Shown: in pieces, positions 1-48,655 of the stretch | Position numbering within the stretch: position 1 is the first letter of the stretch | How the letters are laid out: every line of letters starts with the position of its first letter | From: a bacterium | Lineage (GTDB): Bacteria > Margulisbacteria > Marinamargulisbacteria > UBA817 > JAQBTH01 | Direction of reading: 5' to 3' | Length of the DNA: 48,655 nucleotides | NCBI GenBank assembly: GCA_027623425.1 | Contig: JAQBTH010000004.1 | Coordinates: forward strand, 1 to 48,655 | Position numbers and translations under genes: made by a program | The notes under the pieces: generated by a model | The model's database searches: none | Seen by the model: only the letters and a program-made list of their open reading frames with translations | Told to the model about the DNA's origin: nothing

Positions 1-1281
1 AAATACAAAGCGGCCGTTAAAGATATTAAAGCCCGACATAAAAAAGGCCAACCCGTGCTTGTTGGCAGTATTACGATTGAAACCTCTGAGCTAATGTCGA
101 AACTGTTAATGAAGGAATCGATTCCCCATAAGGTGCTAAATGCGAAATACCATGAAAAAGAAGCCGAAATCATTGCTGACGCCGGTCAAAAGCACGCCGT
201 TACCATTGCAACAAACATGGCGGGTCGTGGAACAGACATTAAATTAGGCGACGGCGTTATAGAATTGGGTGGGCTGTATGTTTTGGGTACAGAGCGACAT
301 GAATCTCGCCGTATCGACAATCAGTTACGTGGACGCGCTGGTCGGCAAGGGGACCCAGGAGAGTCTAAGTTTTATGTGGCACTAGACGATGACTTGATGC
401 GACTATTTGGGTCTGACCGAATCGCAAGAGTAATGGAAACACTAGGAATACCGGACGATACCCCAATTGAACACGGCCTTATTTCAAAATCAATTGAACG
501 CGCCCAGAAAAAAGTAGAGCAATATCATTTTAGCACTCGAAAACATATTCTGGAGTACGACAACGTTATGGATAAACAGCGCAATACTGTTTACAAATTA
601 CGTCGCGAAATTGTTGCAAAAGAAGGTTTAATTGAGAAACTACATGATTATATAGATGATATCGTTGTAAATGGAGTCGCAACATTTGGCATTACCTTTA
701 CTGATAAAGATAGTCGCGCCATCAAAGAAGAGTTTGCAACGCAACTTAAAGATGTGTTTCCCATCTCCAATATGGATGAATTAATTGCAAAAGTGCAACC
801 TGCACACGATTCTCAGTCTGAACTTGCAAGTCTTTTCAAATCGTTTCTATCTAAGCGTCTTTCTGAGCACCCACCACAAATATATGATGAAGTGATAAAG
901 TCCATTTTATTACGCAATTTAGACTCAAAGTGGATGGACCATTTGCATAATATGGACGTACTTCGAGAAGGCATCGGCTTACGTGCTTATGGGCAAAAGA
1001 ATCCTCTGATGGAATATAAGATGGAAGGGTTTGATATGTTTCGCGACCTACTCTTCACCGTATTCGAAGAAAGTATTAAAGTGATTTCCCGTGTGGAAGT
1101 GGTGGCTCAGGATCAACCTACCTTGGAAAAGAACTCCCCGCTAAAAGTGGCAAAATATTCGAGTGCAAAAGGTACGCAAAAAGAAGAAAACCCTGTTCAA
1201 CATTCAGATAAAGTGGGCAGGAATGATCCGTGCCCATGTGGGTCTGGCAAAAAACATAAAAAGTGTTGTGGTGCTGCCTAA
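1..1281 (+). CDS. secA: Protein translocase ATPase SecA, C-terminal part (5' truncated by window)
   Basis: SecA is the ATPase motor that pushes preproteins through the SecYEG channel in the inner membrane. The frame is open from base 1, so the start lies outside the window; 426 residues are visible, about half of a usual SecA. The second nucleotide-binding domain is recognisable from [13 protein letters not shown] and [17 protein letters not shown]. The helical scaffold and wing region follows ([28 protein letters not shown]). The protein ends in a SEC-C zinc-binding tail, [19 protein letters not shown], with the CxCx8CC pattern. The stop TAA overlaps the ATG of prfB by one base, so the two genes are probably translationally coupled. 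Identification is secure; only the N-terminal half is unseen. Confidence 0.97.
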
Positions 1282-2394
1282 TGAATATTGAAAAACAACA
1301 ACTTGCGAAGTATAAAAAGTCCTTAATTGGGCTCGGAGACTATCTTTGACCTTGCTCAAAAGCGAGAACGGATACGCCAGTTAGAAGTTGAGATTGAACA
1401 CCCAAATTTTTGGGACGACAATGTAGTCGCGCAGAAATCTCTTAGCCAACTTAATCGTGAGCGCTCTGTTATTGAGAAATACGATGAGCTACTTGCAGAG
1501 GTGGAAGACCTTGAGGTAATGGCAGACTTGCTTACTGAAGAGGACGCCAGTGACGCAGACATTACTGATTTTAATCTGAATCTAAAACGTGTGGGCGAGC
1601 ACGTTGATAACCTAGAAGTCAGCAGTTTATTGTCTGGAAAATATGATGATCATGATTGTATTTTTACGATCCAATCTGGTGCGGGTGGTACCGATGCGCA
1701 AGATTGGGCAGACATGCTGTTGCGCATGTTTGTGCGTTGGATGGAGCAAAATGACTACCACGCAGATGTCGTGGAATACTCTGCCGGAGAAGAAGCTGGG
1801 CTTAAGTCCGCCACAATTCACGTAAAAGGAGACTTCGCCTACGGGTATTTGAAACAAGAAATTGGCGTGCATCGTTTGGTGCGAATATCGCCATTTAATG
1901 CCAATGGAAAACGTCAGACCAGTTTTGCCGCAGTGGAGGTGATTCCGCAACTTGACCAAGACTATGCCGACATTGTTATTCCAACGGACGCGCTAAAGAT
2001 CGATACGTTTCGCGCCTCTGGTGCTGGTGGCCAACACGTCAATAAAACAGACTCTGCTGTTCGCATTACTCACCTACCCACGGGCTTAGTTGCGCAATCA
2101 CAGTCTAGTCGGTCTCAAGGCGCAAACAAAGACACGGCCATGACCATTCTCAAATCACGCCTGATTCAATTGATGGAGTCGCAACACAAAGAAAACCTGG
2201 CTGACATCAAGGGGGAAAGCAAAGATATCGCGTGGGGCAATCAAATTCGGTCTTACGTGTTTCATCCCTACAAAATGGTTAAAGACCACCGAACAGAGTA
2301 TGAAACTAGCAATGTGGATGCCGTGATGGATGGGGATCTTACGCCATTTATACACGCAGCGTTACGCCAAACGAAACCCGCAGCGTCACACTAA
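1281..2394 (+). CDS. prfB: Peptide chain release factor 2, made through a programmed +1 frameshift
   Basis: RF2 recognises UGA and UAA stop codons and triggers peptide release on the ribosome. The gene starts at ATG 1281, overlapping the secA stop. It reads 22 codons ([20 protein letters not shown], then Y-L) to an in-frame TGA at 1347-1349, then continues in the +1 frame from GAC 1348 as DLAQKRERIRQLEVEIEHP. The joined product is 370 residues, close to the usual RF2 length. The GGQ peptidyl-hydrolysis motif (SGAGGQHVNKTDSAVRITH) and the SPF codon-recognition tripeptide (VRISPFNANGKR) are both present. Known RF2 genes use the same CTT TGA C slip site to autoregulate on RF2 level. A start inside the downstream frame (1327) would lose the conserved N-terminus and is not favoured. 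Confidence 0.95.
1335..1350 (+). promoter_or_regulatory. prfB programmed +1 frameshift site (TAT CTT TGA C)
   Basis: A Shine-Dalgarno-like GGAG (1335-1338) lies 5 nt before CTT (1344-1346), which is followed by the in-frame stop TGA and a C. In known prfB genes the tRNA on CUU slips to UUU when RF2 is scarce, so translation continues in the +1 frame. The downstream frame continues the RF2 family sequence exactly at this point. The GGAG-to-CTT spacing is slightly longer than the 3 nt in the E. coli site. Confidence 0.93.
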
Positions 2395-2435
2395 ATTTCA
2401 ACGCATTAATTTGGATGCTGAAATCGATGGTATTG

Positions 2436-2444
2436 TGCTACACT
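2436..2444 (+). promoter_or_regulatory. Extended -10 promoter element of the DUF5693 gene
   Basis: TGC directly precedes TACACT (2439-2444), an extended -10 arrangement. The ATG at 2452 follows after 7 nt and there is no Shine-Dalgarno sequence, so the transcript would start at or next to the start codon. No good -35 is visible at 16-18 bp. Confidence 0.45.
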
Positions 2445-2451
2445 ATTGTGC

Positions 2452-4440
2452 ATGAAACTTCCACATAAGAAGGAACTAAAATGGCTCGTTATAGGGATTA
2501 TTGCCGCCTCAATATTGGTGGGCCTAAACCTAGCGGCAAAACGCTACCAGTTCGAATCTCAGAACGACACCGTTCAAATGGCAATGTCTCTCACAGAAGT
2601 ATCTCGGCTTTCCAAGCTTGGTGGCTTAGACCAAACAAAGCTACTCAGTCGGTTAAGCCAAGAAGCTAATATTAGCGCCATTGTGGTAGATGAAGGCACG
2701 CTTGCTAGTTACGAAGCCGAGGGCAAACTCACGATCCTAAAGGGATCAGACATTATGAACATGCTACGCGTTGGAAAAGTGTACCGCACCATTCTAACGC
2801 GACTTGCATCAAAGACCCAGGTAAAACCAGACCGCATCTATGTCGTAGTTGATGAATTTAATTTATATGAACAAATAAAAGGATACCTAATAGCAACCCT
2901 AGAAACAGGCAGCGTAAAAGAACGCGGCTGGAATATTTTAGAGATCCTATCTGATGAACGCACATTGATGAATGTGGGGTTGGGTTTTGCACCCGAAACC
3001 GCAAAAGAACTTAGTGGGCATGGGTTGACGATGATTCCGCGCTTTCAGAATGGTTCTCGTCGAAACGATGCCTTAATCAAGCTAAAATTTAAAAATCTGA
3101 GCCAATTATCAGATGTTAAGGTGGTCTTATTCGAAGAGGAATCGGTTTTGGGATATCCGTCACACTTGGAAACCGTATCGAGCGAACTTAAGAGCGCTGG
3201 AATCGCAATTGGATTTGAAGAATTCTCAAAACAGCTTGGTATATATTCCCTCACTAAAATTACGCCTCGCAACGTGGTAAGAGTGCATTCAATAACACCT
3301 GAAACCATGAGTGAAATGACTGAAAGCGTGGCTATCACACGGTATTTACGAAGTGCCAAAGAACGGGGCGCACGGCTACTATTATTTCAACCCCTCATCA
3401 ATCTTCACAGTGGAAACGAAATCGTTGACTACAATATTTCAATGGCAAAAGACATATCCACTTATCTATCTGATTTTGGATTTAAAATCGGGTCTATTGG
3501 TGAGTTACCAACCAAGCAATTTGTGCCCGTTAGCGCGTGGGAATCATTCATAATGAGCGCAGGAATTCTGGTGTGGTTATTATTATTTCTACAACTTGCC
3601 TTTCCAATTCGTAAAAATCTGGCCTTGGTTTTATCGGTGATCTTTATTTTTGGTTTTGCCATACTTTCCGGACTTGGAAGCTTAACCGTTTGGAATCGCA
3701 TCATGGCCTTGTTGGCAGCGTGTGTATTTCCGACTTATGCGATTATTAGTTTATTTCCATCTGGTTCACAAAAGAGTCTTGCCTTAAAAAATCGATTTAG
3801 AAAGGCACATTTCTACATACTAAGTACTGTTGGCATCACCTTGGTGGGGGCCATCTATGTCGTCGGTTTCATGGTCAGCATTCCCTTTTTGATGGGCATC
3901 AACCAATTCTTCGGGGTTAAAATTAGCTTCCTATTTCCTGTTGTGGCCGTGGGGCTGTATTTCTATTTGCGACCGAATCGAATTCCTGCGTTGTACTTCG
4001 TGATTAAGCGCTTATTTACTAGCCCACTAAGTATAGGCGCCCTACTGGCCTCCTTAGTATCCCTTATTTTTGTTGTGGTTTATATTTTGCGTAGCGGCAA
4101 TTACCTCAATATTCCGTTTATCGAAACATGGATGCGCAATACCTTAGAATCCTTATTATTTGTAAGGCCTCGGACTAAAGAGTTTTTAATCGGAATACCT
4201 CTTCTCATGGTGGGGTATATGTTTGTGGATAGTAAAATTTCAAGGGAATGGGTATGGTTTTTTAATGCCCTGGGCGCCGTTGCTTTAATTTCAATCCTCA
4301 ATTCTTTTTGCCATGTGCATACACCACTCATTATATCGTTGTACCGTAGTGTTATTGGCGTTGTGTTTGGGTTTCTTTTTGCCTGGCTTTATATTGCTGT
4401 TTTTGCAGGTATAAAGCTACTATTTCGCCGACTTGCCTAA
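2452..4440 (+). CDS. DUF5693-type multi-pass membrane protein
   Basis: Residues 1-30 contain one membrane anchor after a basic start. A soluble part of about 330 residues follows, with DUF5693-like features (ISAIVVDEGTLASYEAEGKL near the start, AIGFEEFSKQLG further on). The C-terminal half has about nine hydrophobic segments ending in a basic tail. Family members of this size are often found near polysaccharide pyruvyl transferase genes, but none is seen here and the function is not known. I chose ATG 2452 over the TTG 6 nt upstream because an extended -10 sits just before it. The stop overlaps the rnc start (TAATG), so the two are likely co-expressed. Confidence 0.75.
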   Translation: MKLPHKKELKWLVIGIIAASILVGLNLAAKRYQFESQNDTVQMAMSLTEVSRLSKLGGLDQTKLLSRLSQEANISAIVVDEGTLASYEAEGKLTILKGSDIMNMLRVGKVYRTILTRLASKTQVKPDRIYVVVDEFNLYEQIKGYLIATLETGSVKERGWNILEILSDERTLMNVGLGFAPETAKELSGHGLTMIPRFQNGSRRNDALIKLKFKNLSQLSDVKVVLFEEESVLGYPSHLETVSSELKSAGIAIGFEEFSKQLGIYSLTKITPRNVVRVHSITPETMSEMTESVAITRYLRSAKERGARLLLFQPLINLHSGNEIVDYNISMAKDISTYLSDFGFKIGSIGELPTKQFVPVSAWESFIMSAGILVWLLLFLQLAFPIRKNLALVLSVIFIFGFAILSGLGSLTVWNRIMALLAACVFPTYAIISLFPSGSQKSLALKNRFRKAHFYILSTVGITLVGAIYVVGFMVSIPFLMGINQFFGVKISFLFPVVAVGLYFYLRPNRIPALYFVIKRLFTSPLSIGALLASLVSLIFVVVYILRSGNYLNIPFIETWMRNTLESLLFVRPRTKEFLIGIPLLMVGYMFVDSKISREWVWFFNALGAVALISILNSFCHVHTPLIISLYRSVIGVVFGFLFAWLYIAVFAGIKLLFRRLA

Positions 4441-5150
4441 TGAATAAAGTTGAGTTTTATGCCCAAGTAGAAGCATTACTAGGTTATCAATTTCAAAATA
4501 AAACATTGATTCTACAAGCGTTTACCCATAAGTCATTTGATTCTAATGGCCGAAAAAGCGAGGGCAACTATGAGCGTTTAGAGTTTTTTGGAGATGCAGT
4601 TCTGAAATTAGCGGTATCGGAATTACTATTGAATCGTTATAAGGAATTAGACGAAGGTGAGCTCACTAAAATCCGTGCCTATTTGATTTCTGACAATACA
4701 CTGTTCAAACTGGCTCAATCGTTGGGGTACGACCGATTTGTGCGCCTAAGCGGCACCGAGACACGTAACGGTGGTGCTACACGCAAGAACACGCTGGCTG
4801 ACGTGTTTGAAGCCGTACTCGGCGCCCTCTATCTGGATGGTGGTGAACGTGTGGCGTTTGAATTTGTGCAACCGATTGTCGCCTCGTTTTACGATAATAC
4901 AAATCATGATGAGCTTCTTCACGATTATAAAAGTGGCATACAAGAATGGTTGCAAAAACGGCAACTTCCGTTACCTGAGTACACGATTGTGGGTTCATCT
5001 GGCCCTGAGCATGAAAAGATCTTCATTGTCGAAGTCACTCTATTGTTAGGAAAAGGAAATGAAAAACATTTTAGAGGCTCTGGTAACAATAAAAAGTCTG
5101 CTGAACAAGATGCAGCAAAATTGGCGTATTTAGCGCTACAAAAAGATTAG
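4440..5150 (+). CDS. rnc: Ribonuclease III
   Basis: RNase III cleaves double-stranded RNA, including rRNA precursors. At 236 residues it has normal length. The catalytic signature YERLEFFGDAVLKLAVSELL is at about residues 37-56, with the second acidic cluster in TLADVFEAVLGALYLDGG. A double-stranded RNA-binding domain fills the last 75 residues (DYKSGIQEWLQKR to KKSAEQDAAKLAYLAL). The ATG overlaps the stop of the upstream membrane-protein gene. The 3' end overlaps the convergent alr gene by 4 bases, with interlocked stop codons and no terminator between them. Confidence 0.96.
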   Translation: MNKVEFYAQVEALLGYQFQNKTLILQAFTHKSFDSNGRKSEGNYERLEFFGDAVLKLAVSELLLNRYKELDEGELTKIRAYLISDNTLFKLAQSLGYDRFVRLSGTETRNGGATRKNTLADVFEAVLGALYLDGGERVAFEFVQPIVASFYDNTNHDELLHDYKSGIQEWLQKRQLPLPEYTIVGSSGPEHEKIFIVEVTLLLGKGNEKHFRGSGNNKKSAEQDAAKLAYLALQKD

Positions 5151-6244
5151 ACTCTAACGCGTTTTACTCGTGAACCCAGTATGCAGGTAACCTGTCGTAG
5201 GTTCATATTCATACTTTTTGCAAACGTGTCCTGGGAAATCTGCGACTCATTTTTAGGGCCAAAAAAAACAACGGTTTGCCCAGGAATGGCCGGCGCATTT
5301 AAGGGTATTTTTGCATAACACACATCCATTGCAACCCTGCCGACTAAAGGATATAGTTCGCCACCTATCTCGACGAATGCATCTTGGTAGTGCGTTGATA
5401 GCCCATCGGCGTATCCCATTTCAATTACGGCTATTCGACAAGGCTGATCTGCCCGATACTCCCCTGAGTAACCGATGGATTCACCCGTATCTAAATTGCA
5501 AATATCAAGAATTGTAGTTCGTAACTGGCAGGCATTGTTAAACAGCCCCTTCCCAATTCGCATGGAAGTAAATTGAGATTGATCTACTGAAAGTGCACCT
5601 TGGGAATTGGCGACGTGGGTTCGTACATGCTTAGGTAACGCATCGGCAAAATCGCGTAATAGCGCTACAAACTCTCGTACGTGTTCTTGAGTCTCGCTTC
5701 CTTGTTCATTTTTATCTAGTTCCACGTTAGGTAAATGGGTAAAGACATCACTTACTTGGCATGACCTAGCCCCGCTGGCAGCATTTACTAGCGCTGACGC
5801 ATCACGTTTAATGCTCGACTTACGTCCGAACCAATTCATGCCTGTATTAAAAAATAACGCTATTGGCATGCTCCGTTTTGCTGCCGAACAAGCGGCATCG
5901 AAATGTATTAATGGTTCTGCGTTTGCAAAGGTGGGGATGATTCGACTCGCCATGACCTCATTATAGTCACTCTCATCGGGCTCTCTAAGTAATAGAATCG
6001 TAATATCTGAATTTAGCTCCCTAATATCACGCCCTTCTGCAACTGAAAAAACAGCCACTATCGACACCTTTGTTGAGATAAGCGCGGGCATAATAGTTTG
6101 AATACCCAGTCCATAGGCATTTGCCTTTATGACTGCCATTAATTGGCCATTTGGTTGAATGGCTTGATACGCACGAATATTGGCTTCAATTTGATCAACA
6201 TGAATCCATATTTGTGGGCCATTTTTATCTTTAAGGTGAGGCAT
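5147..6244 (-). CDS. alr: Alanine racemase
   Basis: Alr is a PLP enzyme that interconverts L- and D-alanine for peptidoglycan. The PLP lysine is K40 in AVIKANAYGLG, 40 residues from the proposed start. The C-terminal barrel carries EMGYADGLSTHY and GRVAMDVCYAKI, close to the usual GYADG and GRVSMD motifs. The product is 365 residues, normal for the family. A TTG 36 nt upstream (6280) is also in frame. I prefer ATG 6244 because a promoter-like pair, TTGTAT and TAGAAT with 17 bp spacing, ends 7 nt before it, and the extra N-terminus would be encoded by that promoter. The gene reads away from the CofG-like gene and converges on rnc. Confidence 0.93.
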   Translation of the reverse strand: MPHLKDKNGPQIWIHVDQIEANIRAYQAIQPNGQLMAVIKANAYGLGIQTIMPALISTKVSIVAVFSVAEGRDIRELNSDITILLLREPDESDYNEVMASRIIPTFANAEPLIHFDAACSAAKRSMPIALFFNTGMNWFGRKSSIKRDASALVNAASGARSCQVSDVFTHLPNVELDKNEQGSETQEHVREFVALLRDFADALPKHVRTHVANSQGALSVDQSQFTSMRIGKGLFNNACQLRTTILDICNLDTGESIGYSGEYRADQPCRIAVIEMGYADGLSTHYQDAFVEIGGELYPLVGRVAMDVCYAKIPLNAPAIPGQTVVFFGPKNESQISQDTFAKSMNMNLRQVTCILGSRVKRVRV

Positions 6245-6251
6245 CGCTACT

Positions 6252-6280
6252 ATTCTATCCGTCAATTTTTTCTCATACAA
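6252..6280 (-). promoter_or_regulatory. Predicted alr promoter (TTGTAT-17-TAGAAT)
   Basis: On the minus strand, TTGTAT (6280-6275) and TAGAAT (6257-6252) are separated by 17 bp. The alr ATG begins 7 nt after the -10, suggesting a leaderless transcript. It lies back to back with the promoter of the divergent CofG-like gene; the two -35 boxes are about 10 bp apart. Confidence 0.5.
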
Positions 6281-6289
6281 GCCAAAAAT

Positions 6290-6317
6290 TTGGGATTTTC
6301 TCCATTCGTGCTATACT
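6290..6317 (+). promoter_or_regulatory. Predicted promoter of the CofG-like gene (TTGGGA-16-TATACT)
   Basis: TTGGGA (6290-6295) and TATACT (6312-6317) are 16 bp apart, and TGC directly precedes the -10, giving an extended -10. A leader of about 45 nt would follow before the likely GTG start. Confidence 0.55.
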
Positions 6318-6367
6318 ATCCGAATATTTTTCAGCATTTTAACATTCTTATTGAGCGGGTGGTTCGT

Positions 6368-7462
6368 GTGGTAGCAGCAAATACAATTGGCAATAAATCG
6401 GAAGAGGAAAGTGACGACATTGATGTCGTGGCTGAGTCTGATCCAAAAACGATAACATACTCGTTGAGTTCTCAGTGCGTTATAACGCGTCGATGCCGTA
6501 ACAAGTGTCCTTATTGCGCTTTTAATCGTCGTGATTCATTGTGTGTTCCTTACTCAACTATTCGGGAAGCAAAAGCGATTCGCGAAGCAGGTGCACGTGA
6601 AATCATCTATGTTGCGGGTGAACGCCCTGATAAATACTCGGATATTCGAGCAACGTTAGACTTATGGGGATTTAATTCTTATATAGAATATTTATACACG
6701 ATTGCAGAACTTGGATTTTTAGAAGGATTAATTCCTGTCATCGAAGTTGGCTTCTTAAGCCCTCTTGAAATGAAAAAAATGCACGAAATTTGCGGATTAT
6801 TTAAAATCATGTTGGACAGCGTGGATGCCAAGCATTTTGAAAAGATTTATGGGCATAGCCCTGGTAAGCAAATCGAAGTGCGACTTAAAAACCTTGAGTG
6901 GTCTGGACGATTAGGCTTTCCTACCGTTACTGGCATCATGGTGGGCATTGGTGAAACGCAATACCACAGAAAGGCAGCCTTGCGAGAAATTGCTGCTGTT
7001 CACAATGAATTTGGTACCATCCATGAATTATCAATTCAAAACTTCATTCCTCAAATAGGGACCCCATTTAAAGACCATTCTGCAACGGATCACAAAACCA
7101 TATTAAGCACTGTGGAAATGGCCCGGGAATTAATGCCAGATGTCATGGTAACGATTCCGCCTCATCACAATACCAACTGGAATGACTTTATAAAAGCTGG
7201 TGTGCGTGATTTTGGGTCTATTCCGATTGATAAAAACCCAACTGTTCCGTTCCACCCTGCCTTCGACTTTGAGGAGTTTAAAGGAACAGTGGAAAAAGCT
7301 GGCTATAAACTACACCAACGTTTGCCGCTTAGCTATTCCTTCATTAAAAATGGGAAATATTCTAAGAAACTCGGCCAAGTGTTCGATAACTATAAATATA
7401 AAATCAAAAAAATGGAGCAGGAACGCCTGCGTGATGACAAGATGGAAGCGATAGATGCGTAA
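6368..7462 (+). CDS. CofG-like radical SAM protein (F0/deazaflavin synthase subunit family)
   Basis: The radical SAM Cx3Cx2C motif is in RRCRNKCPYCAF (C43, C47, C50 from the GTG at 6368). Downstream segments match the CofG family: YVAGERPDKYSD, RLGFPTVTGIMVGIGE, HELSIQNFIPQIGTPF and the VTIPPHHN region. CofG works with CofH to make F0, the F420 chromophore, from tyrosine and 5-amino-6-ribitylaminouracil. No cofH or other F420 gene is in the window. The usual glycine-rich stretch after the third helix is replaced by VIEVGFLS, so the substrate may differ. The frame extends upstream to 6143, but that part is antisense to alr and precedes the promoter. GTG 6368 fits best (GCGGG about 8 nt upstream), though GTG 6359 cannot be excluded. 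Family assignment is good; the exact reaction is uncertain. Confidence 0.8.
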   Translation: MVAANTIGNKSEEESDDIDVVAESDPKTITYSLSSQCVITRRCRNKCPYCAFNRRDSLCVPYSTIREAKAIREAGAREIIYVAGERPDKYSDIRATLDLWGFNSYIEYLYTIAELGFLEGLIPVIEVGFLSPLEMKKMHEICGLFKIMLDSVDAKHFEKIYGHSPGKQIEVRLKNLEWSGRLGFPTVTGIMVGIGETQYHRKAALREIAAVHNEFGTIHELSIQNFIPQIGTPFKDHSATDHKTILSTVEMARELMPDVMVTIPPHHNTNWNDFIKAGVRDFGSIPIDKNPTVPFHPAFDFEEFKGTVEKAGYKLHQRLPLSYSFIKNGKYSKKLGQVFDNYKYKIKKMEQERLRDDKMEAIDA

Positions 7463-8214
7463 TGGACAGCCAAGCGACACCACCAGCGAATAAGCCCACC
7501 GATTCTCAATCTGAGAACTCTGGAAAGCCCGCACAAAAGGACAGGACGCTACCACCCGACATTACTTCCTTTAAAGAACTGGTTAAACATGCCAGTACAC
7601 GCCCAAACTTAAGTACACAGTTTAAGCAAGAAGATAAGAATACATTTTCTATGGGCTCGCAGAGCAATTCCGATTCATATACTGATGAAGGACGAGAGAC
7701 AGACGCAAAGTCATCTTCCACGGAAACGACGCGCAAAGAAGACGGCACTGGCAGTAAAAAAGAAACCAATTTTCTACCTGATGTGACTGAGTTTGACGCC
7801 GCACTAAAAACCGCCACTTTTATTCCTGTTCACCATTTCCAAGATATCCCCGTCGTACTAAAGGAAATTATTGGGAAGCACGCGAGCCAGGGAACTGAAA
7901 ATCAAATTGAGAGCTATCTGTTTCGCACTCAATTAGGTAAAGAATCCAAACTGGACATTCTGTTGAAGCGTGATGACTCAGATAAAATGGTTATTCGTTT
8001 ATATGCAGATGGGGAGCTAAGTGACTTACTTCAAAATAATCGAGAATCTCTACTGGCACACCTTCGCAAAAAGGGGATTGATGTGTCCGAGGTTATTATT
8101 GAGTCTCCACCTGAAAAGCACTCTGGCGGACAATCGCAGCACTCATCATCGGATTCTCAAGGTCAAAACAGTGAGGACACTGATGGCGCTAACAAAGACG
8201 AATTTGTTCTTTAG
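7462..8214 (+). CDS. FliK-like hook-length control protein (divergent)
   Basis: The protein is 250 residues, very polar and low-complexity at both ends (Ser, Gln, Asp, Lys), with a folded core at about residues 120-210. The segment LGKESKLDILLKRDDSDKMV, followed by a helix and LLAHLRKKGIDVSEVIIES, has the pattern of the FliK C-terminal domain: L-rich strand, polar strand, helix, then GIxxxxVxV. Its place immediately before fliM and the export genes fits FliK, which measures hook length and switches FlhB specificity. The start ATG overlaps the CofG-like stop (TAATG). Sequence similarity is weak, so the call rests on pattern and context. Confidence 0.5.
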   Translation: MDSQATPPANKPTDSQSENSGKPAQKDRTLPPDITSFKELVKHASTRPNLSTQFKQEDKNTFSMGSQSNSDSYTDEGRETDAKSSSTETTRKEDGTGSKKETNFLPDVTEFDAALKTATFIPVHHFQDIPVVLKEIIGKHASQGTENQIESYLFRTQLGKESKLDILLKRDDSDKMVIRLYADGELSDLLQNNRESLLAHLRKKGIDVSEVIIESPPEKHSGGQSQHSSSDSQGQNSEDTDGANKDEFVL

Positions 8215-8236
8215 CATCCTGCTTGCAAAGAATAAT

Positions 8237-8265
8237 TTGTAGAATAAGGCGAACTCAGGTATAAT
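8237..8265 (+). promoter_or_regulatory. Predicted promoter upstream of fliM (TTGTAG-17-TATAAT)
   Basis: A perfect -10 TATAAT (8260-8265) lies 17 bp after a weak -35, TTGTAG (8237-8242), in the 107-bp gap after the FliK-like gene. This would leave a leader of about 50 nt before the fliM GTG, making fliM the first gene of the main flagellar transcript. Confidence 0.5.
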
Positions 8266-8321
8266 TTGAGCTAAAGTAGGACATATTTTAACCTGCAAAT
8301 CTAAGTTTCAGAAGATTTACC

Positions 8322-10079
8322 GTGGTGCCAAAAACAAAAAAGAACTTCAGCAGTACAATTAAGCTAGGTCCTGCGATTGGGGACTGGACTAAGATCGAAC
8401 CCAATCAACGTCCCATCGAAGCTGCAAACATACGTGAAATCAAGCGTCCAAATTTTGACAGCTTGCCCCAAGCGGATGTTCGATATTTACATTTATTGCA
8501 CTACAGAATGGCAGAGCGCATTCTCAATAAACTAAGTGAAGATTTGAACATTAAGACGGAACTTCACTCCATTTCGGCAACACAATTATCTGGCGAAGAC
8601 TTCAAAGAGTATTTGAATGAGCCCTTGATTCAATTTGACCTGCACCTTAAGAGTGTGGGTACTCTTAATTTTATTATTGACCCTACCCTTGGTGAAGTAT
8701 TGGTAAATCGCATGACTGGTAGCGATGATCCAATTGCTGATATTGGCAAGGCCTTTACAGATTTAGACGATTCAATTTTATCCAGCCAAGTAGAAGAATT
8801 TATACCGATTTTCTCTGAGATGTGGAAACAAATTTTTGAGCCACAACATATTCATTACCAAAGTCAGTTCGGTTCGTATATTTTTGATGACAAATTTACA
8901 GATCGGGATGCCTATGTATTCTTTGGATTTTATTTTACGATCGGTTATTCCGACGTATTGCGCTTCATCATTGCCTACCCAAGCTCAATTATTCGCAAGT
9001 TATTACGCTACCACCAACGGGTTGTAACGCCAATGAAAAGGCGTGTGCGCTTACTGCCTAAAACATTGCAATCCATTCAGGTAAAGGTTTCTGCGGAATT
9101 GGGTTCATCTGAAATTATCATGAGTGATTTAAAGTCATTAGAGCCAGGAGATATCATTACATTAGACAGTAAAATTGAAGACCCCGTTAAAGTAACGTTG
9201 GGATCTAGTCGCGCTATTATGGGGCAAGCTGGCGTATCTCGAAACCGTGTGTGTGTTCAGTTGTTAAACCAAGAAGAATTGGATGACGTACAGGCTCTGG
9301 ATTCAATGGACCAATTGATCGATGAAAATTCAAAAGACCTACTGCCCTCCCATTTTACGGAAAAAGCAACACAATTCACTGAAGACGATCACACATGGGG
9401 AAAAGAGCCTCAAATGATTGCATCTCCAATAAAAGGTGTTGTGAATGCAGGCACAGATGCCTCGCTCGTTGATGATACCGATGACTTCTCTATGGGTAGT
9501 GGCACTCCCGGATTATTGTTTGATGACCTGTCAGCAACAGATCCAAGTGATGAAGACGATGCGGACGCACAACACTATAATGAATTTGATGATGATAACG
9601 AAAATGATGATGATGATGATGATAACTCGCTTATGGAAGCCAATGCAGCAATCGATGATGAATTAGACGATGATGTAATCGTGCACGATAAAGAAGACGG
9701 TGACGACGAAGATTTCGGATTCAATATGCCCGAAATACCCGATGAAGAATTACGTGAGCAAGAAGAAGCAATGGCGATGGCTGAGTCAGAAATGGCCGTT
9801 GCTGATGAGGCGCTTCCTAACTCGGAAGGTCTTCAAGATTTGGTTGATTATGATGAGGAAGACGAACAAACATTCGGTTCTGCCGCCAAAAGCATTCCAG
9901 CATTAGGATTAGAAGATGACGACGAAGACGATGAGTTAGATGATTACCAAGAACTCGCATTGCCGTTAAGCGACCCCAATAAAGTGACGGCATCAACTGA
10001 CGCACTTCCTCCGCCCATAACTTCTGATGAAGACGATGATGATAATGATGATTTTTCATGGGATGATTTAGATGATTGA
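8322..10079 (+). CDS. fliM: Flagellar switch protein FliM with long acidic C-terminal tail
   Basis: FliM forms the C-ring with FliN and FliG and sets rotation direction. Residues 40-235 match the FliM middle domain (helix ADVRYLHLLHYRMAERILNK, then QLSGEDFKEYLNEPLI). Residues 245-315 are an SPOA domain (IQVKVSAELGSSEIIMSDLK to NRVCVQLL). The short N-terminal EIDALL-type CheY-binding motif is not visible. After the SPOA domain, where FliM normally ends, there are about 265 more residues that are extremely rich in Asp and Glu with several poly-Asp runs. At 585 residues it is far longer than the usual 330-350. The start is GTG with a weak AGAAG upstream. The 3' end overlaps the ParA-like gene by 8 bases. 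Confidence 0.85.
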   Translation: MVPKTKKNFSSTIKLGPAIGDWTKIEPNQRPIEAANIREIKRPNFDSLPQADVRYLHLLHYRMAERILNKLSEDLNIKTELHSISATQLSGEDFKEYLNEPLIQFDLHLKSVGTLNFIIDPTLGEVLVNRMTGSDDPIADIGKAFTDLDDSILSSQVEEFIPIFSEMWKQIFEPQHIHYQSQFGSYIFDDKFTDRDAYVFFGFYFTIGYSDVLRFIIAYPSSIIRKLLRYHQRVVTPMKRRVRLLPKTLQSIQVKVSAELGSSEIIMSDLKSLEPGDIITLDSKIEDPVKVTLGSSRAIMGQAGVSRNRVCVQLLNQEELDDVQALDSMDQLIDENSKDLLPSHFTEKATQFTEDDHTWGKEPQMIASPIKGVVNAGTDASLVDDTDDFSMGSGTPGLLFDDLSATDPSDEDDADAQHYNEFDDDNENDDDDDDNSLMEANAAIDDELDDDVIVHDKEDGDDEDFGFNMPEIPDEELREQEEAMAMAESEMAVADEALPNSEGLQDLVDYDEEDEQTFGSAAKSIPALGLEDDDEDDELDDYQELALPLSDPNKVTASTDALPPPITSDEDDDDNDDFSWDDLDD

Positions 10080-10848
10080 TAACACCGAATCGCAACACAA
10101 CAGCCGCCGTATATGCGTCATCAACTATAAAGGCGGAACAGGCAAGACATGCACCGTAGTCAATCTTGGTCATGGCCTTGCATTGGCAGGTAAACGTGTC
10201 CTAATCGTCGACACAGATCCCCAAGGTTCATCTGGCTATCATTTGGGTATCCGCAATCCAAAGTATTCGCTATACGATCTTTTAGTCGGCAATGCAACAA
10301 GCCCGGAATGCATTGTAAATGCCAGACAAAACCTGGATATCATCCCTTCAAATGAACGGCTTTTTCCTGCGGAAATGGCACTTAGTAAAATGAAAAACAG
10401 AGAAATGATTTTGTCTCAAAAGTTGCGTGGGCTCCAAAATCAATACGATTATATTATTGTGGATTGTGCGCCAAGCATCAATCTTTTAAACCAAAACTCT
10501 CTTACTTATGCCCAAGAAATATTTCTTCCCGTTTCAATGGAATATTTGAGCCTAGTGGGCATTAAACAGCTACTTAATAACATTAAAATTATTAACAAGA
10601 TTTTTAGACATAATTTAAAGGTTTCTAAACTAATTCCAACTTTCTTCGATAAACGTAACAGTAAATCTAAAGTTGTCATGGACTCCCTTAATAGGGTATT
10701 CTCTCAAGTAATGGCCAATCCCATTCGTTCTAGTGTTGCGATCTCTGAAGCGGCTGGTTATCGGCAAACTATTTTTGAGTATAACCCCAAGTCCAGTGGC
10801 GCTGAGGACTATCAAATATTAACAAACGAGGTAATTGCAGATGGATAA
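10072..10848 (+). CDS. ParA/MinD-family P-loop ATPase encoded between fliM and fliN
   Basis: The protein is 258 residues with a deviant Walker A, KGGTGKT, at about residues 20-26. It also has the VDTDPQGSSGYHLG switch I region and YDYIIVDCAPSINLLN for Walker B, all typical of ParA/Soj ATPases. Such proteins dimerise on ATP and position cargo (plasmids, chemoreceptors, flagella via FlhG/FleN). No parB or parS-like sequence is next to it. The start overlaps the fliM stop by 8 bases and its stop overlaps the fliN start, so it is built into the switch operon. Flagellar number or placement control is a plausible job, but that is inference. Typical FlhG genes lie after flhF, which is absent here. 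Confidence 0.85.
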   Translation: MIDNTESQHNSRRICVINYKGGTGKTCTVVNLGHGLALAGKRVLIVDTDPQGSSGYHLGIRNPKYSLYDLLVGNATSPECIVNARQNLDIIPSNERLFPAEMALSKMKNREMILSQKLRGLQNQYDYIIVDCAPSINLLNQNSLTYAQEIFLPVSMEYLSLVGIKQLLNNIKIINKIFRHNLKVSKLIPTFFDKRNSKSKVVMDSLNRVFSQVMANPIRSSVAISEAAGYRQTIFEYNPKSSGAEDYQILTNEVIADG

Positions 10849-11824
10849 CACCCCCCACGGTTTTGAAGACCCGCTTAGTGATATAGACCCAATTATGGAG
10901 CAAGCCTTTTCGGTTAGTGCTTCTGATTATCGATCCCAACAGGAACCGGCCTCAGAGCCATTGAATGCAACAGCGACACCCGTTTCAAGTGAGACCTATG
11001 ACGACTCTGATTTTTCAGATGATGATTTTGATAACACTCCGTTATCAGAAGAAATCGCTCAGCCGGCGTCTGATGACCTGTCTGATTTGAGCGATGACCT
11101 GTTTGCTCCAGAACCGTCATATGCACCTTCGCCGGCTGCGGCACCAGCGGCAGTGGCACACAACGAACCAGAGCATCAGTCTCGTCCGTTTAGTGAACCG
11201 GCGCCATCGTTTGATTCACGCCCACAGGCTGAACCCGCTCATTTCTATTCGTCTCCAATAGAGGATATACCACAGCCTGGTGATAATTTTATGCAAGGAC
11301 CGTCTTACCAAGACACAGTGTCATCACAGGAGCCCAGCTATTCGGAGTCATTCGTGACCCCGCCATCAAACCCATATGCATCTGCCCCTGCAGCGTCACA
11401 GCAAGAGCCAGCGCAGTCTTATGCACCTTCTGATTCTCACATGGCTGTTCCAGCCCCACCTCCTTCAGCGCCGCCTTCAATGGGTGCACCAGCGAATAAT
11501 CCTGATAATGGAAATGGTAACGCCCTTAATTATGTGGAATTTCCTGATTTACAAGACGCCGCGATTGAAGGCCGAAAAATTGAAGATGGTGTGTTAAGCA
11601 GCATACCAGTAAAAGTCTCTGTTGAACTTGGTCGTTCTCATTTGTCTTTACAAGAAGTGTATGAGTTAACGGAAGGATCTATCATCGAACTTGAGCGCTT
11701 GGTCGGCGAACCTTTGGATCTTGTTATTAATGGCCAGGTTATCGCGCAAGGTGAAGTAGTTGCGATTGATAACAAGTACGGGCTTCGTATTAAGAATTTA
11801 ACTTCCAATAAAACTGTTGCGTAA
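10841..11824 (+). CDS. fliN: Flagellar switch protein FliN with long Pro/Ala-rich N-terminal region
   Basis: Only the last 80 residues or so are a FliN-type SPOA domain (LSSIPVKVSVELGRSHLSLQ, then GSIIELERLVGEPLDLVING, then AIDNKYGLRI). This domain forms the base of the C-ring and helps dock export chaperones. The first 240 residues are acidic and then rich in Pro, Ala, Ser and Gln, with no recognisable fold. At 327 residues it is longer than the usual 100-150. I chose ATG 10841 (GAGG about 8 nt upstream) over TTG 10835. The ATG overlaps the end of the ParA-like gene, and fliO starts directly after the stop. Confidence 0.85.
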   Translation: MDNTPHGFEDPLSDIDPIMEQAFSVSASDYRSQQEPASEPLNATATPVSSETYDDSDFSDDDFDNTPLSEEIAQPASDDLSDLSDDLFAPEPSYAPSPAAAPAAVAHNEPEHQSRPFSEPAPSFDSRPQAEPAHFYSSPIEDIPQPGDNFMQGPSYQDTVSSQEPSYSESFVTPPSNPYASAPAASQQEPAQSYAPSDSHMAVPAPPPSAPPSMGAPANNPDNGNGNALNYVEFPDLQDAAIEGRKIEDGVLSSIPVKVSVELGRSHLSLQEVYELTEGSIIELERLVGEPLDLVINGQVIAQGEVVAIDNKYGLRIKNLTSNKTVA

Positions 11825-12061
11825 ATGACCCTGCAGTACATACTTCAGGTCTTAACCACTCTAGCCCTTCTTGGAGTGACGTTGTATGTGTTATACCGTG
11901 TTACAAATACGCTGCAACGTAAACGATACAGTGGCGACATCGATATTATAGATCGCCGTCCGATTGACGCCTCTACAGCATTAATTATTGTGAAGGTACG
12001 TGGTAAAGACTATTTAATGTCCTCTGGTACAAAGGGGTTACAGGTGTTGGATCAACTATGA
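11825..12061 (+). CDS. fliO: Flagellar biosynthesis protein FliO (short form)
   Basis: The protein is 78 residues with one N-terminal membrane helix (residues 5-27). A small soluble domain follows with the FliO pattern: IDIIDRRPIDASTALIIVKV, then GKDYLMSSGTKGLQVLDQL. FliO helps assemble the FliP ring of the export gate. Its place between fliN and fliP is the standard order. It begins at the base after the fliN stop and overlaps fliP by 4 bases. Small size and low conservation limit certainty, but context is strong. Confidence 0.8.
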   Translation: MTLQYILQVLTTLALLGVTLYVLYRVTNTLQRKRYSGDIDIIDRRPIDASTALIIVKVRGKDYLMSSGTKGLQVLDQL

Positions 12062-12804
12062 AACGATTAATCCCCTTATTCATTGCCCTTGCCTTGCCTT
12101 TCATATCTCAACTTGCGTTTGCTCAGCCCGCCCCAGGTGCTTTAAATCTGAATCTAGAAAGCTTTACTGAACCGATGCAGTTTAGTTCATCAATTGGCCT
12201 ACTAGTGGCGATGTCATCCATTAGTTTGGCTCCATTTTTTCTATTATCTACAACATCATTTTTACGTTTTGCCATCGTTCTTGGAATGATTCGTAACGCG
12301 GTAGGTACCAATCAAACGCCCCCTAACCCTGTTATTATTTCACTTGCATTGTTTCTTACCATTTATGTGATGACCCCCACATGGTTACAGGTATATGACA
12401 ATGCCATTCAACCGTATAACAATGGCGCCATTACCCAAGAACAGGCTATTGCAGCTGGTATTCAACCATTTCGTAACTTCATGCTGCGCTATACACGGGA
12501 AAAAGATTTGGCCTTATTTATCGAATTTTCCAAAATTCCACAAGTCACTGATATCACAGAAGTTCCGATGTTTGTTGTTATTCCAGCATTTCTAATTAGT
12601 GAGTTAAAAACAGCCTTTCAAATTGGATTCTTAATTTTTATTCCTTTCGTCGTTATTGATTTAATCGTGTCGAATATCTTGTTATCATTGGGTATGTTTA
12701 TGCTTTCACCGGTTATGATTTCGTTACCCTTTAAAATTTTACTTTTCGTGTTGGTAGATGGTTGGAATTTAATTATTCGCGGCCTGCTATCTGGTTTTCA
12801 GTAG
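12058..12804 (+). CDS. fliP: Flagellar export gate protein FliP
   Basis: FliP forms the core ring of the type III export gate in the inner membrane. The protein has 248 residues, normal length. It has a cleavable-type signal sequence (MKRLIPLFIALALPFISQLA), as FliP usually does. The conserved FLRFAIVLGMIRNAVGTNQT and LFLTIYVMTPTW segments follow, with four membrane helices in total. It overlaps fliO by 4 bases and is followed after 13 nt by fliQ. Confidence 0.97.
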   Translation: MKRLIPLFIALALPFISQLAFAQPAPGALNLNLESFTEPMQFSSSIGLLVAMSSISLAPFFLLSTTSFLRFAIVLGMIRNAVGTNQTPPNPVIISLALFLTIYVMTPTWLQVYDNAIQPYNNGAITQEQAIAAGIQPFRNFMLRYTREKDLALFIEFSKIPQVTDITEVPMFVVIPAFLISELKTAFQIGFLIFIPFVVIDLIVSNILLSLGMFMLSPVMISLPFKILLFVLVDGWNLIIRGLLSGFQ

Positions 12805-12817
12805 GAAGGAGATTTAA

Positions 12818-13087
12818 ATGACGCTTGATAATGTAACCGCTGTAGTAAATGAAGGTATTCAGATTATTATCATCACGTCGATGCCATCGATTGGTTTAGG
12901 TCTTCTAGTGGGGTTACTGATTGCGGTGTTTCAAGCGGTTACGCAAATTCAAGAACAAACCCTTACTTTTGTGCCAAAGATGATTATCGTTTTTATCGTT
13001 ATTTCTGCTACTTTTCCATGGATGAGTAATCTAATTATGGATATGACCGTGGGAATGTGGAATCAAATCCCAGTTTATTCTAGATGA
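12818..13087 (+). CDS. fliQ: Flagellar export gate protein FliQ
   Basis: At 89 residues with two membrane helices, it is typical of FliQ, which packs around the FliP-FliR core. The segment GLLVGLLIAVFQAVTQIQEQ and the following TLTFVPKMIIVFIV are family hallmarks. A strong AAGGAG lies about 8 nt before the ATG. The stop overlaps the fliR start as ATGA. Confidence 0.97.
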   Translation: MTLDNVTAVVNEGIQIIIITSMPSIGLGLLVGLLIAVFQAVTQIQEQTLTFVPKMIIVFIVISATFPWMSNLIMDMTVGMWNQIPVYSR

Positions 13088-13854
13088 TTATAACCACCGC
13101 CCAGGCTGTCACATTTGGCTTGGTCTTTACTCGGACTGTTGTGATGGTATTAATGTCACCGGTATTAAGCAACAAAGAGGTCTTTTCTCTTGCTAAAATT
13201 ACATTTATATTTTGGCTTTGTGGGTTGGTTATTTTCTATATTCCCTTACCTCAAGAATTTCCTCTAACTCCGGTTACGTTTCTTTTTGCCATGATGACAG
13301 AAGCAATGATTGGGGCGATTTTGGGGTTTGTTGCCCAATTGCTATTGATCGGCTTGGAATTCGCCGGAAACTTGATGGATACGCAGGCGGGTTTAAGTGT
13401 TGCCTCTCAACTCGATCCCTCTTCAGGGCAGGCCACCACCCTTATCTCGAAACTGATGAAAACCATAGCGATGCTGGTTTTTTTGCTGATAGATGGTCAT
13501 CACGTCATGTTGGCAACGCTGATGCAGAGTTTTCAAGGGCTACCCATTGGTTCTCCATTCCAATTGGCCCAAGCCTCGCATCATGTGGCCTCGTCTGGAG
13601 TTCTGATCTTTGAGTTGGCCTTACAACTTTCCGCCCCCATTTTATTAATTGTCTTCCTGATCGACTTTGGTTTTGGCATGCTAAGCCGAGTTGCGCCTCA
13701 AGTAAACGTATTTCAGTTGGGATTCCAAATTAAACCAGTTGTGAGTTTGTTTATCTTCCTGAGTATTGTTCCAGGACTCGTGGATTTAATGTATTATCTA
13801 TTGGAGCAGGTGTCACAAAATCTGCTTGAAGTACTATTTTTATTACGCTTGTAG
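13084..13854 (+). CDS. fliR: Flagellar export gate protein FliR
   Basis: FliR is the single-copy subunit that completes the FliP5-FliR1 gate. The protein has 256 residues, normal length, with about six hydrophobic segments. Family features include FARTVVMVLMSP-like residues near the start (VFTRTVVMVLMSP) and LEFAGNLMDTQAGLSVASQL in the middle. It overlaps fliQ by 4 bases and is followed by flhB after 9 nt. Confidence 0.96.
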   Translation: MIITTAQAVTFGLVFTRTVVMVLMSPVLSNKEVFSLAKITFIFWLCGLVIFYIPLPQEFPLTPVTFLFAMMTEAMIGAILGFVAQLLLIGLEFAGNLMDTQAGLSVASQLDPSSGQATTLISKLMKTIAMLVFLLIDGHHVMLATLMQSFQGLPIGSPFQLAQASHHVASSGVLIFELALQLSAPILLIVFLIDFGFGMLSRVAPQVNVFQLGFQIKPVVSLFIFLSIVPGLVDLMYYLLEQVSQNLLEVLFLLRL

Positions 13855-13863
13855 GAGACGCTT

Positions 13864-14928
13864 ATGGGAGAAGATTCAGGGGATAAGACCGAAGAACCAA
13901 CCCCCCATAAACTTCGAGAAGCTAGAAACAAAGGGCAGATTGCAAAGAGTAAAGAGTTTACCTCTGCAATATTGCTGCTCGCCTCCTTTTATACATTAAA
14001 AGGCTTTGCCATGACCATGTGGGGAAAAATGTCTGGTTTATCTGTATCTGTTTTCTCTGTATTAGGGGAGCCCTTTAGTGGCGCTCTTGCAGGCTTTTTT
14101 ATGCGTGAAGGTTTAAAGGTCACCTTTTCGGTACTCATGCCGCTATTTTTAGTCATTATGATTCTTGCGATCATTCTTGAAGCGTTGCAAACTAATTTTT
14201 TGATTAGCGCTGAGCCATTGGCCCCTAAATTAGATAATATTAATCCGATTAGCGGCTTTAAAAAGTTCTTTTCGCTAAAACAGTATGTGGAATTGATTAA
14301 ATCACTGATTAAAATGAGTATTGTCATTGCCCTACTCTATTTTATTATTCGCGATGAATATTTTATTATTACCCAATCTCAAGTACGAAATATTTGGCTT
14401 ATCATGGGTAAGGTGGGTGCTATCGTCATGAAAGTTGTGACTCAAATTGGCGTGGCATACTTTTTTATTGCACTACTAGATTTCGTGTATCAGCGTTACG
14501 AATTTATCAAATCGATGCGCATGACCAAAAAAGAGATTAAGGAAGAATACAAGCGTTTGGAAGGTGACCCTACGGTAAAGCAACGGCAACGAGAGGCGCA
14601 GCGCAATATGGCTCAAGGGCGCCAAATGGGGGCGGTGCCTGGGGCTGATGTGGTGGTAACAAACCCCGTGCATGTGGCCGTCGCGCTAAAGTACGACCAG
14701 AATGAAAACAGAGCCCCTATTGTGTTGGCCAAAGGCCGACGACTCGTTGCCCATGAGATTAAACGCATTGCGGAAGAGCATTTTATTCCCATCATGGAAA
14801 ATCCGCCCCTAGCGCGCGCCATCTTTAAGGAATCTGAAGTGGGCGATGAAATACCGGTGGAATACTATAAGATTGTGGCAGAAATACTTGCTTTTGTATT
14901 TAATCTGAAAAAGAACAGAAAAAGGTAA
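13864..14928 (+). CDS. flhB: Flagellar export switch protein FlhB with NPVH in place of NPTH
   Basis: FlhB is the inner-membrane protein that switches export from hook to filament substrates. The N-terminus EDSGDKTEEPTPHKLREARN is the family signature, followed by four membrane helices and a cytoplasmic domain from about residue 215. Family FlhB proteins cleave themselves between N and P of an NPTH loop. Here the loop reads N267-P268-V269-H270 within ADVVVTNPVHVAVALKY. The scissile Asn-Pro and the His remain but Thr is replaced by Val. APIVLAKGRR and ENPPLARAIF confirm the rest of the domain. A GGAG lies 7 nt before the ATG. At 354 residues it has the usual length. Confidence 0.96.
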   Translation: MGEDSGDKTEEPTPHKLREARNKGQIAKSKEFTSAILLLASFYTLKGFAMTMWGKMSGLSVSVFSVLGEPFSGALAGFFMREGLKVTFSVLMPLFLVIMILAIILEALQTNFLISAEPLAPKLDNINPISGFKKFFSLKQYVELIKSLIKMSIVIALLYFIIRDEYFIITQSQVRNIWLIMGKVGAIVMKVVTQIGVAYFFIALLDFVYQRYEFIKSMRMTKKEIKEEYKRLEGDPTVKQRQREAQRNMAQGRQMGAVPGADVVVTNPVHVAVALKYDQNENRAPIVLAKGRRLVAHEIKRIAEEHFIPIMENPPLARAIFKESEVGDEIPVEYYKIVAEILAFVFNLKKNRKR

Positions 14929-14958
14929 CATAATTTTCAATTTTTAATATTTTCGAAC

Positions 14959-14986
14959 TTGCTGGTACACTTTAATTTGATATGTT
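14959..14986 (+). promoter_or_regulatory. Possible promoter before the alpha/beta hydrolase (TTGCTG-16-TATGTT)
   Basis: TTGCTG (14959-14964) and TATGTT (14981-14986) are 16 bp apart in the 96-bp gap after flhB. Both boxes are only moderate matches. The gap is AT-rich and shows no terminator hairpin. Confidence 0.35.
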
Positions 14987-15013
14987 TAATCGTCCCACAT
15001 TGACGCAATTTTT

Positions 15014-15070
15014 GAGGAGTTTCCGTGGTTTCATTTAGACGAATTTCATCACAATCAGTGGCAAGGGGCA
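15014..15070 (+). other. Likely true start of the hydrolase: strong RBS, GTG 15025 and a frameshift in a G-run
   Basis: GAGGAG (15014-15019) stands 5 nt before GTG 15025, the best ribosome site in the area. It opens a frame reading MVSFRRISSQSVARG that stops after 22 codons. Removing one G from the GGGG run near 15063-15066 fuses it to the hydrolase frame (SVARATGAASLTRTTTASTQ) without a break. Either the assembly has one G too many, or the gene is frameshifted here. Confidence 0.55.
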
Positions 15071-15124
15071 ACGGGTGCTGCCTCTTTAACTAGAACGACT
15101 ACAGCTAGTACGCAAGCGTCGGCA

Positions 15125-16189
15125 GTGGATACTGTACGCCGCCTAACTGTGGAAGCAGGTGAACGGCTGGGAGCGCGGGATTTTATGCTTTCTGTGAGTG
15201 CTGGAACAGCTGTTACGGGTGGAAGCAAACCGATGGGAAGGGTGCACTGCTGGGGAATCAATGAAACCGGTAAAACGCATCCGATTGTGCTGATGCACCA
15301 AAACTCGGGTTCAAAAGTAACAATGGAACCATTTATTGCAGCGCTGAAGCAAGAATTGGGCGATGAGCAGCCCATTTATGCATTTGATTTTCCAGGGCAC
15401 GGGGCTAGTGATGACGTACCTGACGATTCCTTATGCAATGCGTCGATTAATGGGTTTTCACAAGTGGCTACCGATGTTTTAAAACAACTGAATCTTGAAA
15501 ATGCAACTCTAATTGGGTTTTCTCTTGGTGGAAACGTGGCCCAAAATATGATGGATAGAAAACGTGTGGGTCGGGTGATTAGCTCTGGCGCGCCTACGGT
15601 TAAAATAAGTCCTACTGGATTGGTAAATGGATTTTTTCCAGATTCCGTAACGTTACCAACGGGCCAAACTATCACAAGAGAGGAGGCTCTGCACCAACTC
15701 ACAACCTCTGAACTGGCATCCCCTGAAGCGCGTCGCCGGTTTTTTACCCAATTATTTCCAATGTTTTTTCATCCAGATGGAAAAAGCGCCGCAAAGGATG
15801 GCGTTCTCACGGCCTATTTTGGCCCCACTGGAAGCGCTCGAGATACCTTAATTAGTTGCGTGGAGCGCACTCAACCCAGTGTGCGTACTGGTATTACTAA
15901 TCTAGTGGCATACTACAAAGCTGAAGCGCGCAACACAGTGGGGCTTGTTACCCAACCACAAAGACGAGACGAGGAACGGAAGTTATTCTTGTCTATTGAT
16001 GGTGAGAAGTGCCCATTTGGACGAACCACAACTCGAAAAACCTTTATCGAGAATTGCGATGCGCTTTCTCATGTAAGGCACGTGGTTATCAAAGGGGGCC
16101 GTCATGGCGCGTTGGTTACCCATGCGAAAGAGAGTGCGAGAGTGATCAAGGAGTGGCTTGAACCCCATATGCCTGCGACTAAACTATAA
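15125..16189 (+). CDS. Alpha/beta hydrolase fold protein inside the flagellar operon (start uncertain)
   Basis: The alpha/beta hydrolase core is clear: IVLMHQNSGSKVTMEPFIAA, AFDFPGHGASDDVPDDS, and the nucleophile elbow GFSLGG (LENATLIGFSLGGNVAQNMM). A late His in GGRHGALVTH would complete the catalytic triad. The substrate cannot be told. It lies between flhB and flhA on the same strand with about 100 nt on each side, unusual for a flagellar operon. The GTG at 15125 has no ribosome site, whereas GTG 15025 has a strong one in another frame. The intact product was probably 387 residues from 15025, with a one-base frameshift at the G-run near 15063. Confidence 0.75.
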   Translation: MDTVRRLTVEAGERLGARDFMLSVSAGTAVTGGSKPMGRVHCWGINETGKTHPIVLMHQNSGSKVTMEPFIAALKQELGDEQPIYAFDFPGHGASDDVPDDSLCNASINGFSQVATDVLKQLNLENATLIGFSLGGNVAQNMMDRKRVGRVISSGAPTVKISPTGLVNGFFPDSVTLPTGQTITREEALHQLTTSELASPEARRRFFTQLFPMFFHPDGKSAAKDGVLTAYFGPTGSARDTLISCVERTQPSVRTGITNLVAYYKAEARNTVGLVTQPQRRDEERKLFLSIDGEKCPFGRTTTRKTFIENCDALSHVRHVVIKGGRHGALVTHAKESARVIKEWLEPHMPATKL

Positions 16190-16289
16190 CGATTGGTGTC
16201 ATCTGTTGTAAATACGCTCGCGCAGCGTACTAAGAATGAGGAATTTTTGCCCCCCTACCTAGGTACAATTGTGGTAAAATACAGGTACA

Positions 16290-18371
16290 ATGAACTTTAG
16301 AGCTATTAAGGACATGTTTAGCATCGCCGACTTGATCATGGCAGCAACGCTGATTCTGATCATTGCGATTATGATTATCCCCATTCCGACCTTCCTTTTG
16401 GACGTGTTGATGGTATTAAACATTGGGGTCTCTGTTACCGTTCTTCTGGTGGCAATGTATTTATCTCAACCACTGGATTTTGCTGCTTTTCCGTCTATAT
16501 TACTTGTTTTAACCCTATACCGATTGTCACTAAACGTGTCTTCAACTAAATTAATTTTGAGTGAGGGTACAGATTTTAAAGGTGAGGTTGTACTGGCATT
16601 CGCGAATTTCGTAACCGCTGGGAACTTCGTTGTAGGGGTTGTGGCCTTTGCGATTATTACTCTAGTGCAATTCTTAGTTGTTACAAAAGGTTCGGAACGG
16701 GTTGCTGAGGTTGCGGCTCGTTTTACGTTGGATGCCTTACCAGGTAAACAAATGAGTATCGATGCGGATTTAAACGCAGGGTTGGTGGATGCCAACGAAG
16801 CCCGTGACCGACGAAAGAAATTGGAAAAAGAGTCCACATTTTTCGGGTCTATGGATGGTGCGAATAAATTCGTAAAAGGTGATGCTATCGCGGGCATCGT
16901 TATTTTGATTATTAATATTGTGGGTGGTTTATTAATAGGCCGTTTCCAACAAGGCTTGTCTCTTACCGATTCGTTGACGGTCTTTTCTACCCTAACCATT
17001 GGGGATGGTCTGGTGGCACAGGTTCCAGCGCTGTTGATATCTATCGCAACAGGTTTAGTTGTTACCAAATCAGCGTCTGAGGAAAGCTTAGGAACGGATT
17101 TGGCCAATCAAATTATGGCGCAACCGCGTGCGTTTGCCGTTACATCTTTTATTCTGTTGTTATTCGGAATTGTACCTGGCTTACCAACAGTGCCCTTCTT
17201 TATTATGTCGGCTGTAACTGCCACGGGTGCATGGGCCATTATTAAAGCAAAATCCTCGGCTGATGAACTGGCATCTGAAGCCACAAATGAAAACGCAAAA
17301 GACGCGATGAAAAAGCCAGAGAACTTACTTGGCACCTTAAGCTTAGACCCTATTTCGCTTAAAACAGGCCGAAATTTAGTGCCGTTAATTGACCCAAGCC
17401 AAAATGGCCCATTATTGGAACGAATTACCCTCGTTCGTTATCACATTGGGCAGGATTTAGGATTCGTTATTCCTGGGGTACGCGTTATGGATGACTTAAG
17501 CCTGCCGCCAAATCAATATGAGGTGGATATCCGAGGCACGCGAGTTGGCATTGGCGAGGCCCTTCCCGGCCACTTTTTTGTGCTTGAAAGCGTGTCTGAA
17601 TTAAAGCGCAAGGGCATTGTTGGGATTGAAGCGATTGACCCTGTTAGTTCCCAACCCGCGTCTTGGGTATCTGAGGATCAGATTGATCGACTGCAAGAAC
17701 ACGCCATTAACTTCCAGAATATTACTGACTTTATTGCTAATAACTTCTCTGAAATCATTAAACAACACGCCGATGAAATTATGACCCGTCAAAATGTGCA
17801 GTCACTACTGGACTTGGTCAAGAACACCAACGCTGCGATTGTGCGAGAATTGGTACCCGATATGTTGTCCTTGGGCCAAGTACACAAGGTGTTACAAGCG
17901 CTGGTTAAAGAACGGGTTTCGATTCGTGACTTAAGTACCATACTTGAACGTTTGGCCGATTACGCACATATATCGCGTGATACGAATCTATTGGCTGAAT
18001 ATGTGCGCCAGAGCTTGGCGCGCCAGATTTGCAGTATGTATATGGATCAAGATGATACTGTCACTGTATTTACAATTGATCCTCAGCTAGAAGAAACCAT
18101 GATTAATTCCGTGCATCAATCGGAATACGGCTCATTCTTGGCACTCGACCCTCACCAAGGCGAAAAGATTTTGGCCCAAATTGGAGAACATATGGCGAAC
18201 TTCCGAAAAATGGAAAAAGACCCTGTGTCCTTATGTTCGCCGCGACTTCGGCCACACTTCAAGAAATTCACTGAACGTAACTATCCTGCGCTTACCGTAC
18301 TCTCGTACAATGAAATCGTGGCTCAAGTTAAAGTACAATCTATTGGTATTATCACTGCCGATGATAGATAA
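16290..18371 (+). CDS. flhA: Flagellar export gate protein FlhA
   Basis: FlhA forms the nonameric ring under the export gate that takes up substrates and uses the proton motive force. At 693 residues it has the usual length, with about eight membrane helices in the first 320 residues. The FHIPEP signature region is plain: FPSILLVLTLYRLSLNVSST, VVGVVAFAIITLVQFLVVTK, and the conserved cytoplasmic loop RFTLDALPGKQMSIDADLNA. The C-terminal domain contains LVPDMLSLGQVHKVLQALVK. The ATG 16290 has no clear Shine-Dalgarno sequence. A -10-like TAAAAT ends 10 nt upstream, and a perfect 10-bp palindrome TACCTAGGTA lies at 16256-16265, of unknown meaning. Confidence 0.97.
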   Translation: MNFRAIKDMFSIADLIMAATLILIIAIMIIPIPTFLLDVLMVLNIGVSVTVLLVAMYLSQPLDFAAFPSILLVLTLYRLSLNVSSTKLILSEGTDFKGEVVLAFANFVTAGNFVVGVVAFAIITLVQFLVVTKGSERVAEVAARFTLDALPGKQMSIDADLNAGLVDANEARDRRKKLEKESTFFGSMDGANKFVKGDAIAGIVILIINIVGGLLIGRFQQGLSLTDSLTVFSTLTIGDGLVAQVPALLISIATGLVVTKSASEESLGTDLANQIMAQPRAFAVTSFILLLFGIVPGLPTVPFFIMSAVTATGAWAIIKAKSSADELASEATNENAKDAMKKPENLLGTLSLDPISLKTGRNLVPLIDPSQNGPLLERITLVRYHIGQDLGFVIPGVRVMDDLSLPPNQYEVDIRGTRVGIGEALPGHFFVLESVSELKRKGIVGIEAIDPVSSQPASWVSEDQIDRLQEHAINFQNITDFIANNFSEIIKQHADEIMTRQNVQSLLDLVKNTNAAIVRELVPDMLSLGQVHKVLQALVKERVSIRDLSTILERLADYAHISRDTNLLAEYVRQSLARQICSMYMDQDDTVTVFTIDPQLEETMINSVHQSEYGSFLALDPHQGEKILAQIGEHMANFRKMEKDPVSLCSPRLRPHFKKFTERNYPALTVLSYNEIVAQVKVQSIGIITADDR

Positions 18372-18378
18372 TTGATGT

Positions 18379-19281
18379 ATGTCCAGCTACTTCTCCCAAC
18401 ATTTTTCGCAGACTAGTTTACGTAAAAAACCGAATGACGCGGCTTCCGAGGGGGAAAAACGCCGATTGGATGTAACGTTACCCGATTGCAGCGCTGATTC
18501 TGCCGCAGTAAAACAACTGATTGTGGAAGCAACGATTGCCATGAATGGATCAATCATTAGCGTGATTCTTCCTGATTATTTTGAAGAAACACCAGAGTAT
18601 CTTGTCGATCTTTTTAAACAAATGAAGATTAAGGAAAGTCGCGCACCGCAAGCCGCAAATGCCGCTGACAAAACAACATTTGCAACACGCTGGGAAACCC
18701 TTAACAGCCTAGTGTTAGCACGTATTAAGTTTACGCTATTGCAGCGTTACATTGAACATATTTTAACCTACTTTCAAGGTAAGATTACGCAGATTGCGCG
18801 GTCGTATATTCGCCACTTACCTCGCCATGTTGCCGAAGGCGAAGGCGATGACTTAATTACCATTGCACAGCTGGAATTTGTGGAAACATTCAAAGTGTGG
18901 GACCCGGAAAAAGCCACTAACATATGGCCGTTAGCCTACACACGTATTACCGGTGCAATGAAAGATCATATTCGTTATGTCACCCGCTCAGACCCGTCCC
19001 GTTTATACGATTGGATTAATGATGCCGGGTACGTATTAATGCTGAACCAGGAAGAACATAATTTTGAAGATAAAATCGAAACGGGTATTCAGCTAAACCG
19101 CGCATTAAAAGTGCTAAGCGTGCGTGAAAAACGTATTGTTGTGGCATATGCCAAGCAAGATGAAACCTTTCAAACCATTGCCACTAAACTGAAATTATCC
19201 GAGTCTCAAGTATCGCGTATATACAAAAAGGCGATTGATAAGATGAAACGAGAGATTGCTAAAGGCACCTCGATAGACTAA
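18379..19281 (+). CDS. FliA/WhiG-like sigma factor with long N-terminal extension
   Basis: Region 2 is visible at about residues 155-200 (DDLITIAQLEFVETFKVWDP, then YTRITGAMKDHIRY), matching the FliA pattern of DLIQxxxxGLxxAxxxYDP and RIRGAMxDxLR. Region 4 is at about 244-292 (LSVREKRIVVAYAKQDETFQ, then SESQVSRIYKKAIDKMK), a helix-turn-helix for the -35 box. FliA-type sigmas drive late flagellar genes. At 300 residues it is longer than usual because about 130 extra residues, partly polar, precede region 2. It begins 7 nt after flhA and is the last gene of the operon. No anti-sigma factor gene is seen. Confidence 0.8.
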   Translation: MSSYFSQHFSQTSLRKKPNDAASEGEKRRLDVTLPDCSADSAAVKQLIVEATIAMNGSIISVILPDYFEETPEYLVDLFKQMKIKESRAPQAANAADKTTFATRWETLNSLVLARIKFTLLQRYIEHILTYFQGKITQIARSYIRHLPRHVAEGEGDDLITIAQLEFVETFKVWDPEKATNIWPLAYTRITGAMKDHIRYVTRSDPSRLYDWINDAGYVLMLNQEEHNFEDKIETGIQLNRALKVLSVREKRIVVAYAKQDETFQTIATKLKLSESQVSRIYKKAIDKMKREIAKGTSID

Positions 19282-19345
19282 CGTTATGCTTGTGTTTTTT
19301 CAATAAATACCATACCTTATAGGATATATGGATTGGGGGAGACTT

Positions 19346-19753
19346 ATGCGAAACGCACGAGGATTTACGTTAATAGAGGTTATTATTGCATTATCGATTA
19401 TGGCTATTTTTACTGCTGTCGCACTGCCAAATTTTGGACGGCTTCAAAATACGGCAAAGCAAACGGCATGTACGTTATTAGGCCAAAGTGTGCAAATGGC
19501 GCTTGAGGATTATTATGTGTCTGAAGGAATGTATCCACCAGGAAATGATATTGGGATTACAGAACTCATGCCGCTTTTAAACGGAACCAATTCGATTATG
19601 GTCATTCCAGAAAACCCCTATACTGGACGGACGTATACCCCAACCGATCAGAATGGACGAGTACTATACACACAAAAAGATGAGGGTACTGGATATGAAC
19701 TTGTGGTGTACGGAAAAGGACCTACCGAGCTGCGCCGTCTTAGCCACTATTAA
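19346..19753 (+). CDS. Type IV pilin / type II secretion pseudopilin (GspG-like)
   Basis: A class III signal peptide is present: MRNARG followed by FTLIEVIIALSIMAIFTAVA, with the prepilin peptidase cut after Gly and Glu at +5. The mature part has the GspG-like layout of a conserved helix and a C-terminal strand region (PENPYTGRTYTPTDQNG). I chose ATG 19346 because GGGGAG lies 4 nt upstream. An in-frame ATG at 19328 would give a 12-residue leader instead of 6. The 3' end overlaps the convergent GspF/PilC-like gene by 14 bases. No other pilus gene follows on this strand. Confidence 0.85.
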   Translation: MRNARGFTLIEVIIALSIMAIFTAVALPNFGRLQNTAKQTACTLLGQSVQMALEDYYVSEGMYPPGNDIGITELMPLLNGTNSIMVIPENPYTGRTYTPTDQNGRVLYTQKDEGTGYELVVYGKGPTELRRLSHY

Positions 19754-20684
19754 TCAAGGTCATGAGCGGCACATAATTCAAAAACATAATGGCTAAAATC
19801 GCAGCCCCAATGCCAACCATAATGAGTGGCTGCATGAATTGAATTGTACGCGCTAGTCGGTTTTGGTGTTCGCGCATTAATGCAAACGCCAACTGGTCTA
19901 GGCGCGTTGCAGACGCACTATGAGTCGTGTAGAGTTTGCAACGCGCAGATTCTGAGACTGGAAGCCTGAAACACTGGCACCAATGGGCAATAAAGGTAGG
20001 TGAGTCGGACATATGGGTTTTGAATTTTGCCCACTGACGCTTGAGTGTGCGAGGCGAACGCAAGGAAATGCTGGTAATGGCCTGTTTAAGTGAGGCGCCT
20101 TTAGATAAGGCACAGCTAATGGCCCAAAGTAATTCACGGTGAGATAAGGCGAACCAACGCCGGATTGAAACGATAAATGTGATGACTAAAAGGGCCAACA
20201 CCATACAAGTGGTAACTTGAATGGCGGATTGATAGTGCAGTAGAGTGCGTAAGATAAACGGAAGTTGGTGGCCCGTTTGAGAGAAGAGATCGATTGTGGA
20301 AGGCAATACCCATACCCAACAAATGGCCAGCGATACGCACAGACAAGATACCAATAACAACGGATAACGCAGCATTTTCCAGATATCGTCAATTGCGTTG
20401 CGACGCATGGTTAAATAATGATGAATAAGCTGTAATTGCGCCGTTACAGGCAAATCAAGATGATTAAAGGGTAGGCGCTGGGGCAATAGCCGACTTGCTT
20501 CCAGAGCAGCTACAAGGGCGACCCCACTATACGAGTGTTCCTTAAAAGACATGAGCGCCCGACGAATACGACGATTGCACTCCAATTTCGCCACAGATTC
20601 GATGGCGTTTCCTAATGGCAGCCCCTGCTCACTAAATTCGATAAGCACCGCCAAACATAATAACCGATCGTCCCCCCTACCCAT
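19740..20684 (-). CDS. GspF/PilC-like inner-membrane protein (type II secretion F domain, divergent)
   Basis: GspF/PilC proteins form the inner-membrane platform of type IV pilus and type II secretion machines. The protein has 314 residues, and the repeated F domain can be followed. Each half has a helical part followed by hydrophobic segments (LRYPLLLVSCLCVSLAICWV in the first half, PLIMVGIGAAILAIMFLNYV at the C-terminus). Family members usually have about 400 residues and start with a longer cytoplasmic part, so this one is short. A GGGGATT lies about 8 nt before the ATG. It is the last gene of the operon after tatD (3-nt gap) and faces the pseudopilin gene. Confidence 0.75.
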   Translation of the reverse strand: MGRGDDRLLCLAVLIEFSEQGLPLGNAIESVAKLECNRRIRRALMSFKEHSYSGVALVAALEASRLLPQRLPFNHLDLPVTAQLQLIHHYLTMRRNAIDDIWKMLRYPLLLVSCLCVSLAICWVWVLPSTIDLFSQTGHQLPFILRTLLHYQSAIQVTTCMVLALLVITFIVSIRRWFALSHRELLWAISCALSKGASLKQAITSISLRSPRTLKRQWAKFKTHMSDSPTFIAHWCQCFRLPVSESARCKLYTTHSASATRLDQLAFALMREHQNRLARTIQFMQPLIMVGIGAAILAIMFLNYVPLMTLINSG

Positions 20685-20687
20685 ATG

Positions 20688-21440
20688 TTAATCCCCAAAA
20701 TTAAAAAATTGCTCTGCGTTTTGCGTGGTTACATCAATCACTTCTTCAAGTGAGAGTTCTTTTATTTCAGCAATACGCTTGGCCATTTCCACGACAAAGG
20801 CGGGCTCATTTTCAACGCCTCTATAGGCCTCCGGTGTCAGATACGGGCAATCGGTTTCAATCATGATTCGACTCAATGGCATTTGTCTTACCACATCAAT
20901 TACCTTGCCCTTTTTAGCGTAGGTAATAATACCGGTAAATGAGTAATAGGTATCATCAGTCATGACAGATTTTGCAAAGTCCCAATTGCTAGAAAAACAA
21001 TGCACAACCCGGCGCAAATCCGTGTAGTCGTTCAAAATACTTATCATGTCCTCATCAGACTGGCGATTGTGAATCACAATTGGCATATTGTGCGATCTTG
21101 CTAAATCCAATTGCCCGCGAAATACGTGGTGTTGCGCCTCTTTATTCACATCATCATATTTGTAATCTAAGCCCATTTCTCCCATAGCCACATAATTATG
21201 CTGACCATTTAAAATGGATGCGATAGCGTCTAGATCGCCGAACTTTTCATGATATAACGGGTGAATACCAATGGTGGCAGCCACGCGCTTATTTGATTTA
21301 GACACTGCATCACCCCACTGCGCGGACTCTAAATCCACTGCAATATTTATAATTCGTTTAACGCCTGCATCCGCCGCCCGCTTGATAACTGTTTCGCTAT
21401 CATCCTTGCACATATTGATGTGTGCATGTGTATCAATCAC
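20688..21440 (-). CDS. tatD: TatD family metal-dependent DNase
   Basis: TatD proteins are TIM-barrel hydrolases that degrade DNA (3'-5' exonuclease) and take part in DNA repair or turnover. The protein has 250 residues, normal length. Metal-binding motifs are visible: DTHAHINM at the start, ATIGIHPLYH, AMGEMGLDY, MPIVIHNRQ, VVHCFSSNWD and ETDCPYLTPEAYRG. The start is GTG, overlapping the rsmI stop as GTGA. It belongs to the M23-bactofilin-rsmI-tatD-gspF operon. Confidence 0.95.
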   Translation of the reverse strand: MIDTHAHINMCKDDSETVIKRAADAGVKRIINIAVDLESAQWGDAVSKSNKRVAATIGIHPLYHEKFGDLDAIASILNGQHNYVAMGEMGLDYKYDDVNKEAQHHVFRGQLDLARSHNMPIVIHNRQSDEDMISILNDYTDLRRVVHCFSSNWDFAKSVMTDDTYYSFTGIITYAKKGKVIDVVRQMPLSRIMIETDCPYLTPEAYRGVENEPAFVVEMAKRIAEIKELSLEEVIDVTTQNAEQFFNFGD

Positions 21441-22258
21441 TGCGCTTCCACGACCTTATAAAGTGCATTTCGTTTGGCGCCCATGTGGGTGACTCCAAAC
21501 TGCACGATGTCCTTTTTACTGATCCCGGCATCGACTAAGTCTTGCACCCACCCCATTCCAAGTTCATCTTCAGGCTCTGCTTTTTTCATTTCTACCATAA
21601 ATACCCATTCGCCATTGGTGCCTTTAGGGTGGTTTGGGTCGTTCAAATAATCAATTATTTCGTCTAAACTGCGCCAAACACGCTCGTGCATTTTAGTCAG
21701 TTCTTTACCAATAATAAAGTCCGCTACTCCACCGCGCTCTTTCAACCACTCAAGTGTGGATTTAACGCGTTTTCCCGACTCAAAAAACACCATAGGAAGG
21801 TGTGAGTTGGCCACGACAAATTCCTCCGCCTCTTTTGCTTTTCTCGGGAAAAAACCACCAAAGGTGAATGCATTACCAGGTATTTGAGAAATGCTTACCA
21901 ATGCGGTTAAGGATGAAGGGCCAGGAATCGGCTCGATTCTAACACCTTTTTCGGCAATTTTACCCATGATATAGGCACCCGGGTCGCTCAAGTTCGGTGA
22001 ACCTGCATCGGATACTAACGCCACATCATCGCCTGCCTTTAGCACTTTCCAAAGGGTGGCTACGCGCTCTTTTTCATTGAATTTTTGAACGGATACTAAT
22101 GGCGTTTTGAGTCCATAATGCCGTAAAATCTTTTCCGTTACACGGGTGTCCTCGGCAGCAATTAACTTTGCCGACGATAGGGCGTCAATTAAGCGGCCCG
22201 AAATGTCCCCAAGATTACCAATTGGTGTGGCACAACTATACAGAATTCCCGTGCTAAT
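21437..22258 (-). CDS. rsmI: 16S rRNA (cytidine1402-2'-O)-methyltransferase RsmI, non-canonical start
   Basis: RsmI uses S-adenosylmethionine to methylate the 2'-O of C1402 in 16S rRNA. Family motifs run without a break: GILYSCATPIGNLGDISGRL, AAEDTRVTEKILRHYGL, SDAGSPNLSDPG and IPGPSSLTALVS. The frame has no ATG, GTG or TTG between an upstream stop (22265-22267) and the conserved N-terminus. The first GTG is at 22045, about 70 residues inside the domain. Translation must start at ATT 22258 or CTG 22243. ATT 22258 keeps the conserved G-x-L-Y and overlaps the bactofilin stop (ATTAG), which suggests coupling. Starting at 22258 gives 273 residues. Confidence 0.9.
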   Translation of the reverse strand: MSTGILYSCATPIGNLGDISGRLIDALSSAKLIAAEDTRVTEKILRHYGLKTPLVSVQKFNEKERVATLWKVLKAGDDVALVSDAGSPNLSDPGAYIMGKIAEKGVRIEPIPGPSSLTALVSISQIPGNAFTFGGFFPRKAKEAEEFVVANSHLPMVFFESGKRVKSTLEWLKERGGVADFIIGKELTKMHERVWRSLDEIIDYLNDPNHPKGTNGEWVFMVEMKKAEPEDELGMGWVQDLVDAGISKKDIVQFGVTHMGAKRNALYKVVEAQ

Positions 22259-22655
22259 TGTTTCTCACCAACTCAAACTTGCCTTCATACAAGTTGCTTG
22301 AGGAGATGACATCCATATTAACTTTACCTTTATAGATTCCCCCCTCTTCAATAATCAGTCGGTCGCCCGCTATATCGCCGTAGACTTTACCGGTTCGACA
22401 TATTTTAAGCCCATTTATGGCTTCTACATTTCCCATTACTACGCCCGAAACGACAACGCGTCTCCCGTAAATATTTGCTTTAACTGTACTGTGTTCGCCC
22501 ACCACTACCTCGCCTTGAGATACGATGTCGCCTTCTACTGTACCTTCTATTCGTATGGAACCTTGAGAGTGAATAGACCCTTTAATCTCAGATTCTTGTC
22601 CGATTATTGTGTTGACCATATCTGGGTCAAAGTCATTGTGTTTGTTACTGGCCAT
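22254..22655 (-). CDS. Bactofilin (DUF583/polymer-forming cytoskeletal protein)
   Basis: Bactofilins form nucleotide-free filaments from a right-handed beta-helix and scaffold cell-wall enzymes. The protein has 133 residues. The beta-helix repeats start at about residue 18: IIGQESEIKGSIHSQGSIRI, EGTVEGDIVSQGEVVVG, then STVKANIYGRRVVVSG and VYGDIAGDRLIIEEGG. A GGAG lies about 7 nt before the ATG. It follows the M23 peptidase gene by 24 bp, a pairing known elsewhere in which the bactofilin localises the peptidase. The stop overlaps the putative ATT start of rsmI. Confidence 0.95.
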   Translation of the reverse strand: MASNKHNDFDPDMVNTIIGQESEIKGSIHSQGSIRIEGTVEGDIVSQGEVVVGEHSTVKANIYGRRVVVSGVVMGNVEAINGLKICRTGKVYGDIAGDRLIIEEGGIYKGKVNMDVISSSNLYEGKFELVRNN

Positions 22656-22679
22656 TTCCCGCTCCTTACTCGTTCAAAA

Positions 22680-23648
22680 TTACCATAGTTTTGTTAGCGC
22701 TGTAAATAGATCTAAATTCAAATACTCGTTAGGGTGAACAGCCCGTGTCCAACGTCGAATCTCATAGTGCACATGGGGGCCAGTTGTGATTCCTGTTTCC
22801 CCCACTTTGCCTATGATTTGGCCTTTCGTCACTGTGCGACCCGGATTTACCATTATCTCTGATAAGTGGGCATATAAACTACGGTACCCATATTCATGGT
22901 TGATAATGATCAGCCACCCATAACCACCACCCCACCCTGCAAACTCAATAACGCCATCTCCTGTCGCTTTTACCGGTGCGCCAATCCAGGCTGGAATGTC
23001 GATGCCTTTGTGAAAAAGACGGTTTCCAGACTTGGGATGGATACGCCAGCCAAAACGTGAACGAATCGTGCCATACACTGGCCAAATTGAAGGTGTTTTC
23101 TGAAACCGGTCTTTGTACTGCGCTAACTGACGGTCTAAACTGCGAAGTGTGGAATCTGTTTGGATGATTTGAACCTGAATAAAATCAAGTTGTTGGCCCA
23201 ATCGATCTGTGACTTCCGGTTCACCCTTTCCAATAGTTGAAAAGTTCTGACTAAATAAATTCCCTTTTGATTTACGGGAATAATTGGTGGTGCGTCGTTT
23301 TTGCCTACCGATGATTTTGCTCATGTCTTCTTCACGATTTAACAAGTCTTTCAGCGTATTGTGAATGGCGTCTACGCGCTCTTCAAACCGTTCGATTTGT
23401 TTGTCTTGCTCTGCTGCTTTTGATTTTAAGGTTGAATACGCATCTTTATCCAAAGTGCTTTTCGCACCATAGCTAACACCTGCCACGCCAAACAATGTGG
23501 CAAAGATTAAAAGGAACACCCCCGTAACTAATTTACGTTTGGAAACCCGTATCTGGTACGTGGTCCTTCCACTTGGAGGCACAACCATGAAGGCAAAATA
23601 ATCCTTCTTAGTGAGTGTAAAATCGTCGTCTTGCTTAGCGTTTGCCAT
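22680..23648 (-). CDS. Membrane-anchored M23 (LytM) peptidoglycan endopeptidase
   Basis: M23 peptidases are zinc enzymes that cut peptide cross-links in the cell wall. The order is a short cytoplasmic N-terminus, one membrane helix (residues 37-57), a coiled-coil region (about 70-190), then the LytM domain. Zinc and catalytic motifs are complete: HKGIDIPAWIGAPV for HxxxD, YAHL, and the HxH in TGPHVHYEIRR. The protein has 322 residues. On the minus strand TATAAT (23662-23657) ends 8 nt before the ATG, another possible leaderless start. It heads the operon with bactofilin, which probably places it at sites of wall shaping. Confidence 0.95.
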   Translation of the reverse strand: MANAKQDDDFTLTKKDYFAFMVVPPSGRTTYQIRVSKRKLVTGVFLLIFATLFGVAGVSYGAKSTLDKDAYSTLKSKAAEQDKQIERFEERVDAIHNTLKDLLNREEDMSKIIGRQKRRTTNYSRKSKGNLFSQNFSTIGKGEPEVTDRLGQQLDFIQVQIIQTDSTLRSLDRQLAQYKDRFQKTPSIWPVYGTIRSRFGWRIHPKSGNRLFHKGIDIPAWIGAPVKATGDGVIEFAGWGGGYGWLIIINHEYGYRSLYAHLSEIMVNPGRTVTKGQIIGKVGETGITTGPHVHYEIRRWTRAVHPNEYLNLDLFTALTKLW

Positions 23649-23750
23649 GGCTTAATATTATACCCTTTTTCTTTTGGTTTGGCGAAACCAACACACTCTT
23701 AGTGGCTAGTGTTGCTTTTAGCCTTGTACTATTTTAATGGCGTACATTAT

Positions 23751-23924
23751 ATGTTTGATTGGAGTGAATACGTTATTTTATTTCGAAGACTTGCTTATAC
23801 CGAATATGGTGGGACCGATTTCTCAAGATCGCCTTCCCCAGATCTCACAAAAGAACAGTTAGCCAGCATTAACGCGCTTGCCTTTCCAGCTTTCACGCCT
23901 CAGGTAGGCGAAATAGAAATATAA
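23751..23924 (+). CDS. Small ORF, possibly remnant of a HEPN-like gene
   Basis: The ORF has 57 codons from ATG 23751, or up to 71 from a TTG at 23709. The first 14 residues, MFDWSEYVILFRRLA, resemble the start of small HEPN-domain proteins from toxin-antitoxin pairs. After that the expected RxxxSRxYY-type region does not follow (it reads YGGTDFSRSPSPDLTKEQLA). If the resemblance is real this is a truncated relic. There is no ribosome site. It lies just left of the tRNA-derived repeats and may be a chance ORF. Confidence 0.25.
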   Translation: MFDWSEYVILFRRLAYTEYGGTDFSRSPSPDLTKEQLASINALAFPAFTPQVGEIEI

Positions 23925-23952
23925 CAACATAAATTCTATTTCTTAATTTTCA

Positions 23953-23991
23953 TGGTCGGGATGAGAACGACTTTTTTGTCGAGTGTGAAAG
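23953..23991. repeat. att-like direct repeat copy 1 (15-bp tRNA-Pro 3' end plus 24-bp arm)
   Basis: The 15-bp core TGGTCGGGATGAGAA is followed by CGACTTTTTTGTCGAG and TGTGAAAG. It is identical to copy 2 except T23986 versus C24673. The arm contains a short inverted repeat, CGAC-T6-GTCG. The left flank (TTTTCA) differs from the other copies, as expected for host DNA. Confidence 0.9.
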
Positions 23992-24037
23992 CAAAAATGA
24001 TGATGGGGCATTAGCCTCATTAACTTCGTAATAAATA

Positions 24038-24067
24038 TTGCATATATAAATTATTTTGACGTATACT
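24038..24067 (+). promoter_or_regulatory. Predicted promoter of the ORF6N gene (TTGCAT-18-TATACT)
   Basis: TTGCAT (24038-24043) and TATACT (24062-24067) are 18 bp apart. The ATG at 24074 begins 6 nt after the -10, so the transcript is probably leaderless. A 7-bp hairpin (ATGGGGC-ATTA-GCCTCAT, 24003-24020, one G-U pair) lies just upstream. Confidence 0.5.
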
Positions 24068-24073
24068 TATGAT

Positions 24074-24604
24074 ATGACTGCAAACTCACTCACTACTGGC
24101 GTTGCTTTTGAAACAGTTCGAAGTAAAATTCATCTAGTTCGTGGCAAGAAAGTTATGCTTGATCGAGATTTAGCTGATTTATATCAAGTGAAGTCTATTG
24201 CCCTTCGGCAACAAGTCAAACGGAATATAGAGAGTTTTCCAGATGATTTTATGTTTCAATTGAACGAAAATGAAGTAGAAATTTTGCTATCACAAAATGT
24301 GATACCTTCTAAAAAGAGCTTGGGCGGTGCGATTCCAATGGTATTCACTGAGCAAGGCGTGGCAATGCTATCAAGTGTATTGAAAAGTCAAAGGGCACGT
24401 CAGGTAAATATTATGATTATGAGAACATTTGTGAAACTAAGGGAAATGCTATCAACTCATAAAGAACTCCAAGAAAAGATTGGGCAACTTGAACGAAAAT
24501 ATGATCAACAGTTCAAAGTTGTATTTGAAGCAATCAAGCATATTATTTATACAGAGGAAAACCCGAAAAGGATTGGTTTTTTAACTGAGAAATATTCAAA
24601 ATAA
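24074..24604 (+). CDS. ORF6N (KilA-N-like) domain DNA-binding protein
   Basis: Residues 5-100 match the ORF6N domain (KIHLVRGKKVMLDRDLADLY, ALRQQVKRNIESFPDDFMFQ, VFTEQGVAMLSSVLKS). This domain is common in phage antirepressors and in stand-alone genes on mobile elements. A coiled-coil stretch (REMLSTHKELQEKIGQLERK) and a short C-terminal tail (KRIGFLTEKYSK) follow. The likely product is 176 residues from ATG 24074; a TTG at 24056 is also in frame but overlaps the promoter. It is the only gene between the first two tRNA-derived repeats. The role in the element is unknown; control of mobility or of a phage is possible. Confidence 0.88.
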   Translation: MTANSLTTGVAFETVRSKIHLVRGKKVMLDRDLADLYQVKSIALRQQVKRNIESFPDDFMFQLNENEVEILLSQNVIPSKKSLGGAIPMVFTEQGVAMLSSVLKSQRARQVNIMIMRTFVKLREMLSTHKELQEKIGQLERKYDQQFKVVFEAIKHIIYTEENPKRIGFLTEKYSK

Positions 24605-24639
24605 GAGATTTGGCCTAAATGGGCAACAATTTTAGGTTT

Positions 24640-24678
24640 TGGTCGGGATGAGAACGACTTTTTTGTCGAGTGCGAAAG
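24640..24678. repeat. att-like direct repeat copy 2
   Basis: It has the same 15-bp tRNA-Pro 3'-end core and 24-bp arm as copy 1, with one mismatch. Its left flank ends in TTT like the copy in the tRNA, which supports the view that this is a junction between two integrated elements of the same type. Confidence 0.9.
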
Positions 24679-24706
24679 ACTTATTCTGCCACAGGCAGCG
24701 TCTTTC
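24674..24706. other. Hairpin at the edge of element B
   Basis: GAAAGAC (24674-24680) pairs with GTCTTTC (24700-24706), and CTGCC (24686-24690) pairs with GGCAG (24694-24698) inside it, leaving a 3-nt loop. It overlaps the last bases of repeat copy 2 and lies 26 nt past the ATPase stop. There is no T-run on either strand, so it is not a standard terminator. It could be a recombinase arm site or an RNA 3' end. Confidence 0.45.
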
Positions 24707-24731
24707 TGCTTCTCCCAAAAAGTTGAACTTC

Positions 24732-26534
24732 CTAATGATTGGCTTGGCGATTATTACTCAAACTTACTGCTGAATCGTCAAGGTTGTTGCCATTATGAAT
24801 TTCTTGAATTCCAATAGTATCCGCCAAAACACTCGGTTTAGTTGAATTTAGGATTGATTCTATTTCGTCGAAAATCACACTAAAACCGGCAAAGTCTTCT
24901 TTCGTATCTTTTTCGCAAATCCAATCGCAAAGTGCTGTCTTCTGATTATTAATCAATGCCCATTCCTGAATATCCATATGCTTGGCATCTGGGATTGTTC
25001 TTTTCAGTGCTTCCGCGCCAACATTATTTGAAGCTTCCAAAATTAAATTATCCGAGAATAAATTTTCAATCCCCCTTTTAACAGAATTATTTGGATTAGC
25101 TGGGATGCATCTTTTGTGTATTATTTTATAATCATCATTAGACTTCTGTGTATCACAATCAAATAACAAAACAAGTGGATGATGCAAGAATTCTATAATT
25201 TCATTTCTGTTAGTCCAATATTTTACTAGGTTTCCCGCTCCATTTTTTTCTGTTAAATCAAATCTATCTAAAATAAGTTTCCAATTCGGGTAATGGTCAG
25301 CGGCCTTACGAATGTAATTAACATCTTGTATGCCCTCAACAAAAAGGTTGGGCTTTGTAGACTTAGATAAAACAATCAACTCATCCTGAGCCTTTTCAAG
25401 CTCACAAATTCGAGCTTTTTGATCTTGCATTTCGGCGTAAAAATGTTCATTCGCTACTTTCAATTCATCATATTCATACTTTTGAACTCTCATTATTCGA
25501 TTTTTAGAATCGTTCACTCTAAATACCTCATAAAACGAGGCATATTCTGGCGCAAGACCTATAGTAGCGGGATTATGCGTTGTCATGATTACTACGATGC
25601 CTTTGGATACGAAATATTTGTTCAGCACTTTGAAAAGCGCGTTAGTTAATGATGGATTCAAAACGGCGTCATATTCATCCAACAGCAATACTTTTTTAGT
25701 ATTTGAGTCAGCCTCAGATAGTGATGCAAAAACCAGTGAGATGATTGCCTTTTCTCCGTCTGACAATTCTCCCAGCTTCCTTGGCTGATCCAAAAGCAAC
25801 TTTCCATTTGAATCTATCTCAAATAGTCCAGGTTGCTTATTAAGTTCAAAATTGACAATTTCAAAATCGGCCTCAAAGCGATAGGAAAACCCTAGTTCCT
25901 CAAACAATTTATTGAGCTGCTCCCAGGGTGGAACTTCTAAAATACTACGTTCATACTTATTCCCAGTTTTTCCAGCTTCTGCATTTGCGGCATATTCTCG
26001 CACTAAATAAGTTGAAAAAATACCCCAAATTCTATTGGAAAATATATCATCTCTTGCCCAGATAAAATCCGCAGGAATTGCGTTTATAAATTCGTCTCTT
26101 TCGAGACTTTCCCATCTACTGTCAAATTGCTCGATCAAATGTGACTTTAATTTTTCGCAAGAACTTCTAAACTCTTCATTATCCGGATGGTCTAACCTTA
26201 GTAGCTTATTATTATTGTATTTTTCCCAAGCTGCGTCCCAATCTGCTTTGACCGATTCAATACCCATTCTGGGAACTCTTAGAATACTAATATTGTCTTT
26301 AAATGAGCGCTTTTCGATATAAATACGATCCAACATTTCACCGTCTAAAGAAACTGTGGCATTAATTTTCTTATTTTTATCTCGTTCGACTATCTGCGAT
26401 ATAATTTCGATTAGCTGTGATTTACCACTACCATTGACTCCAGACAGGATTATTAGACCTCCTTGTAATTCAGCCTTAAAACCTTCTACAAACGATTTAA
26501 ATCGCTCATTAAGTATTATGGATAGTTTTTTCAT
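24732..26534 (-). CDS. OLD-like protein: AAA/ABC ATPase fused to TOPRIM nuclease domain
   Basis: The ATPase has Walker A GVNGSGKS (residues 32-39), signature LSDGEK (257-262), Walker B KVLLLDEYD (281-289) and switch His in MTTHNPATIG (H320). A TOPRIM-like part follows with E400 in NLFVEGIQDV and DxD at 459-461 in LLFDCDTQ. This order is that of OLD-family nucleases, several of which act in phage defence alone or with a partner. No gajB, reverse transcriptase or other partner gene is adjacent, so this would be a single-gene type. At 600 residues it has normal length. It is the sole gene of element B beside tRNA-Pro. Phage defence is inference from family and location. Confidence 0.82.
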   Translation of the reverse strand: MKKLSIILNERFKSFVEGFKAELQGGLIILSGVNGSGKSQLIEIISQIVERDKNKKINATVSLDGEMLDRIYIEKRSFKDNISILRVPRMGIESVKADWDAAWEKYNNNKLLRLDHPDNEEFRSSCEKLKSHLIEQFDSRWESLERDEFINAIPADFIWARDDIFSNRIWGIFSTYLVREYAANAEAGKTGNKYERSILEVPPWEQLNKLFEELGFSYRFEADFEIVNFELNKQPGLFEIDSNGKLLLDQPRKLGELSDGEKAIISLVFASLSEADSNTKKVLLLDEYDAVLNPSLTNALFKVLNKYFVSKGIVVIMTTHNPATIGLAPEYASFYEVFRVNDSKNRIMRVQKYEYDELKVANEHFYAEMQDQKARICELEKAQDELIVLSKSTKPNLFVEGIQDVNYIRKAADHYPNWKLILDRFDLTEKNGAGNLVKYWTNRNEIIEFLHHPLVLLFDCDTQKSNDDYKIIHKRCIPANPNNSVKRGIENLFSDNLILEASNNVGAEALKRTIPDAKHMDIQEWALINNQKTALCDWICEKDTKEDFAGFSVIFDEIESILNSTKPSVLADTIGIQEIHNGNNLDDSAVSLSNNRQANH

Positions 26535-26618
26535 TACTGATTACCTGCCTAACTCGATAAACTGAAAAATTTGTTGGGAGAGGTTTTAATTTTGGGAAAA
26601 TCAACTGCGGTTATCTTT

Positions 26619-26696
26619 TGGTCGGGATGAGAAGATTTGAACTTCCGACCTCCAGTCCCCCAGACTGGCGCGCTAACCAGGCTGCGCTACACCCCG
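26619..26696 (-). tRNA. tRNA-Pro (anticodon GGG), CCA encoded
   Basis: Read on the minus strand, the 78-nt gene folds as a full cloverleaf. The acceptor CGGGGTG pairs with CATCCCG (one G-U), the anticodon stem is CCAGT/ACTGG with loop CTGGGGG, and the T arm is GGAAG-TTCAAAT-CTTCT. The 3' CCA is encoded. The last 15 nt recur at 24640 and 23953, marking this gene as an integration site. The gene itself is intact. Confidence 0.95.
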
Positions 26697-26813
26697 ACAA
26701 AGGAATTATTATATCAGCGCGCTAAACCATTGGCCAGGTTCTGCTGCACACGCTAACCAGGCTGTGAGGCCACAAATAAGACCGGCAACGCCATGCTGAA
26801 ATAGGTAACAGAA

Positions 26814-28745
26814 CTAAGCGGCGCCGGCTGCGGCTGGTGAGAGTGCTGCTGGTGGCGCGGCATCATCTGTCTTTTTAGAGGCGCGCTTTTTAGCAGGTTT
26901 CTTCTTTGGTGCTTGGCCAATCAGTTCTAAGAATTCATCACGCTCAATGACTTCGCGTTCCAAAATAATTTTAGACACCTTCTTAAGCATGTCCATATTC
27001 TTCTTCAACAATGCCGTGGTATCTGTATAGGCCTCGTCGATAATACGATGCACTTCATCATCAATGTCTTTCGCTGTTGCTTCGGAATAATCTTGAGAAT
27101 GGTCTGTATATTGTTTACCTAAAAATACTGAACCTGATTGTTTCCCGAATTTTCTGGCGCCTAATTTTTCACTCATTCCAAAGCTACACACAAACCCCTT
27201 TGCTAAGGCTGTGGCACGCTCTATGTCGTTACTTGCGCCCGTTGTGATCTCATTAAATATCAACTGTTCCGCCACACGGCCACCTAATAACACCCGAATA
27301 TTATTTAAAATCTCTGTATTGGATTGCAAATACTTATCTTCTATCGGTACCTGCATGGTGTAGCCCAAGGCCATTCCACGGGGTAAAATAGAGATTTTAT
27401 GGACGGGGTCTGTATCGGGTAGGTAGGCCGCGACAAGTGCATGCCCCACTTCATGGTAGGCAATAATAGACTTCTCTTTATCACTCATAATGCGGCTTTT
27501 GCGCTGAGGCCCTGCCATCACACGTTCTATGGATTCTTCAATTTCATCTTGCCCCACAATCGTTTTGCTACGACGTGCCGCCAGTAAGGCCGCTTCGTTT
27601 ATCAGGTTCGCCAAATCGGCACCTGTGAAACCAGGTGTGCTACGCGCAATAACGCCCAAATCAACTTTTTTACTTATCTTACGAGTCTTAGCGTGAATAT
27701 CTAAAATGGCACGGCGGCCATCGATGTCTGGCTTGTCTACCATAATTTGGCGATCAAAACGACCGGGCCTAAGCAACGCTGGGTCAAGGATATCGGGGCG
27801 GTTGGTGGCCGCCAATACGATAACCGTTTGATGATCTTCGAACCCATCCATCTCAACTAACATCTGGTTTAGTGTCTGTTCGCGTTCGTCATGACCACCA
27901 CCTAAACCGGCGCCTCGGTGTCGACCAACTGCATCAATTTCATCTACAAATATAATGGCTGGAGCATTCTTTTTAGCTTGGCTAAACAGATCTCGCACTC
28001 GCGAGGCACCAACGCCGACGAACATCTCAACAAAATCTGAGCCTGATATATTAAAGAATGGCACATCGGCTTCACCGGCAACAGCTTTGGCCAATAATGT
28101 TTTTCCTGTGCCTGGAGGCCCTACTAGCAAAGCCCCTTTAGGTATTTTTGCCCCTATCTTAAGGAACTTAGCGGGTTTCTTAAGGTATTCCACCATTTCT
28201 CGAAGTTCTTCGATGGCTTCGTCACAACCGGCCACATCTTTGAAAGTGATGCGATCTTTGCCGGCGGGTTTTATGTATGCCTTTGCCTTGGATTTACCAA
28301 ACGACATGGCTTGGCTATTCGCGCCCTGTGCCGGCCTTAAAATGAAGAACCATAGTCCGCCAATTAATAGGAATGGGAAAACGGCTTGTAAAAAGAGCGA
28401 CCAGAACCAGTTGGAGTCGGCGGGATTCACCTTTATGGTGACGTCGTGTTCTTTTAATTGTGAGATTAAGTTTGGATTCTCAATATAATATGTTTTAAAG
28501 GATTCACCGTCTTTGGTTTTGCCTAGGATTGTTTGATCCGAACTGCGAATTGTGATTTCACTAATGGCGCCTTGGTTTAGCTGCTTTAAAAAATCGGAAT
28601 AGTCCATTGCGTCAGGCGCTTTTTCACCATTCATGCCTGCAGTGACGATGGAAATAAGAATAAAGGTAAATAAGATATACCATAATGCGTTTCGCATGTT
28701 GCGATTGCGGTTAGGGGGGGTATTGTTTGGTTCTTTTTTGCTCAT
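26814..28745 (-). CDS. ftsH: ATP-dependent zinc metalloprotease FtsH
   Basis: FtsH is a hexameric membrane protease that degrades unassembled membrane proteins and short-lived regulators. The protein has 643 residues, normal length. Two N-terminal membrane helices flank a periplasmic domain. The AAA module follows with [23 protein letters not shown] and the second region of homology ([20 protein letters not shown]). The zinc motif is HEVGH ([12 protein letters not shown]). The C-terminal tail is Lys- and Ala-rich. It follows pyrR by 53 bp on the same strand. Confidence 0.97.
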
Positions 28746-28798
28746 ACTGACTGTCTATTCTAACCTTTCTATCGAAGAATTCCCAGTTATGGGAGGGT

Positions 28799-29338
28799 TT
28801 ATGCTGATTTTTCTAGAGTAATGGATTCATGGGCATCCACCTCAATGAGTGCCACTCTTACATAATCCGTTTTATTGGTGGAAATAGTTTCACCGACAAA
28901 ATCAGGCTGTATTGGTAATTCACGATGCCCTCTATCAATTAATACGGCTAACTCTATTCGGGCGGGGCGGCCAAAATCCATTAATCCATCCAGTGCGGCA
29001 CGGATGGTGCGCCCATGAAATAATACATCATCAACAAGTATGATGGTTTTTCCCGTAATGTCAGTTGGGATATGGGTCTCTTTTACCGTTAAGAAATTGC
29101 CTTTATCTAAAATATCATCTCGGTATAAAGACACGTCTAACTTACCCACTAACACCTCACCCTTACCGGCATTTTTGATGTTTCTGGCAATACGTTCTGC
29201 CAATGGAAGCCCGTGGGTGAGCACGCCAACTAAAACGGTGTTTTCTAATGTTCCCTCATGGCGTTTTATGATGCCCTCGGCGAGTCGGCTTACCAACAGT
29301 GCAATTTCTTTTTCAGTTTTGAGTTGTTGGTGCGTCAT
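28799..29338 (-). CDS. pyrR: Bifunctional PyrR (pyr operon regulator / uracil phosphoribosyltransferase)
   Basis: PyrR binds pyr mRNA in response to UMP and also converts uracil and PRPP to UMP. The protein has 179 residues, normal length. The PRPP-binding motif is TIILVDDVLFHGRTIRAALD, and LVGVLTHGLPLAERIARNI and DVSLYRDDI are typical of PyrR. No pyr genes or attenuator are visible in the window, so any regulatory target lies elsewhere. It sits between hisB and ftsH, an unusual setting. No Shine-Dalgarno sequence is visible, so it may be translated by coupling to hisB (9-nt gap). Confidence 0.93.
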   Translation of the reverse strand: MTHQQLKTEKEIALLVSRLAEGIIKRHEGTLENTVLVGVLTHGLPLAERIARNIKNAGKGEVLVGKLDVSLYRDDILDKGNFLTVKETHIPTDITGKTIILVDDVLFHGRTIRAALDGLMDFGRPARIELAVLIDRGHRELPIQPDFVGETISTNKTDYVRVALIEVDAHESITLEKSA

Positions 29339-29347
29339 AGGGGCGTC

Positions 29348-29932
29348 TTATAAAATCCCTTTTGTTGAAGGAACACCTTTTTTAATGGGGTCAATTCGAG
29401 TAGCGCGATCTAGTACTTGCCCAAACCCTTTAAACACAGATTCGATCATGTGGTGTAGGTTTGTACCTCGTACAATATCAATGTGAAGCGATACCTTGGC
29501 GTTATTTACGAAGCCATTGAAAAATTCTTCTACTAATTCCACATCAAATTCGCCCACCTTGCTTTTTGGAAACTCGCCATTAAAGCTGAGATGTGGCCGG
29601 CCACTAATATCTAAGGCGATGTTACTTAAGGATTCATCCATTGGGAACGAACCGGAAGCATAACGGAAAATACCCGTGCAATCACCAAGCGCCTCATTTA
29701 CCGCTTTTCCCAGGCAAATAGCCGCGTCTTCTGTGCTGTGGTGAAAATCCACATCAATATCGCCATCCACATCTAAATCAAGGTTAAATAACCCATGTTT
29801 TGTGAATAAATCGAGCATGTGGTCTAGAAAAGGTATGCGCGTTTTAATATTGGATTTTCCCTCACCATCAACAGCAAACTTCAACGTAACGTTGGTTTCT
29901 GATGTGCGGCGTTCTACTGTGGCCTGTCTCAT
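29348..29932 (-). CDS. hisB: Imidazoleglycerol-phosphate dehydratase
   Basis: HisB (IGPD) removes water from imidazole glycerol phosphate in histidine biosynthesis. The protein has 194 residues, the single-domain form. Metal-binding motifs are FLDHMLDLFTKHG, DVDFHHSTEDAAICLG and LHHMIESVFKGFGQVL. A strong AAGGAG lies about 7 nt before the ATG. It lies alone between ruvB and pyrR, away from other his genes. Confidence 0.95.
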   Translation of the reverse strand: MRQATVERRTSETNVTLKFAVDGEGKSNIKTRIPFLDHMLDLFTKHGLFNLDLDVDGDIDVDFHHSTEDAAICLGKAVNEALGDCTGIFRYASGSFPMDESLSNIALDISGRPHLSFNGEFPKSKVGEFDVELVEEFFNGFVNNAKVSLHIDIVRGTNLHHMIESVFKGFGQVLDRATRIDPIKKGVPSTKGIL

Positions 29933-29943
29933 GGATAATCTCC

Positions 29944-31056
29944 TTAAAATAATTCTTGTTGAGGCACGGTGCCGTCGCTACGCTCTGGCATTGAAAGCCC
30001 CAAATGTTCATAGGCTAATCGAGTTGCTAAACGCCCCTTTGGCGTGCGATCGATAAAGCCAAGCTGAAGCAAATACGGCTCGTACACATCTTCAATAGTA
30101 TCACTTTCTTCGGAAATACTCGCGGAAATTGTGTCTATTCCAACTGGACCGCCATTAAACTTTTCAATAATTGCACGTAGGCATTTACGGTCTACGTCAT
30201 CTAAACCCAAGGAATCAATACCCAATGCACTTAGGCCTTCAGCCACAATAGTATCGGTAATTCGTCCGTCGCCTTGCACTTGGGCCCAGTCGCGAACACG
30301 TTTAAGTATACGATTTGCAATACGTGGCGTACCTCGGCTGCGTTTGGCCACTTCCATTGCCGCCGAATCTGTAATGTGAGTTTCTAACAAACTGGCAGCC
30401 CGTGTCACAATTTCTTTTAGCGCGCTAGGGTCATAAAACTCCATGCGTTCCAATGCGCCAAATCGGTCTCGAAGCGGCGCGGATAACATGCCAATTCGGG
30501 TGGTCGCGCCTATTAGTGTAAAACGCTCTAAGGTTAACCGTATACTTCGTGCGGATGGCCCTTTCCCTATTACAATGTCCAATTCATAATCTTCCATCGC
30601 AGGGTACAGTACTTCTTCCACGCTACGATTTAACCGGTGAATTTCATCAATAAATAGCACATCACCCTTTTCAAGGTTGGTAAGAATTGCCGCCAAATCA
30701 CCTGGTCGCTCAATGGCTGGGCCGGAGGTTGTTTTTATATTGACGTTCATTTCGTTGGCCACAATATTGGCAAGGGTTGTTTTTCCCAACCCAGGCGGGC
30801 CATGGATCAATAAATGCTCAAGGCTTTCGTCTCGCTTTTTTGCGGCTTCTATAAATATATTGAGATTGCGAATTAATTTGTGCTGGCCTATAAATTCGTT
30901 TAATGCCCGTGGCCTTAGTGAACCTTCGCGGTGATCTTCTGGGTTAACTTCGCGAGATAAAATGCGAGATTCATCTGGCGTTGCAGATTCCCCAGTTTTA
31001 TCCCACTCTTCCGGGCGTTCATAGTTCTCATTTTGTTGGTTAATGAACTGATCCAT
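29944..31056 (-). CDS. ruvB: Holliday junction branch migration helicase RuvB
   Basis: RuvB is the hexameric motor that drives branch migration with RuvA. Motifs: [20 protein letters not shown] (Walker A), [20 protein letters not shown] (Walker B), [20 protein letters not shown] and the C-terminal winged helix [20 protein letters not shown]. The start is ATG 31056 (370 residues). The frame runs on upstream to 31182, but those 42 codons overlap the next gene and carry no family sequence. An extended -10 (TGC TATTAT) ends 6 nt before this ATG. ruvB-hisB-pyrR-ftsH form a probable operon. Confidence 0.96.
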
Positions 31057-31062
31057 TGCCCA

Positions 31063-31071
31063 ATAATAGCA
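31063..31071 (-). promoter_or_regulatory. Extended -10 element directly before ruvB
   Basis: On the minus strand, TGC precedes TATTAT (31068-31063), which ends 6 nt before the ruvB ATG. This is the same layout as at several other first genes here and points to a leaderless transcript. The -35 is weak. Confidence 0.45.
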
Positions 31072-31090
31072 TATATTTGTACGTGGCGAA

Positions 31091-31885
31091 CTAAGCTGCG
31101 TATTTTGGAATAGCAAAGTGCAATGTGGTGCCCGTTTTATCGGTTTCCATGGTGCATTCACCAAAATGTTCCTGGGACGCATGAATAATAAACTTACTTA
31201 ATAGTTCTTCGCGTTTAAGCTCACTTATCTCTAATTTTGGCGCACTTAACACAATCATATAGTCATAAGGAAACATATCTGACACCGTTTTTTCCATATC
31301 GTATTTGTCGGCATAATCGCTAAACACATAAAAATCTAAAATTAGCTCTTGTTTTGCCACACCATTTTTCTGTGCCACCTCTAACAGTGCGCTGCTGGTT
31401 TCATTTAACATGATCGTAACGCTATCTTTTACTAGCCACACCTTTTCTTCCACACGCAATCGGCTACGCAAACTGGATTCGCCGGTGCAATGCTCTTTAA
31501 TATAGGCCTCCCAACTCTCTCGTATTGTATCCAAATTAACAGACTCCCATTCTTTAGGGCGATGGCTCGGCCGTGGGTTCAAGTTGGCATCTGTAAAAAT
31601 AAACTGCTGGATGTCTGTGAGACGAGGGACTTGCTTAAATAGGATATCAAAGAAGAAATCGGGCTTGGATGCGATCTTTTCTCGGTCCATTTGCCGCATG
31701 ACATCTAATGGCGCAATGATATTTCGAAATTCATGATTGCGTTTACGGATGCTTCGAAGCCGTTTTACAAGCTCAATATTGATATGGCGAAGCGCATGCA
31801 ATTCTTCGATTAAAGACGCCACCGGCCCTCTAATCGTTTTTTGTGCGAACGACTTACTTTTATAAAAAATAAACTCTTCGTCCAT
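31091..31885 (-). CDS. Histidine-kinase-like protein without sensor domain (divergent)
   Basis: I see no close family at first reading. An H-box-like [12 protein letters not shown] starts at H51, after a helical N-terminus and a run of basic residues. The region [20 protein letters not shown] resembles an N box with its Asn. The end, [19 protein letters not shown], resembles the closing strands of the HATPase domain, although the glycine-rich G boxes are not clear. The result is a 264-residue protein with kinase-like layout but no membrane or sensor domain. It is transcribed away from the Pel operon, which holds a stand-alone receiver gene, so the two could be a pair. A strong GAGGAAGGG lies 5 nt before the ATG. 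Confidence 0.5.
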
Positions 31886-31951
31886 GATGACCCTTCCTCA
31901 ATTGCAACTATTCCCTAATATTGCAGATTTTAAACACTAACTTTATCGCTC

Positions 31952-31960
31952 TGATATAAT
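31952..31960 (+). promoter_or_regulatory. Extended -10 element of the Pel operon
   Basis: TGA precedes a perfect TATAAT (31955-31960), and the pelA ATG begins 6 nt later, suggesting a leaderless transcript. No convincing -35 is seen; an extended -10 or an activator could compensate. It lies in the 81-bp gap between the divergent kinase-like gene and pelA. Confidence 0.55.
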
Positions 31961-31966
31961 ATTTTT

Positions 31967-32554
31967 ATGCTGACTTCTCCCATATCGATTCGGCGGCGTT
32001 TTACGCTCGGTTTACTTGTTTTTTGTTTTTCTCTTTTTGGGAATGCGCTAAACGCAGCAGAATCACGAACAGTGTGGGGCGTATATAACAGCGACGAATG
32101 GGAGCCCTTTAGTCGCCCGAACGTGGCGGTGTATTTTGAGCTTCCCCTGAATCACTTGGGCATGAAACTGGAACTGGTGGATGTGGCTAAACCGCTGCCA
32201 GACTTAACTACAACTCCGTTGCCACATGGGATTATTTTGAATGTGCTTGACCTACCAGCGAATCGGGAAGATGCCTACTGGACGTGGGTTGCCGCGTTTC
32301 AGTCGACCAAACGACCCATAGTGTTTCTAGATGGCCTTGGGCCGTCGCATGGGATTCGTGATGACGTGTTGGCGCGATTAAACGTGCGCGTGGGGCCCGT
32401 TTCTAGCCTATACCCCGCCCACATTGACGTGGTGACGCAAGATGCCCGCGCCCTGCCGTTTGAGCGAGAAATTGCGCACGAAACCAAGCAGTTTGGTGAA
32501 ATCCATGCCGATAATGGGATGGCGTTACTGACGTTAATGGGATGGCGTTACTGA
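31967..32554 (+). CDS. pelA: PelA-like protein, N-terminal fragment (broken by 23-bp duplication)
   Basis: A signal peptide (RRRFTLGLLVFCFSLFGNAL, cut near NAAES) sends the protein to the periplasm. The mature part (VWGVYNSDEWEPFSRPNVAV onward) resembles the region of PelA before the deacetylase domain. After residue 189 a perfect 23-bp tandem duplication shifts the frame and the ORF ends six codons later. With one copy removed, the frame joins the next ORF as DNGMALLTLKHTPTG, giving a 698-residue PelA-like protein. No GH114-type glycoside hydrolase domain is seen. The start follows an extended -10 by 6 nt. Confidence 0.7.
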   Translation: MLTSPISIRRRFTLGLLVFCFSLFGNALNAAESRTVWGVYNSDEWEPFSRPNVAVYFELPLNHLGMKLELVDVAKPLPDLTTTPLPHGIILNVLDLPANREDAYWTWVAAFQSTKRPIVFLDGLGPSHGIRDDVLARLNVRVGPVSSLYPAHIDVVTQDARALPFEREIAHETKQFGEIHADNGMALLTLMGWRY

Positions 32555-32558
32555 CGTT
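32513..32558 (+). repeat. Perfect 23-bp tandem duplication splitting pelA
   Basis: The unit AATGGGATGGCGTTACTGAC plus GTT occurs at 32513-32535 and again, without a change, at 32536-32558. Twenty-three is not a multiple of three, so the second copy moves the frame. One copy restores an open 699-codon gene. Confidence 0.97.
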
Positions 32559-34086
32559 AAAACACACACCCACTGGCGCTACGACCTCCCCGGTTGCCAT
32601 TCTTGAAAATGGTGGATTATTGCTTCACGATTATGCCGTTTACCGATCGCCTGCTGGCGTTGCCTGGCACTATTACACGGACCCCTTTTTCTTTTTGAAT
32701 AAGGCCTTGAAACTGAATGACCTTCCTCGGCCAGACATTACTACCATTAATGGGAAGCGCATCTTTTTTACGCATATTGATGGAGATGGGTTTATCAACC
32801 CCACCTACTTTGATAGAGGAATGATGTCTGGTGAATCAATTTACAAGGAAATTTTGACTCGTTATCCCGAAATTCCATTCACCGTATCGGTCATCACCTC
32901 CGAAATTGATCCTAAATATAAGGGGTCTGCCGATAGTCACGCAATGGCACGCCGCCTATTTTTATTGCCAAATGTAGAGGCTGCAACCCACACCTTTTCA
33001 CACCCTTTGATTTGGGACCGCACCATCATTCCAGACTACACCGTGGATAGTTATGGCCGCGAAGTGCGGATTAAAACCTTTTCAAACAACGCCCTACTAA
33101 GCTGGCGACTACCCGGGTATTCTTTTAGCCCTGAGGCCGAAACAATCGGTTCAATACACACAATCAACACGCAATTACTGCCTGAGGGAAAAACAGCACG
33201 GCTTGTGTTGTGGTCTGGTAATACACGGCCAAATGAAACCACATTAAAAGTAACATCTGAGAACGGACTTTTGAATATGAATGGCGGTGATTCGCGATTC
33301 GATCCCACTCGCCCATCGTATCTGGGTGTTTCGCCCTTTTACCGCAAACTTGGAAATTATTACCAAATCTATTCGGCAAATGCCAATGAGAACTTATACA
33401 CGGATTTATGGTCGAAGCAGTTTGGCGCTTTTAAAAATGTGATTCAGACCTTTGAAAACACAGAGTCCCCCAAACGTGTCAGTGCAATGAATGCCTATTA
33501 TCACTTTTACAGCGGCGAGCGACGTTCCTCATTACAAGCCTTACATGTCATTTATAATTACGCGTTAAAATCAGATGCCTTTATGGTGTATGCCAGTCGT
33601 TATGTGCAAACGGTAAATGGTTTTATTTCAACTAAGATTGACCGTATCTCACCGTCTAAATGGCGGGTGTGGGACACTGGAGAATTACGAACAATCCGCT
33701 TTGATTCGACTATGAACGTTGACTTGCCGGCATCAACAGGCGTCATCGGATTTACCCACATAAATGACGCGCTATATGTGCATTTAGACGCGTCTGACAT
33801 TCATACCATCGCATTAACTGACGCGGCACCACAATCGACTTACCTTATCTCAGCGAATCACGACGTGAGCATCATCAAAAACAAACCCAATATGTTGGAA
33901 TTCCGCGCGAGTAATTTGGGCGAGATGGTGGGTGAATGGGGTGGGTTTTTACCAAACAAAAACTATAGTGTGCGCTGGACGGGCAACGTAAATGGGACAT
34001 TGGTTAGCCGAAGCGATGCATTTGGGCGCGTTGCCTATCGTGTACCCGCCACAGGAAATGTAGATGTCAGGATACAAACGTTATGA
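32542..34086 (+). CDS. pelA: PelA-like polysaccharide deacetylase, C-terminal fragment
   Basis: PelA deacetylates the Pel polymer in the periplasm. Deacetylase motifs are visible: FFTHIDGDGFINPTYF for the catalytic Asp and metal site, and ATHTFSHPLIWD with the HxxxH metal pair. The first codon, ATG 32542, lies inside the second copy of the duplication, so this ORF has no signal peptide and would stay in the cytoplasm if made alone. The C-terminal 250 residues are beta-rich and end with WTGNVNGTLVSRSDAFG. The stop overlaps the next gene (ATGA). It is best read as the second part of one broken gene. Confidence 0.75.
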   Translation: MALLTLKHTPTGATTSPVAILENGGLLLHDYAVYRSPAGVAWHYYTDPFFFLNKALKLNDLPRPDITTINGKRIFFTHIDGDGFINPTYFDRGMMSGESIYKEILTRYPEIPFTVSVITSEIDPKYKGSADSHAMARRLFLLPNVEAATHTFSHPLIWDRTIIPDYTVDSYGREVRIKTFSNNALLSWRLPGYSFSPEAETIGSIHTINTQLLPEGKTARLVLWSGNTRPNETTLKVTSENGLLNMNGGDSRFDPTRPSYLGVSPFYRKLGNYYQIYSANANENLYTDLWSKQFGAFKNVIQTFENTESPKRVSAMNAYYHFYSGERRSSLQALHVIYNYALKSDAFMVYASRYVQTVNGFISTKIDRISPSKWRVWDTGELRTIRFDSTMNVDLPASTGVIGFTHINDALYVHLDASDIHTIALTDAAPQSTYLISANHDVSIIKNKPNMLEFRASNLGEMVGEWGGFLPNKNYSVRWTGNVNGTLVSRSDAFGRVAYRVPATGNVDVRIQTL

Positions 34087-36572
34087 GTCGTAGCGGTATT
34101 TTACTTATTATGTTTTTTGGTATTGTCGGTCTTTCGGCGATGCTTTTGTTACCTACGCGTTTTGATCTAGCAGAAGTCTACCAAAAAAGTCATCAATACG
34201 ATAAAGCCGCTGAAATGTTAGAGGATGTACCGTCGCATAATGTAATTCAAGACGCACGCATTGCCATTGCAAAAGCCAAACTATTATACGATTTGGGTGA
34301 CTATGCCAGTGCCAACGCGTCGATTGCGCCCGTGCAACATATGCTCCAATTTAGCAATGACCTTGTGCCGCTGCAACTGGCTCTCGCCCGAGCTCTTACT
34401 GACATCGGCCTACTTATACGCGCTCTTGAGAGATGGATTACGTTACAGCCTAACGATTGGGACGCCCGTGACGAACTAATCGAACTGTACTGGAAGACCC
34501 AACAACCCCAAAACGCGCTGCCTCATATTTTGACCTTACTAAAGGTACAACGCACTCGAGACGATCTTTGGTTGCAACTTGGCACCGCTTACTTGGCAGT
34601 AAATGAACCCATAAAATCGCTCAATGCATTAGAAACAGGGCTTACACGCGTGCCTGATTCCCAGCCATTATGGAGCACCTACAAAACCCATTTAAACGCA
34701 CTGGATCGTCGGGAACGATTGATTACTCTGAACGAACGTCTGATACGGGAAAACCCAGACAATGTAGACCTTTTGATTGAGCAAGGCGCACTTTATGTGG
34801 ATTCCGGGCAACTCGAAGAAGCCCGTCCGTTTCTTGTGCCATTGCTTGCGGTGCGTTCTCAACGAGACGACTTAATATATTATGGGCGCGGTCTTTTCAC
34901 TCAAAAACCCGAAATGGCGCTGCGCTATTTTACGTTTCTAACACAGGCAGCCCCCAACCGCGCTGACATTCGAAACAACTATGACATTGCGCTTCTTGTG
35001 AATTATCAATTCGACACGGCGTATGAGTCTCTTGTGGCTCATGCTGGAAAAACACCATCACCTAGTATTAGTGAACAGTATATAAGTCTGTTATATGAAT
35101 CTGGTCGAGATACAGCGTTTGTATCTGCCCATGTGGATTCTCAGGCCTTTTTAAACATGCCTGAATTGCAATACATTGCTGGCGTGTTTCTTTTAGGAAG
35201 TGGGCAATATTCCCAGGCAGCACAAACTGGGCGCACTCTTAGTTTAACTGACATGCCACAGCGTCGGTATTTTGAATTATGGATGAATGCGTTGGTGGCT
35301 CTTGAATTACCATCTGAATTGGTTAAGGCACTACAGCGATACACATATTTATGGCCCCATGATATTGCTAAACAATTGGAATTAGTCGATGCCTATGAAT
35401 GGAACAATCAATATGGGAAAGCCCAACAATTGATAGGTGAGTTAGAAAAAGAATACCCAAATAACCCACTCATCAATGAACTAGACGCGTCTCGGCGAGT
35501 TGCAGGCGAACCTGTCGGCATGCTGGATTTAGTCGATAATGCCTTAAGCCAAAACCGCTGGATGGACGCTATTTCAATAATTAGAGGCAACACATCGACG
35601 TTAAACGCCGGCGAACGGCAATATGTAAACAGCAAACTATTTGAAATCGCTCAACGCTACACCGTTGATTATGAATTTGGGGTAAACGCCCAAAGTATCG
35701 GGCCAGAATCAGAACGGGATATGGCTTATTCAAGCCATGGAAAATGGCGGCTACCGGGAGCATTTCGACGGGTTTATGTGGGCGCCAAACACTGGTGGCT
35801 GACTACCAGCAGAAGCGGGTTTAACGCCAAACGCCGAGAAGCGGCTCGTTATACGGCTGGATTAACCGGAACAGCGTACCAGATTATGGATTGGGACGTG
35901 GAAGCCGGTGGCTATTCCACATTAACCGAGTCGCCCTTTGCCCGAGCTGAATTGCGTACGCGCCTATCGGGTGGGGGGCAATGGCAGGTATCGCGCAGTC
36001 AAAATGAATTAATGGATTTGCCCTTTGATTTGCCCCTAAACAAATCGGTGGCGGACATTACCAGCACACAATTGTATCTGCCGTTAGGCCAGCGTTTTGC
36101 ACTAAGTGGGCGGCTGGTTCACCGCGATATACGGCAGTCCGAAACCGACCGACTTGCCAGCGACCAGCAGCGTGAATTTGGCATAGATTACAGTGTGTTT
36201 CAGTCGCCATACCGGGGCTATTCCCTGTTGAAATACTGGACGGTTGGTGTGGCGAGCGATCAGTACGACCGCGTGCACCAGGCCGATGGTGCCGTGGTGG
36301 AGCTATTAGACAATCGCAGCTTTGTGCATCTGACCAACAGTCTTCAATGGCAGTGGATGCGCACCCAACTTGTGGGTTATTTTTATTGGGGCATGCCCAC
36401 CTATAAAGAAGGTCATTTTGGTGATGTGGCCGGTGCCACCGCGCAATTCAACATTCTTATTCGCCCCACTTTTGTGTGGCGCACTGAATTTAATGTGGCT
36501 AGCGAAAAATCATTTAGTAATTCCGAAGACTCCTACTTTCGTTTTAGCACTGGGCTGAAGGGTGCTTTATAA
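34083..36572 (+). CDS. pelB: PelB-like TPR and outer-membrane barrel protein
   Basis: PelB carries Pel out through the outer membrane, with periplasmic TPRs that bind PelA. The protein has 829 residues, shorter than the roughly 1190 of Pseudomonas PelB. One N-terminal anchor or signal (residues 4-22) is followed by about 500 residues of TPR-like helices (AEVYQKSHQYDKAAEMLEDV, ASANASIAPVQHML). From about residue 545 the sequence becomes rich in Tyr, Trp and alternating residues (RRVYVGAKHWWLTTSRSGF, YRGYSLLKYWTVGVASDQYD) and ends in FRFSTGLKGAL, as a porin-type barrel would. It overlaps pelA and the receiver gene by a few bases. Confidence 0.78.
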   Translation: MSRSGILLIMFFGIVGLSAMLLLPTRFDLAEVYQKSHQYDKAAEMLEDVPSHNVIQDARIAIAKAKLLYDLGDYASANASIAPVQHMLQFSNDLVPLQLALARALTDIGLLIRALERWITLQPNDWDARDELIELYWKTQQPQNALPHILTLLKVQRTRDDLWLQLGTAYLAVNEPIKSLNALETGLTRVPDSQPLWSTYKTHLNALDRRERLITLNERLIRENPDNVDLLIEQGALYVDSGQLEEARPFLVPLLAVRSQRDDLIYYGRGLFTQKPEMALRYFTFLTQAAPNRADIRNNYDIALLVNYQFDTAYESLVAHAGKTPSPSISEQYISLLYESGRDTAFVSAHVDSQAFLNMPELQYIAGVFLLGSGQYSQAAQTGRTLSLTDMPQRRYFELWMNALVALELPSELVKALQRYTYLWPHDIAKQLELVDAYEWNNQYGKAQQLIGELEKEYPNNPLINELDASRRVAGEPVGMLDLVDNALSQNRWMDAISIIRGNTSTLNAGERQYVNSKLFEIAQRYTVDYEFGVNAQSIGPESERDMAYSSHGKWRLPGAFRRVYVGAKHWWLTTSRSGFNAKRREAARYTAGLTGTAYQIMDWDVEAGGYSTLTESPFARAELRTRLSGGGQWQVSRSQNELMDLPFDLPLNKSVADITSTQLYLPLGQRFALSGRLVHRDIRQSETDRLASDQQREFGIDYSVFQSPYRGYSLLKYWTVGVASDQYDRVHQADGAVVELLDNRSFVHLTNSLQWQWMRTQLVGYFYWGMPTYKEGHFGDVAGATAQFNILIRPTFVWRTEFNVASEKSFSNSEDSYFRFSTGLKGAL

Positions 36573-36958
36573 TGGAGACCATGACCGCATCACTTTTGAT
36601 ATATGATCAAGATTCCGTGGCGACGACTCAAATCGAAGCCGTGTGCCGCCAGTTGGGCATGACCACCTACGTGGCCGAACGCTTTAATGACGCCTTAGCA
36701 TTAGCTAAGGACACCCAACCCCATTTTATTTGTTCCGATTTGCTGATGGATGAGGGGGTTGGGTTTATCTGGCAAGCCAGAAGCGTCATTGAGCGCCCGT
36801 GGGTGCCAGCGGTGCTAAGCGCATACCGCGCGCTTAGCTCCAAAGAGCACCAAACCTTGTATGAATTACGCGCCGAACTCATGCTCAAACCTCTGCTGCC
36901 CCAACGCATCACGTCCATGATATACCAATTAGAAGGAACCCTTGCCCATGCGCACTAA
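36572..36958 (+). CDS. Stand-alone CheY-like receiver domain protein
   Basis: The protein is 128 residues, one REC domain and nothing else. Conserved positions are present: the acidic pair in YDQD (D12, D14), the phosphate-accepting D56 in ICSDLLMDEG, S83 in VLSAY and K106 in MLKPLLPQ. It could take phosphate and act by protein contact. It is encoded between pelB-like and pelD-like genes with overlaps on both sides; classical Pel operons have no receiver gene. A second ATG at 36581 is in frame. A partner kinase is not in the operon, but a kinase-like gene reads away from it upstream of pelA. Confidence 0.82.
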   Translation: METMTASLLIYDQDSVATTQIEAVCRQLGMTTYVAERFNDALALAKDTQPHFICSDLLMDEGVGFIWQARSVIERPWVPAVLSAYRALSSKEHQTLYELRAELMLKPLLPQRITSMIYQLEGTLAHAH

Positions 36959-38348
36959 TCGCTTTAACCCTCGCGCCATCGTTCTCGGCGCGTGCAGTTT
37001 GGCCGTCATTTTAGTTATAAACTGGATCACCCACCCCGAAAATCTGGGGTATATCCACGTGCATCCTCACCCGTTCTGGGTTGTCATTTTACTGATTGCA
37101 TTACGCTACGGCATTCGTGAAAGCGTTGTGCTGTCATTGTGCATTGCAGGGGTGTATTCTGGCTTTATTCTGTTTAACAACAGTGAGCCTTATTTCTTTT
37201 CGAGCATTACATTGTTTAATGATTTTAAAGACCCGTTTCTATTTATTTTGGTTGGTGCGATGGTGGGGGAATTATCCGAGACCAATCAACTTATTCGAAG
37301 ACGCTACAAAGAACGTTTGCGCTTTCGGCACCGGGCGTTCACCAAGTTACGCACCAAGTTTTTAGCAACAGAACAAGCCTTGCAAATCATTAGTGATCGC
37401 ATATCCGGTCAGTTCGCAGACGTGCTGGATTTATTTGATTCTGTATCGGCCACAAAAACCATGAGCGCCGATGCCACTGAAGCCCATATGTTGAACGTTC
37501 TACAACGGTTTTTACATGTAAATTCATTAACTTTATTTTCAGTTACCGGCACCTTGATTGTGCCAAAAGTACATATTCGCAATGGGCAGCCATCAGTAGA
37601 GCAACTACCTAATTTTGATCACGATGTATTAATCCAATCGGTTTTGACTAGCAAAAAGGAAAGCTATTTTGATGTCTTAGACGAAAGCGAATTAACGGCA
37701 CACCAAAGCGATGTTCTGCTAGCTGGCCCTATTTTTAATAGTGAGGGCCACATTACCGGAATTGTCGCTGTTGAAGACATCAATTTTCTTCATTACAACC
37801 CCACTACGTTTAAGCTCTTTCGCATTCTACTAAATTGGTGGGGGCATTTAATTGAAGAGCGCCGATTTTTGGATGAACTTTATGCGCAATATCACCATGA
37901 AGAGCATATCGGCATCCTGCACTACCGCTACTTTTTAAGGCGTGGGAAAATGGAATTTACCCGAGCGACACAATACCATGTCCCACTTACCATTGCCGTT
38001 ATCGAAGTGGAACATCCCGACCGCCTAAATAATTCCTTGTTTAACGAATTAACCTTATCCATATCTCACATTTTCCATTATTTTCTTGAAGAAGTGGAAA
38101 TGATTAGCTTTTATAAATCTATGGGGCAATTTGCCATTCTGTACCCTGCGGTTAGCTCGGATGTGGTTGAAACTCGTCTACAGAAGGTCATCGAAGAAAT
38201 TGATCGCTATGCCCTTCACCCGTATTTAGACACCGATGTGGCACTCACCTTAAAATATGCCATTGCCACCACCCAACGCCAATCAAATTCCTTTTCTGAG
38301 TTATTAGATGAAGTGGATACCAAACTGATTGAGGCAAAGGTTAAATGA
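36948..38348 (+). CDS. pelD: PelD-like inner-membrane regulator (GAF and degenerate GGDEF)
   Basis: PelD is the c-di-GMP receptor of the Pel synthase in Pseudomonas. Here membrane segments occupy about residues 10-107, a coiled helix lies at 115-150, a GAF-like domain at about 180-290, and a GGDEF-like fold at about 325-460. The GGDEF signature is replaced by SMGQF (391-395) in FYKSMGQFAILYP. The positions expected for the RxxD inhibitory site read E382 and M385, so the known c-di-GMP site seems absent. I chose ATG 36948 (AGAAGGA 10 nt upstream) over TTG 36942. It overlaps the receiver gene and pelE. Confidence 0.75.
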   Translation: MRTNRFNPRAIVLGACSLAVILVINWITHPENLGYIHVHPHPFWVVILLIALRYGIRESVVLSLCIAGVYSGFILFNNSEPYFFSSITLFNDFKDPFLFILVGAMVGELSETNQLIRRRYKERLRFRHRAFTKLRTKFLATEQALQIISDRISGQFADVLDLFDSVSATKTMSADATEAHMLNVLQRFLHVNSLTLFSVTGTLIVPKVHIRNGQPSVEQLPNFDHDVLIQSVLTSKKESYFDVLDESELTAHQSDVLLAGPIFNSEGHITGIVAVEDINFLHYNPTTFKLFRILLNWWGHLIEERRFLDELYAQYHHEEHIGILHYRYFLRRGKMEFTRATQYHVPLTIAVIEVEHPDRLNNSLFNELTLSISHIFHYFLEEVEMISFYKSMGQFAILYPAVSSDVVETRLQKVIEEIDRYALHPYLDTDVALTLKYAIATTQRQSNSFSELLDEVDTKLIEAKVK

Positions 38349-39289
38349 CGCATCCGGTTTTAGTAGGTGCCCTGATTGCCTTTAGTGCCTTTTCTTCTGC
38401 GGTAATATACCTGATATGCGGGCTTCTTGGGTTATCACATTTGCGGCTTTTTTATTGTGGCATGGCTATTTTCATTCCGGTTTTAGGCCCGATTTTATCC
38501 CTTACGATGATGATCAATCACCGTATGAGGAATCGGGAATATGCAGGGCACGACACCGATTGGCTTTATGATTATCAGCCCGGTGTAGATACCGCGTCGG
38601 AAGATATTTTCTTTGCCTCTAGCACCGCCCAATTACTGCAAAGGGAATTAATCGTCGAGCCCTATTTTGATATTATCCGTGGGCAAAATACCGCTCTCAA
38701 GCGCGCCCTTATTTCCCGATTAATGCGACAACCATCCCCCATTGCAATCTCAATTTTACGAGAAGCGGTTTCCGACGATTCCTATGGCATCCGTACCTAT
38801 GCCTCCTCAGCGTTACAACAAATCGAAAGCCAATTTCAAACAAGTATTGTGGCATTAAAGACGAAGCTGCGTGACGCTGCGCAAGATGCCGATTTGCGTT
38901 TTGATCTAGTAGCTGCCCATCTTAATTACGTGGAATCTGGCCTGCTTGAAACCCATCTATCGCGCTACTATTTACGGCTAACAGATTCCCTTCTTGAGGG
39001 GTTTAAACCGGATAATTTGAGTCATAAACTTAAGATTCGCTTTTATGAATTATCTGCCAAAAGCGCGCATTTTACTGGCAATGAGGTGCTGCAACACCGT
39101 CATGTGGATGCACTATTAAAATTAGACCCAAAGCACCGAGATGCACTGTTACAACGGTGTCAGCATGCGTTTTCAACACGAGACTTAATTACTCTTAAAA
39201 AAACATGCCTATTGTTAGACGATGATGCGGCAGACCCACAGACACAAGAGGCCGTATTATATTGGACGGGAGCGGAGCAACCCGCATGA
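38345..39289 (+). CDS. pelE: PelE-like membrane-anchored helical repeat protein
   Basis: PelE is an inner-membrane protein with two helices and TPRs that joins PelD in the synthase. This 314-residue protein has two membrane segments (about residues 5-29 and 35-57). A helical repeat region follows (IIRGQNTALKRALISRLMRQ, then AVSDDSYGIRTYASSALQQI and the TPR-like KLDPKHRDALLQRCQ). Length and layout fit PelE, and its place after pelD is the usual order. Sequence identity to known PelE is not obvious, so context carries much of the call. Confidence 0.65.
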   Translation: MTHPVLVGALIAFSAFSSAVIYLICGLLGLSHLRLFYCGMAIFIPVLGPILSLTMMINHRMRNREYAGHDTDWLYDYQPGVDTASEDIFFASSTAQLLQRELIVEPYFDIIRGQNTALKRALISRLMRQPSPIAISILREAVSDDSYGIRTYASSALQQIESQFQTSIVALKTKLRDAAQDADLRFDLVAAHLNYVESGLLETHLSRYYLRLTDSLLEGFKPDNLSHKLKIRFYELSAKSAHFTGNEVLQHRHVDALLKLDPKHRDALLQRCQHAFSTRDLITLKKTCLLLDDDAADPQTQEAVLYWTGAEQPA

Positions 39290-41214
39290 CCCAGACGCCG
39301 CCAGTAAACACTGATTTTAGAGTATTGTTACAAACGGATCGACCTCTGGCCATTATGCAGCTTGAAATGACTAACGATCCTGCTGTATCTGATATTGTGG
39401 ACGATATTATTGACCCAAATGATGCCCAACTTAACCTCGCCTTTCTGCGGCACTTGAGTCATTTACCCTACTTTCACTCATTACCCTATATTGAACCGCG
39501 CCTATATCACGCCAATCATACGGTTAGAAAGGTGGCGTTACGATTGTTTTCTGAAGCGCCGTTTGAACATCGTGAAACGGCAACACTATCGCTATTAAAA
39601 AGCTCGGCCGTTGATATGAAACAATTTGCATTGAAAGAGGTGACGAAAAATAAGGTTCAGTCCTGTTTAAATGACGTACTTGATTTACTAGATGAAAATG
39701 ACGAAGCGCTCCTTTCAAGCGTCGGGCTTTATCTTCAACAGAGTGATTTTCCAGATTTGGCCTCCATGCTATTGGATCGCCTGACGCATAGCAAAGGAAT
39801 TTTGGCGGTTATGCTGCTCAAAACCCTATCCAACCTACCTGGATTTACACGGTGGCGCAAACTTATTCCATATACCCAATCAAAAAACGATGATGTGGTG
39901 GGCGCGGCCTATTTTGCAATTGGTCAGGTTGGCAAACAACGCTCCATTCCTTATTGTTTGGCGCAACTGGACACTGTTTTAAGCGATAATACGGTGCGCG
40001 TCATCATCCAATACATGATGAAATGGCCAAGCCCGGAAGTGATTTCTAAATTTGCTGACATCGCCTTAGGGCATCCTAAATTTCGCATGCGCCTTTTAAT
40101 TAGCGGCGCCTTGGATGACATGAATGAACTGGCGTTATTACGGGGATTCTTAGATATTTTAGATGGTGCATCACCAATTAAACGTCGTGCGTTTGTTCTG
40201 AAAAAACTGGGGGTAAATCGGTTTTCTAGAAGCACTGAATTATTATGTGATGAACTCGCGTTTGAGTGGCGCTGGGAATTACGGCAAGCGGCATTAGAAG
40301 GACTTGTGGACTTGGCTGATATCGATTCCTTTGACGTGCTATTTGATTTGCTACGCCACTCCCCAATTCGAGAAGGGTATTTGGCCATGGCAGCGATTTG
40401 CCGAATGCCGCTCAATCCACTTCAGATCCAAAGCGTCACAAAACTCGTGCAAAACGGGGAATTGGGTGATGGGGTGATTCAGTTATTATTACAACGGTGG
40501 TCTAAAACAACATATGCGCACGAGTGGCCAAACAATTTACATCGCTTTTTATCTGCGCTACTGGGCCATACGAATCCCTATATTCGCGTAGAAGCCGCCC
40601 GTTTATATGCGCAATCCCAGCCCAAAACACAATGGGCGTATTTGTTAGACCGGTACTACGCCGAGCCTTTAGGCACATTGAGAAATGAATTAATTGCGTG
40701 TTTGAATAGGATTTTGCAACATGATATTAGTCCGATTATTCAGGAAATGTTAGGCAATGCGGATTCTGATACCATCCACCATCTTCAAGGGCTTTTAATT
40801 CATATGGAATGGGATCGCAATACGGTAAACCGGGAATTTAAATCATTAATTAAAATAGGAGCGAACTTGCAAGCTCATGAACGACCACGCTTTTATAAGC
40901 GATTATTTAACAGTTCTCCAAACGCAGCAAAAGGCATGATTGTTCGCGGGGAAGCATTGGGTGAAATCGCGCCTATTTTTATCGAAGAGTGGTTGCATTC
41001 TATTTTTCACTTGCATCCCTCTGCACAACCATCGGAATGGAAGACTCTCTTGCAGTACCTACCGACTGCGCAATACCAACATGCATTGCATTATTTTATT
41101 GAACAACGCGCGGATTGGGCGGCTCCGTCCTTTTTCAAGCTTGCCAATACTTGCGAAGACCGTTCTATACGGGCCATTATGCGACAAGGCATTCGTCGGA
41201 TGTTGCAACTATGA
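39286..41214 (+). CDS. HEAT-repeat protein encoded inside the Pel operon
   Basis: The protein has 642 residues from ATG 39286 and almost only alpha-helical repeats of HEAT type, for example HANHTVRKVALRLFSEAPFE, QSKNDDVVGAAYFAIGQVGK and GHTNPYIRVEAARLYAQSQP. There is no signal peptide or membrane helix, so it is cytoplasmic. It lies between pelE and pelF with a 4-base overlap to pelE. I know of no such gene in classical Pel operons. It could be a scaffold or a further relative of PelE, which also has repeats. GCGGAG upstream supports the start; an in-frame TTG at 39262 is less likely. Confidence 0.7.
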   Translation: MTQTPPVNTDFRVLLQTDRPLAIMQLEMTNDPAVSDIVDDIIDPNDAQLNLAFLRHLSHLPYFHSLPYIEPRLYHANHTVRKVALRLFSEAPFEHRETATLSLLKSSAVDMKQFALKEVTKNKVQSCLNDVLDLLDENDEALLSSVGLYLQQSDFPDLASMLLDRLTHSKGILAVMLLKTLSNLPGFTRWRKLIPYTQSKNDDVVGAAYFAIGQVGKQRSIPYCLAQLDTVLSDNTVRVIIQYMMKWPSPEVISKFADIALGHPKFRMRLLISGALDDMNELALLRGFLDILDGASPIKRRAFVLKKLGVNRFSRSTELLCDELAFEWRWELRQAALEGLVDLADIDSFDVLFDLLRHSPIREGYLAMAAICRMPLNPLQIQSVTKLVQNGELGDGVIQLLLQRWSKTTYAHEWPNNLHRFLSALLGHTNPYIRVEAARLYAQSQPKTQWAYLLDRYYAEPLGTLRNELIACLNRILQHDISPIIQEMLGNADSDTIHHLQGLLIHMEWDRNTVNREFKSLIKIGANLQAHERPRFYKRLFNSSPNAAKGMIVRGEALGEIAPIFIEEWLHSIFHLHPSAQPSEWKTLLQYLPTAQYQHALHYFIEQRADWAAPSFFKLANTCEDRSIRAIMRQGIRRMLQL

Positions 41215-41223
41215 GGAATGCAA

Positions 41224-42195
41224 ATGGTTGATGTGTGTTTGGTATTAGAAGGCACCTACCCCTATGTAATGGGGGGCGTTTCTGGGTGGGTGCATCGATT
41301 AATATCCAGCCTACCCAACATACGGTTTTCGTTGTTGTGTGTATTGCCATCTTCAAGTACCTATCAGAGCGCAAAATACCCTATTCCGCAGAATGTGGAA
41401 CAGATTTCTGAAGTTTACATTCAAGATACAGATTTAAGTCGCCGCAGTGGCGGTGGTTTAAAAGCCGACGCGTTAGATGCGCTAGTGACGTTTTATCGAC
41501 AGGCCCAGAAACAGGATTTTTCGTCGTTTGATCGCTTCTATGAGTTGGTTTGTAACCCCGAAACCCGTGGTATTAGCCCTCATGAATTGCTTAATACACA
41601 TACCGGTTGGGAACTATTGCGGCAACTTTATGATGCTGTCGGGGACAACACGTCATTTATCGATTTTTATTGGTCATGGCGTTACGCCCACCTCCCACTG
41701 CTTAATTTGTGCGATGCTCATATTCCCAAAGCGCACATCTATCACCCGATCAGCACTGGTTACGCGGGCCTCGTATCTGTGTTTGCCAAGCAACGCTACA
41801 AACGCCCACTAATCCTAACTGAACACGGCATTTACACGAACGAACGGCGCATCGAAATCGAGCAATCGGAATGGTTCTATGAACAGCAAGACCACAGCCG
41901 CGCGGTGCGCCGCAGTGCAGGTGCATTAAAACGAATATGGACACAGAAGTTTGAATTACTAAGTGCACTTACTTATCGTAATTGCGATGACATTCTAACC
42001 ATCTTCTCTGGCAATCGAAAAATGCAAATTGCAGAGGGTGCGCCCATCGAGAAAACACGGGTTATTCATAACGGCATTTCCATTGAACGTTTTATTGGCC
42101 TATCCAGTCGCCCTTCGCAACCCGATACCTTCCAGGTGGGAATGGTGGGCCGCGTGGTTAGCATTAAAGATATCAAAACTTATACGTGCATGTAA
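41224..42195 (+). CDS. pelF: PelF glycosyltransferase, N-terminal fragment (frameshifted)
   Basis: PelF is the cytosolic GT4 enzyme that polymerises Pel from UDP-sugars. The start is typical: MVDVCLVLEGTYPYVMGGVS. Also visible are LILTEHGIYTNERRIEIEQS and RVIHNGISIERF, ending in VGMVGRVVSIKDIK. There the frame breaks (around 42175-42181) and stops 14 nt later. The family sequence goes on in the +1 frame. I chose ATG 41224 (AGGA 6 nt upstream) over ATG 41218. Removing one A from AAAA, or restoring two bases after ACT, would join the parts. Confidence 0.85.
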   Translation: MVDVCLVLEGTYPYVMGGVSGWVHRLISSLPNIRFSLLCVLPSSSTYQSAKYPIPQNVEQISEVYIQDTDLSRRSGGGLKADALDALVTFYRQAQKQDFSSFDRFYELVCNPETRGISPHELLNTHTGWELLRQLYDAVGDNTSFIDFYWSWRYAHLPLLNLCDAHIPKAHIYHPISTGYAGLVSVFAKQRYKRPLILTEHGIYTNERRIEIEQSEWFYEQQDHSRAVRRSAGALKRIWTQKFELLSALTYRNCDDILTIFSGNRKMQIAEGAPIEKTRVIHNGISIERFIGLSSRPSQPDTFQVGMVGRVVSIKDIKTYTCM

Positions 42196-42694
42196 ACTTG
42201 TTCATGATGCCATCCCCAATACGGAATTCTTTTTATTGGGGCCAATGGATGAAGAGCCCGATTACGTGTCTGACTGCATTCAGCTCGTGGATTCCTTGGG
42301 TTTAGATGACGTGGTGACGTTTGCAGGTCGCGTGCCTGTTTCAGACTGGTACAAAAAATTAGATGTGGTGGTGTTAACAAGCATCAGTGAGGGGCAGCCA
42401 CTTGCGATTATGGAAGCAAACTGTGCGGGCGTGCCTTGCGTTGCAACAGACGTGGGGGCGTGCTCAGAATTATTAAATGGCATTACTCAGGACGATGCCG
42501 CACTTGGGCCGAGTGGTATTATTACCCCTATTGCGAATCCCCGTGCGAGTGCGAATGCGATTATTGAACTGCTCGAAAATGCGCCGTTGCGCAAGAAAAT
42601 GGGGGAAGCCGGAATGGAACGCATACAGCGATTTTACGATGAAGATGATGTGAGTTTTGCATACCTGGATTTATACAGAAAGTACCTTACATAA
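42176..42694 (+). CDS. pelF: PelF glycosyltransferase, C-terminal fragment
   Basis: The frame resumes PelF as LIRACKLVHDAIPNTEFFLL, then VTFAGRVPVSDWYKKLDVVV. It carries the GT4 ExxxxxxxE region SEGQPLAIMEANCAGVPCVA that binds the nucleotide-sugar. There is no start codon at the junction, so this piece is not an independent gene. With the N-terminal fragment the total is about 489 residues, close to the 507 of Pseudomonas PelF. The stop overlaps the pelG ATG (TAATG). Confidence 0.82.
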   Translation, partial: KLIRACKLVHDAIPNTEFFLLGPMDEEPDYVSDCIQLVDSLGLDDVVTFAGRVPVSDWYKKLDVVVLTSISEGQPLAIMEANCAGVPCVATDVGACSELLNGITQDDAALGPSGIITPIANPRASANAIIELLENAPLRKKMGEAGMERIQRFYDEDDVSFAYLDLYRKYLT

Positions 42695-44064
42695 TGGCAG
42701 GCATAGGGTTTCGATTACGGGCGCTTTTAAGCGAAGACACGGTGGCATCAACCATGAAAGCCTATTTGATCGGCGCGGTTGTCTCTAGTGGGCCGTGGTT
42801 AATTACATTTATTGTGTTAGCCGCACTAAACTTTTTACAACTCGGCCATATCGGGTTTAATAACATGATTTTATTTCAAGGCATCTTACTTTATATATTT
42901 GCCTTTACCTTAATTATTGTGGGCATTTTTCAGATGCCCGTTACACGGTATGTGGCCGACCTGATATACAAGCAAGACTTGGAACGCATAGTACCTGTAT
43001 TTGTGGGGGCGGTCTTAACCATTGGCAGCGTGCTTCTTTTGGTGTCTGGTGTGGCGGTATTTAGATTTACGGGTTGGGATTTCCCGCTTCAAGTGGTCAG
43101 CGTGGGCACGTTTGTCATGGTTGGCCTGATATGGGTTGCCATGATATTCATGAGTGCCACAAAAGATTTTATGGCTATTCTACGGGCATTTATTGTGGGT
43201 GGCATTGTGGGGATTGTCGGGGGGTGGGGATTGGGAAATTTGTATTTTGTGCCAGGCTACCTTATGGGATTTTTATTGGGGCAAAGCGTCATTTTTACCA
43301 TGCTCTGCTTTCGTATATTTGAAGAGTTTCCAGTTGATGGGGATTTTGATTTTTCATTTCTAAGTTATATCGTGAAGTTGCCCTATCTGATGTTGGCAGG
43401 CTGGTTGTATCAACTGTCCATTTGGGTGGATAAGTTTGTGTTTTGGTTTAGCAAGGAAGGCAAGGTGGTTAGCCACTTTATTTACGCAAGCCCCATTTAT
43501 GATTACCCATTTTTTCTTGCCTATGTCACCATCATTCCGGCTCTTGCCATTTTTCTAGTGCGCACTGAAACGCACTTTTACGACCATTACCGTGCCTTTT
43601 ATGCGTGCTTAAGTCAAAAGCGGTCATATCGGTCTCTCGAGGCTGAAAAAACAGCATTAATCGCCAGCGTGACTCGCAGCATTTTTCATTTGATACGTAG
43701 GCAAGGATTCATTACGATTTTAGTGATCTTACTTGCCCCACACTTGGTAGGAATTTTAAAATTAGACTGGGTGCAGCTTGGTGTGCTTCGCATTGTGACA
43801 CTTGCCTTATTTTTACAGGTACTGTTCCAGGTACAGCTGACTCTTCTGATGTATTTTGAATGGCACCGATTCGCCGCGTTTTTAACGGCATTGTTCGTGG
43901 TGGTTAATGGCGTGGGAACCTGGCTTAGTCTAAAGGCCGGCTTGGCCTACTACGGATATGGGTATTTTGTGGCGGCATTTTTAGTTTTAATGATTGGCTT
44001 TCCGGTGCTATTTTCTCGCCTTCATCGCTTGGATGAAATCACTCTGATGGGGACGGATGGGTGA
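42694..44064 (+). CDS. pelG: PelG exopolysaccharide transporter (MOP flippase superfamily)
   Basis: PelG is the multi-pass inner-membrane partner of PelF that moves the growing polymer. The protein has 456 residues, normal length, and about 12 hydrophobic segments. The N-terminus AGIGFRLRALLSEDTVASTM and KAYLIGAVVSSGPWLITFIV is characteristic, as is LPYLMLAGWLYQLSIWVDKF in the middle. The start overlaps the pelF stop, and the 3' end runs into the holB region. Confidence 0.93.
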   Translation: MAGIGFRLRALLSEDTVASTMKAYLIGAVVSSGPWLITFIVLAALNFLQLGHIGFNNMILFQGILLYIFAFTLIIVGIFQMPVTRYVADLIYKQDLERIVPVFVGAVLTIGSVLLLVSGVAVFRFTGWDFPLQVVSVGTFVMVGLIWVAMIFMSATKDFMAILRAFIVGGIVGIVGGWGLGNLYFVPGYLMGFLLGQSVIFTMLCFRIFEEFPVDGDFDFSFLSYIVKLPYLMLAGWLYQLSIWVDKFVFWFSKEGKVVSHFIYASPIYDYPFFLAYVTIIPALAIFLVRTETHFYDHYRAFYACLSQKRSYRSLEAEKTALIASVTRSIFHLIRRQGFITILVILLAPHLVGILKLDWVQLGVLRIVTLALFLQVLFQVQLTLLMYFEWHRFAAFLTALFVVVNGVGTWLSLKAGLAYYGYGYFVAAFLVLMIGFPVLFSRLHRLDEITLMGTDG

Positions 44065-44069
44065 GTCTT

Positions 44070-44078
44070 TGCTATACT
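44070..44078 (+). promoter_or_regulatory. Extended -10 element of holB
   Basis: TGC precedes TATACT (44073-44078), and ATG 44087 follows after 8 nt, again suggesting a leaderless transcript. It lies at the very end of pelG and its downstream edge. Confidence 0.5.
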
Positions 44079-44086
44079 CGGGTCAC

Positions 44087-44848
44087 ATGATTGAGCGGAT
44101 TAAACTAATTTTGGATGGCATGTTAAACACGGGTAATTTACCCAATGGTTTAGTGCTTGCTAGCGCGCAAGACGCCGACCGCGAGACGGCTGCCCACTAC
44201 ATTGGCATGGGTGCGTTATGTGACACCGAAACACCTGGGCCGTGTGGCACCTGTTCCCATTGCATACGGGCTAAAAAGGGCGCTCACCCAGATTATTATT
44301 TTCACCCCTTTGAATCGGCCATCAAAGTCGAAGACATCCGTACCATTCGTACGGCAATACAATATGGGCCGACTGAGGCAAAATCCATGATGGTTATTCT
44401 TCATAATGCTCATGAAATGACGGCTTCGGCACAAAACGCACTTTTAAAAAGCTTGGAAGAGCCACCAGCAGGGGTGCATTTTATTTTGACCACCGATAAC
44501 GCGATGAAACTACTATCGACCATTCGCTCTCGTTCGTTTTTACTCGACATTCCTAGCGTGGCGCCAGGTTCACAAATCCCCATAGACCAACTACCAGTGG
44601 CCTATTCACCACTACCCGAATTTATGTTGAAGTCCGATTCGGCAAAATTAGACTATGCTCAAGAACTCGCCTCAGACAAGGAATTCGTGCGTAGCGTGTT
44701 GTTGCACTGGCTGTATGATGCCAGCCGTAGCGCCACTATGGATGAGATCGGATCAAAACGACTGGAATTAATCATTTCCACACTGTCCAATATGCAGTAT
44801 AATCTTAACACGCGTCTCCAAATGGAGTCGCTGGTGCTGCAATTGTAG
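44087..44848 (+). CDS. holB: DNA polymerase III delta' subunit-like protein
   Basis: The delta' subunit is part of the clamp loader. A zinc module is present (LCDTETPGPCGTCSHCIRAK), followed by HPDYYFHPFESAIKVEDIRT and the AAA-like sensor region ALLKSLEEPPAGVHFILTTD with SRSF. The P-loop position reads LASAQDADRETAA and lacks the GxxGxGKT motif, as expected for delta'. Length from ATG 44087 is 253 residues, shorter than the usual 300 or more because the C-terminal domain is reduced. An ATG at 44057 is also in frame but lies upstream of the -10. Confidence 0.82.
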   Translation: MIERIKLILDGMLNTGNLPNGLVLASAQDADRETAAHYIGMGALCDTETPGPCGTCSHCIRAKKGAHPDYYFHPFESAIKVEDIRTIRTAIQYGPTEAKSMMVILHNAHEMTASAQNALLKSLEEPPAGVHFILTTDNAMKLLSTIRSRSFLLDIPSVAPGSQIPIDQLPVAYSPLPEFMLKSDSAKLDYAQELASDKEFVRSVLLHWLYDASRSATMDEIGSKRLELIISTLSNMQYNLNTRLQMESLVLQL

Positions 44849-44861
44849 CAGGTGGTTGGTA

Positions 44862-45203
44862 ATGAGTTGTTTATTTTGTAATATCGTGTCCGGAAACATC
44901 CCCGCAAGTACAGTTTTTGAATCAAAAGACGTCTTGGCATTTAGGGATATTGCCCCTCAGGCGCCAGTGCATATACTGGTCATTCCAAAGCAACATATTA
45001 CAAGCGCGCATGAGGTTCATGCGCTAACTCCTTCCCCATTACCCGCTATATTTGACGCAATCCATCACATCGCTGAAGAGTTAAATCTATCTGATGCGGG
45101 GTATAGGATTGTCACGAATGTGGGTAATGATGGTGGACAAACAGTGTCCCATCTTCATTTTCACATTCTAGGTGGACGCAGCATGCAATGGCCACCCGGC
45201 TAA
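44862..45203 (+). CDS. HIT family (HINT-like) nucleotide-binding hydrolase
   Basis: HINT proteins hydrolyse purine nucleoside phosphoramidates. The protein has 113 residues. Family features: CLFCNIVSGNIPASTVFESK at the start, VHILVIPKQHI, and the histidine triad SHLHFHILGGRSMQWPPG with H at alternate positions. AGGTGG lies 7 nt before ATG 44862. A TTG 6 nt upstream is less likely. The gene follows holB by 13 nt and precedes rpsU by 18 nt. Confidence 0.95.
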   Translation: MSCLFCNIVSGNIPASTVFESKDVLAFRDIAPQAPVHILVIPKQHITSAHEVHALTPSPLPAIFDAIHHIAEELNLSDAGYRIVTNVGNDGGQTVSHLHFHILGGRSMQWPPG

Positions 45204-45221
45204 GTAAAGGAGGGTTAGTTT

Positions 45222-45431
45222 ATGGGCAAACACGATAATAAGCAAGAAAAAGGCAGAGACGATGGTTTCGAGTCCTTGATGAGAAAGTTCAAACGAAACG
45301 TACGTAATACGGGCGATTTGCGCCGACTTCGCGATAAAGAGTTCTTTGAAAAGCCATCTGATAAGCGTAAGAAAGTAATGAAAGCAGCACAACGTCGTAC
45401 TTACTTACAACAAGAAGAAGACAAACTGTAG
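45222..45431 (+). CDS. rpsU: 30S ribosomal protein S21
   Basis: S21 is a small basic protein of the 30S subunit that lies near the anti-Shine-Dalgarno end of 16S rRNA. At 69 residues it is slightly long at the N-terminus. The core FESLMRKFKRNVRNTGDLRR then FFEKPSDKRKK is typical. The strongest ribosome site in the region, AAAGGAGG, precedes the ATG. Presence of S21 fits the use of Shine-Dalgarno initiation for many genes here. Confidence 0.93.
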   Translation: MGKHDNKQEKGRDDGFESLMRKFKRNVRNTGDLRRLRDKEFFEKPSDKRKKVMKAAQRRTYLQQEEDKL

Positions 45432-45436
45432 TTCCG

Positions 45437-45453
45437 CTCTATATAATATAGAG
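45437..45453 (+). promoter_or_regulatory. 17-nt perfect palindrome centred on the lptF -10 box
   Basis: CTCTATATAATATAGAG is an 8-bp inverted repeat around one central A. It contains TATAAT (45442-45447) and ends one base before the ATG at 45454. A dimeric regulator bound here would block the promoter; equally it could be chance in an AT-rich start region. Confidence 0.4.
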
Positions 45454-46578
45454 ATGGGCATCATTAAATCAGCATTTATAAAACGGACCACAATATTGGA
45501 TAGGTATATTCTTATCCAATTTTTGGGTCCGTTTTTGCTTGCTGTCGGTGGGTTCGTAGTCATCGGCATTGTAGACATCTTATTTACCCTCGTGGATATG
45601 TTTGTAAATTCAGGCGTTCCCCTACTTGTTGTTATGAGGCTATTGGTTTATAAAATCCCTGCCATCATGGTGTTGTTTTTTCCAATGGCGGTGCTATTTT
45701 CAGTTATGTTACTTCTCGTGCGTATGGCTAAAGATAACGAGGTCACCGTACTACGTTGTTCTGGTTTAAACGCAATTCGATTTTTAACACCACTGCTTTT
45801 ACTCTGTGTACTGGTCAGTTTAATGTCGTTTGTGACCAATGAAGCCATTGTGCCTTGGGCAAATCGTGTGTCTGACACTCTAATTCGCCGTTCCATCCAA
45901 AAGAAACCACCACCTACCGTTGTAAATAATGTGTTTTTTAAAGAAGAAGGCGATCGGTTCTTTTATATTCGAAAAGTAGATTCTAAACTGGGACGCATGC
46001 ATGATATTTTAATTTTTGAGCGTGGCAGTAATTTCCCGCGTATTATTACTGCAAAAACGGCGCAATGGGACAAGAAAACATGGACGCTTCAAGACGGTAT
46101 GATTCAAGAGTTAACGCCCGAAGGCGACTTGGATTTTTCGTCGCGTTTTTTTCAAACTAAAATTCACGTATCGCGAGACGTGCAAAGTTTTTACACAAAA
46201 AAGAAAACGGCCAAAGAAATGGACTCTACTGAGCTAAGGGAACAAATCGATGTACTCGATAAGGGTGGGGTAAATACCAGCCGTTTGAAAGTGGAATATC
46301 ACATGAAGCAAAGTGTGCCTGCCGCGTGTTTTGTGTTTGGCATTTTAGGCGCTGCATTTTGCCTTCGGTTTGTTAAATCGGGTAAAGACTGGTGGGGTGT
46401 TATTACCGCTATTATATTAGTCGTATTGCTTGTTGGGTTCTTCTTCTTCATCATGGCACTGTTTAGGTCTATGGGGCGCAAGGGTGTTTTACCGCCCTTT
46501 TTGGCTGCGTGGATGCCAAATATGTTGTATGGATTACCTGGTCTCGGATTAATTTGGAATGAATGCTATCGCCGCTGA
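45454..46578 (+). CDS. LptF/LptG-family permease (YjgP/YjgQ)
   Basis: LptF and LptG form the inner-membrane part of the ABC transporter that extracts lipopolysaccharide. The protein has 374 residues with three membrane helices near the N-terminus and three near the C-terminus, flanking a periplasmic beta-jellyroll of about 160 residues. Family residues include ILDRYILIQFLGPFLLAVGG at the start, FPMAVLFSVMLLLVRMAKDN and LRCSGLNAIRFL. Only one copy is seen, so F and G cannot be told apart. The presence of this gene argues for an outer membrane with LPS-like lipid. No Shine-Dalgarno sequence precedes the ATG, which begins 6 nt after a TATAAT. Confidence 0.92.
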   Translation: MGIIKSAFIKRTTILDRYILIQFLGPFLLAVGGFVVIGIVDILFTLVDMFVNSGVPLLVVMRLLVYKIPAIMVLFFPMAVLFSVMLLLVRMAKDNEVTVLRCSGLNAIRFLTPLLLLCVLVSLMSFVTNEAIVPWANRVSDTLIRRSIQKKPPPTVVNNVFFKEEGDRFFYIRKVDSKLGRMHDILIFERGSNFPRIITAKTAQWDKKTWTLQDGMIQELTPEGDLDFSSRFFQTKIHVSRDVQSFYTKKKTAKEMDSTELREQIDVLDKGGVNTSRLKVEYHMKQSVPAACFVFGILGAAFCLRFVKSGKDWWGVITAIILVVLLVGFFFFIMALFRSMGRKGVLPPFLAAWMPNMLYGLPGLGLIWNECYRR

Positions 46579-46588
46579 TACTAACCTT

Positions 46589-48655
46589 ATGTTTGAAACC
46601 GAAACAAAGCAAATTCGAAATTACGAATTGCCCCGTCCGCGACGCCAGTACCAGCTGGGTATTTCCCTTTTAAAGAAAAGTCGCTTGGATGAGGCTATGG
46701 AACGCTTTCGCGAGGCGATTGCCTTAGACAAAATAATTGCTGTTGACGTGTTAATTCACCTTTATAAACGCATGTTAGTGTCTTACGAACAAACCGACTA
46801 TCGCCTTATGGCGGCACAAATTTATTGCGATATTGGGCAATATAAAGAAGCCATTGCAGAGCTTGAAGATGTGTTTGAACTAAACCCAAAATCCACGAAG
46901 TTATACCAAATTCTTGGCCGAATTTATACGGCTGGCGGCAATAAAATACGGGTTATGGAACTGTTTGAATTTGCCATTGATCGCGGCGTCATTGAACCTA
47001 TGGTCGTCGACATGTTGTCTCATATCTACTTAGAGGAAAATCACATTAAAAAAAGCGTCGCGCTTTACTCGTATCTAGTGGAAATGGATGGGGAAAACCC
47101 AAACTATCTGAAGATTTTAGCTGAATTGCACGTGCGCCAACGCCATTATGAAGATGCGTTAGACACCTACGAACAATTGTTTAAACGCTTTCCGTATGTG
47201 TCACCTGAATTATACGAACCCTTAAAGCAACTCTGCCGACAAGCACCGCGCATACCGCGTATTCGTGAAGTGTTGGCATTGGTTTGTCTAAAAACCTGTC
47301 AGCCGCTTGAAGCGGTCTACCATTTGCAAGAAATGGTGCGCTACAACCATACACAGCTTCAAAGCGCGATCACACTTCTGAAAAAGGCGCTGGATCAATA
47401 CCCTGGAACGTTTGAGATCTTATTTGCACTAGCAGAGAACTTAATTCGCCTAGAAGAATACTCGGAAGCCGTGGTGAATTTGAGCAATATTTTTCATGAC
47501 ATGCCGTCTCATACAGACACATTACTGCCCATTATCGATTCTATTTTAGAGCGGTTGCCAGAACAGTATTCTGCCCTCACATTGGGCTCAGAAATTTACA
47601 TGTCCAAAAAAGAGTATCAGAAAGCGCTGCATTATTTTGAACGTATAATTGCGCTGAAACCAGCGGAGCTTGGGCATGTGGAACAGGCGTTAAAAACCAT
47701 GACGGATGTGCCCGAACGCATACAGCACTTCGCCACCTTACTGTTGGCGCGATTGTATGTGGTGACTGGCAGAACAGATGCGGCACTTGGCTTGTGTGGC
47801 GCGTTAAGAAGTAGTTCTGAAGCGTTTTCAGCCGCCCTACTTGAGGCTAAGATTTTAATGACATCTAAACGGCTGCCAGAGGCACAAGACGCATTGACTT
47901 ACGCCAAATCTCTTGATCCCTACCATTGGGATGTACACGAAAAACTAGTGGAACTGCACTACCTTAAATACGACAAGTTTGACATTCCAGGCATTGAATT
48001 TCTCATCAAAGGCGACGCTCTATCTGCAAGTAAGTATTTTCAAGGCAAGGTAAATCAAGATGGAAAAGATGCCAAAATGCGGCTGCTTTTAGCGCGCAGC
48101 TTCATGGAATTTGGCCGTTATGATATTGCATCAAACCAATTAGAAGAGGTGCGCGTGTTGTGTGAGCATACTGACGCGGCCACAACAAATGCCGCCATCT
48201 ATTTACAGGCCATATCAGCGCTAAATGCAGGCACAATTCAACACGCCATTAAATATTTGGATCAATTGTTTGAACGGGAAATGGACTACATGAATGTGAT
48301 GCAGTTGGTTGAGAAGTACCGCAGGGAAAGCATTTTGGATGTGCGCGGACGTGCGTTATCCGGCTGTTGGTTTGACATGGCAAATACGGATAGCTATAGC
48401 ATTACCGCGGTGGAAAATGTGGAAAACCAACTGTACTTTAACAAAGGGGAAGATTGGCAGTCGATCAGCTTTTCCCACACCCACAATAACGAAGGTGTGT
48501 CGCACCTTTTAAAACAAAATTTAACGGCGGCAGAAGAAGAATTTAAACTGGCGATTCAATTAGACCCGAAACTAACCATTGCCCACGTTAATTTATCCTT
48601 TCTTTATCTGACTAAAGGAGAATTGGACTTGGCTGATACCCACATTACCAACGCC
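46589..48655 (+). CDS. Large TPR-repeat protein (3' truncated by window)
   Basis: The frame is open from ATG 46589 to the window end (689 codons) and has no stop. It is made of TPR units from the start: LGISLLKKSRLDEAMERFRE, IYCDIGQYKEAIAELEDVFE, YFERIIALKPAELGHVEQAL and LTAAEEEFKLAIQLDPK. There is no signal peptide or membrane helix, so it is likely cytoplasmic. A region near residues 600-640 (DMANTDSYSITAVENVENQL) breaks the repeat pattern. It begins 10 nt after the LptF/LptG-like gene and is probably co-transcribed. The function is unknown. Confidence 0.85.
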   Translation, partial: MFETETKQIRNYELPRPRRQYQLGISLLKKSRLDEAMERFREAIALDKIIAVDVLIHLYKRMLVSYEQTDYRLMAAQIYCDIGQYKEAIAELEDVFELNPKSTKLYQILGRIYTAGGNKIRVMELFEFAIDRGVIEPMVVDMLSHIYLEENHIKKSVALYSYLVEMDGENPNYLKILAELHVRQRHYEDALDTYEQLFKRFPYVSPELYEPLKQLCRQAPRIPRIREVLALVCLKTCQPLEAVYHLQEMVRYNHTQLQSAITLLKKALDQYPGTFEILFALAENLIRLEEYSEAVVNLSNIFHDMPSHTDTLLPIIDSILERLPEQYSALTLGSEIYMSKKEYQKALHYFERIIALKPAELGHVEQALKTMTDVPERIQHFATLLLARLYVVTGRTDAALGLCGALRSSSEAFSAALLEAKILMTSKRLPEAQDALTYAKSLDPYHWDVHEKLVELHYLKYDKFDIPGIEFLIKGDALSASKYFQGKVNQDGKDAKMRLLLARSFMEFGRYDIASNQLEEVRVLCEHTDAATTNAAIYLQAISALNAGTIQHAIKYLDQLFEREMDYMNVMQLVEKYRRESILDVRGRALSGCWFDMANTDSYSITAVENVENQLYFNKGEDWQSISFSHTHNNEGVSHLLKQNLTAAEEEFKLAIQLDPKLTIAHVNLSFLYLTKGELDLADTHITNA

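What the first reader, a model, noticed from the sequence alone, without database searches (positions are those of the whole stretch)
23953..26696. Two single-gene elements integrated in tandem at the 3' end of tRNA-Pro, without an integrase
The last 15 nt of tRNA-Pro(GGG), including CCA, occur again at 24640 and 23953. The two outer copies share the same 24-bp extension (39 bp in all, one mismatch), whereas the tRNA copy goes on into the T arm. On the other side, copy 2 and the tRNA copy share TTT, but copy 1 does not. That asymmetry is exactly what two insertions of elements with the same attachment arms would leave. Each element holds just one gene: an ORF6N protein (687-bp element) and an OLD-like ATPase/TOPRIM protein (1979-bp element). 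Neither codes for a recombinase, so they look like minimal cargo units moved by an enzyme in trans. Seen: repeats, flanks, genes. Known: tRNA 3' ends are common att sites for tyrosine recombinases. Inferred: mobility.
Basis: partly seen in the sequence, partly recalled or inferred. Interest (0 to 1): 0.82.

Follow-up and report, generated by a model that had tools for sequence, protein, structure and literature searches.

The report
Single-gene islands stacked behind tRNA-Pro
Two foreign, single-gene DNA units, both candidate virus-defence genes, sit in tandem behind a proline tRNA gene, each marked off by a copy of the tRNA's end; neither carries the enzyme needed to insert it, and one of the genes belongs to a family that is flanked in the same way in many unrelated bacteria.

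Summary
The last 15 nt of tRNA-Pro(GGG) recur at 24640 and 23953. The two outer copies share a further 24 bp (39 bp, one mismatch) that occurs nowhere else in the 1.86-Mb assembly. The repeats enclose one ORF6N gene and one AAA ATPase/TOPRIM-like gene. Both units have lower GC (34%, 36%) than any other window of their size in the contig (mean 44%). A same-order genome keeps ftsH/tRNA-Pro/M23 without either gene or the repeats. No recombinase lies in the units, and none of the genome's five tyrosine-recombinase matches is linked to this core. Best reading: tandem site-specific integration of recombinase-free cargo units. This is known architecture (cis-mobilizable elements; Dehalococcoides ssrA islands), here reduced to one gene per unit. 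The trans enzyme is inferred, not found. Beyond the claim, solitary ORF6N genes across bacteria are flanked by long direct repeats about five times as often (odds) as neighbouring genes (20/104 against 9/206). Several repeats duplicate the 3' end of a conserved gene (ychF, ruvX, trmH, hsdM), with mostly synonymous differences between copies. The tRNA-Pro case may therefore be one instance of a wider single-gene mobility.

The parts
26619..26696 (-). tRNA-Pro(GGG), the target gene; its last 15 nt (26619-26633) are the core
   Evidence: ARAGORN, Rfam RF00005 61 bits
26616..26633 (-). copy 3 of the core at the tRNA end (attL-like) with the shared AAA (TTT on +) of unit 2's arm
   Evidence: 18-nt exact match to copy 2
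24679..26618 (.). unit 2 interior, GC 36.0%, no recombinase
24732..26534 (-). OLD-like AAA ATPase with TOPRIM-like C-terminus, 600 aa, same direction as the tRNA
   Evidence: PF13304 E 2.5e-11; OLD-like_TOPRIM E 0.015 below cut-off; PADLOC AriA, GajA, mad3 and RT-Toprim partial matches
24640..24678 (-). copy 2: core plus 24-bp arm (CTTTCGCACTCGACAAAAAAGTCG + TTCTCATCCCGACCA on the minus strand), junction of units 1 and 2
23992..24639 (.). unit 1 interior, GC 34.3%
24074..24604 (+). ORF6N-domain protein, 176 aa (PADLOC candidate PDC-S05), convergent with the tRNA
   Evidence: PF10543 E 3.7e-30; PDC-S05 E 3.8e-53
23953..23991 (-). copy 1: core plus 24-bp arm, outer (attR-like) boundary with the chromosome
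26814..28745 (-). ftsH, conserved flank on the tRNA side
   Evidence: Pfam; synteny in G003
22680..23648 (-). M23-type peptidase gene, conserved flank on the far side
   Evidence: synteny in G003 contig C40

Best explanation
The 3' end of tRNA-Pro(GGG) is an attachment site that was used twice. Each incoming unit carried the joined site CTTTCRCACTCGACAAAAAAGTCG | TTCTCATCCCGACCA | AAA. Recombination in the 15-bp core rebuilt the tRNA end and pushed the old end outwards, leaving core+arm at each outer boundary. Each unit is a complete minimal cassette: one candidate defence gene (ORF6N, or an OLD-like ATPase/TOPRIM protein), short flanks, and no recombinase. Insertion therefore needed an enzyme supplied from outside the unit, most likely a tyrosine or serine integrase of another island, phage or plasmid that uses the same core. 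Shown: the repeats, their asymmetry, foreign composition, gene content, and absence from the syntenic locus of a same-order genome. Inferred: site-specific recombination as the joining step, and a trans-acting enzyme. Not shown: present-day mobility.
For: Both predicted shared segments are present: the 24-bp arm on one side of copies 1 and 2, and TTT on the other side of copies 2 and 3. The arm is found only at these two sites. The core ends exactly at the tRNA CCA. Both units have lower GC than any other stretch of equal size in the window. The units are compact, with at most about 85 bp between gene and repeat on any side and no decayed remnants. G003, of the same order but another family, keeps M23..tRNA-Pro-ftsH without the genes or repeats. 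There is a direct precedent: Dehalococcoides ssrA islands are tandem, bounded by a 20-bp ssrA repeat plus a 15-bp motif shared by repeats but not aligning with ssrA, and 15 of 31 lack the integration module (PMC3146451).
Against: No integrase in the assembly is linked to this core. The five PF00589 matches are two Xer-type genes (C108, C9), a fragment by tRNA-Arg (C93), and two phage-type integrases whose contigs end in tRNA-Ser- and tRNA-Asn-like sequence. The arm was not found in IMG/VR or species genomes by exact pattern. The only same-order comparison is distant and its site is not a clean empty site: a TRIC-like gene and remnants lie between tRNA and M23. No excision can be tested from an assembly.
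Confidence: 0.58

Rival explanations
1. Recombinase-independent insertion. ORF6N-type genes enter by homologous or homology-assisted illegitimate recombination (like the 'insertion with long target duplication' described for restriction-modification genes), duplicating the end of whatever gene they land behind. The tRNA-Pro case is one example of this.
For: Solitary ORF6N genes across phyla have flanking direct repeats in 20/104 cases against 9/206 control ORFs (Fisher p 5e-5), with a different target each time: ychF, ruvX, trmH, hsdM, a 548-aa gene, comF 5' end. Differences between copies are mostly synonymous, so the copies come from intact genes of different lineages, as homologous transfer would give. 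The RM precedent is described in PMC3031569.
Against: In the window two unrelated genes share the same 24-bp arm and the same core edge at the tRNA CCA. Independent illegitimate events would have to coincide there. The extra TTT shared by copies 2 and 3 would be chance.
Confidence: 0.22
2. Cis-mobilizable remnants. Two once-complete islands with the same integrase landed in tandem and each later lost everything but one gene, keeping its att sites.
For: Tandem accretion and integrase loss are the textbook route to such structures (PMC5704250; PMC3146451). The genome has another probable decayed island, with an integrase fragment beside tRNA-Arg on C93.
Against: Both units are tightly packed around a single intact gene, with no gene remnants and at most about 85 bp of spacer. 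Two independent deletions would each have had to stop exactly at one gene.
Confidence: 0.15
3. Assembly artefact or chance repeats.
For: The sequence is a fragmented draft assembly (119 contigs); tRNA ends are short and partly conserved.
Against: Exact 15-mers plus a unique 39-bp pair are far beyond chance. Both flanks are syntenic in G003 on one contig.
Confidence: 0.03

Closest known systems
Dehalococcoides ssrA-specific genomic islands (McMurdie et al. 2011, PMC3146451)
   Same: Tandem islands behind an RNA gene 3' end; each boundary is a copy of the RNA end plus a motif shared among repeats but not aligning with the RNA gene; 15 of 31 lack the integration module.
   Different: Those islands are larger (vcrABC islands about 12 kb), the target is ssrA, and neighbouring islands carry the serine integrase. 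Here the units hold one gene and no neighbouring integrase is seen.
CIMEs (cis-mobilizable elements) and tandem accretion (reviewed in PMC5704250)
   Same: attL/attR-like ends kept, no integration or transfer genes, tandem arrangement at one target.
   Different: CIMEs are defined as decayed ICEs/IMEs. These units show no sign of decay from a larger element and no partner element is next to them.
Insertion with long target duplication of restriction-modification genes (Nobusato et al. 2000, cited in PMC3031569)
   Same: One defence gene set flanked by direct repeats with no recombinase.
   Different: There the repeat is described as long and variable target DNA. Here the repeat is an RNA 3' end plus an arm shared by two unrelated genes.
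Tycheposons (description in PMC10872708)
   Same: tRNA-bounded cargo elements.
   Different: 4-200 kb with a tyrosine recombinase; the window units are 0.7 and 2.0 kb without one.

Membership tests
[quoted passage not shown]
   Core at 23953, 24640, 26619
Cis-mobilizable element (CIME) | no integration or transfer genes | tested here: met
   Single ORF per unit, no recombinase
Cis-mobilizable element (CIME) | derived by deletion from an ICE or IME | tested here: inconclusive
   No remnants in the units; no larger form found
Cis-mobilizable element (CIME) | can be excised by an integrase acting on its att sites | not testable with these tools
   Needs reads or an excision assay; no integrase with this core found
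Integron gene cassette | attC recombination site and an integron integrase | tested here: not met
   The shared site is a tRNA 3' end plus arm, not an attC. None of the 5 recombinase matches lies near it, although the matches were not typed as IntI specifically. The two genes face opposite ways relative to the site.
Tycheposon | tRNA-bounded element of 4-200 kb with tyrosine recombinase | tested here: not met
   0.7 and 2.0 kb, no recombinase
ORF6N / PDC-S05 candidate defence gene | match to ORF6N domain and PDC-S05 profile | tested here: met
   PF10543 E 3.7e-30; PDC-S05 E 3.8e-53
OLD-family nuclease | ABC-type ATPase followed by TOPRIM domain | tested here: inconclusive
   ATPase clear; TOPRIM below curated cut-off (PF20469 E 0.015); single-sequence fold useless, pLDDT 33

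The most novel reading that the evidence does not exclude
ORF6N genes, and perhaps a few other single defence-type genes, are a widespread class of one-gene, recombinase-free mobile units. They insert behind conserved genes (tRNA or protein) while carrying a replacement copy of that gene's 3' end, so the target stays intact; the window shows one such unit and a second cargo gene using the same site.
Probability: 0.3. Interest if true: 0.8.

Novelty: new variant of a known kind. Interest (0 to 1): 0.55.

Why it matters
If right, defence genes can spread one at a time, without their own recombinase, by borrowing an integrase or homologous recombination at the ends of conserved genes. That would help explain how isolated candidate defence genes become scattered outside recognisable islands. 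It also gives a simple search signature: one gene enclosed by two copies of a neighbour's 3' end.

Tried and rejected
Exact 33-nt and shorter core+arm patterns gave nothing in viral or species genomes. The OLD-like protein had no relative at E 1e-20 in 95 genomes, no confirmed relative in viral contigs, and only partial 27-30% matches in plasmids. The single-sequence structure prediction failed (mean pLDDT 32.8), so no fold search was run. Integrases on C62 and C109 were considered as helpers and set aside because their contigs end in tRNA-Ser- and tRNA-Asn-like sequence (my reading of the sequence, ARAGORN does not call these truncated ends). Integron cassettes were considered and rejected. 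Tandem ORF6N arrays (L113, L114, L115, L116, L118, L222, L226) were left out of the solitary-gene count because tandem duplication alone can produce their repeats. Repeats in L121, L137, L192, L195 and possibly L062 look like dispersed repeat families and are weak evidence, but they are still inside the 20/104 count.

Full report
WHAT IS THERE. The window is contig C30 of a 1.86-Mb, 119-contig genome estimated at 90% complete. tRNA-Pro(GGG) lies at 26696..26619 on the minus strand. Its last 15 nt occur three times, at 23953, 24640 and 26619 (plus-strand starts), with no other match in the window at up to 3 mismatches. In the genome the only other near match is the 3' end of tRNA-Pro(TGG) on C36, with one mismatch. 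Copies 1 and 2 continue identically for 24 bp beyond the core (39 bp, one T/C difference), and that extension exists nowhere else in the genome within 3 mismatches. On the other side copies 2 and 3 share TTT, and copy 1 has TCA.

CARGO. Unit 1 (687 bp start to start) holds an ORF6N protein at 24074-24604 (PF10543 E 3.7e-30), which is also the PADLOC single-gene candidate PDC-S05 (E 3.8e-53). Unit 2 (1979 bp) holds a 600-aa AAA_21-type ATPase at 24732-26534 (E 2.5e-11) with partial matches to defence ATPases (AriA, GajA, mad3). Its C-terminal third matches OLD-like TOPRIM only weakly (PF20469 E 0.015; PADLOC RT-Toprim E 3e-4), so 'OLD-like' is reasonable but not secured. No recombinase ORF lies in either unit. 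GC is 34.3% and 36.0%, below every other window of the same length in the contig, whose mean is 44.2%. Both units look foreign and are tightly packed.

SITE IN A RELATIVE. Only four other genomes of the order are held. One, G003, keeps the surrounding order (flhA, fliA, TatD, RsmI, bactofilin, M23, tRNA-Pro(GGG), ftsH) on one contig. Between its tRNA and M23 lie a TRIC-like membrane gene and remnants, with no ORF6N, no ATPase and no tRNA-end repeat. The units are therefore probably not ancestral to the locus, but this is a between-family comparison and not a clean empty site.

HOW THE REPEATS WOULD ARISE. Read along the tRNA, each unit begins AAA after the core and ends CTTTCRCACTCGACAAAAAAGTCG followed by the core. 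This is what two single-crossover insertions of circles with the same site would leave, and it explains both shared flanks. The arm contains CGAC-AAAAAA-GTCG, and GTCG-TTCTCATCC-CGAC spans the core; small inverted repeats of this sort are common at recombinase sites, but this is only suggestive. A published system has the same logic. Dehalococcoides islands behind ssrA are tandem and bounded by a 20-bp ssrA repeat. A 15-bp motif next to the repeat is shared among repeats but does not align with ssrA. Of 31 islands, 15 lack the integration module (PMC3146451). CIMEs and tandem accretion are the general concept (PMC5704250).

WHERE IS THE ENZYME? Five PF00589 matches exist in the genome. C108 (307 aa, in a housekeeping context) and C9 (cut by the contig end) look Xer-type. 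C93 has only a C-terminal fragment, near tRNA-Arg. C62 and C109 carry phage-type integrases, but their contigs end within tRNA-Ser-like and tRNA-Asn-like sequence respectively, so they appear to use other sites. The arm was not found in viral contigs or species genomes. Serine recombinases were not searched for in the genome. A helper is therefore inferred. It may lie in the missing 10% of the genome or in a phage or plasmid that is not held.

A WIDER PATTERN. The same genome has other ORF6N genes. One, on C93, is flanked by a 70-bp perfect direct repeat, though this resembles a dispersed repeat. Another, on C20, is flanked by a 28-bp perfect repeat that includes a ribosome-binding-site-like stretch and start codon. 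I therefore examined 54 ORF6N genes from this phylum and 84 from a scan of 84,980 species genomes. Counting only ORF6N genes with no second ORF6N gene nearby, 20 of 104 have a direct repeat of score 20 or more within 700 bp on both sides, against 9 of 206 other ORFs in the same loci (Fisher p 5e-5; controls). With a related, cruder method (30 loci per family) other accessory families gave Fic 2/28, AAA_21 0/25 and 23S-IVP 5/30. The ORF6N loci ranked best by profile score gave 4/28 by that method, so the size of the effect is moderate and depends on sampling.

WHAT IS DUPLICATED. In several cases the repeat is the 3' end of a conserved gene: ychF in L145 (44 bp, exact), a 548-aa gene in L131, ruvX in L133, trmH in L115 and hsdM in L177; L202 (rsmB-like) and L201 (a carB N-terminal half) duplicate stretches close to a gene's 3' end. 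Gene names here are my reading of the protein sequences, not database calls. Two cases (L184 comF-like, L109) duplicate a 5' end instead. In L145, L131, L133 and the window the ORF6N gene is convergent with the target. Differences between copies fall mainly at third codon positions (18 of 29, p 0.0014) and change the amino acid in only 9 of 25 altered codons, or 9 of 30 with L201. That fits units carrying a functional gene end from another lineage better than a fresh duplication decaying in place. Tandem ORF6N arrays behind trmH differ in number between two species of one genus (three units on G034 C107, two on G046 C212), although in G034 the array is now separated from trmH.

WEIGHING. In the window, two unrelated genes share arm, core edge and orientation of the site, which favours site-specific recombination. 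In the wider ORF6N set every target differs, which does not need a single integrase and leaves recombinase-independent insertion open as a rival. The two need not be exclusive: an ORF6N unit may use whatever route its current flanks allow.

LIMITS. The assembly is a fragmented draft; no reads were available; no congeners are held; controls were other ORFs in the same loci and are not matched for horizontal origin; some counted repeats are dispersed repeat families (L121, L137, L192, L195, probably L062). The claim of present mobility is untested.

Noticed in passing
L062 (G000 contig C93:10000-20000), 3947-5040: Second ORF6N gene enclosed by a 70-bp perfect direct repeat, next to tRNA-Arg(TCT), whose last 10 nt plus AAAA recur 135 bp downstream; an integrase C-terminal fragment and an AlbA_2-like gene follow. 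Probably a decayed island.
   Followed up: partly
L226 (Elusimicrobia, DMES01000058.1), 900-4210: Four ORF6N genes in tandem at about 850-bp spacing, separated by repeats of about 200 bp that contain a long imperfect inverted repeat; looks cassette-like.
   Followed up: no
L113 (G034 C107) and L115 (G046 C212): Tandem ORF6N arrays, each unit carrying a slightly different copy of the trmH-like gene's 3' end; three units in one species and two in a congener.
   Followed up: partly
L063 (G000 C62) end and L064 (G000 C109) end: Phage-type integrase contigs that end inside tRNA-Ser-like and tRNA-Asn-like sequence; assembly breaks at probable att sites.
   Followed up: partly
L043 (G000 C36) end; G005 contigs C53 and C69: Several contigs end in or just after tRNA-Pro genes in this genome and a relative, suggesting repeats or strain variation at tRNA-Pro.
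   Followed up: no
L113, L114, L116, L118 ORF6N proteins: Neighbouring ORF6N paralogues keep near-identical N- and C-termini but differ strongly in the middle of the domain, between the FPxDFMFQL and FTEQGVAML motifs; possible diversification of a recognition segment.
   Followed up: no
L241 (G043 C108), 1264-2020: A 23S-IVP (four-helix bundle) gene enclosed by a direct repeat of 168 bp; this family may share the ORF6N pattern.
   Followed up: no
L117 (G015 C13), 5280-6530: Two tandem ORF6N genes end 9 bp from, and convergent with, the 3' end of tRNA-Val(GAC), but without a detectable copy of the tRNA end on the far side.
   Followed up: partly

What the first reader, a model, noticed from the sequence alone, without database searches (positions are those of the whole stretch)
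32513..32558. Perfect 23-bp tandem duplication that switches pelA off
Two identical 23-bp units, side by side, shift the frame of pelA and split it into a fragment with a signal peptide and a cytoplasmic deacetylase fragment. With one unit the gene is open over 699 codons. An unworn duplication of this kind can revert by slippage in one step, so it could act as an on/off switch for Pel, or be a very recent mutation or assembly fault.
Basis: partly seen in the sequence, partly recalled or inferred. Interest (0 to 1): 0.72.

Follow-up and report, generated by a model that had tools for sequence, protein, structure and literature searches.

The report
Recent duplication breaking a biofilm gene
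A 23-letter stretch of DNA copied twice in a row breaks a biofilm-sugar gene in an uncultured bacterium; because a second gene of the same pathway is broken separately and the same kind of copying error breaks unrelated genes in this genome, it looks like fresh mutational damage rather than a dedicated on/off switch.

Summary
A perfect 23-bp tandem duplication (array 32512-32560, 2.13 copies) splits pelA into two frames. A relative (L098) carries the stretch once: its spacing is exactly 23 nt shorter. The switch reading is not supported, for three reasons. (1) pelF, 9.6 kb downstream in the same cluster, has its own frameshift at about 42170-42183. All 29 homologues keep one frame there, and the NCBIfam PelF model is cut into 1-324 and 321-489. 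Losing one pelA unit would therefore not restore Pel in one step. (2) The array has only two copies and 3 nt of end homology; it is not a built-up repeat tract. (3) In 1.31 Mb of this genome, three perfect tandem arrays have a period of at least 13 that is not a multiple of 3. All three split an ORF: pelA (23 bp), an apbE (34 bp, confirmed by intact homologues) and an ankyrin-protein gene (16 bp). This points to a general duplication process, or an assembly problem, not a pel device. No split genes appeared in about 54,600 aa compared with order-level relatives, so indel errors are not pervasive. Best reading: recent slippage-type loss of function in a Pel locus starting to decay. Assembly artefact is the main rival; only raw reads can decide.

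The parts
32512..32560 (+). perfect 23-bp tandem array, 2.13 copies, 3-nt TAA at both ends
31967..32554 (+). pelA fragment 1 (195 aa): signal-like N-terminus plus part of the mixed alpha/beta region; stops inside the second unit
   Evidence: weak match to PelA 9cgy 255-360
32542..34086 (+). pelA fragment 2 (514 aa): PelA deacetylase region without a signal peptide; HIDGDG at 32773-32790 and HTFSHP at 32989-33006 intact
   Evidence: (PelA 9cgy 409-821, E 7.9e-70)
34083..36572 (+). pelB-like TPR protein, open
36572..36958 (+). response-regulator receiver-like gene inside the cluster (weak matches only)
36942..38348 (+). pelD-like gene, open
38345..39289 (+). pelE-like gene, open
39262..41214 (+). 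HEAT-repeat protein inside the cluster, open
41218..42195 (+). pelF fragment 1 (PelF model positions 1-324)
42029..42694 (+). pelF fragment 2 (frame as listed by the ORF listing; homology begins near 42170; PelF model positions 321-489)
42170..42183 (+). second, independent frameshift, in pelF, at a short A/T-rich stretch
42694..44064 (+). pelG, open (PF16933, E 1.6e-120)

Best explanation
A recent spontaneous tandem duplication of 23 bp, made by replication slippage or a similar short-homology event between TAA triplets 23 nt apart, shifted the frame of pelA. It separates the exported N-terminus from the deacetylase domain, so no exported PelA deacetylase is made. pelF, the Pel glycosyltransferase gene, carries an independent small frameshift. 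The sequenced population therefore most likely makes no Pel, and the locus is at the start of decay. Shown: the duplication, both frame breaks, that relatives have open genes at these points, and that the same kind of lesion occurs in an apbE gene (and probably an ankyrin-protein gene) of this genome. Inferred: the slippage mechanism, that both lesions are real in the cells, and the loss of Pel.
For: The array is perfect and unique. In L098 PelA is one open frame, and the spacing between the matched ends is 54 nt against 77 nt here, a difference of exactly 23. pelF is cut at model positions 321-324, and all 29 loci hit by both halves keep one frame across that point. A frameshift scan against order-level relatives found 0 split genes in 54,556 aa, while relatives' PelF gave the split in 5 of 5 positive controls. 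If two lesions were spread uniformly, the chance of both falling in pel is about 0.005. The other pel genes are open and the deacetylase motifs are intact, so the damage looks young. Three of three perfect arrays with period at least 13 and not a multiple of 3 split an ORF; the apbE case is confirmed by single-frame homologues in G008 and G011.
Against: There are no raw reads, so the lesions could be assembly or consensus faults. No other genome among 74 of the phylum matched pelA2 or pelG, so neither age nor fixation can be measured. The control genes in the frameshift scan are conserved ones under strong selection, so the contrast with pel is biased upwards. Mismatch-repair genes mutS and mutL are present and open, so a mutator state through their loss does not explain the lesions.
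Confidence: 0.6

Rival explanations
1. Assembly or library artefact: the second unit, and perhaps the pelF frameshift, are not in the cells.
For: The genome is a 119-contig draft, 90% complete. Three frame-breaking perfect duplications of unrelated genes could share an artefactual cause. End homology is only 1-3 nt.
Against: There are no N runs in 1.31 Mb, so no sign of scaffold joins. Unit lengths differ (16, 23, 34), so no fixed k-mer overlap. A de Bruijn assembler has no cycle to repeat in a single-unit sequence whose only internal repeat at these ends is 3 nt (reasoning). No split genes in 54,556 aa of compared genes.
Confidence: 0.25
2. Reversible switch: one-step loss or gain of the 23-bp unit turns Pel off and on (contingency-locus behaviour), as described for pneumococcal capsule genes.
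For: Perfect two-unit arrays can lose a unit in one step (established knowledge). Spontaneous duplications in cap8E and tts, and in the type 3 capsule locus, are reported to cause phase variation (titles of Waite 2001 and 2003, cited in PMC4022640; the papers themselves are not held).
Against: pelF carries a second frameshift. There is no repeat tract beyond two copies. The same lesion type occurs in unrelated genes. No second genome is available to show recurrence.
Confidence: 0.08
3. The split genes still work as two polypeptides, with pelA2 made by coupled restart at the ATG that overlaps the end of the pelA1 frame.
For: ATG 32542 lies 10 nt before the pelA1 stop codon, and the deacetylase motifs are intact. 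A deacetylase PelA without a fused hydrolase exists (B. cereus PelADA, abstract of PMC13254593).
Against: pelA2 has no signal peptide, while PelA acts in the periplasm (PMC12022489). No ribosome-binding site is evident before 32542. The pelF split falls at the start of the C-terminal glycosyltransferase domain. All 29 homologues of pelF keep one frame there.
Confidence: 0.05

Closest known systems
Spontaneous tandem duplications in pneumococcal capsule genes (type 3 locus, cap8E, tts)
   Same: A random short duplication inside the ORF of a polysaccharide gene, loss of the sugar, reversible in principle.
   Different: There phase variation was the reported finding (titles only; papers not held). 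Here reversion is untested, a second gene is broken, and the polymer is Pel in an uncultured bacterium.
pel exopolysaccharide locus (pelABCDEFG of Pseudomonas aeruginosa and relatives)
   Same: PelA deacetylase, PelB-like TPR, PelD, PelE, PelF and PelG homologues in one cluster.
   Different: No hydrolase domain detected in PelA, no pelC found, additional receiver-like and HEAT-repeat genes, and pelA and pelF both frameshifted.
Simple-sequence-repeat phase-variable (contingency) loci
   Same: Frame change by change in copy number of a tandem unit inside an ORF.
   Different: Two copies of a 23-bp unit rather than a hypermutable tract of short units; reversibility and rate unknown.

Membership tests
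Phase-variable locus (criteria in PMC11868660) | Switching by variation in a single locus | tested here: not met
   The pelF frameshift means the pelA change alone would not restore the pathway, if the pelF lesion is real.
Phase-variable locus (criteria in PMC11868660) | Reversible switching | not testable with these tools
   Needs reads, strains or culture; none available.
Phase-variable locus (criteria in PMC11868660) | Minimal switching rate, variants detectable without selection | not testable with these tools
   No population data. The array has only two copies.
Pneumococcal-type duplication inactivation | Perfect short tandem duplication inside the ORF that shifts the frame, absent from an intact relative | tested here: met
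Pneumococcal-type duplication inactivation | Reversion to the open gene by loss of one unit | not testable with these tools
   No reads, strains or culture.
pel locus | PelF and PelG homologues encoded together | tested here: met
   PelF NF038011, E 6.1e-83 and 3.2e-50 for the halves; PelG PF16933, E 1.6e-120.
pel locus | PelA deacetylase with metal-binding D-x-D and H-x3-H motifs | tested here: met
   pelA2 matches PelA 9cgy 409-821; HIDGDG and HTFSHP present.
pel locus | PelA N-terminal glycoside hydrolase domain | tested here: inconclusive
   pelA1 (195 aa) is too short for it and only weakly matches chain residues 255-360 of 9cgy (E 0.05). L098, at 683 aa, is similarly short.
pel locus | All genes open | tested here: not met
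   pelA and pelF are frameshifted.

The most novel reading that the evidence does not exclude
This lineage suffers unusually frequent perfect short tandem duplications (16-34 bp, 1-3 nt end homology) that reversibly silence dispensable genes across the genome (pelA, apbE, an ankyrin-protein gene): a diffuse, sequence-unspecific form of reversible gene silencing in an uncultured bacterial phylum.
Probability: 0.07. Interest if true: 0.6.

Novelty: new member of a known kind. Interest (0 to 1): 0.27.

Why it matters
It shows that a striking single-gene repeat should be judged against the rest of its operon and genome before it is called a switch. It also flags a draft genome in which three genes carry the same kind of perfect frame-breaking duplication, so read mapping there would tell whether short tandem duplications are a live source of reversible variation in natural populations or an artefact that mis-annotates draft genomes.

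Tried and rejected
Mutator state through loss of mismatch repair: mutS and mutL are present and open. Pervasive indel errors: 0 split genes in 54,556 aa. Fixed-k assembler overlap: unit lengths 16, 23 and 34, no N runs. Programmed frameshift in pelA: no slippery heptamer of the X-XXY-YYZ type in the array (read). TGA read as sense: the pelA1 frame would still meet TAA two codons later. Another copy of pelA in the assembly: none. Split-ORF geometry at 7-8-bp repeats in L072, L069 and L052: read as ordinary gene borders, by eye, not tested by homology. A scan of viral contigs for a 32-base stretch at the site found nothing. No RNA family in 31000-45000. Adding fragment 1 to the PelA alignment failed, so pairwise hits were used instead.

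Full report
Observation. The window holds a perfect tandem array at 32512-32560: the 23-bp unit TAATGGGATGGCGTTACTGACGT twice, plus TAA. The unit occurs nowhere else in the window at up to three mismatches or, exactly, in the rest of the assembly. A first-order Markov null gave no perfect array of period 13 or more in five simulations of 1.3 Mb. The frame change is real: pelA1 (31967-32554) runs out in the second unit, and pelA2 (32542-34086) is open in another frame. 2120 nt minus 23 is 2097 nt, or 699 codons with the stop.

What the gene is. pelA2 matches the solved PelA chain 9cgy over chain residues 409-821 (E 7.9e-70) and keeps the metal-site motifs HIDGDG and HTFSHP; the paper on PelA names two D and two H residues as required for the esterase activity (PMC12022489), and I take these motifs to be the equivalents. 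pelA1 matches the same chain only weakly (residues 255-360, E 0.052). Together they look like a PelA with the mixed alpha/beta and deacetylase parts but no detected hydrolase domain, like L098 (683 aa). The cluster continues with pelB-like, receiver-like, pelD-like, pelE-like, HEAT-repeat, pelF and pelG genes. It is the only pelG found in 74 genomes of the phylum, and no other genome there matched pelA2.

Relatives have one unit. In L098 both pelA halves match one open frame. The distance between the matched ends is 54 nt there and 77 nt in the window, a difference of 23. The duplication is therefore most simply derived in this lineage. This rests on one relative in which the divergent N-terminal half could be matched; other relatives match pelA2 only.

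A second lesion. Fragment 1 (41218-42195) covers positions 1-324 of the NCBIfam PelF model, and fragment 2 covers 321-489. Twenty-nine loci from other bacteria match both halves, and in all of them the two matches lie in one frame across the break (positions). Five relatives' PelF proteins tested one by one show the split in the window at 42170-42183. The break lies in an A/T-rich stretch and is a small length change that moves the frame. A loss of one pelA unit would therefore not restore Pel in one step.

Genome-wide control. I read 1.31 Mb of the 1.86-Mb assembly (no N runs). Of twelve perfect arrays with period of at least 13, three have a period that is not a multiple of 3, and all three sit where one ORF ends and another begins in the frame that the insert predicts. 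For all arrays of period 5 or more whose period is not a multiple of 3 the rate of this geometry is 35 of 1280, so three of three would be about 2e-5 by chance. Besides pelA they are a 34-bp duplication in an apbE (L033:7470-7538, minus strand) and a 16-bp duplication in an ankyrin-protein gene (L011:11827-11859). In apbE, fragment A matches PF02424, and both fragments match one frame of homologues in G008 and G011. The third case has no homologue test. Against order-level relatives no split gene was found in 54,556 aa, so the assembly is not full of indels. Those control genes are conserved, however, and pseudogenes are expected to be rarer among them.

Mechanism. The ends of the arrays share 3, 1 and 1 nt, so the duplications did not arise from existing long repeats. 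Slippage at very short homology, or a comparable copying event, is the simplest cause; this is inference. Mismatch repair genes are present. A de Bruijn assembler has no reason to double a stretch that lacks internal repeats, but artefacts cannot be excluded without reads.

Comparison with the known. Spontaneous duplications inside pneumococcal capsule genes have been described as causes of phase variation (Waite 2001 and 2003, known here from titles cited in PMC4022640; the papers are not held). The anatomy is the same, but the reversible behaviour is not shown here. A recent review lists single-locus change, reversibility and a minimal switching rate as criteria (PMC11868660). The first is not met because of pelF, and the others cannot be tested.

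Verdict. Most likely this is a recent loss-of-function duplication in a Pel locus that also carries a second break. Assembly artefact is the main rival and a dedicated switch is unlikely.

Noticed in passing
   Followed up: yes
L033:7470-7538 (G000 contig 28): 34-bp perfect tandem duplication splits an apbE-family gene; homologues in G008 and G011 have one frame across the site.
   Followed up: yes
L011:11827-11859 (G000 contig 6): 16-bp perfect tandem duplication at the border of two frames of a large ankyrin-repeat protein gene.
   Followed up: partly
window 21437-22256: The frame of rsmI (minus strand) is open and rsmI-like well upstream of the first listed start, but offers only ATT or CTG as possible starts there, overlapping the bactofilin stop.
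   Followed up: no
window 36572-36958 and 39262-41214: Receiver-like and HEAT-repeat genes embedded in the pel cluster, not part of the canonical pelABCDEFG set.
   Followed up: no
L064:4212-4304 and other loci: Dispersed palindromic element containing GACTTGATCCGGGATC, 7 copies in 1.31 Mb, three of them in L064.
   Followed up: partly
L097 about 9114-9117: In one search the pelF1 match in this Pseudoalteromonas locus changes frame near here, so this relative's pelF may carry a frameshift of its own at another place.
   Followed up: no
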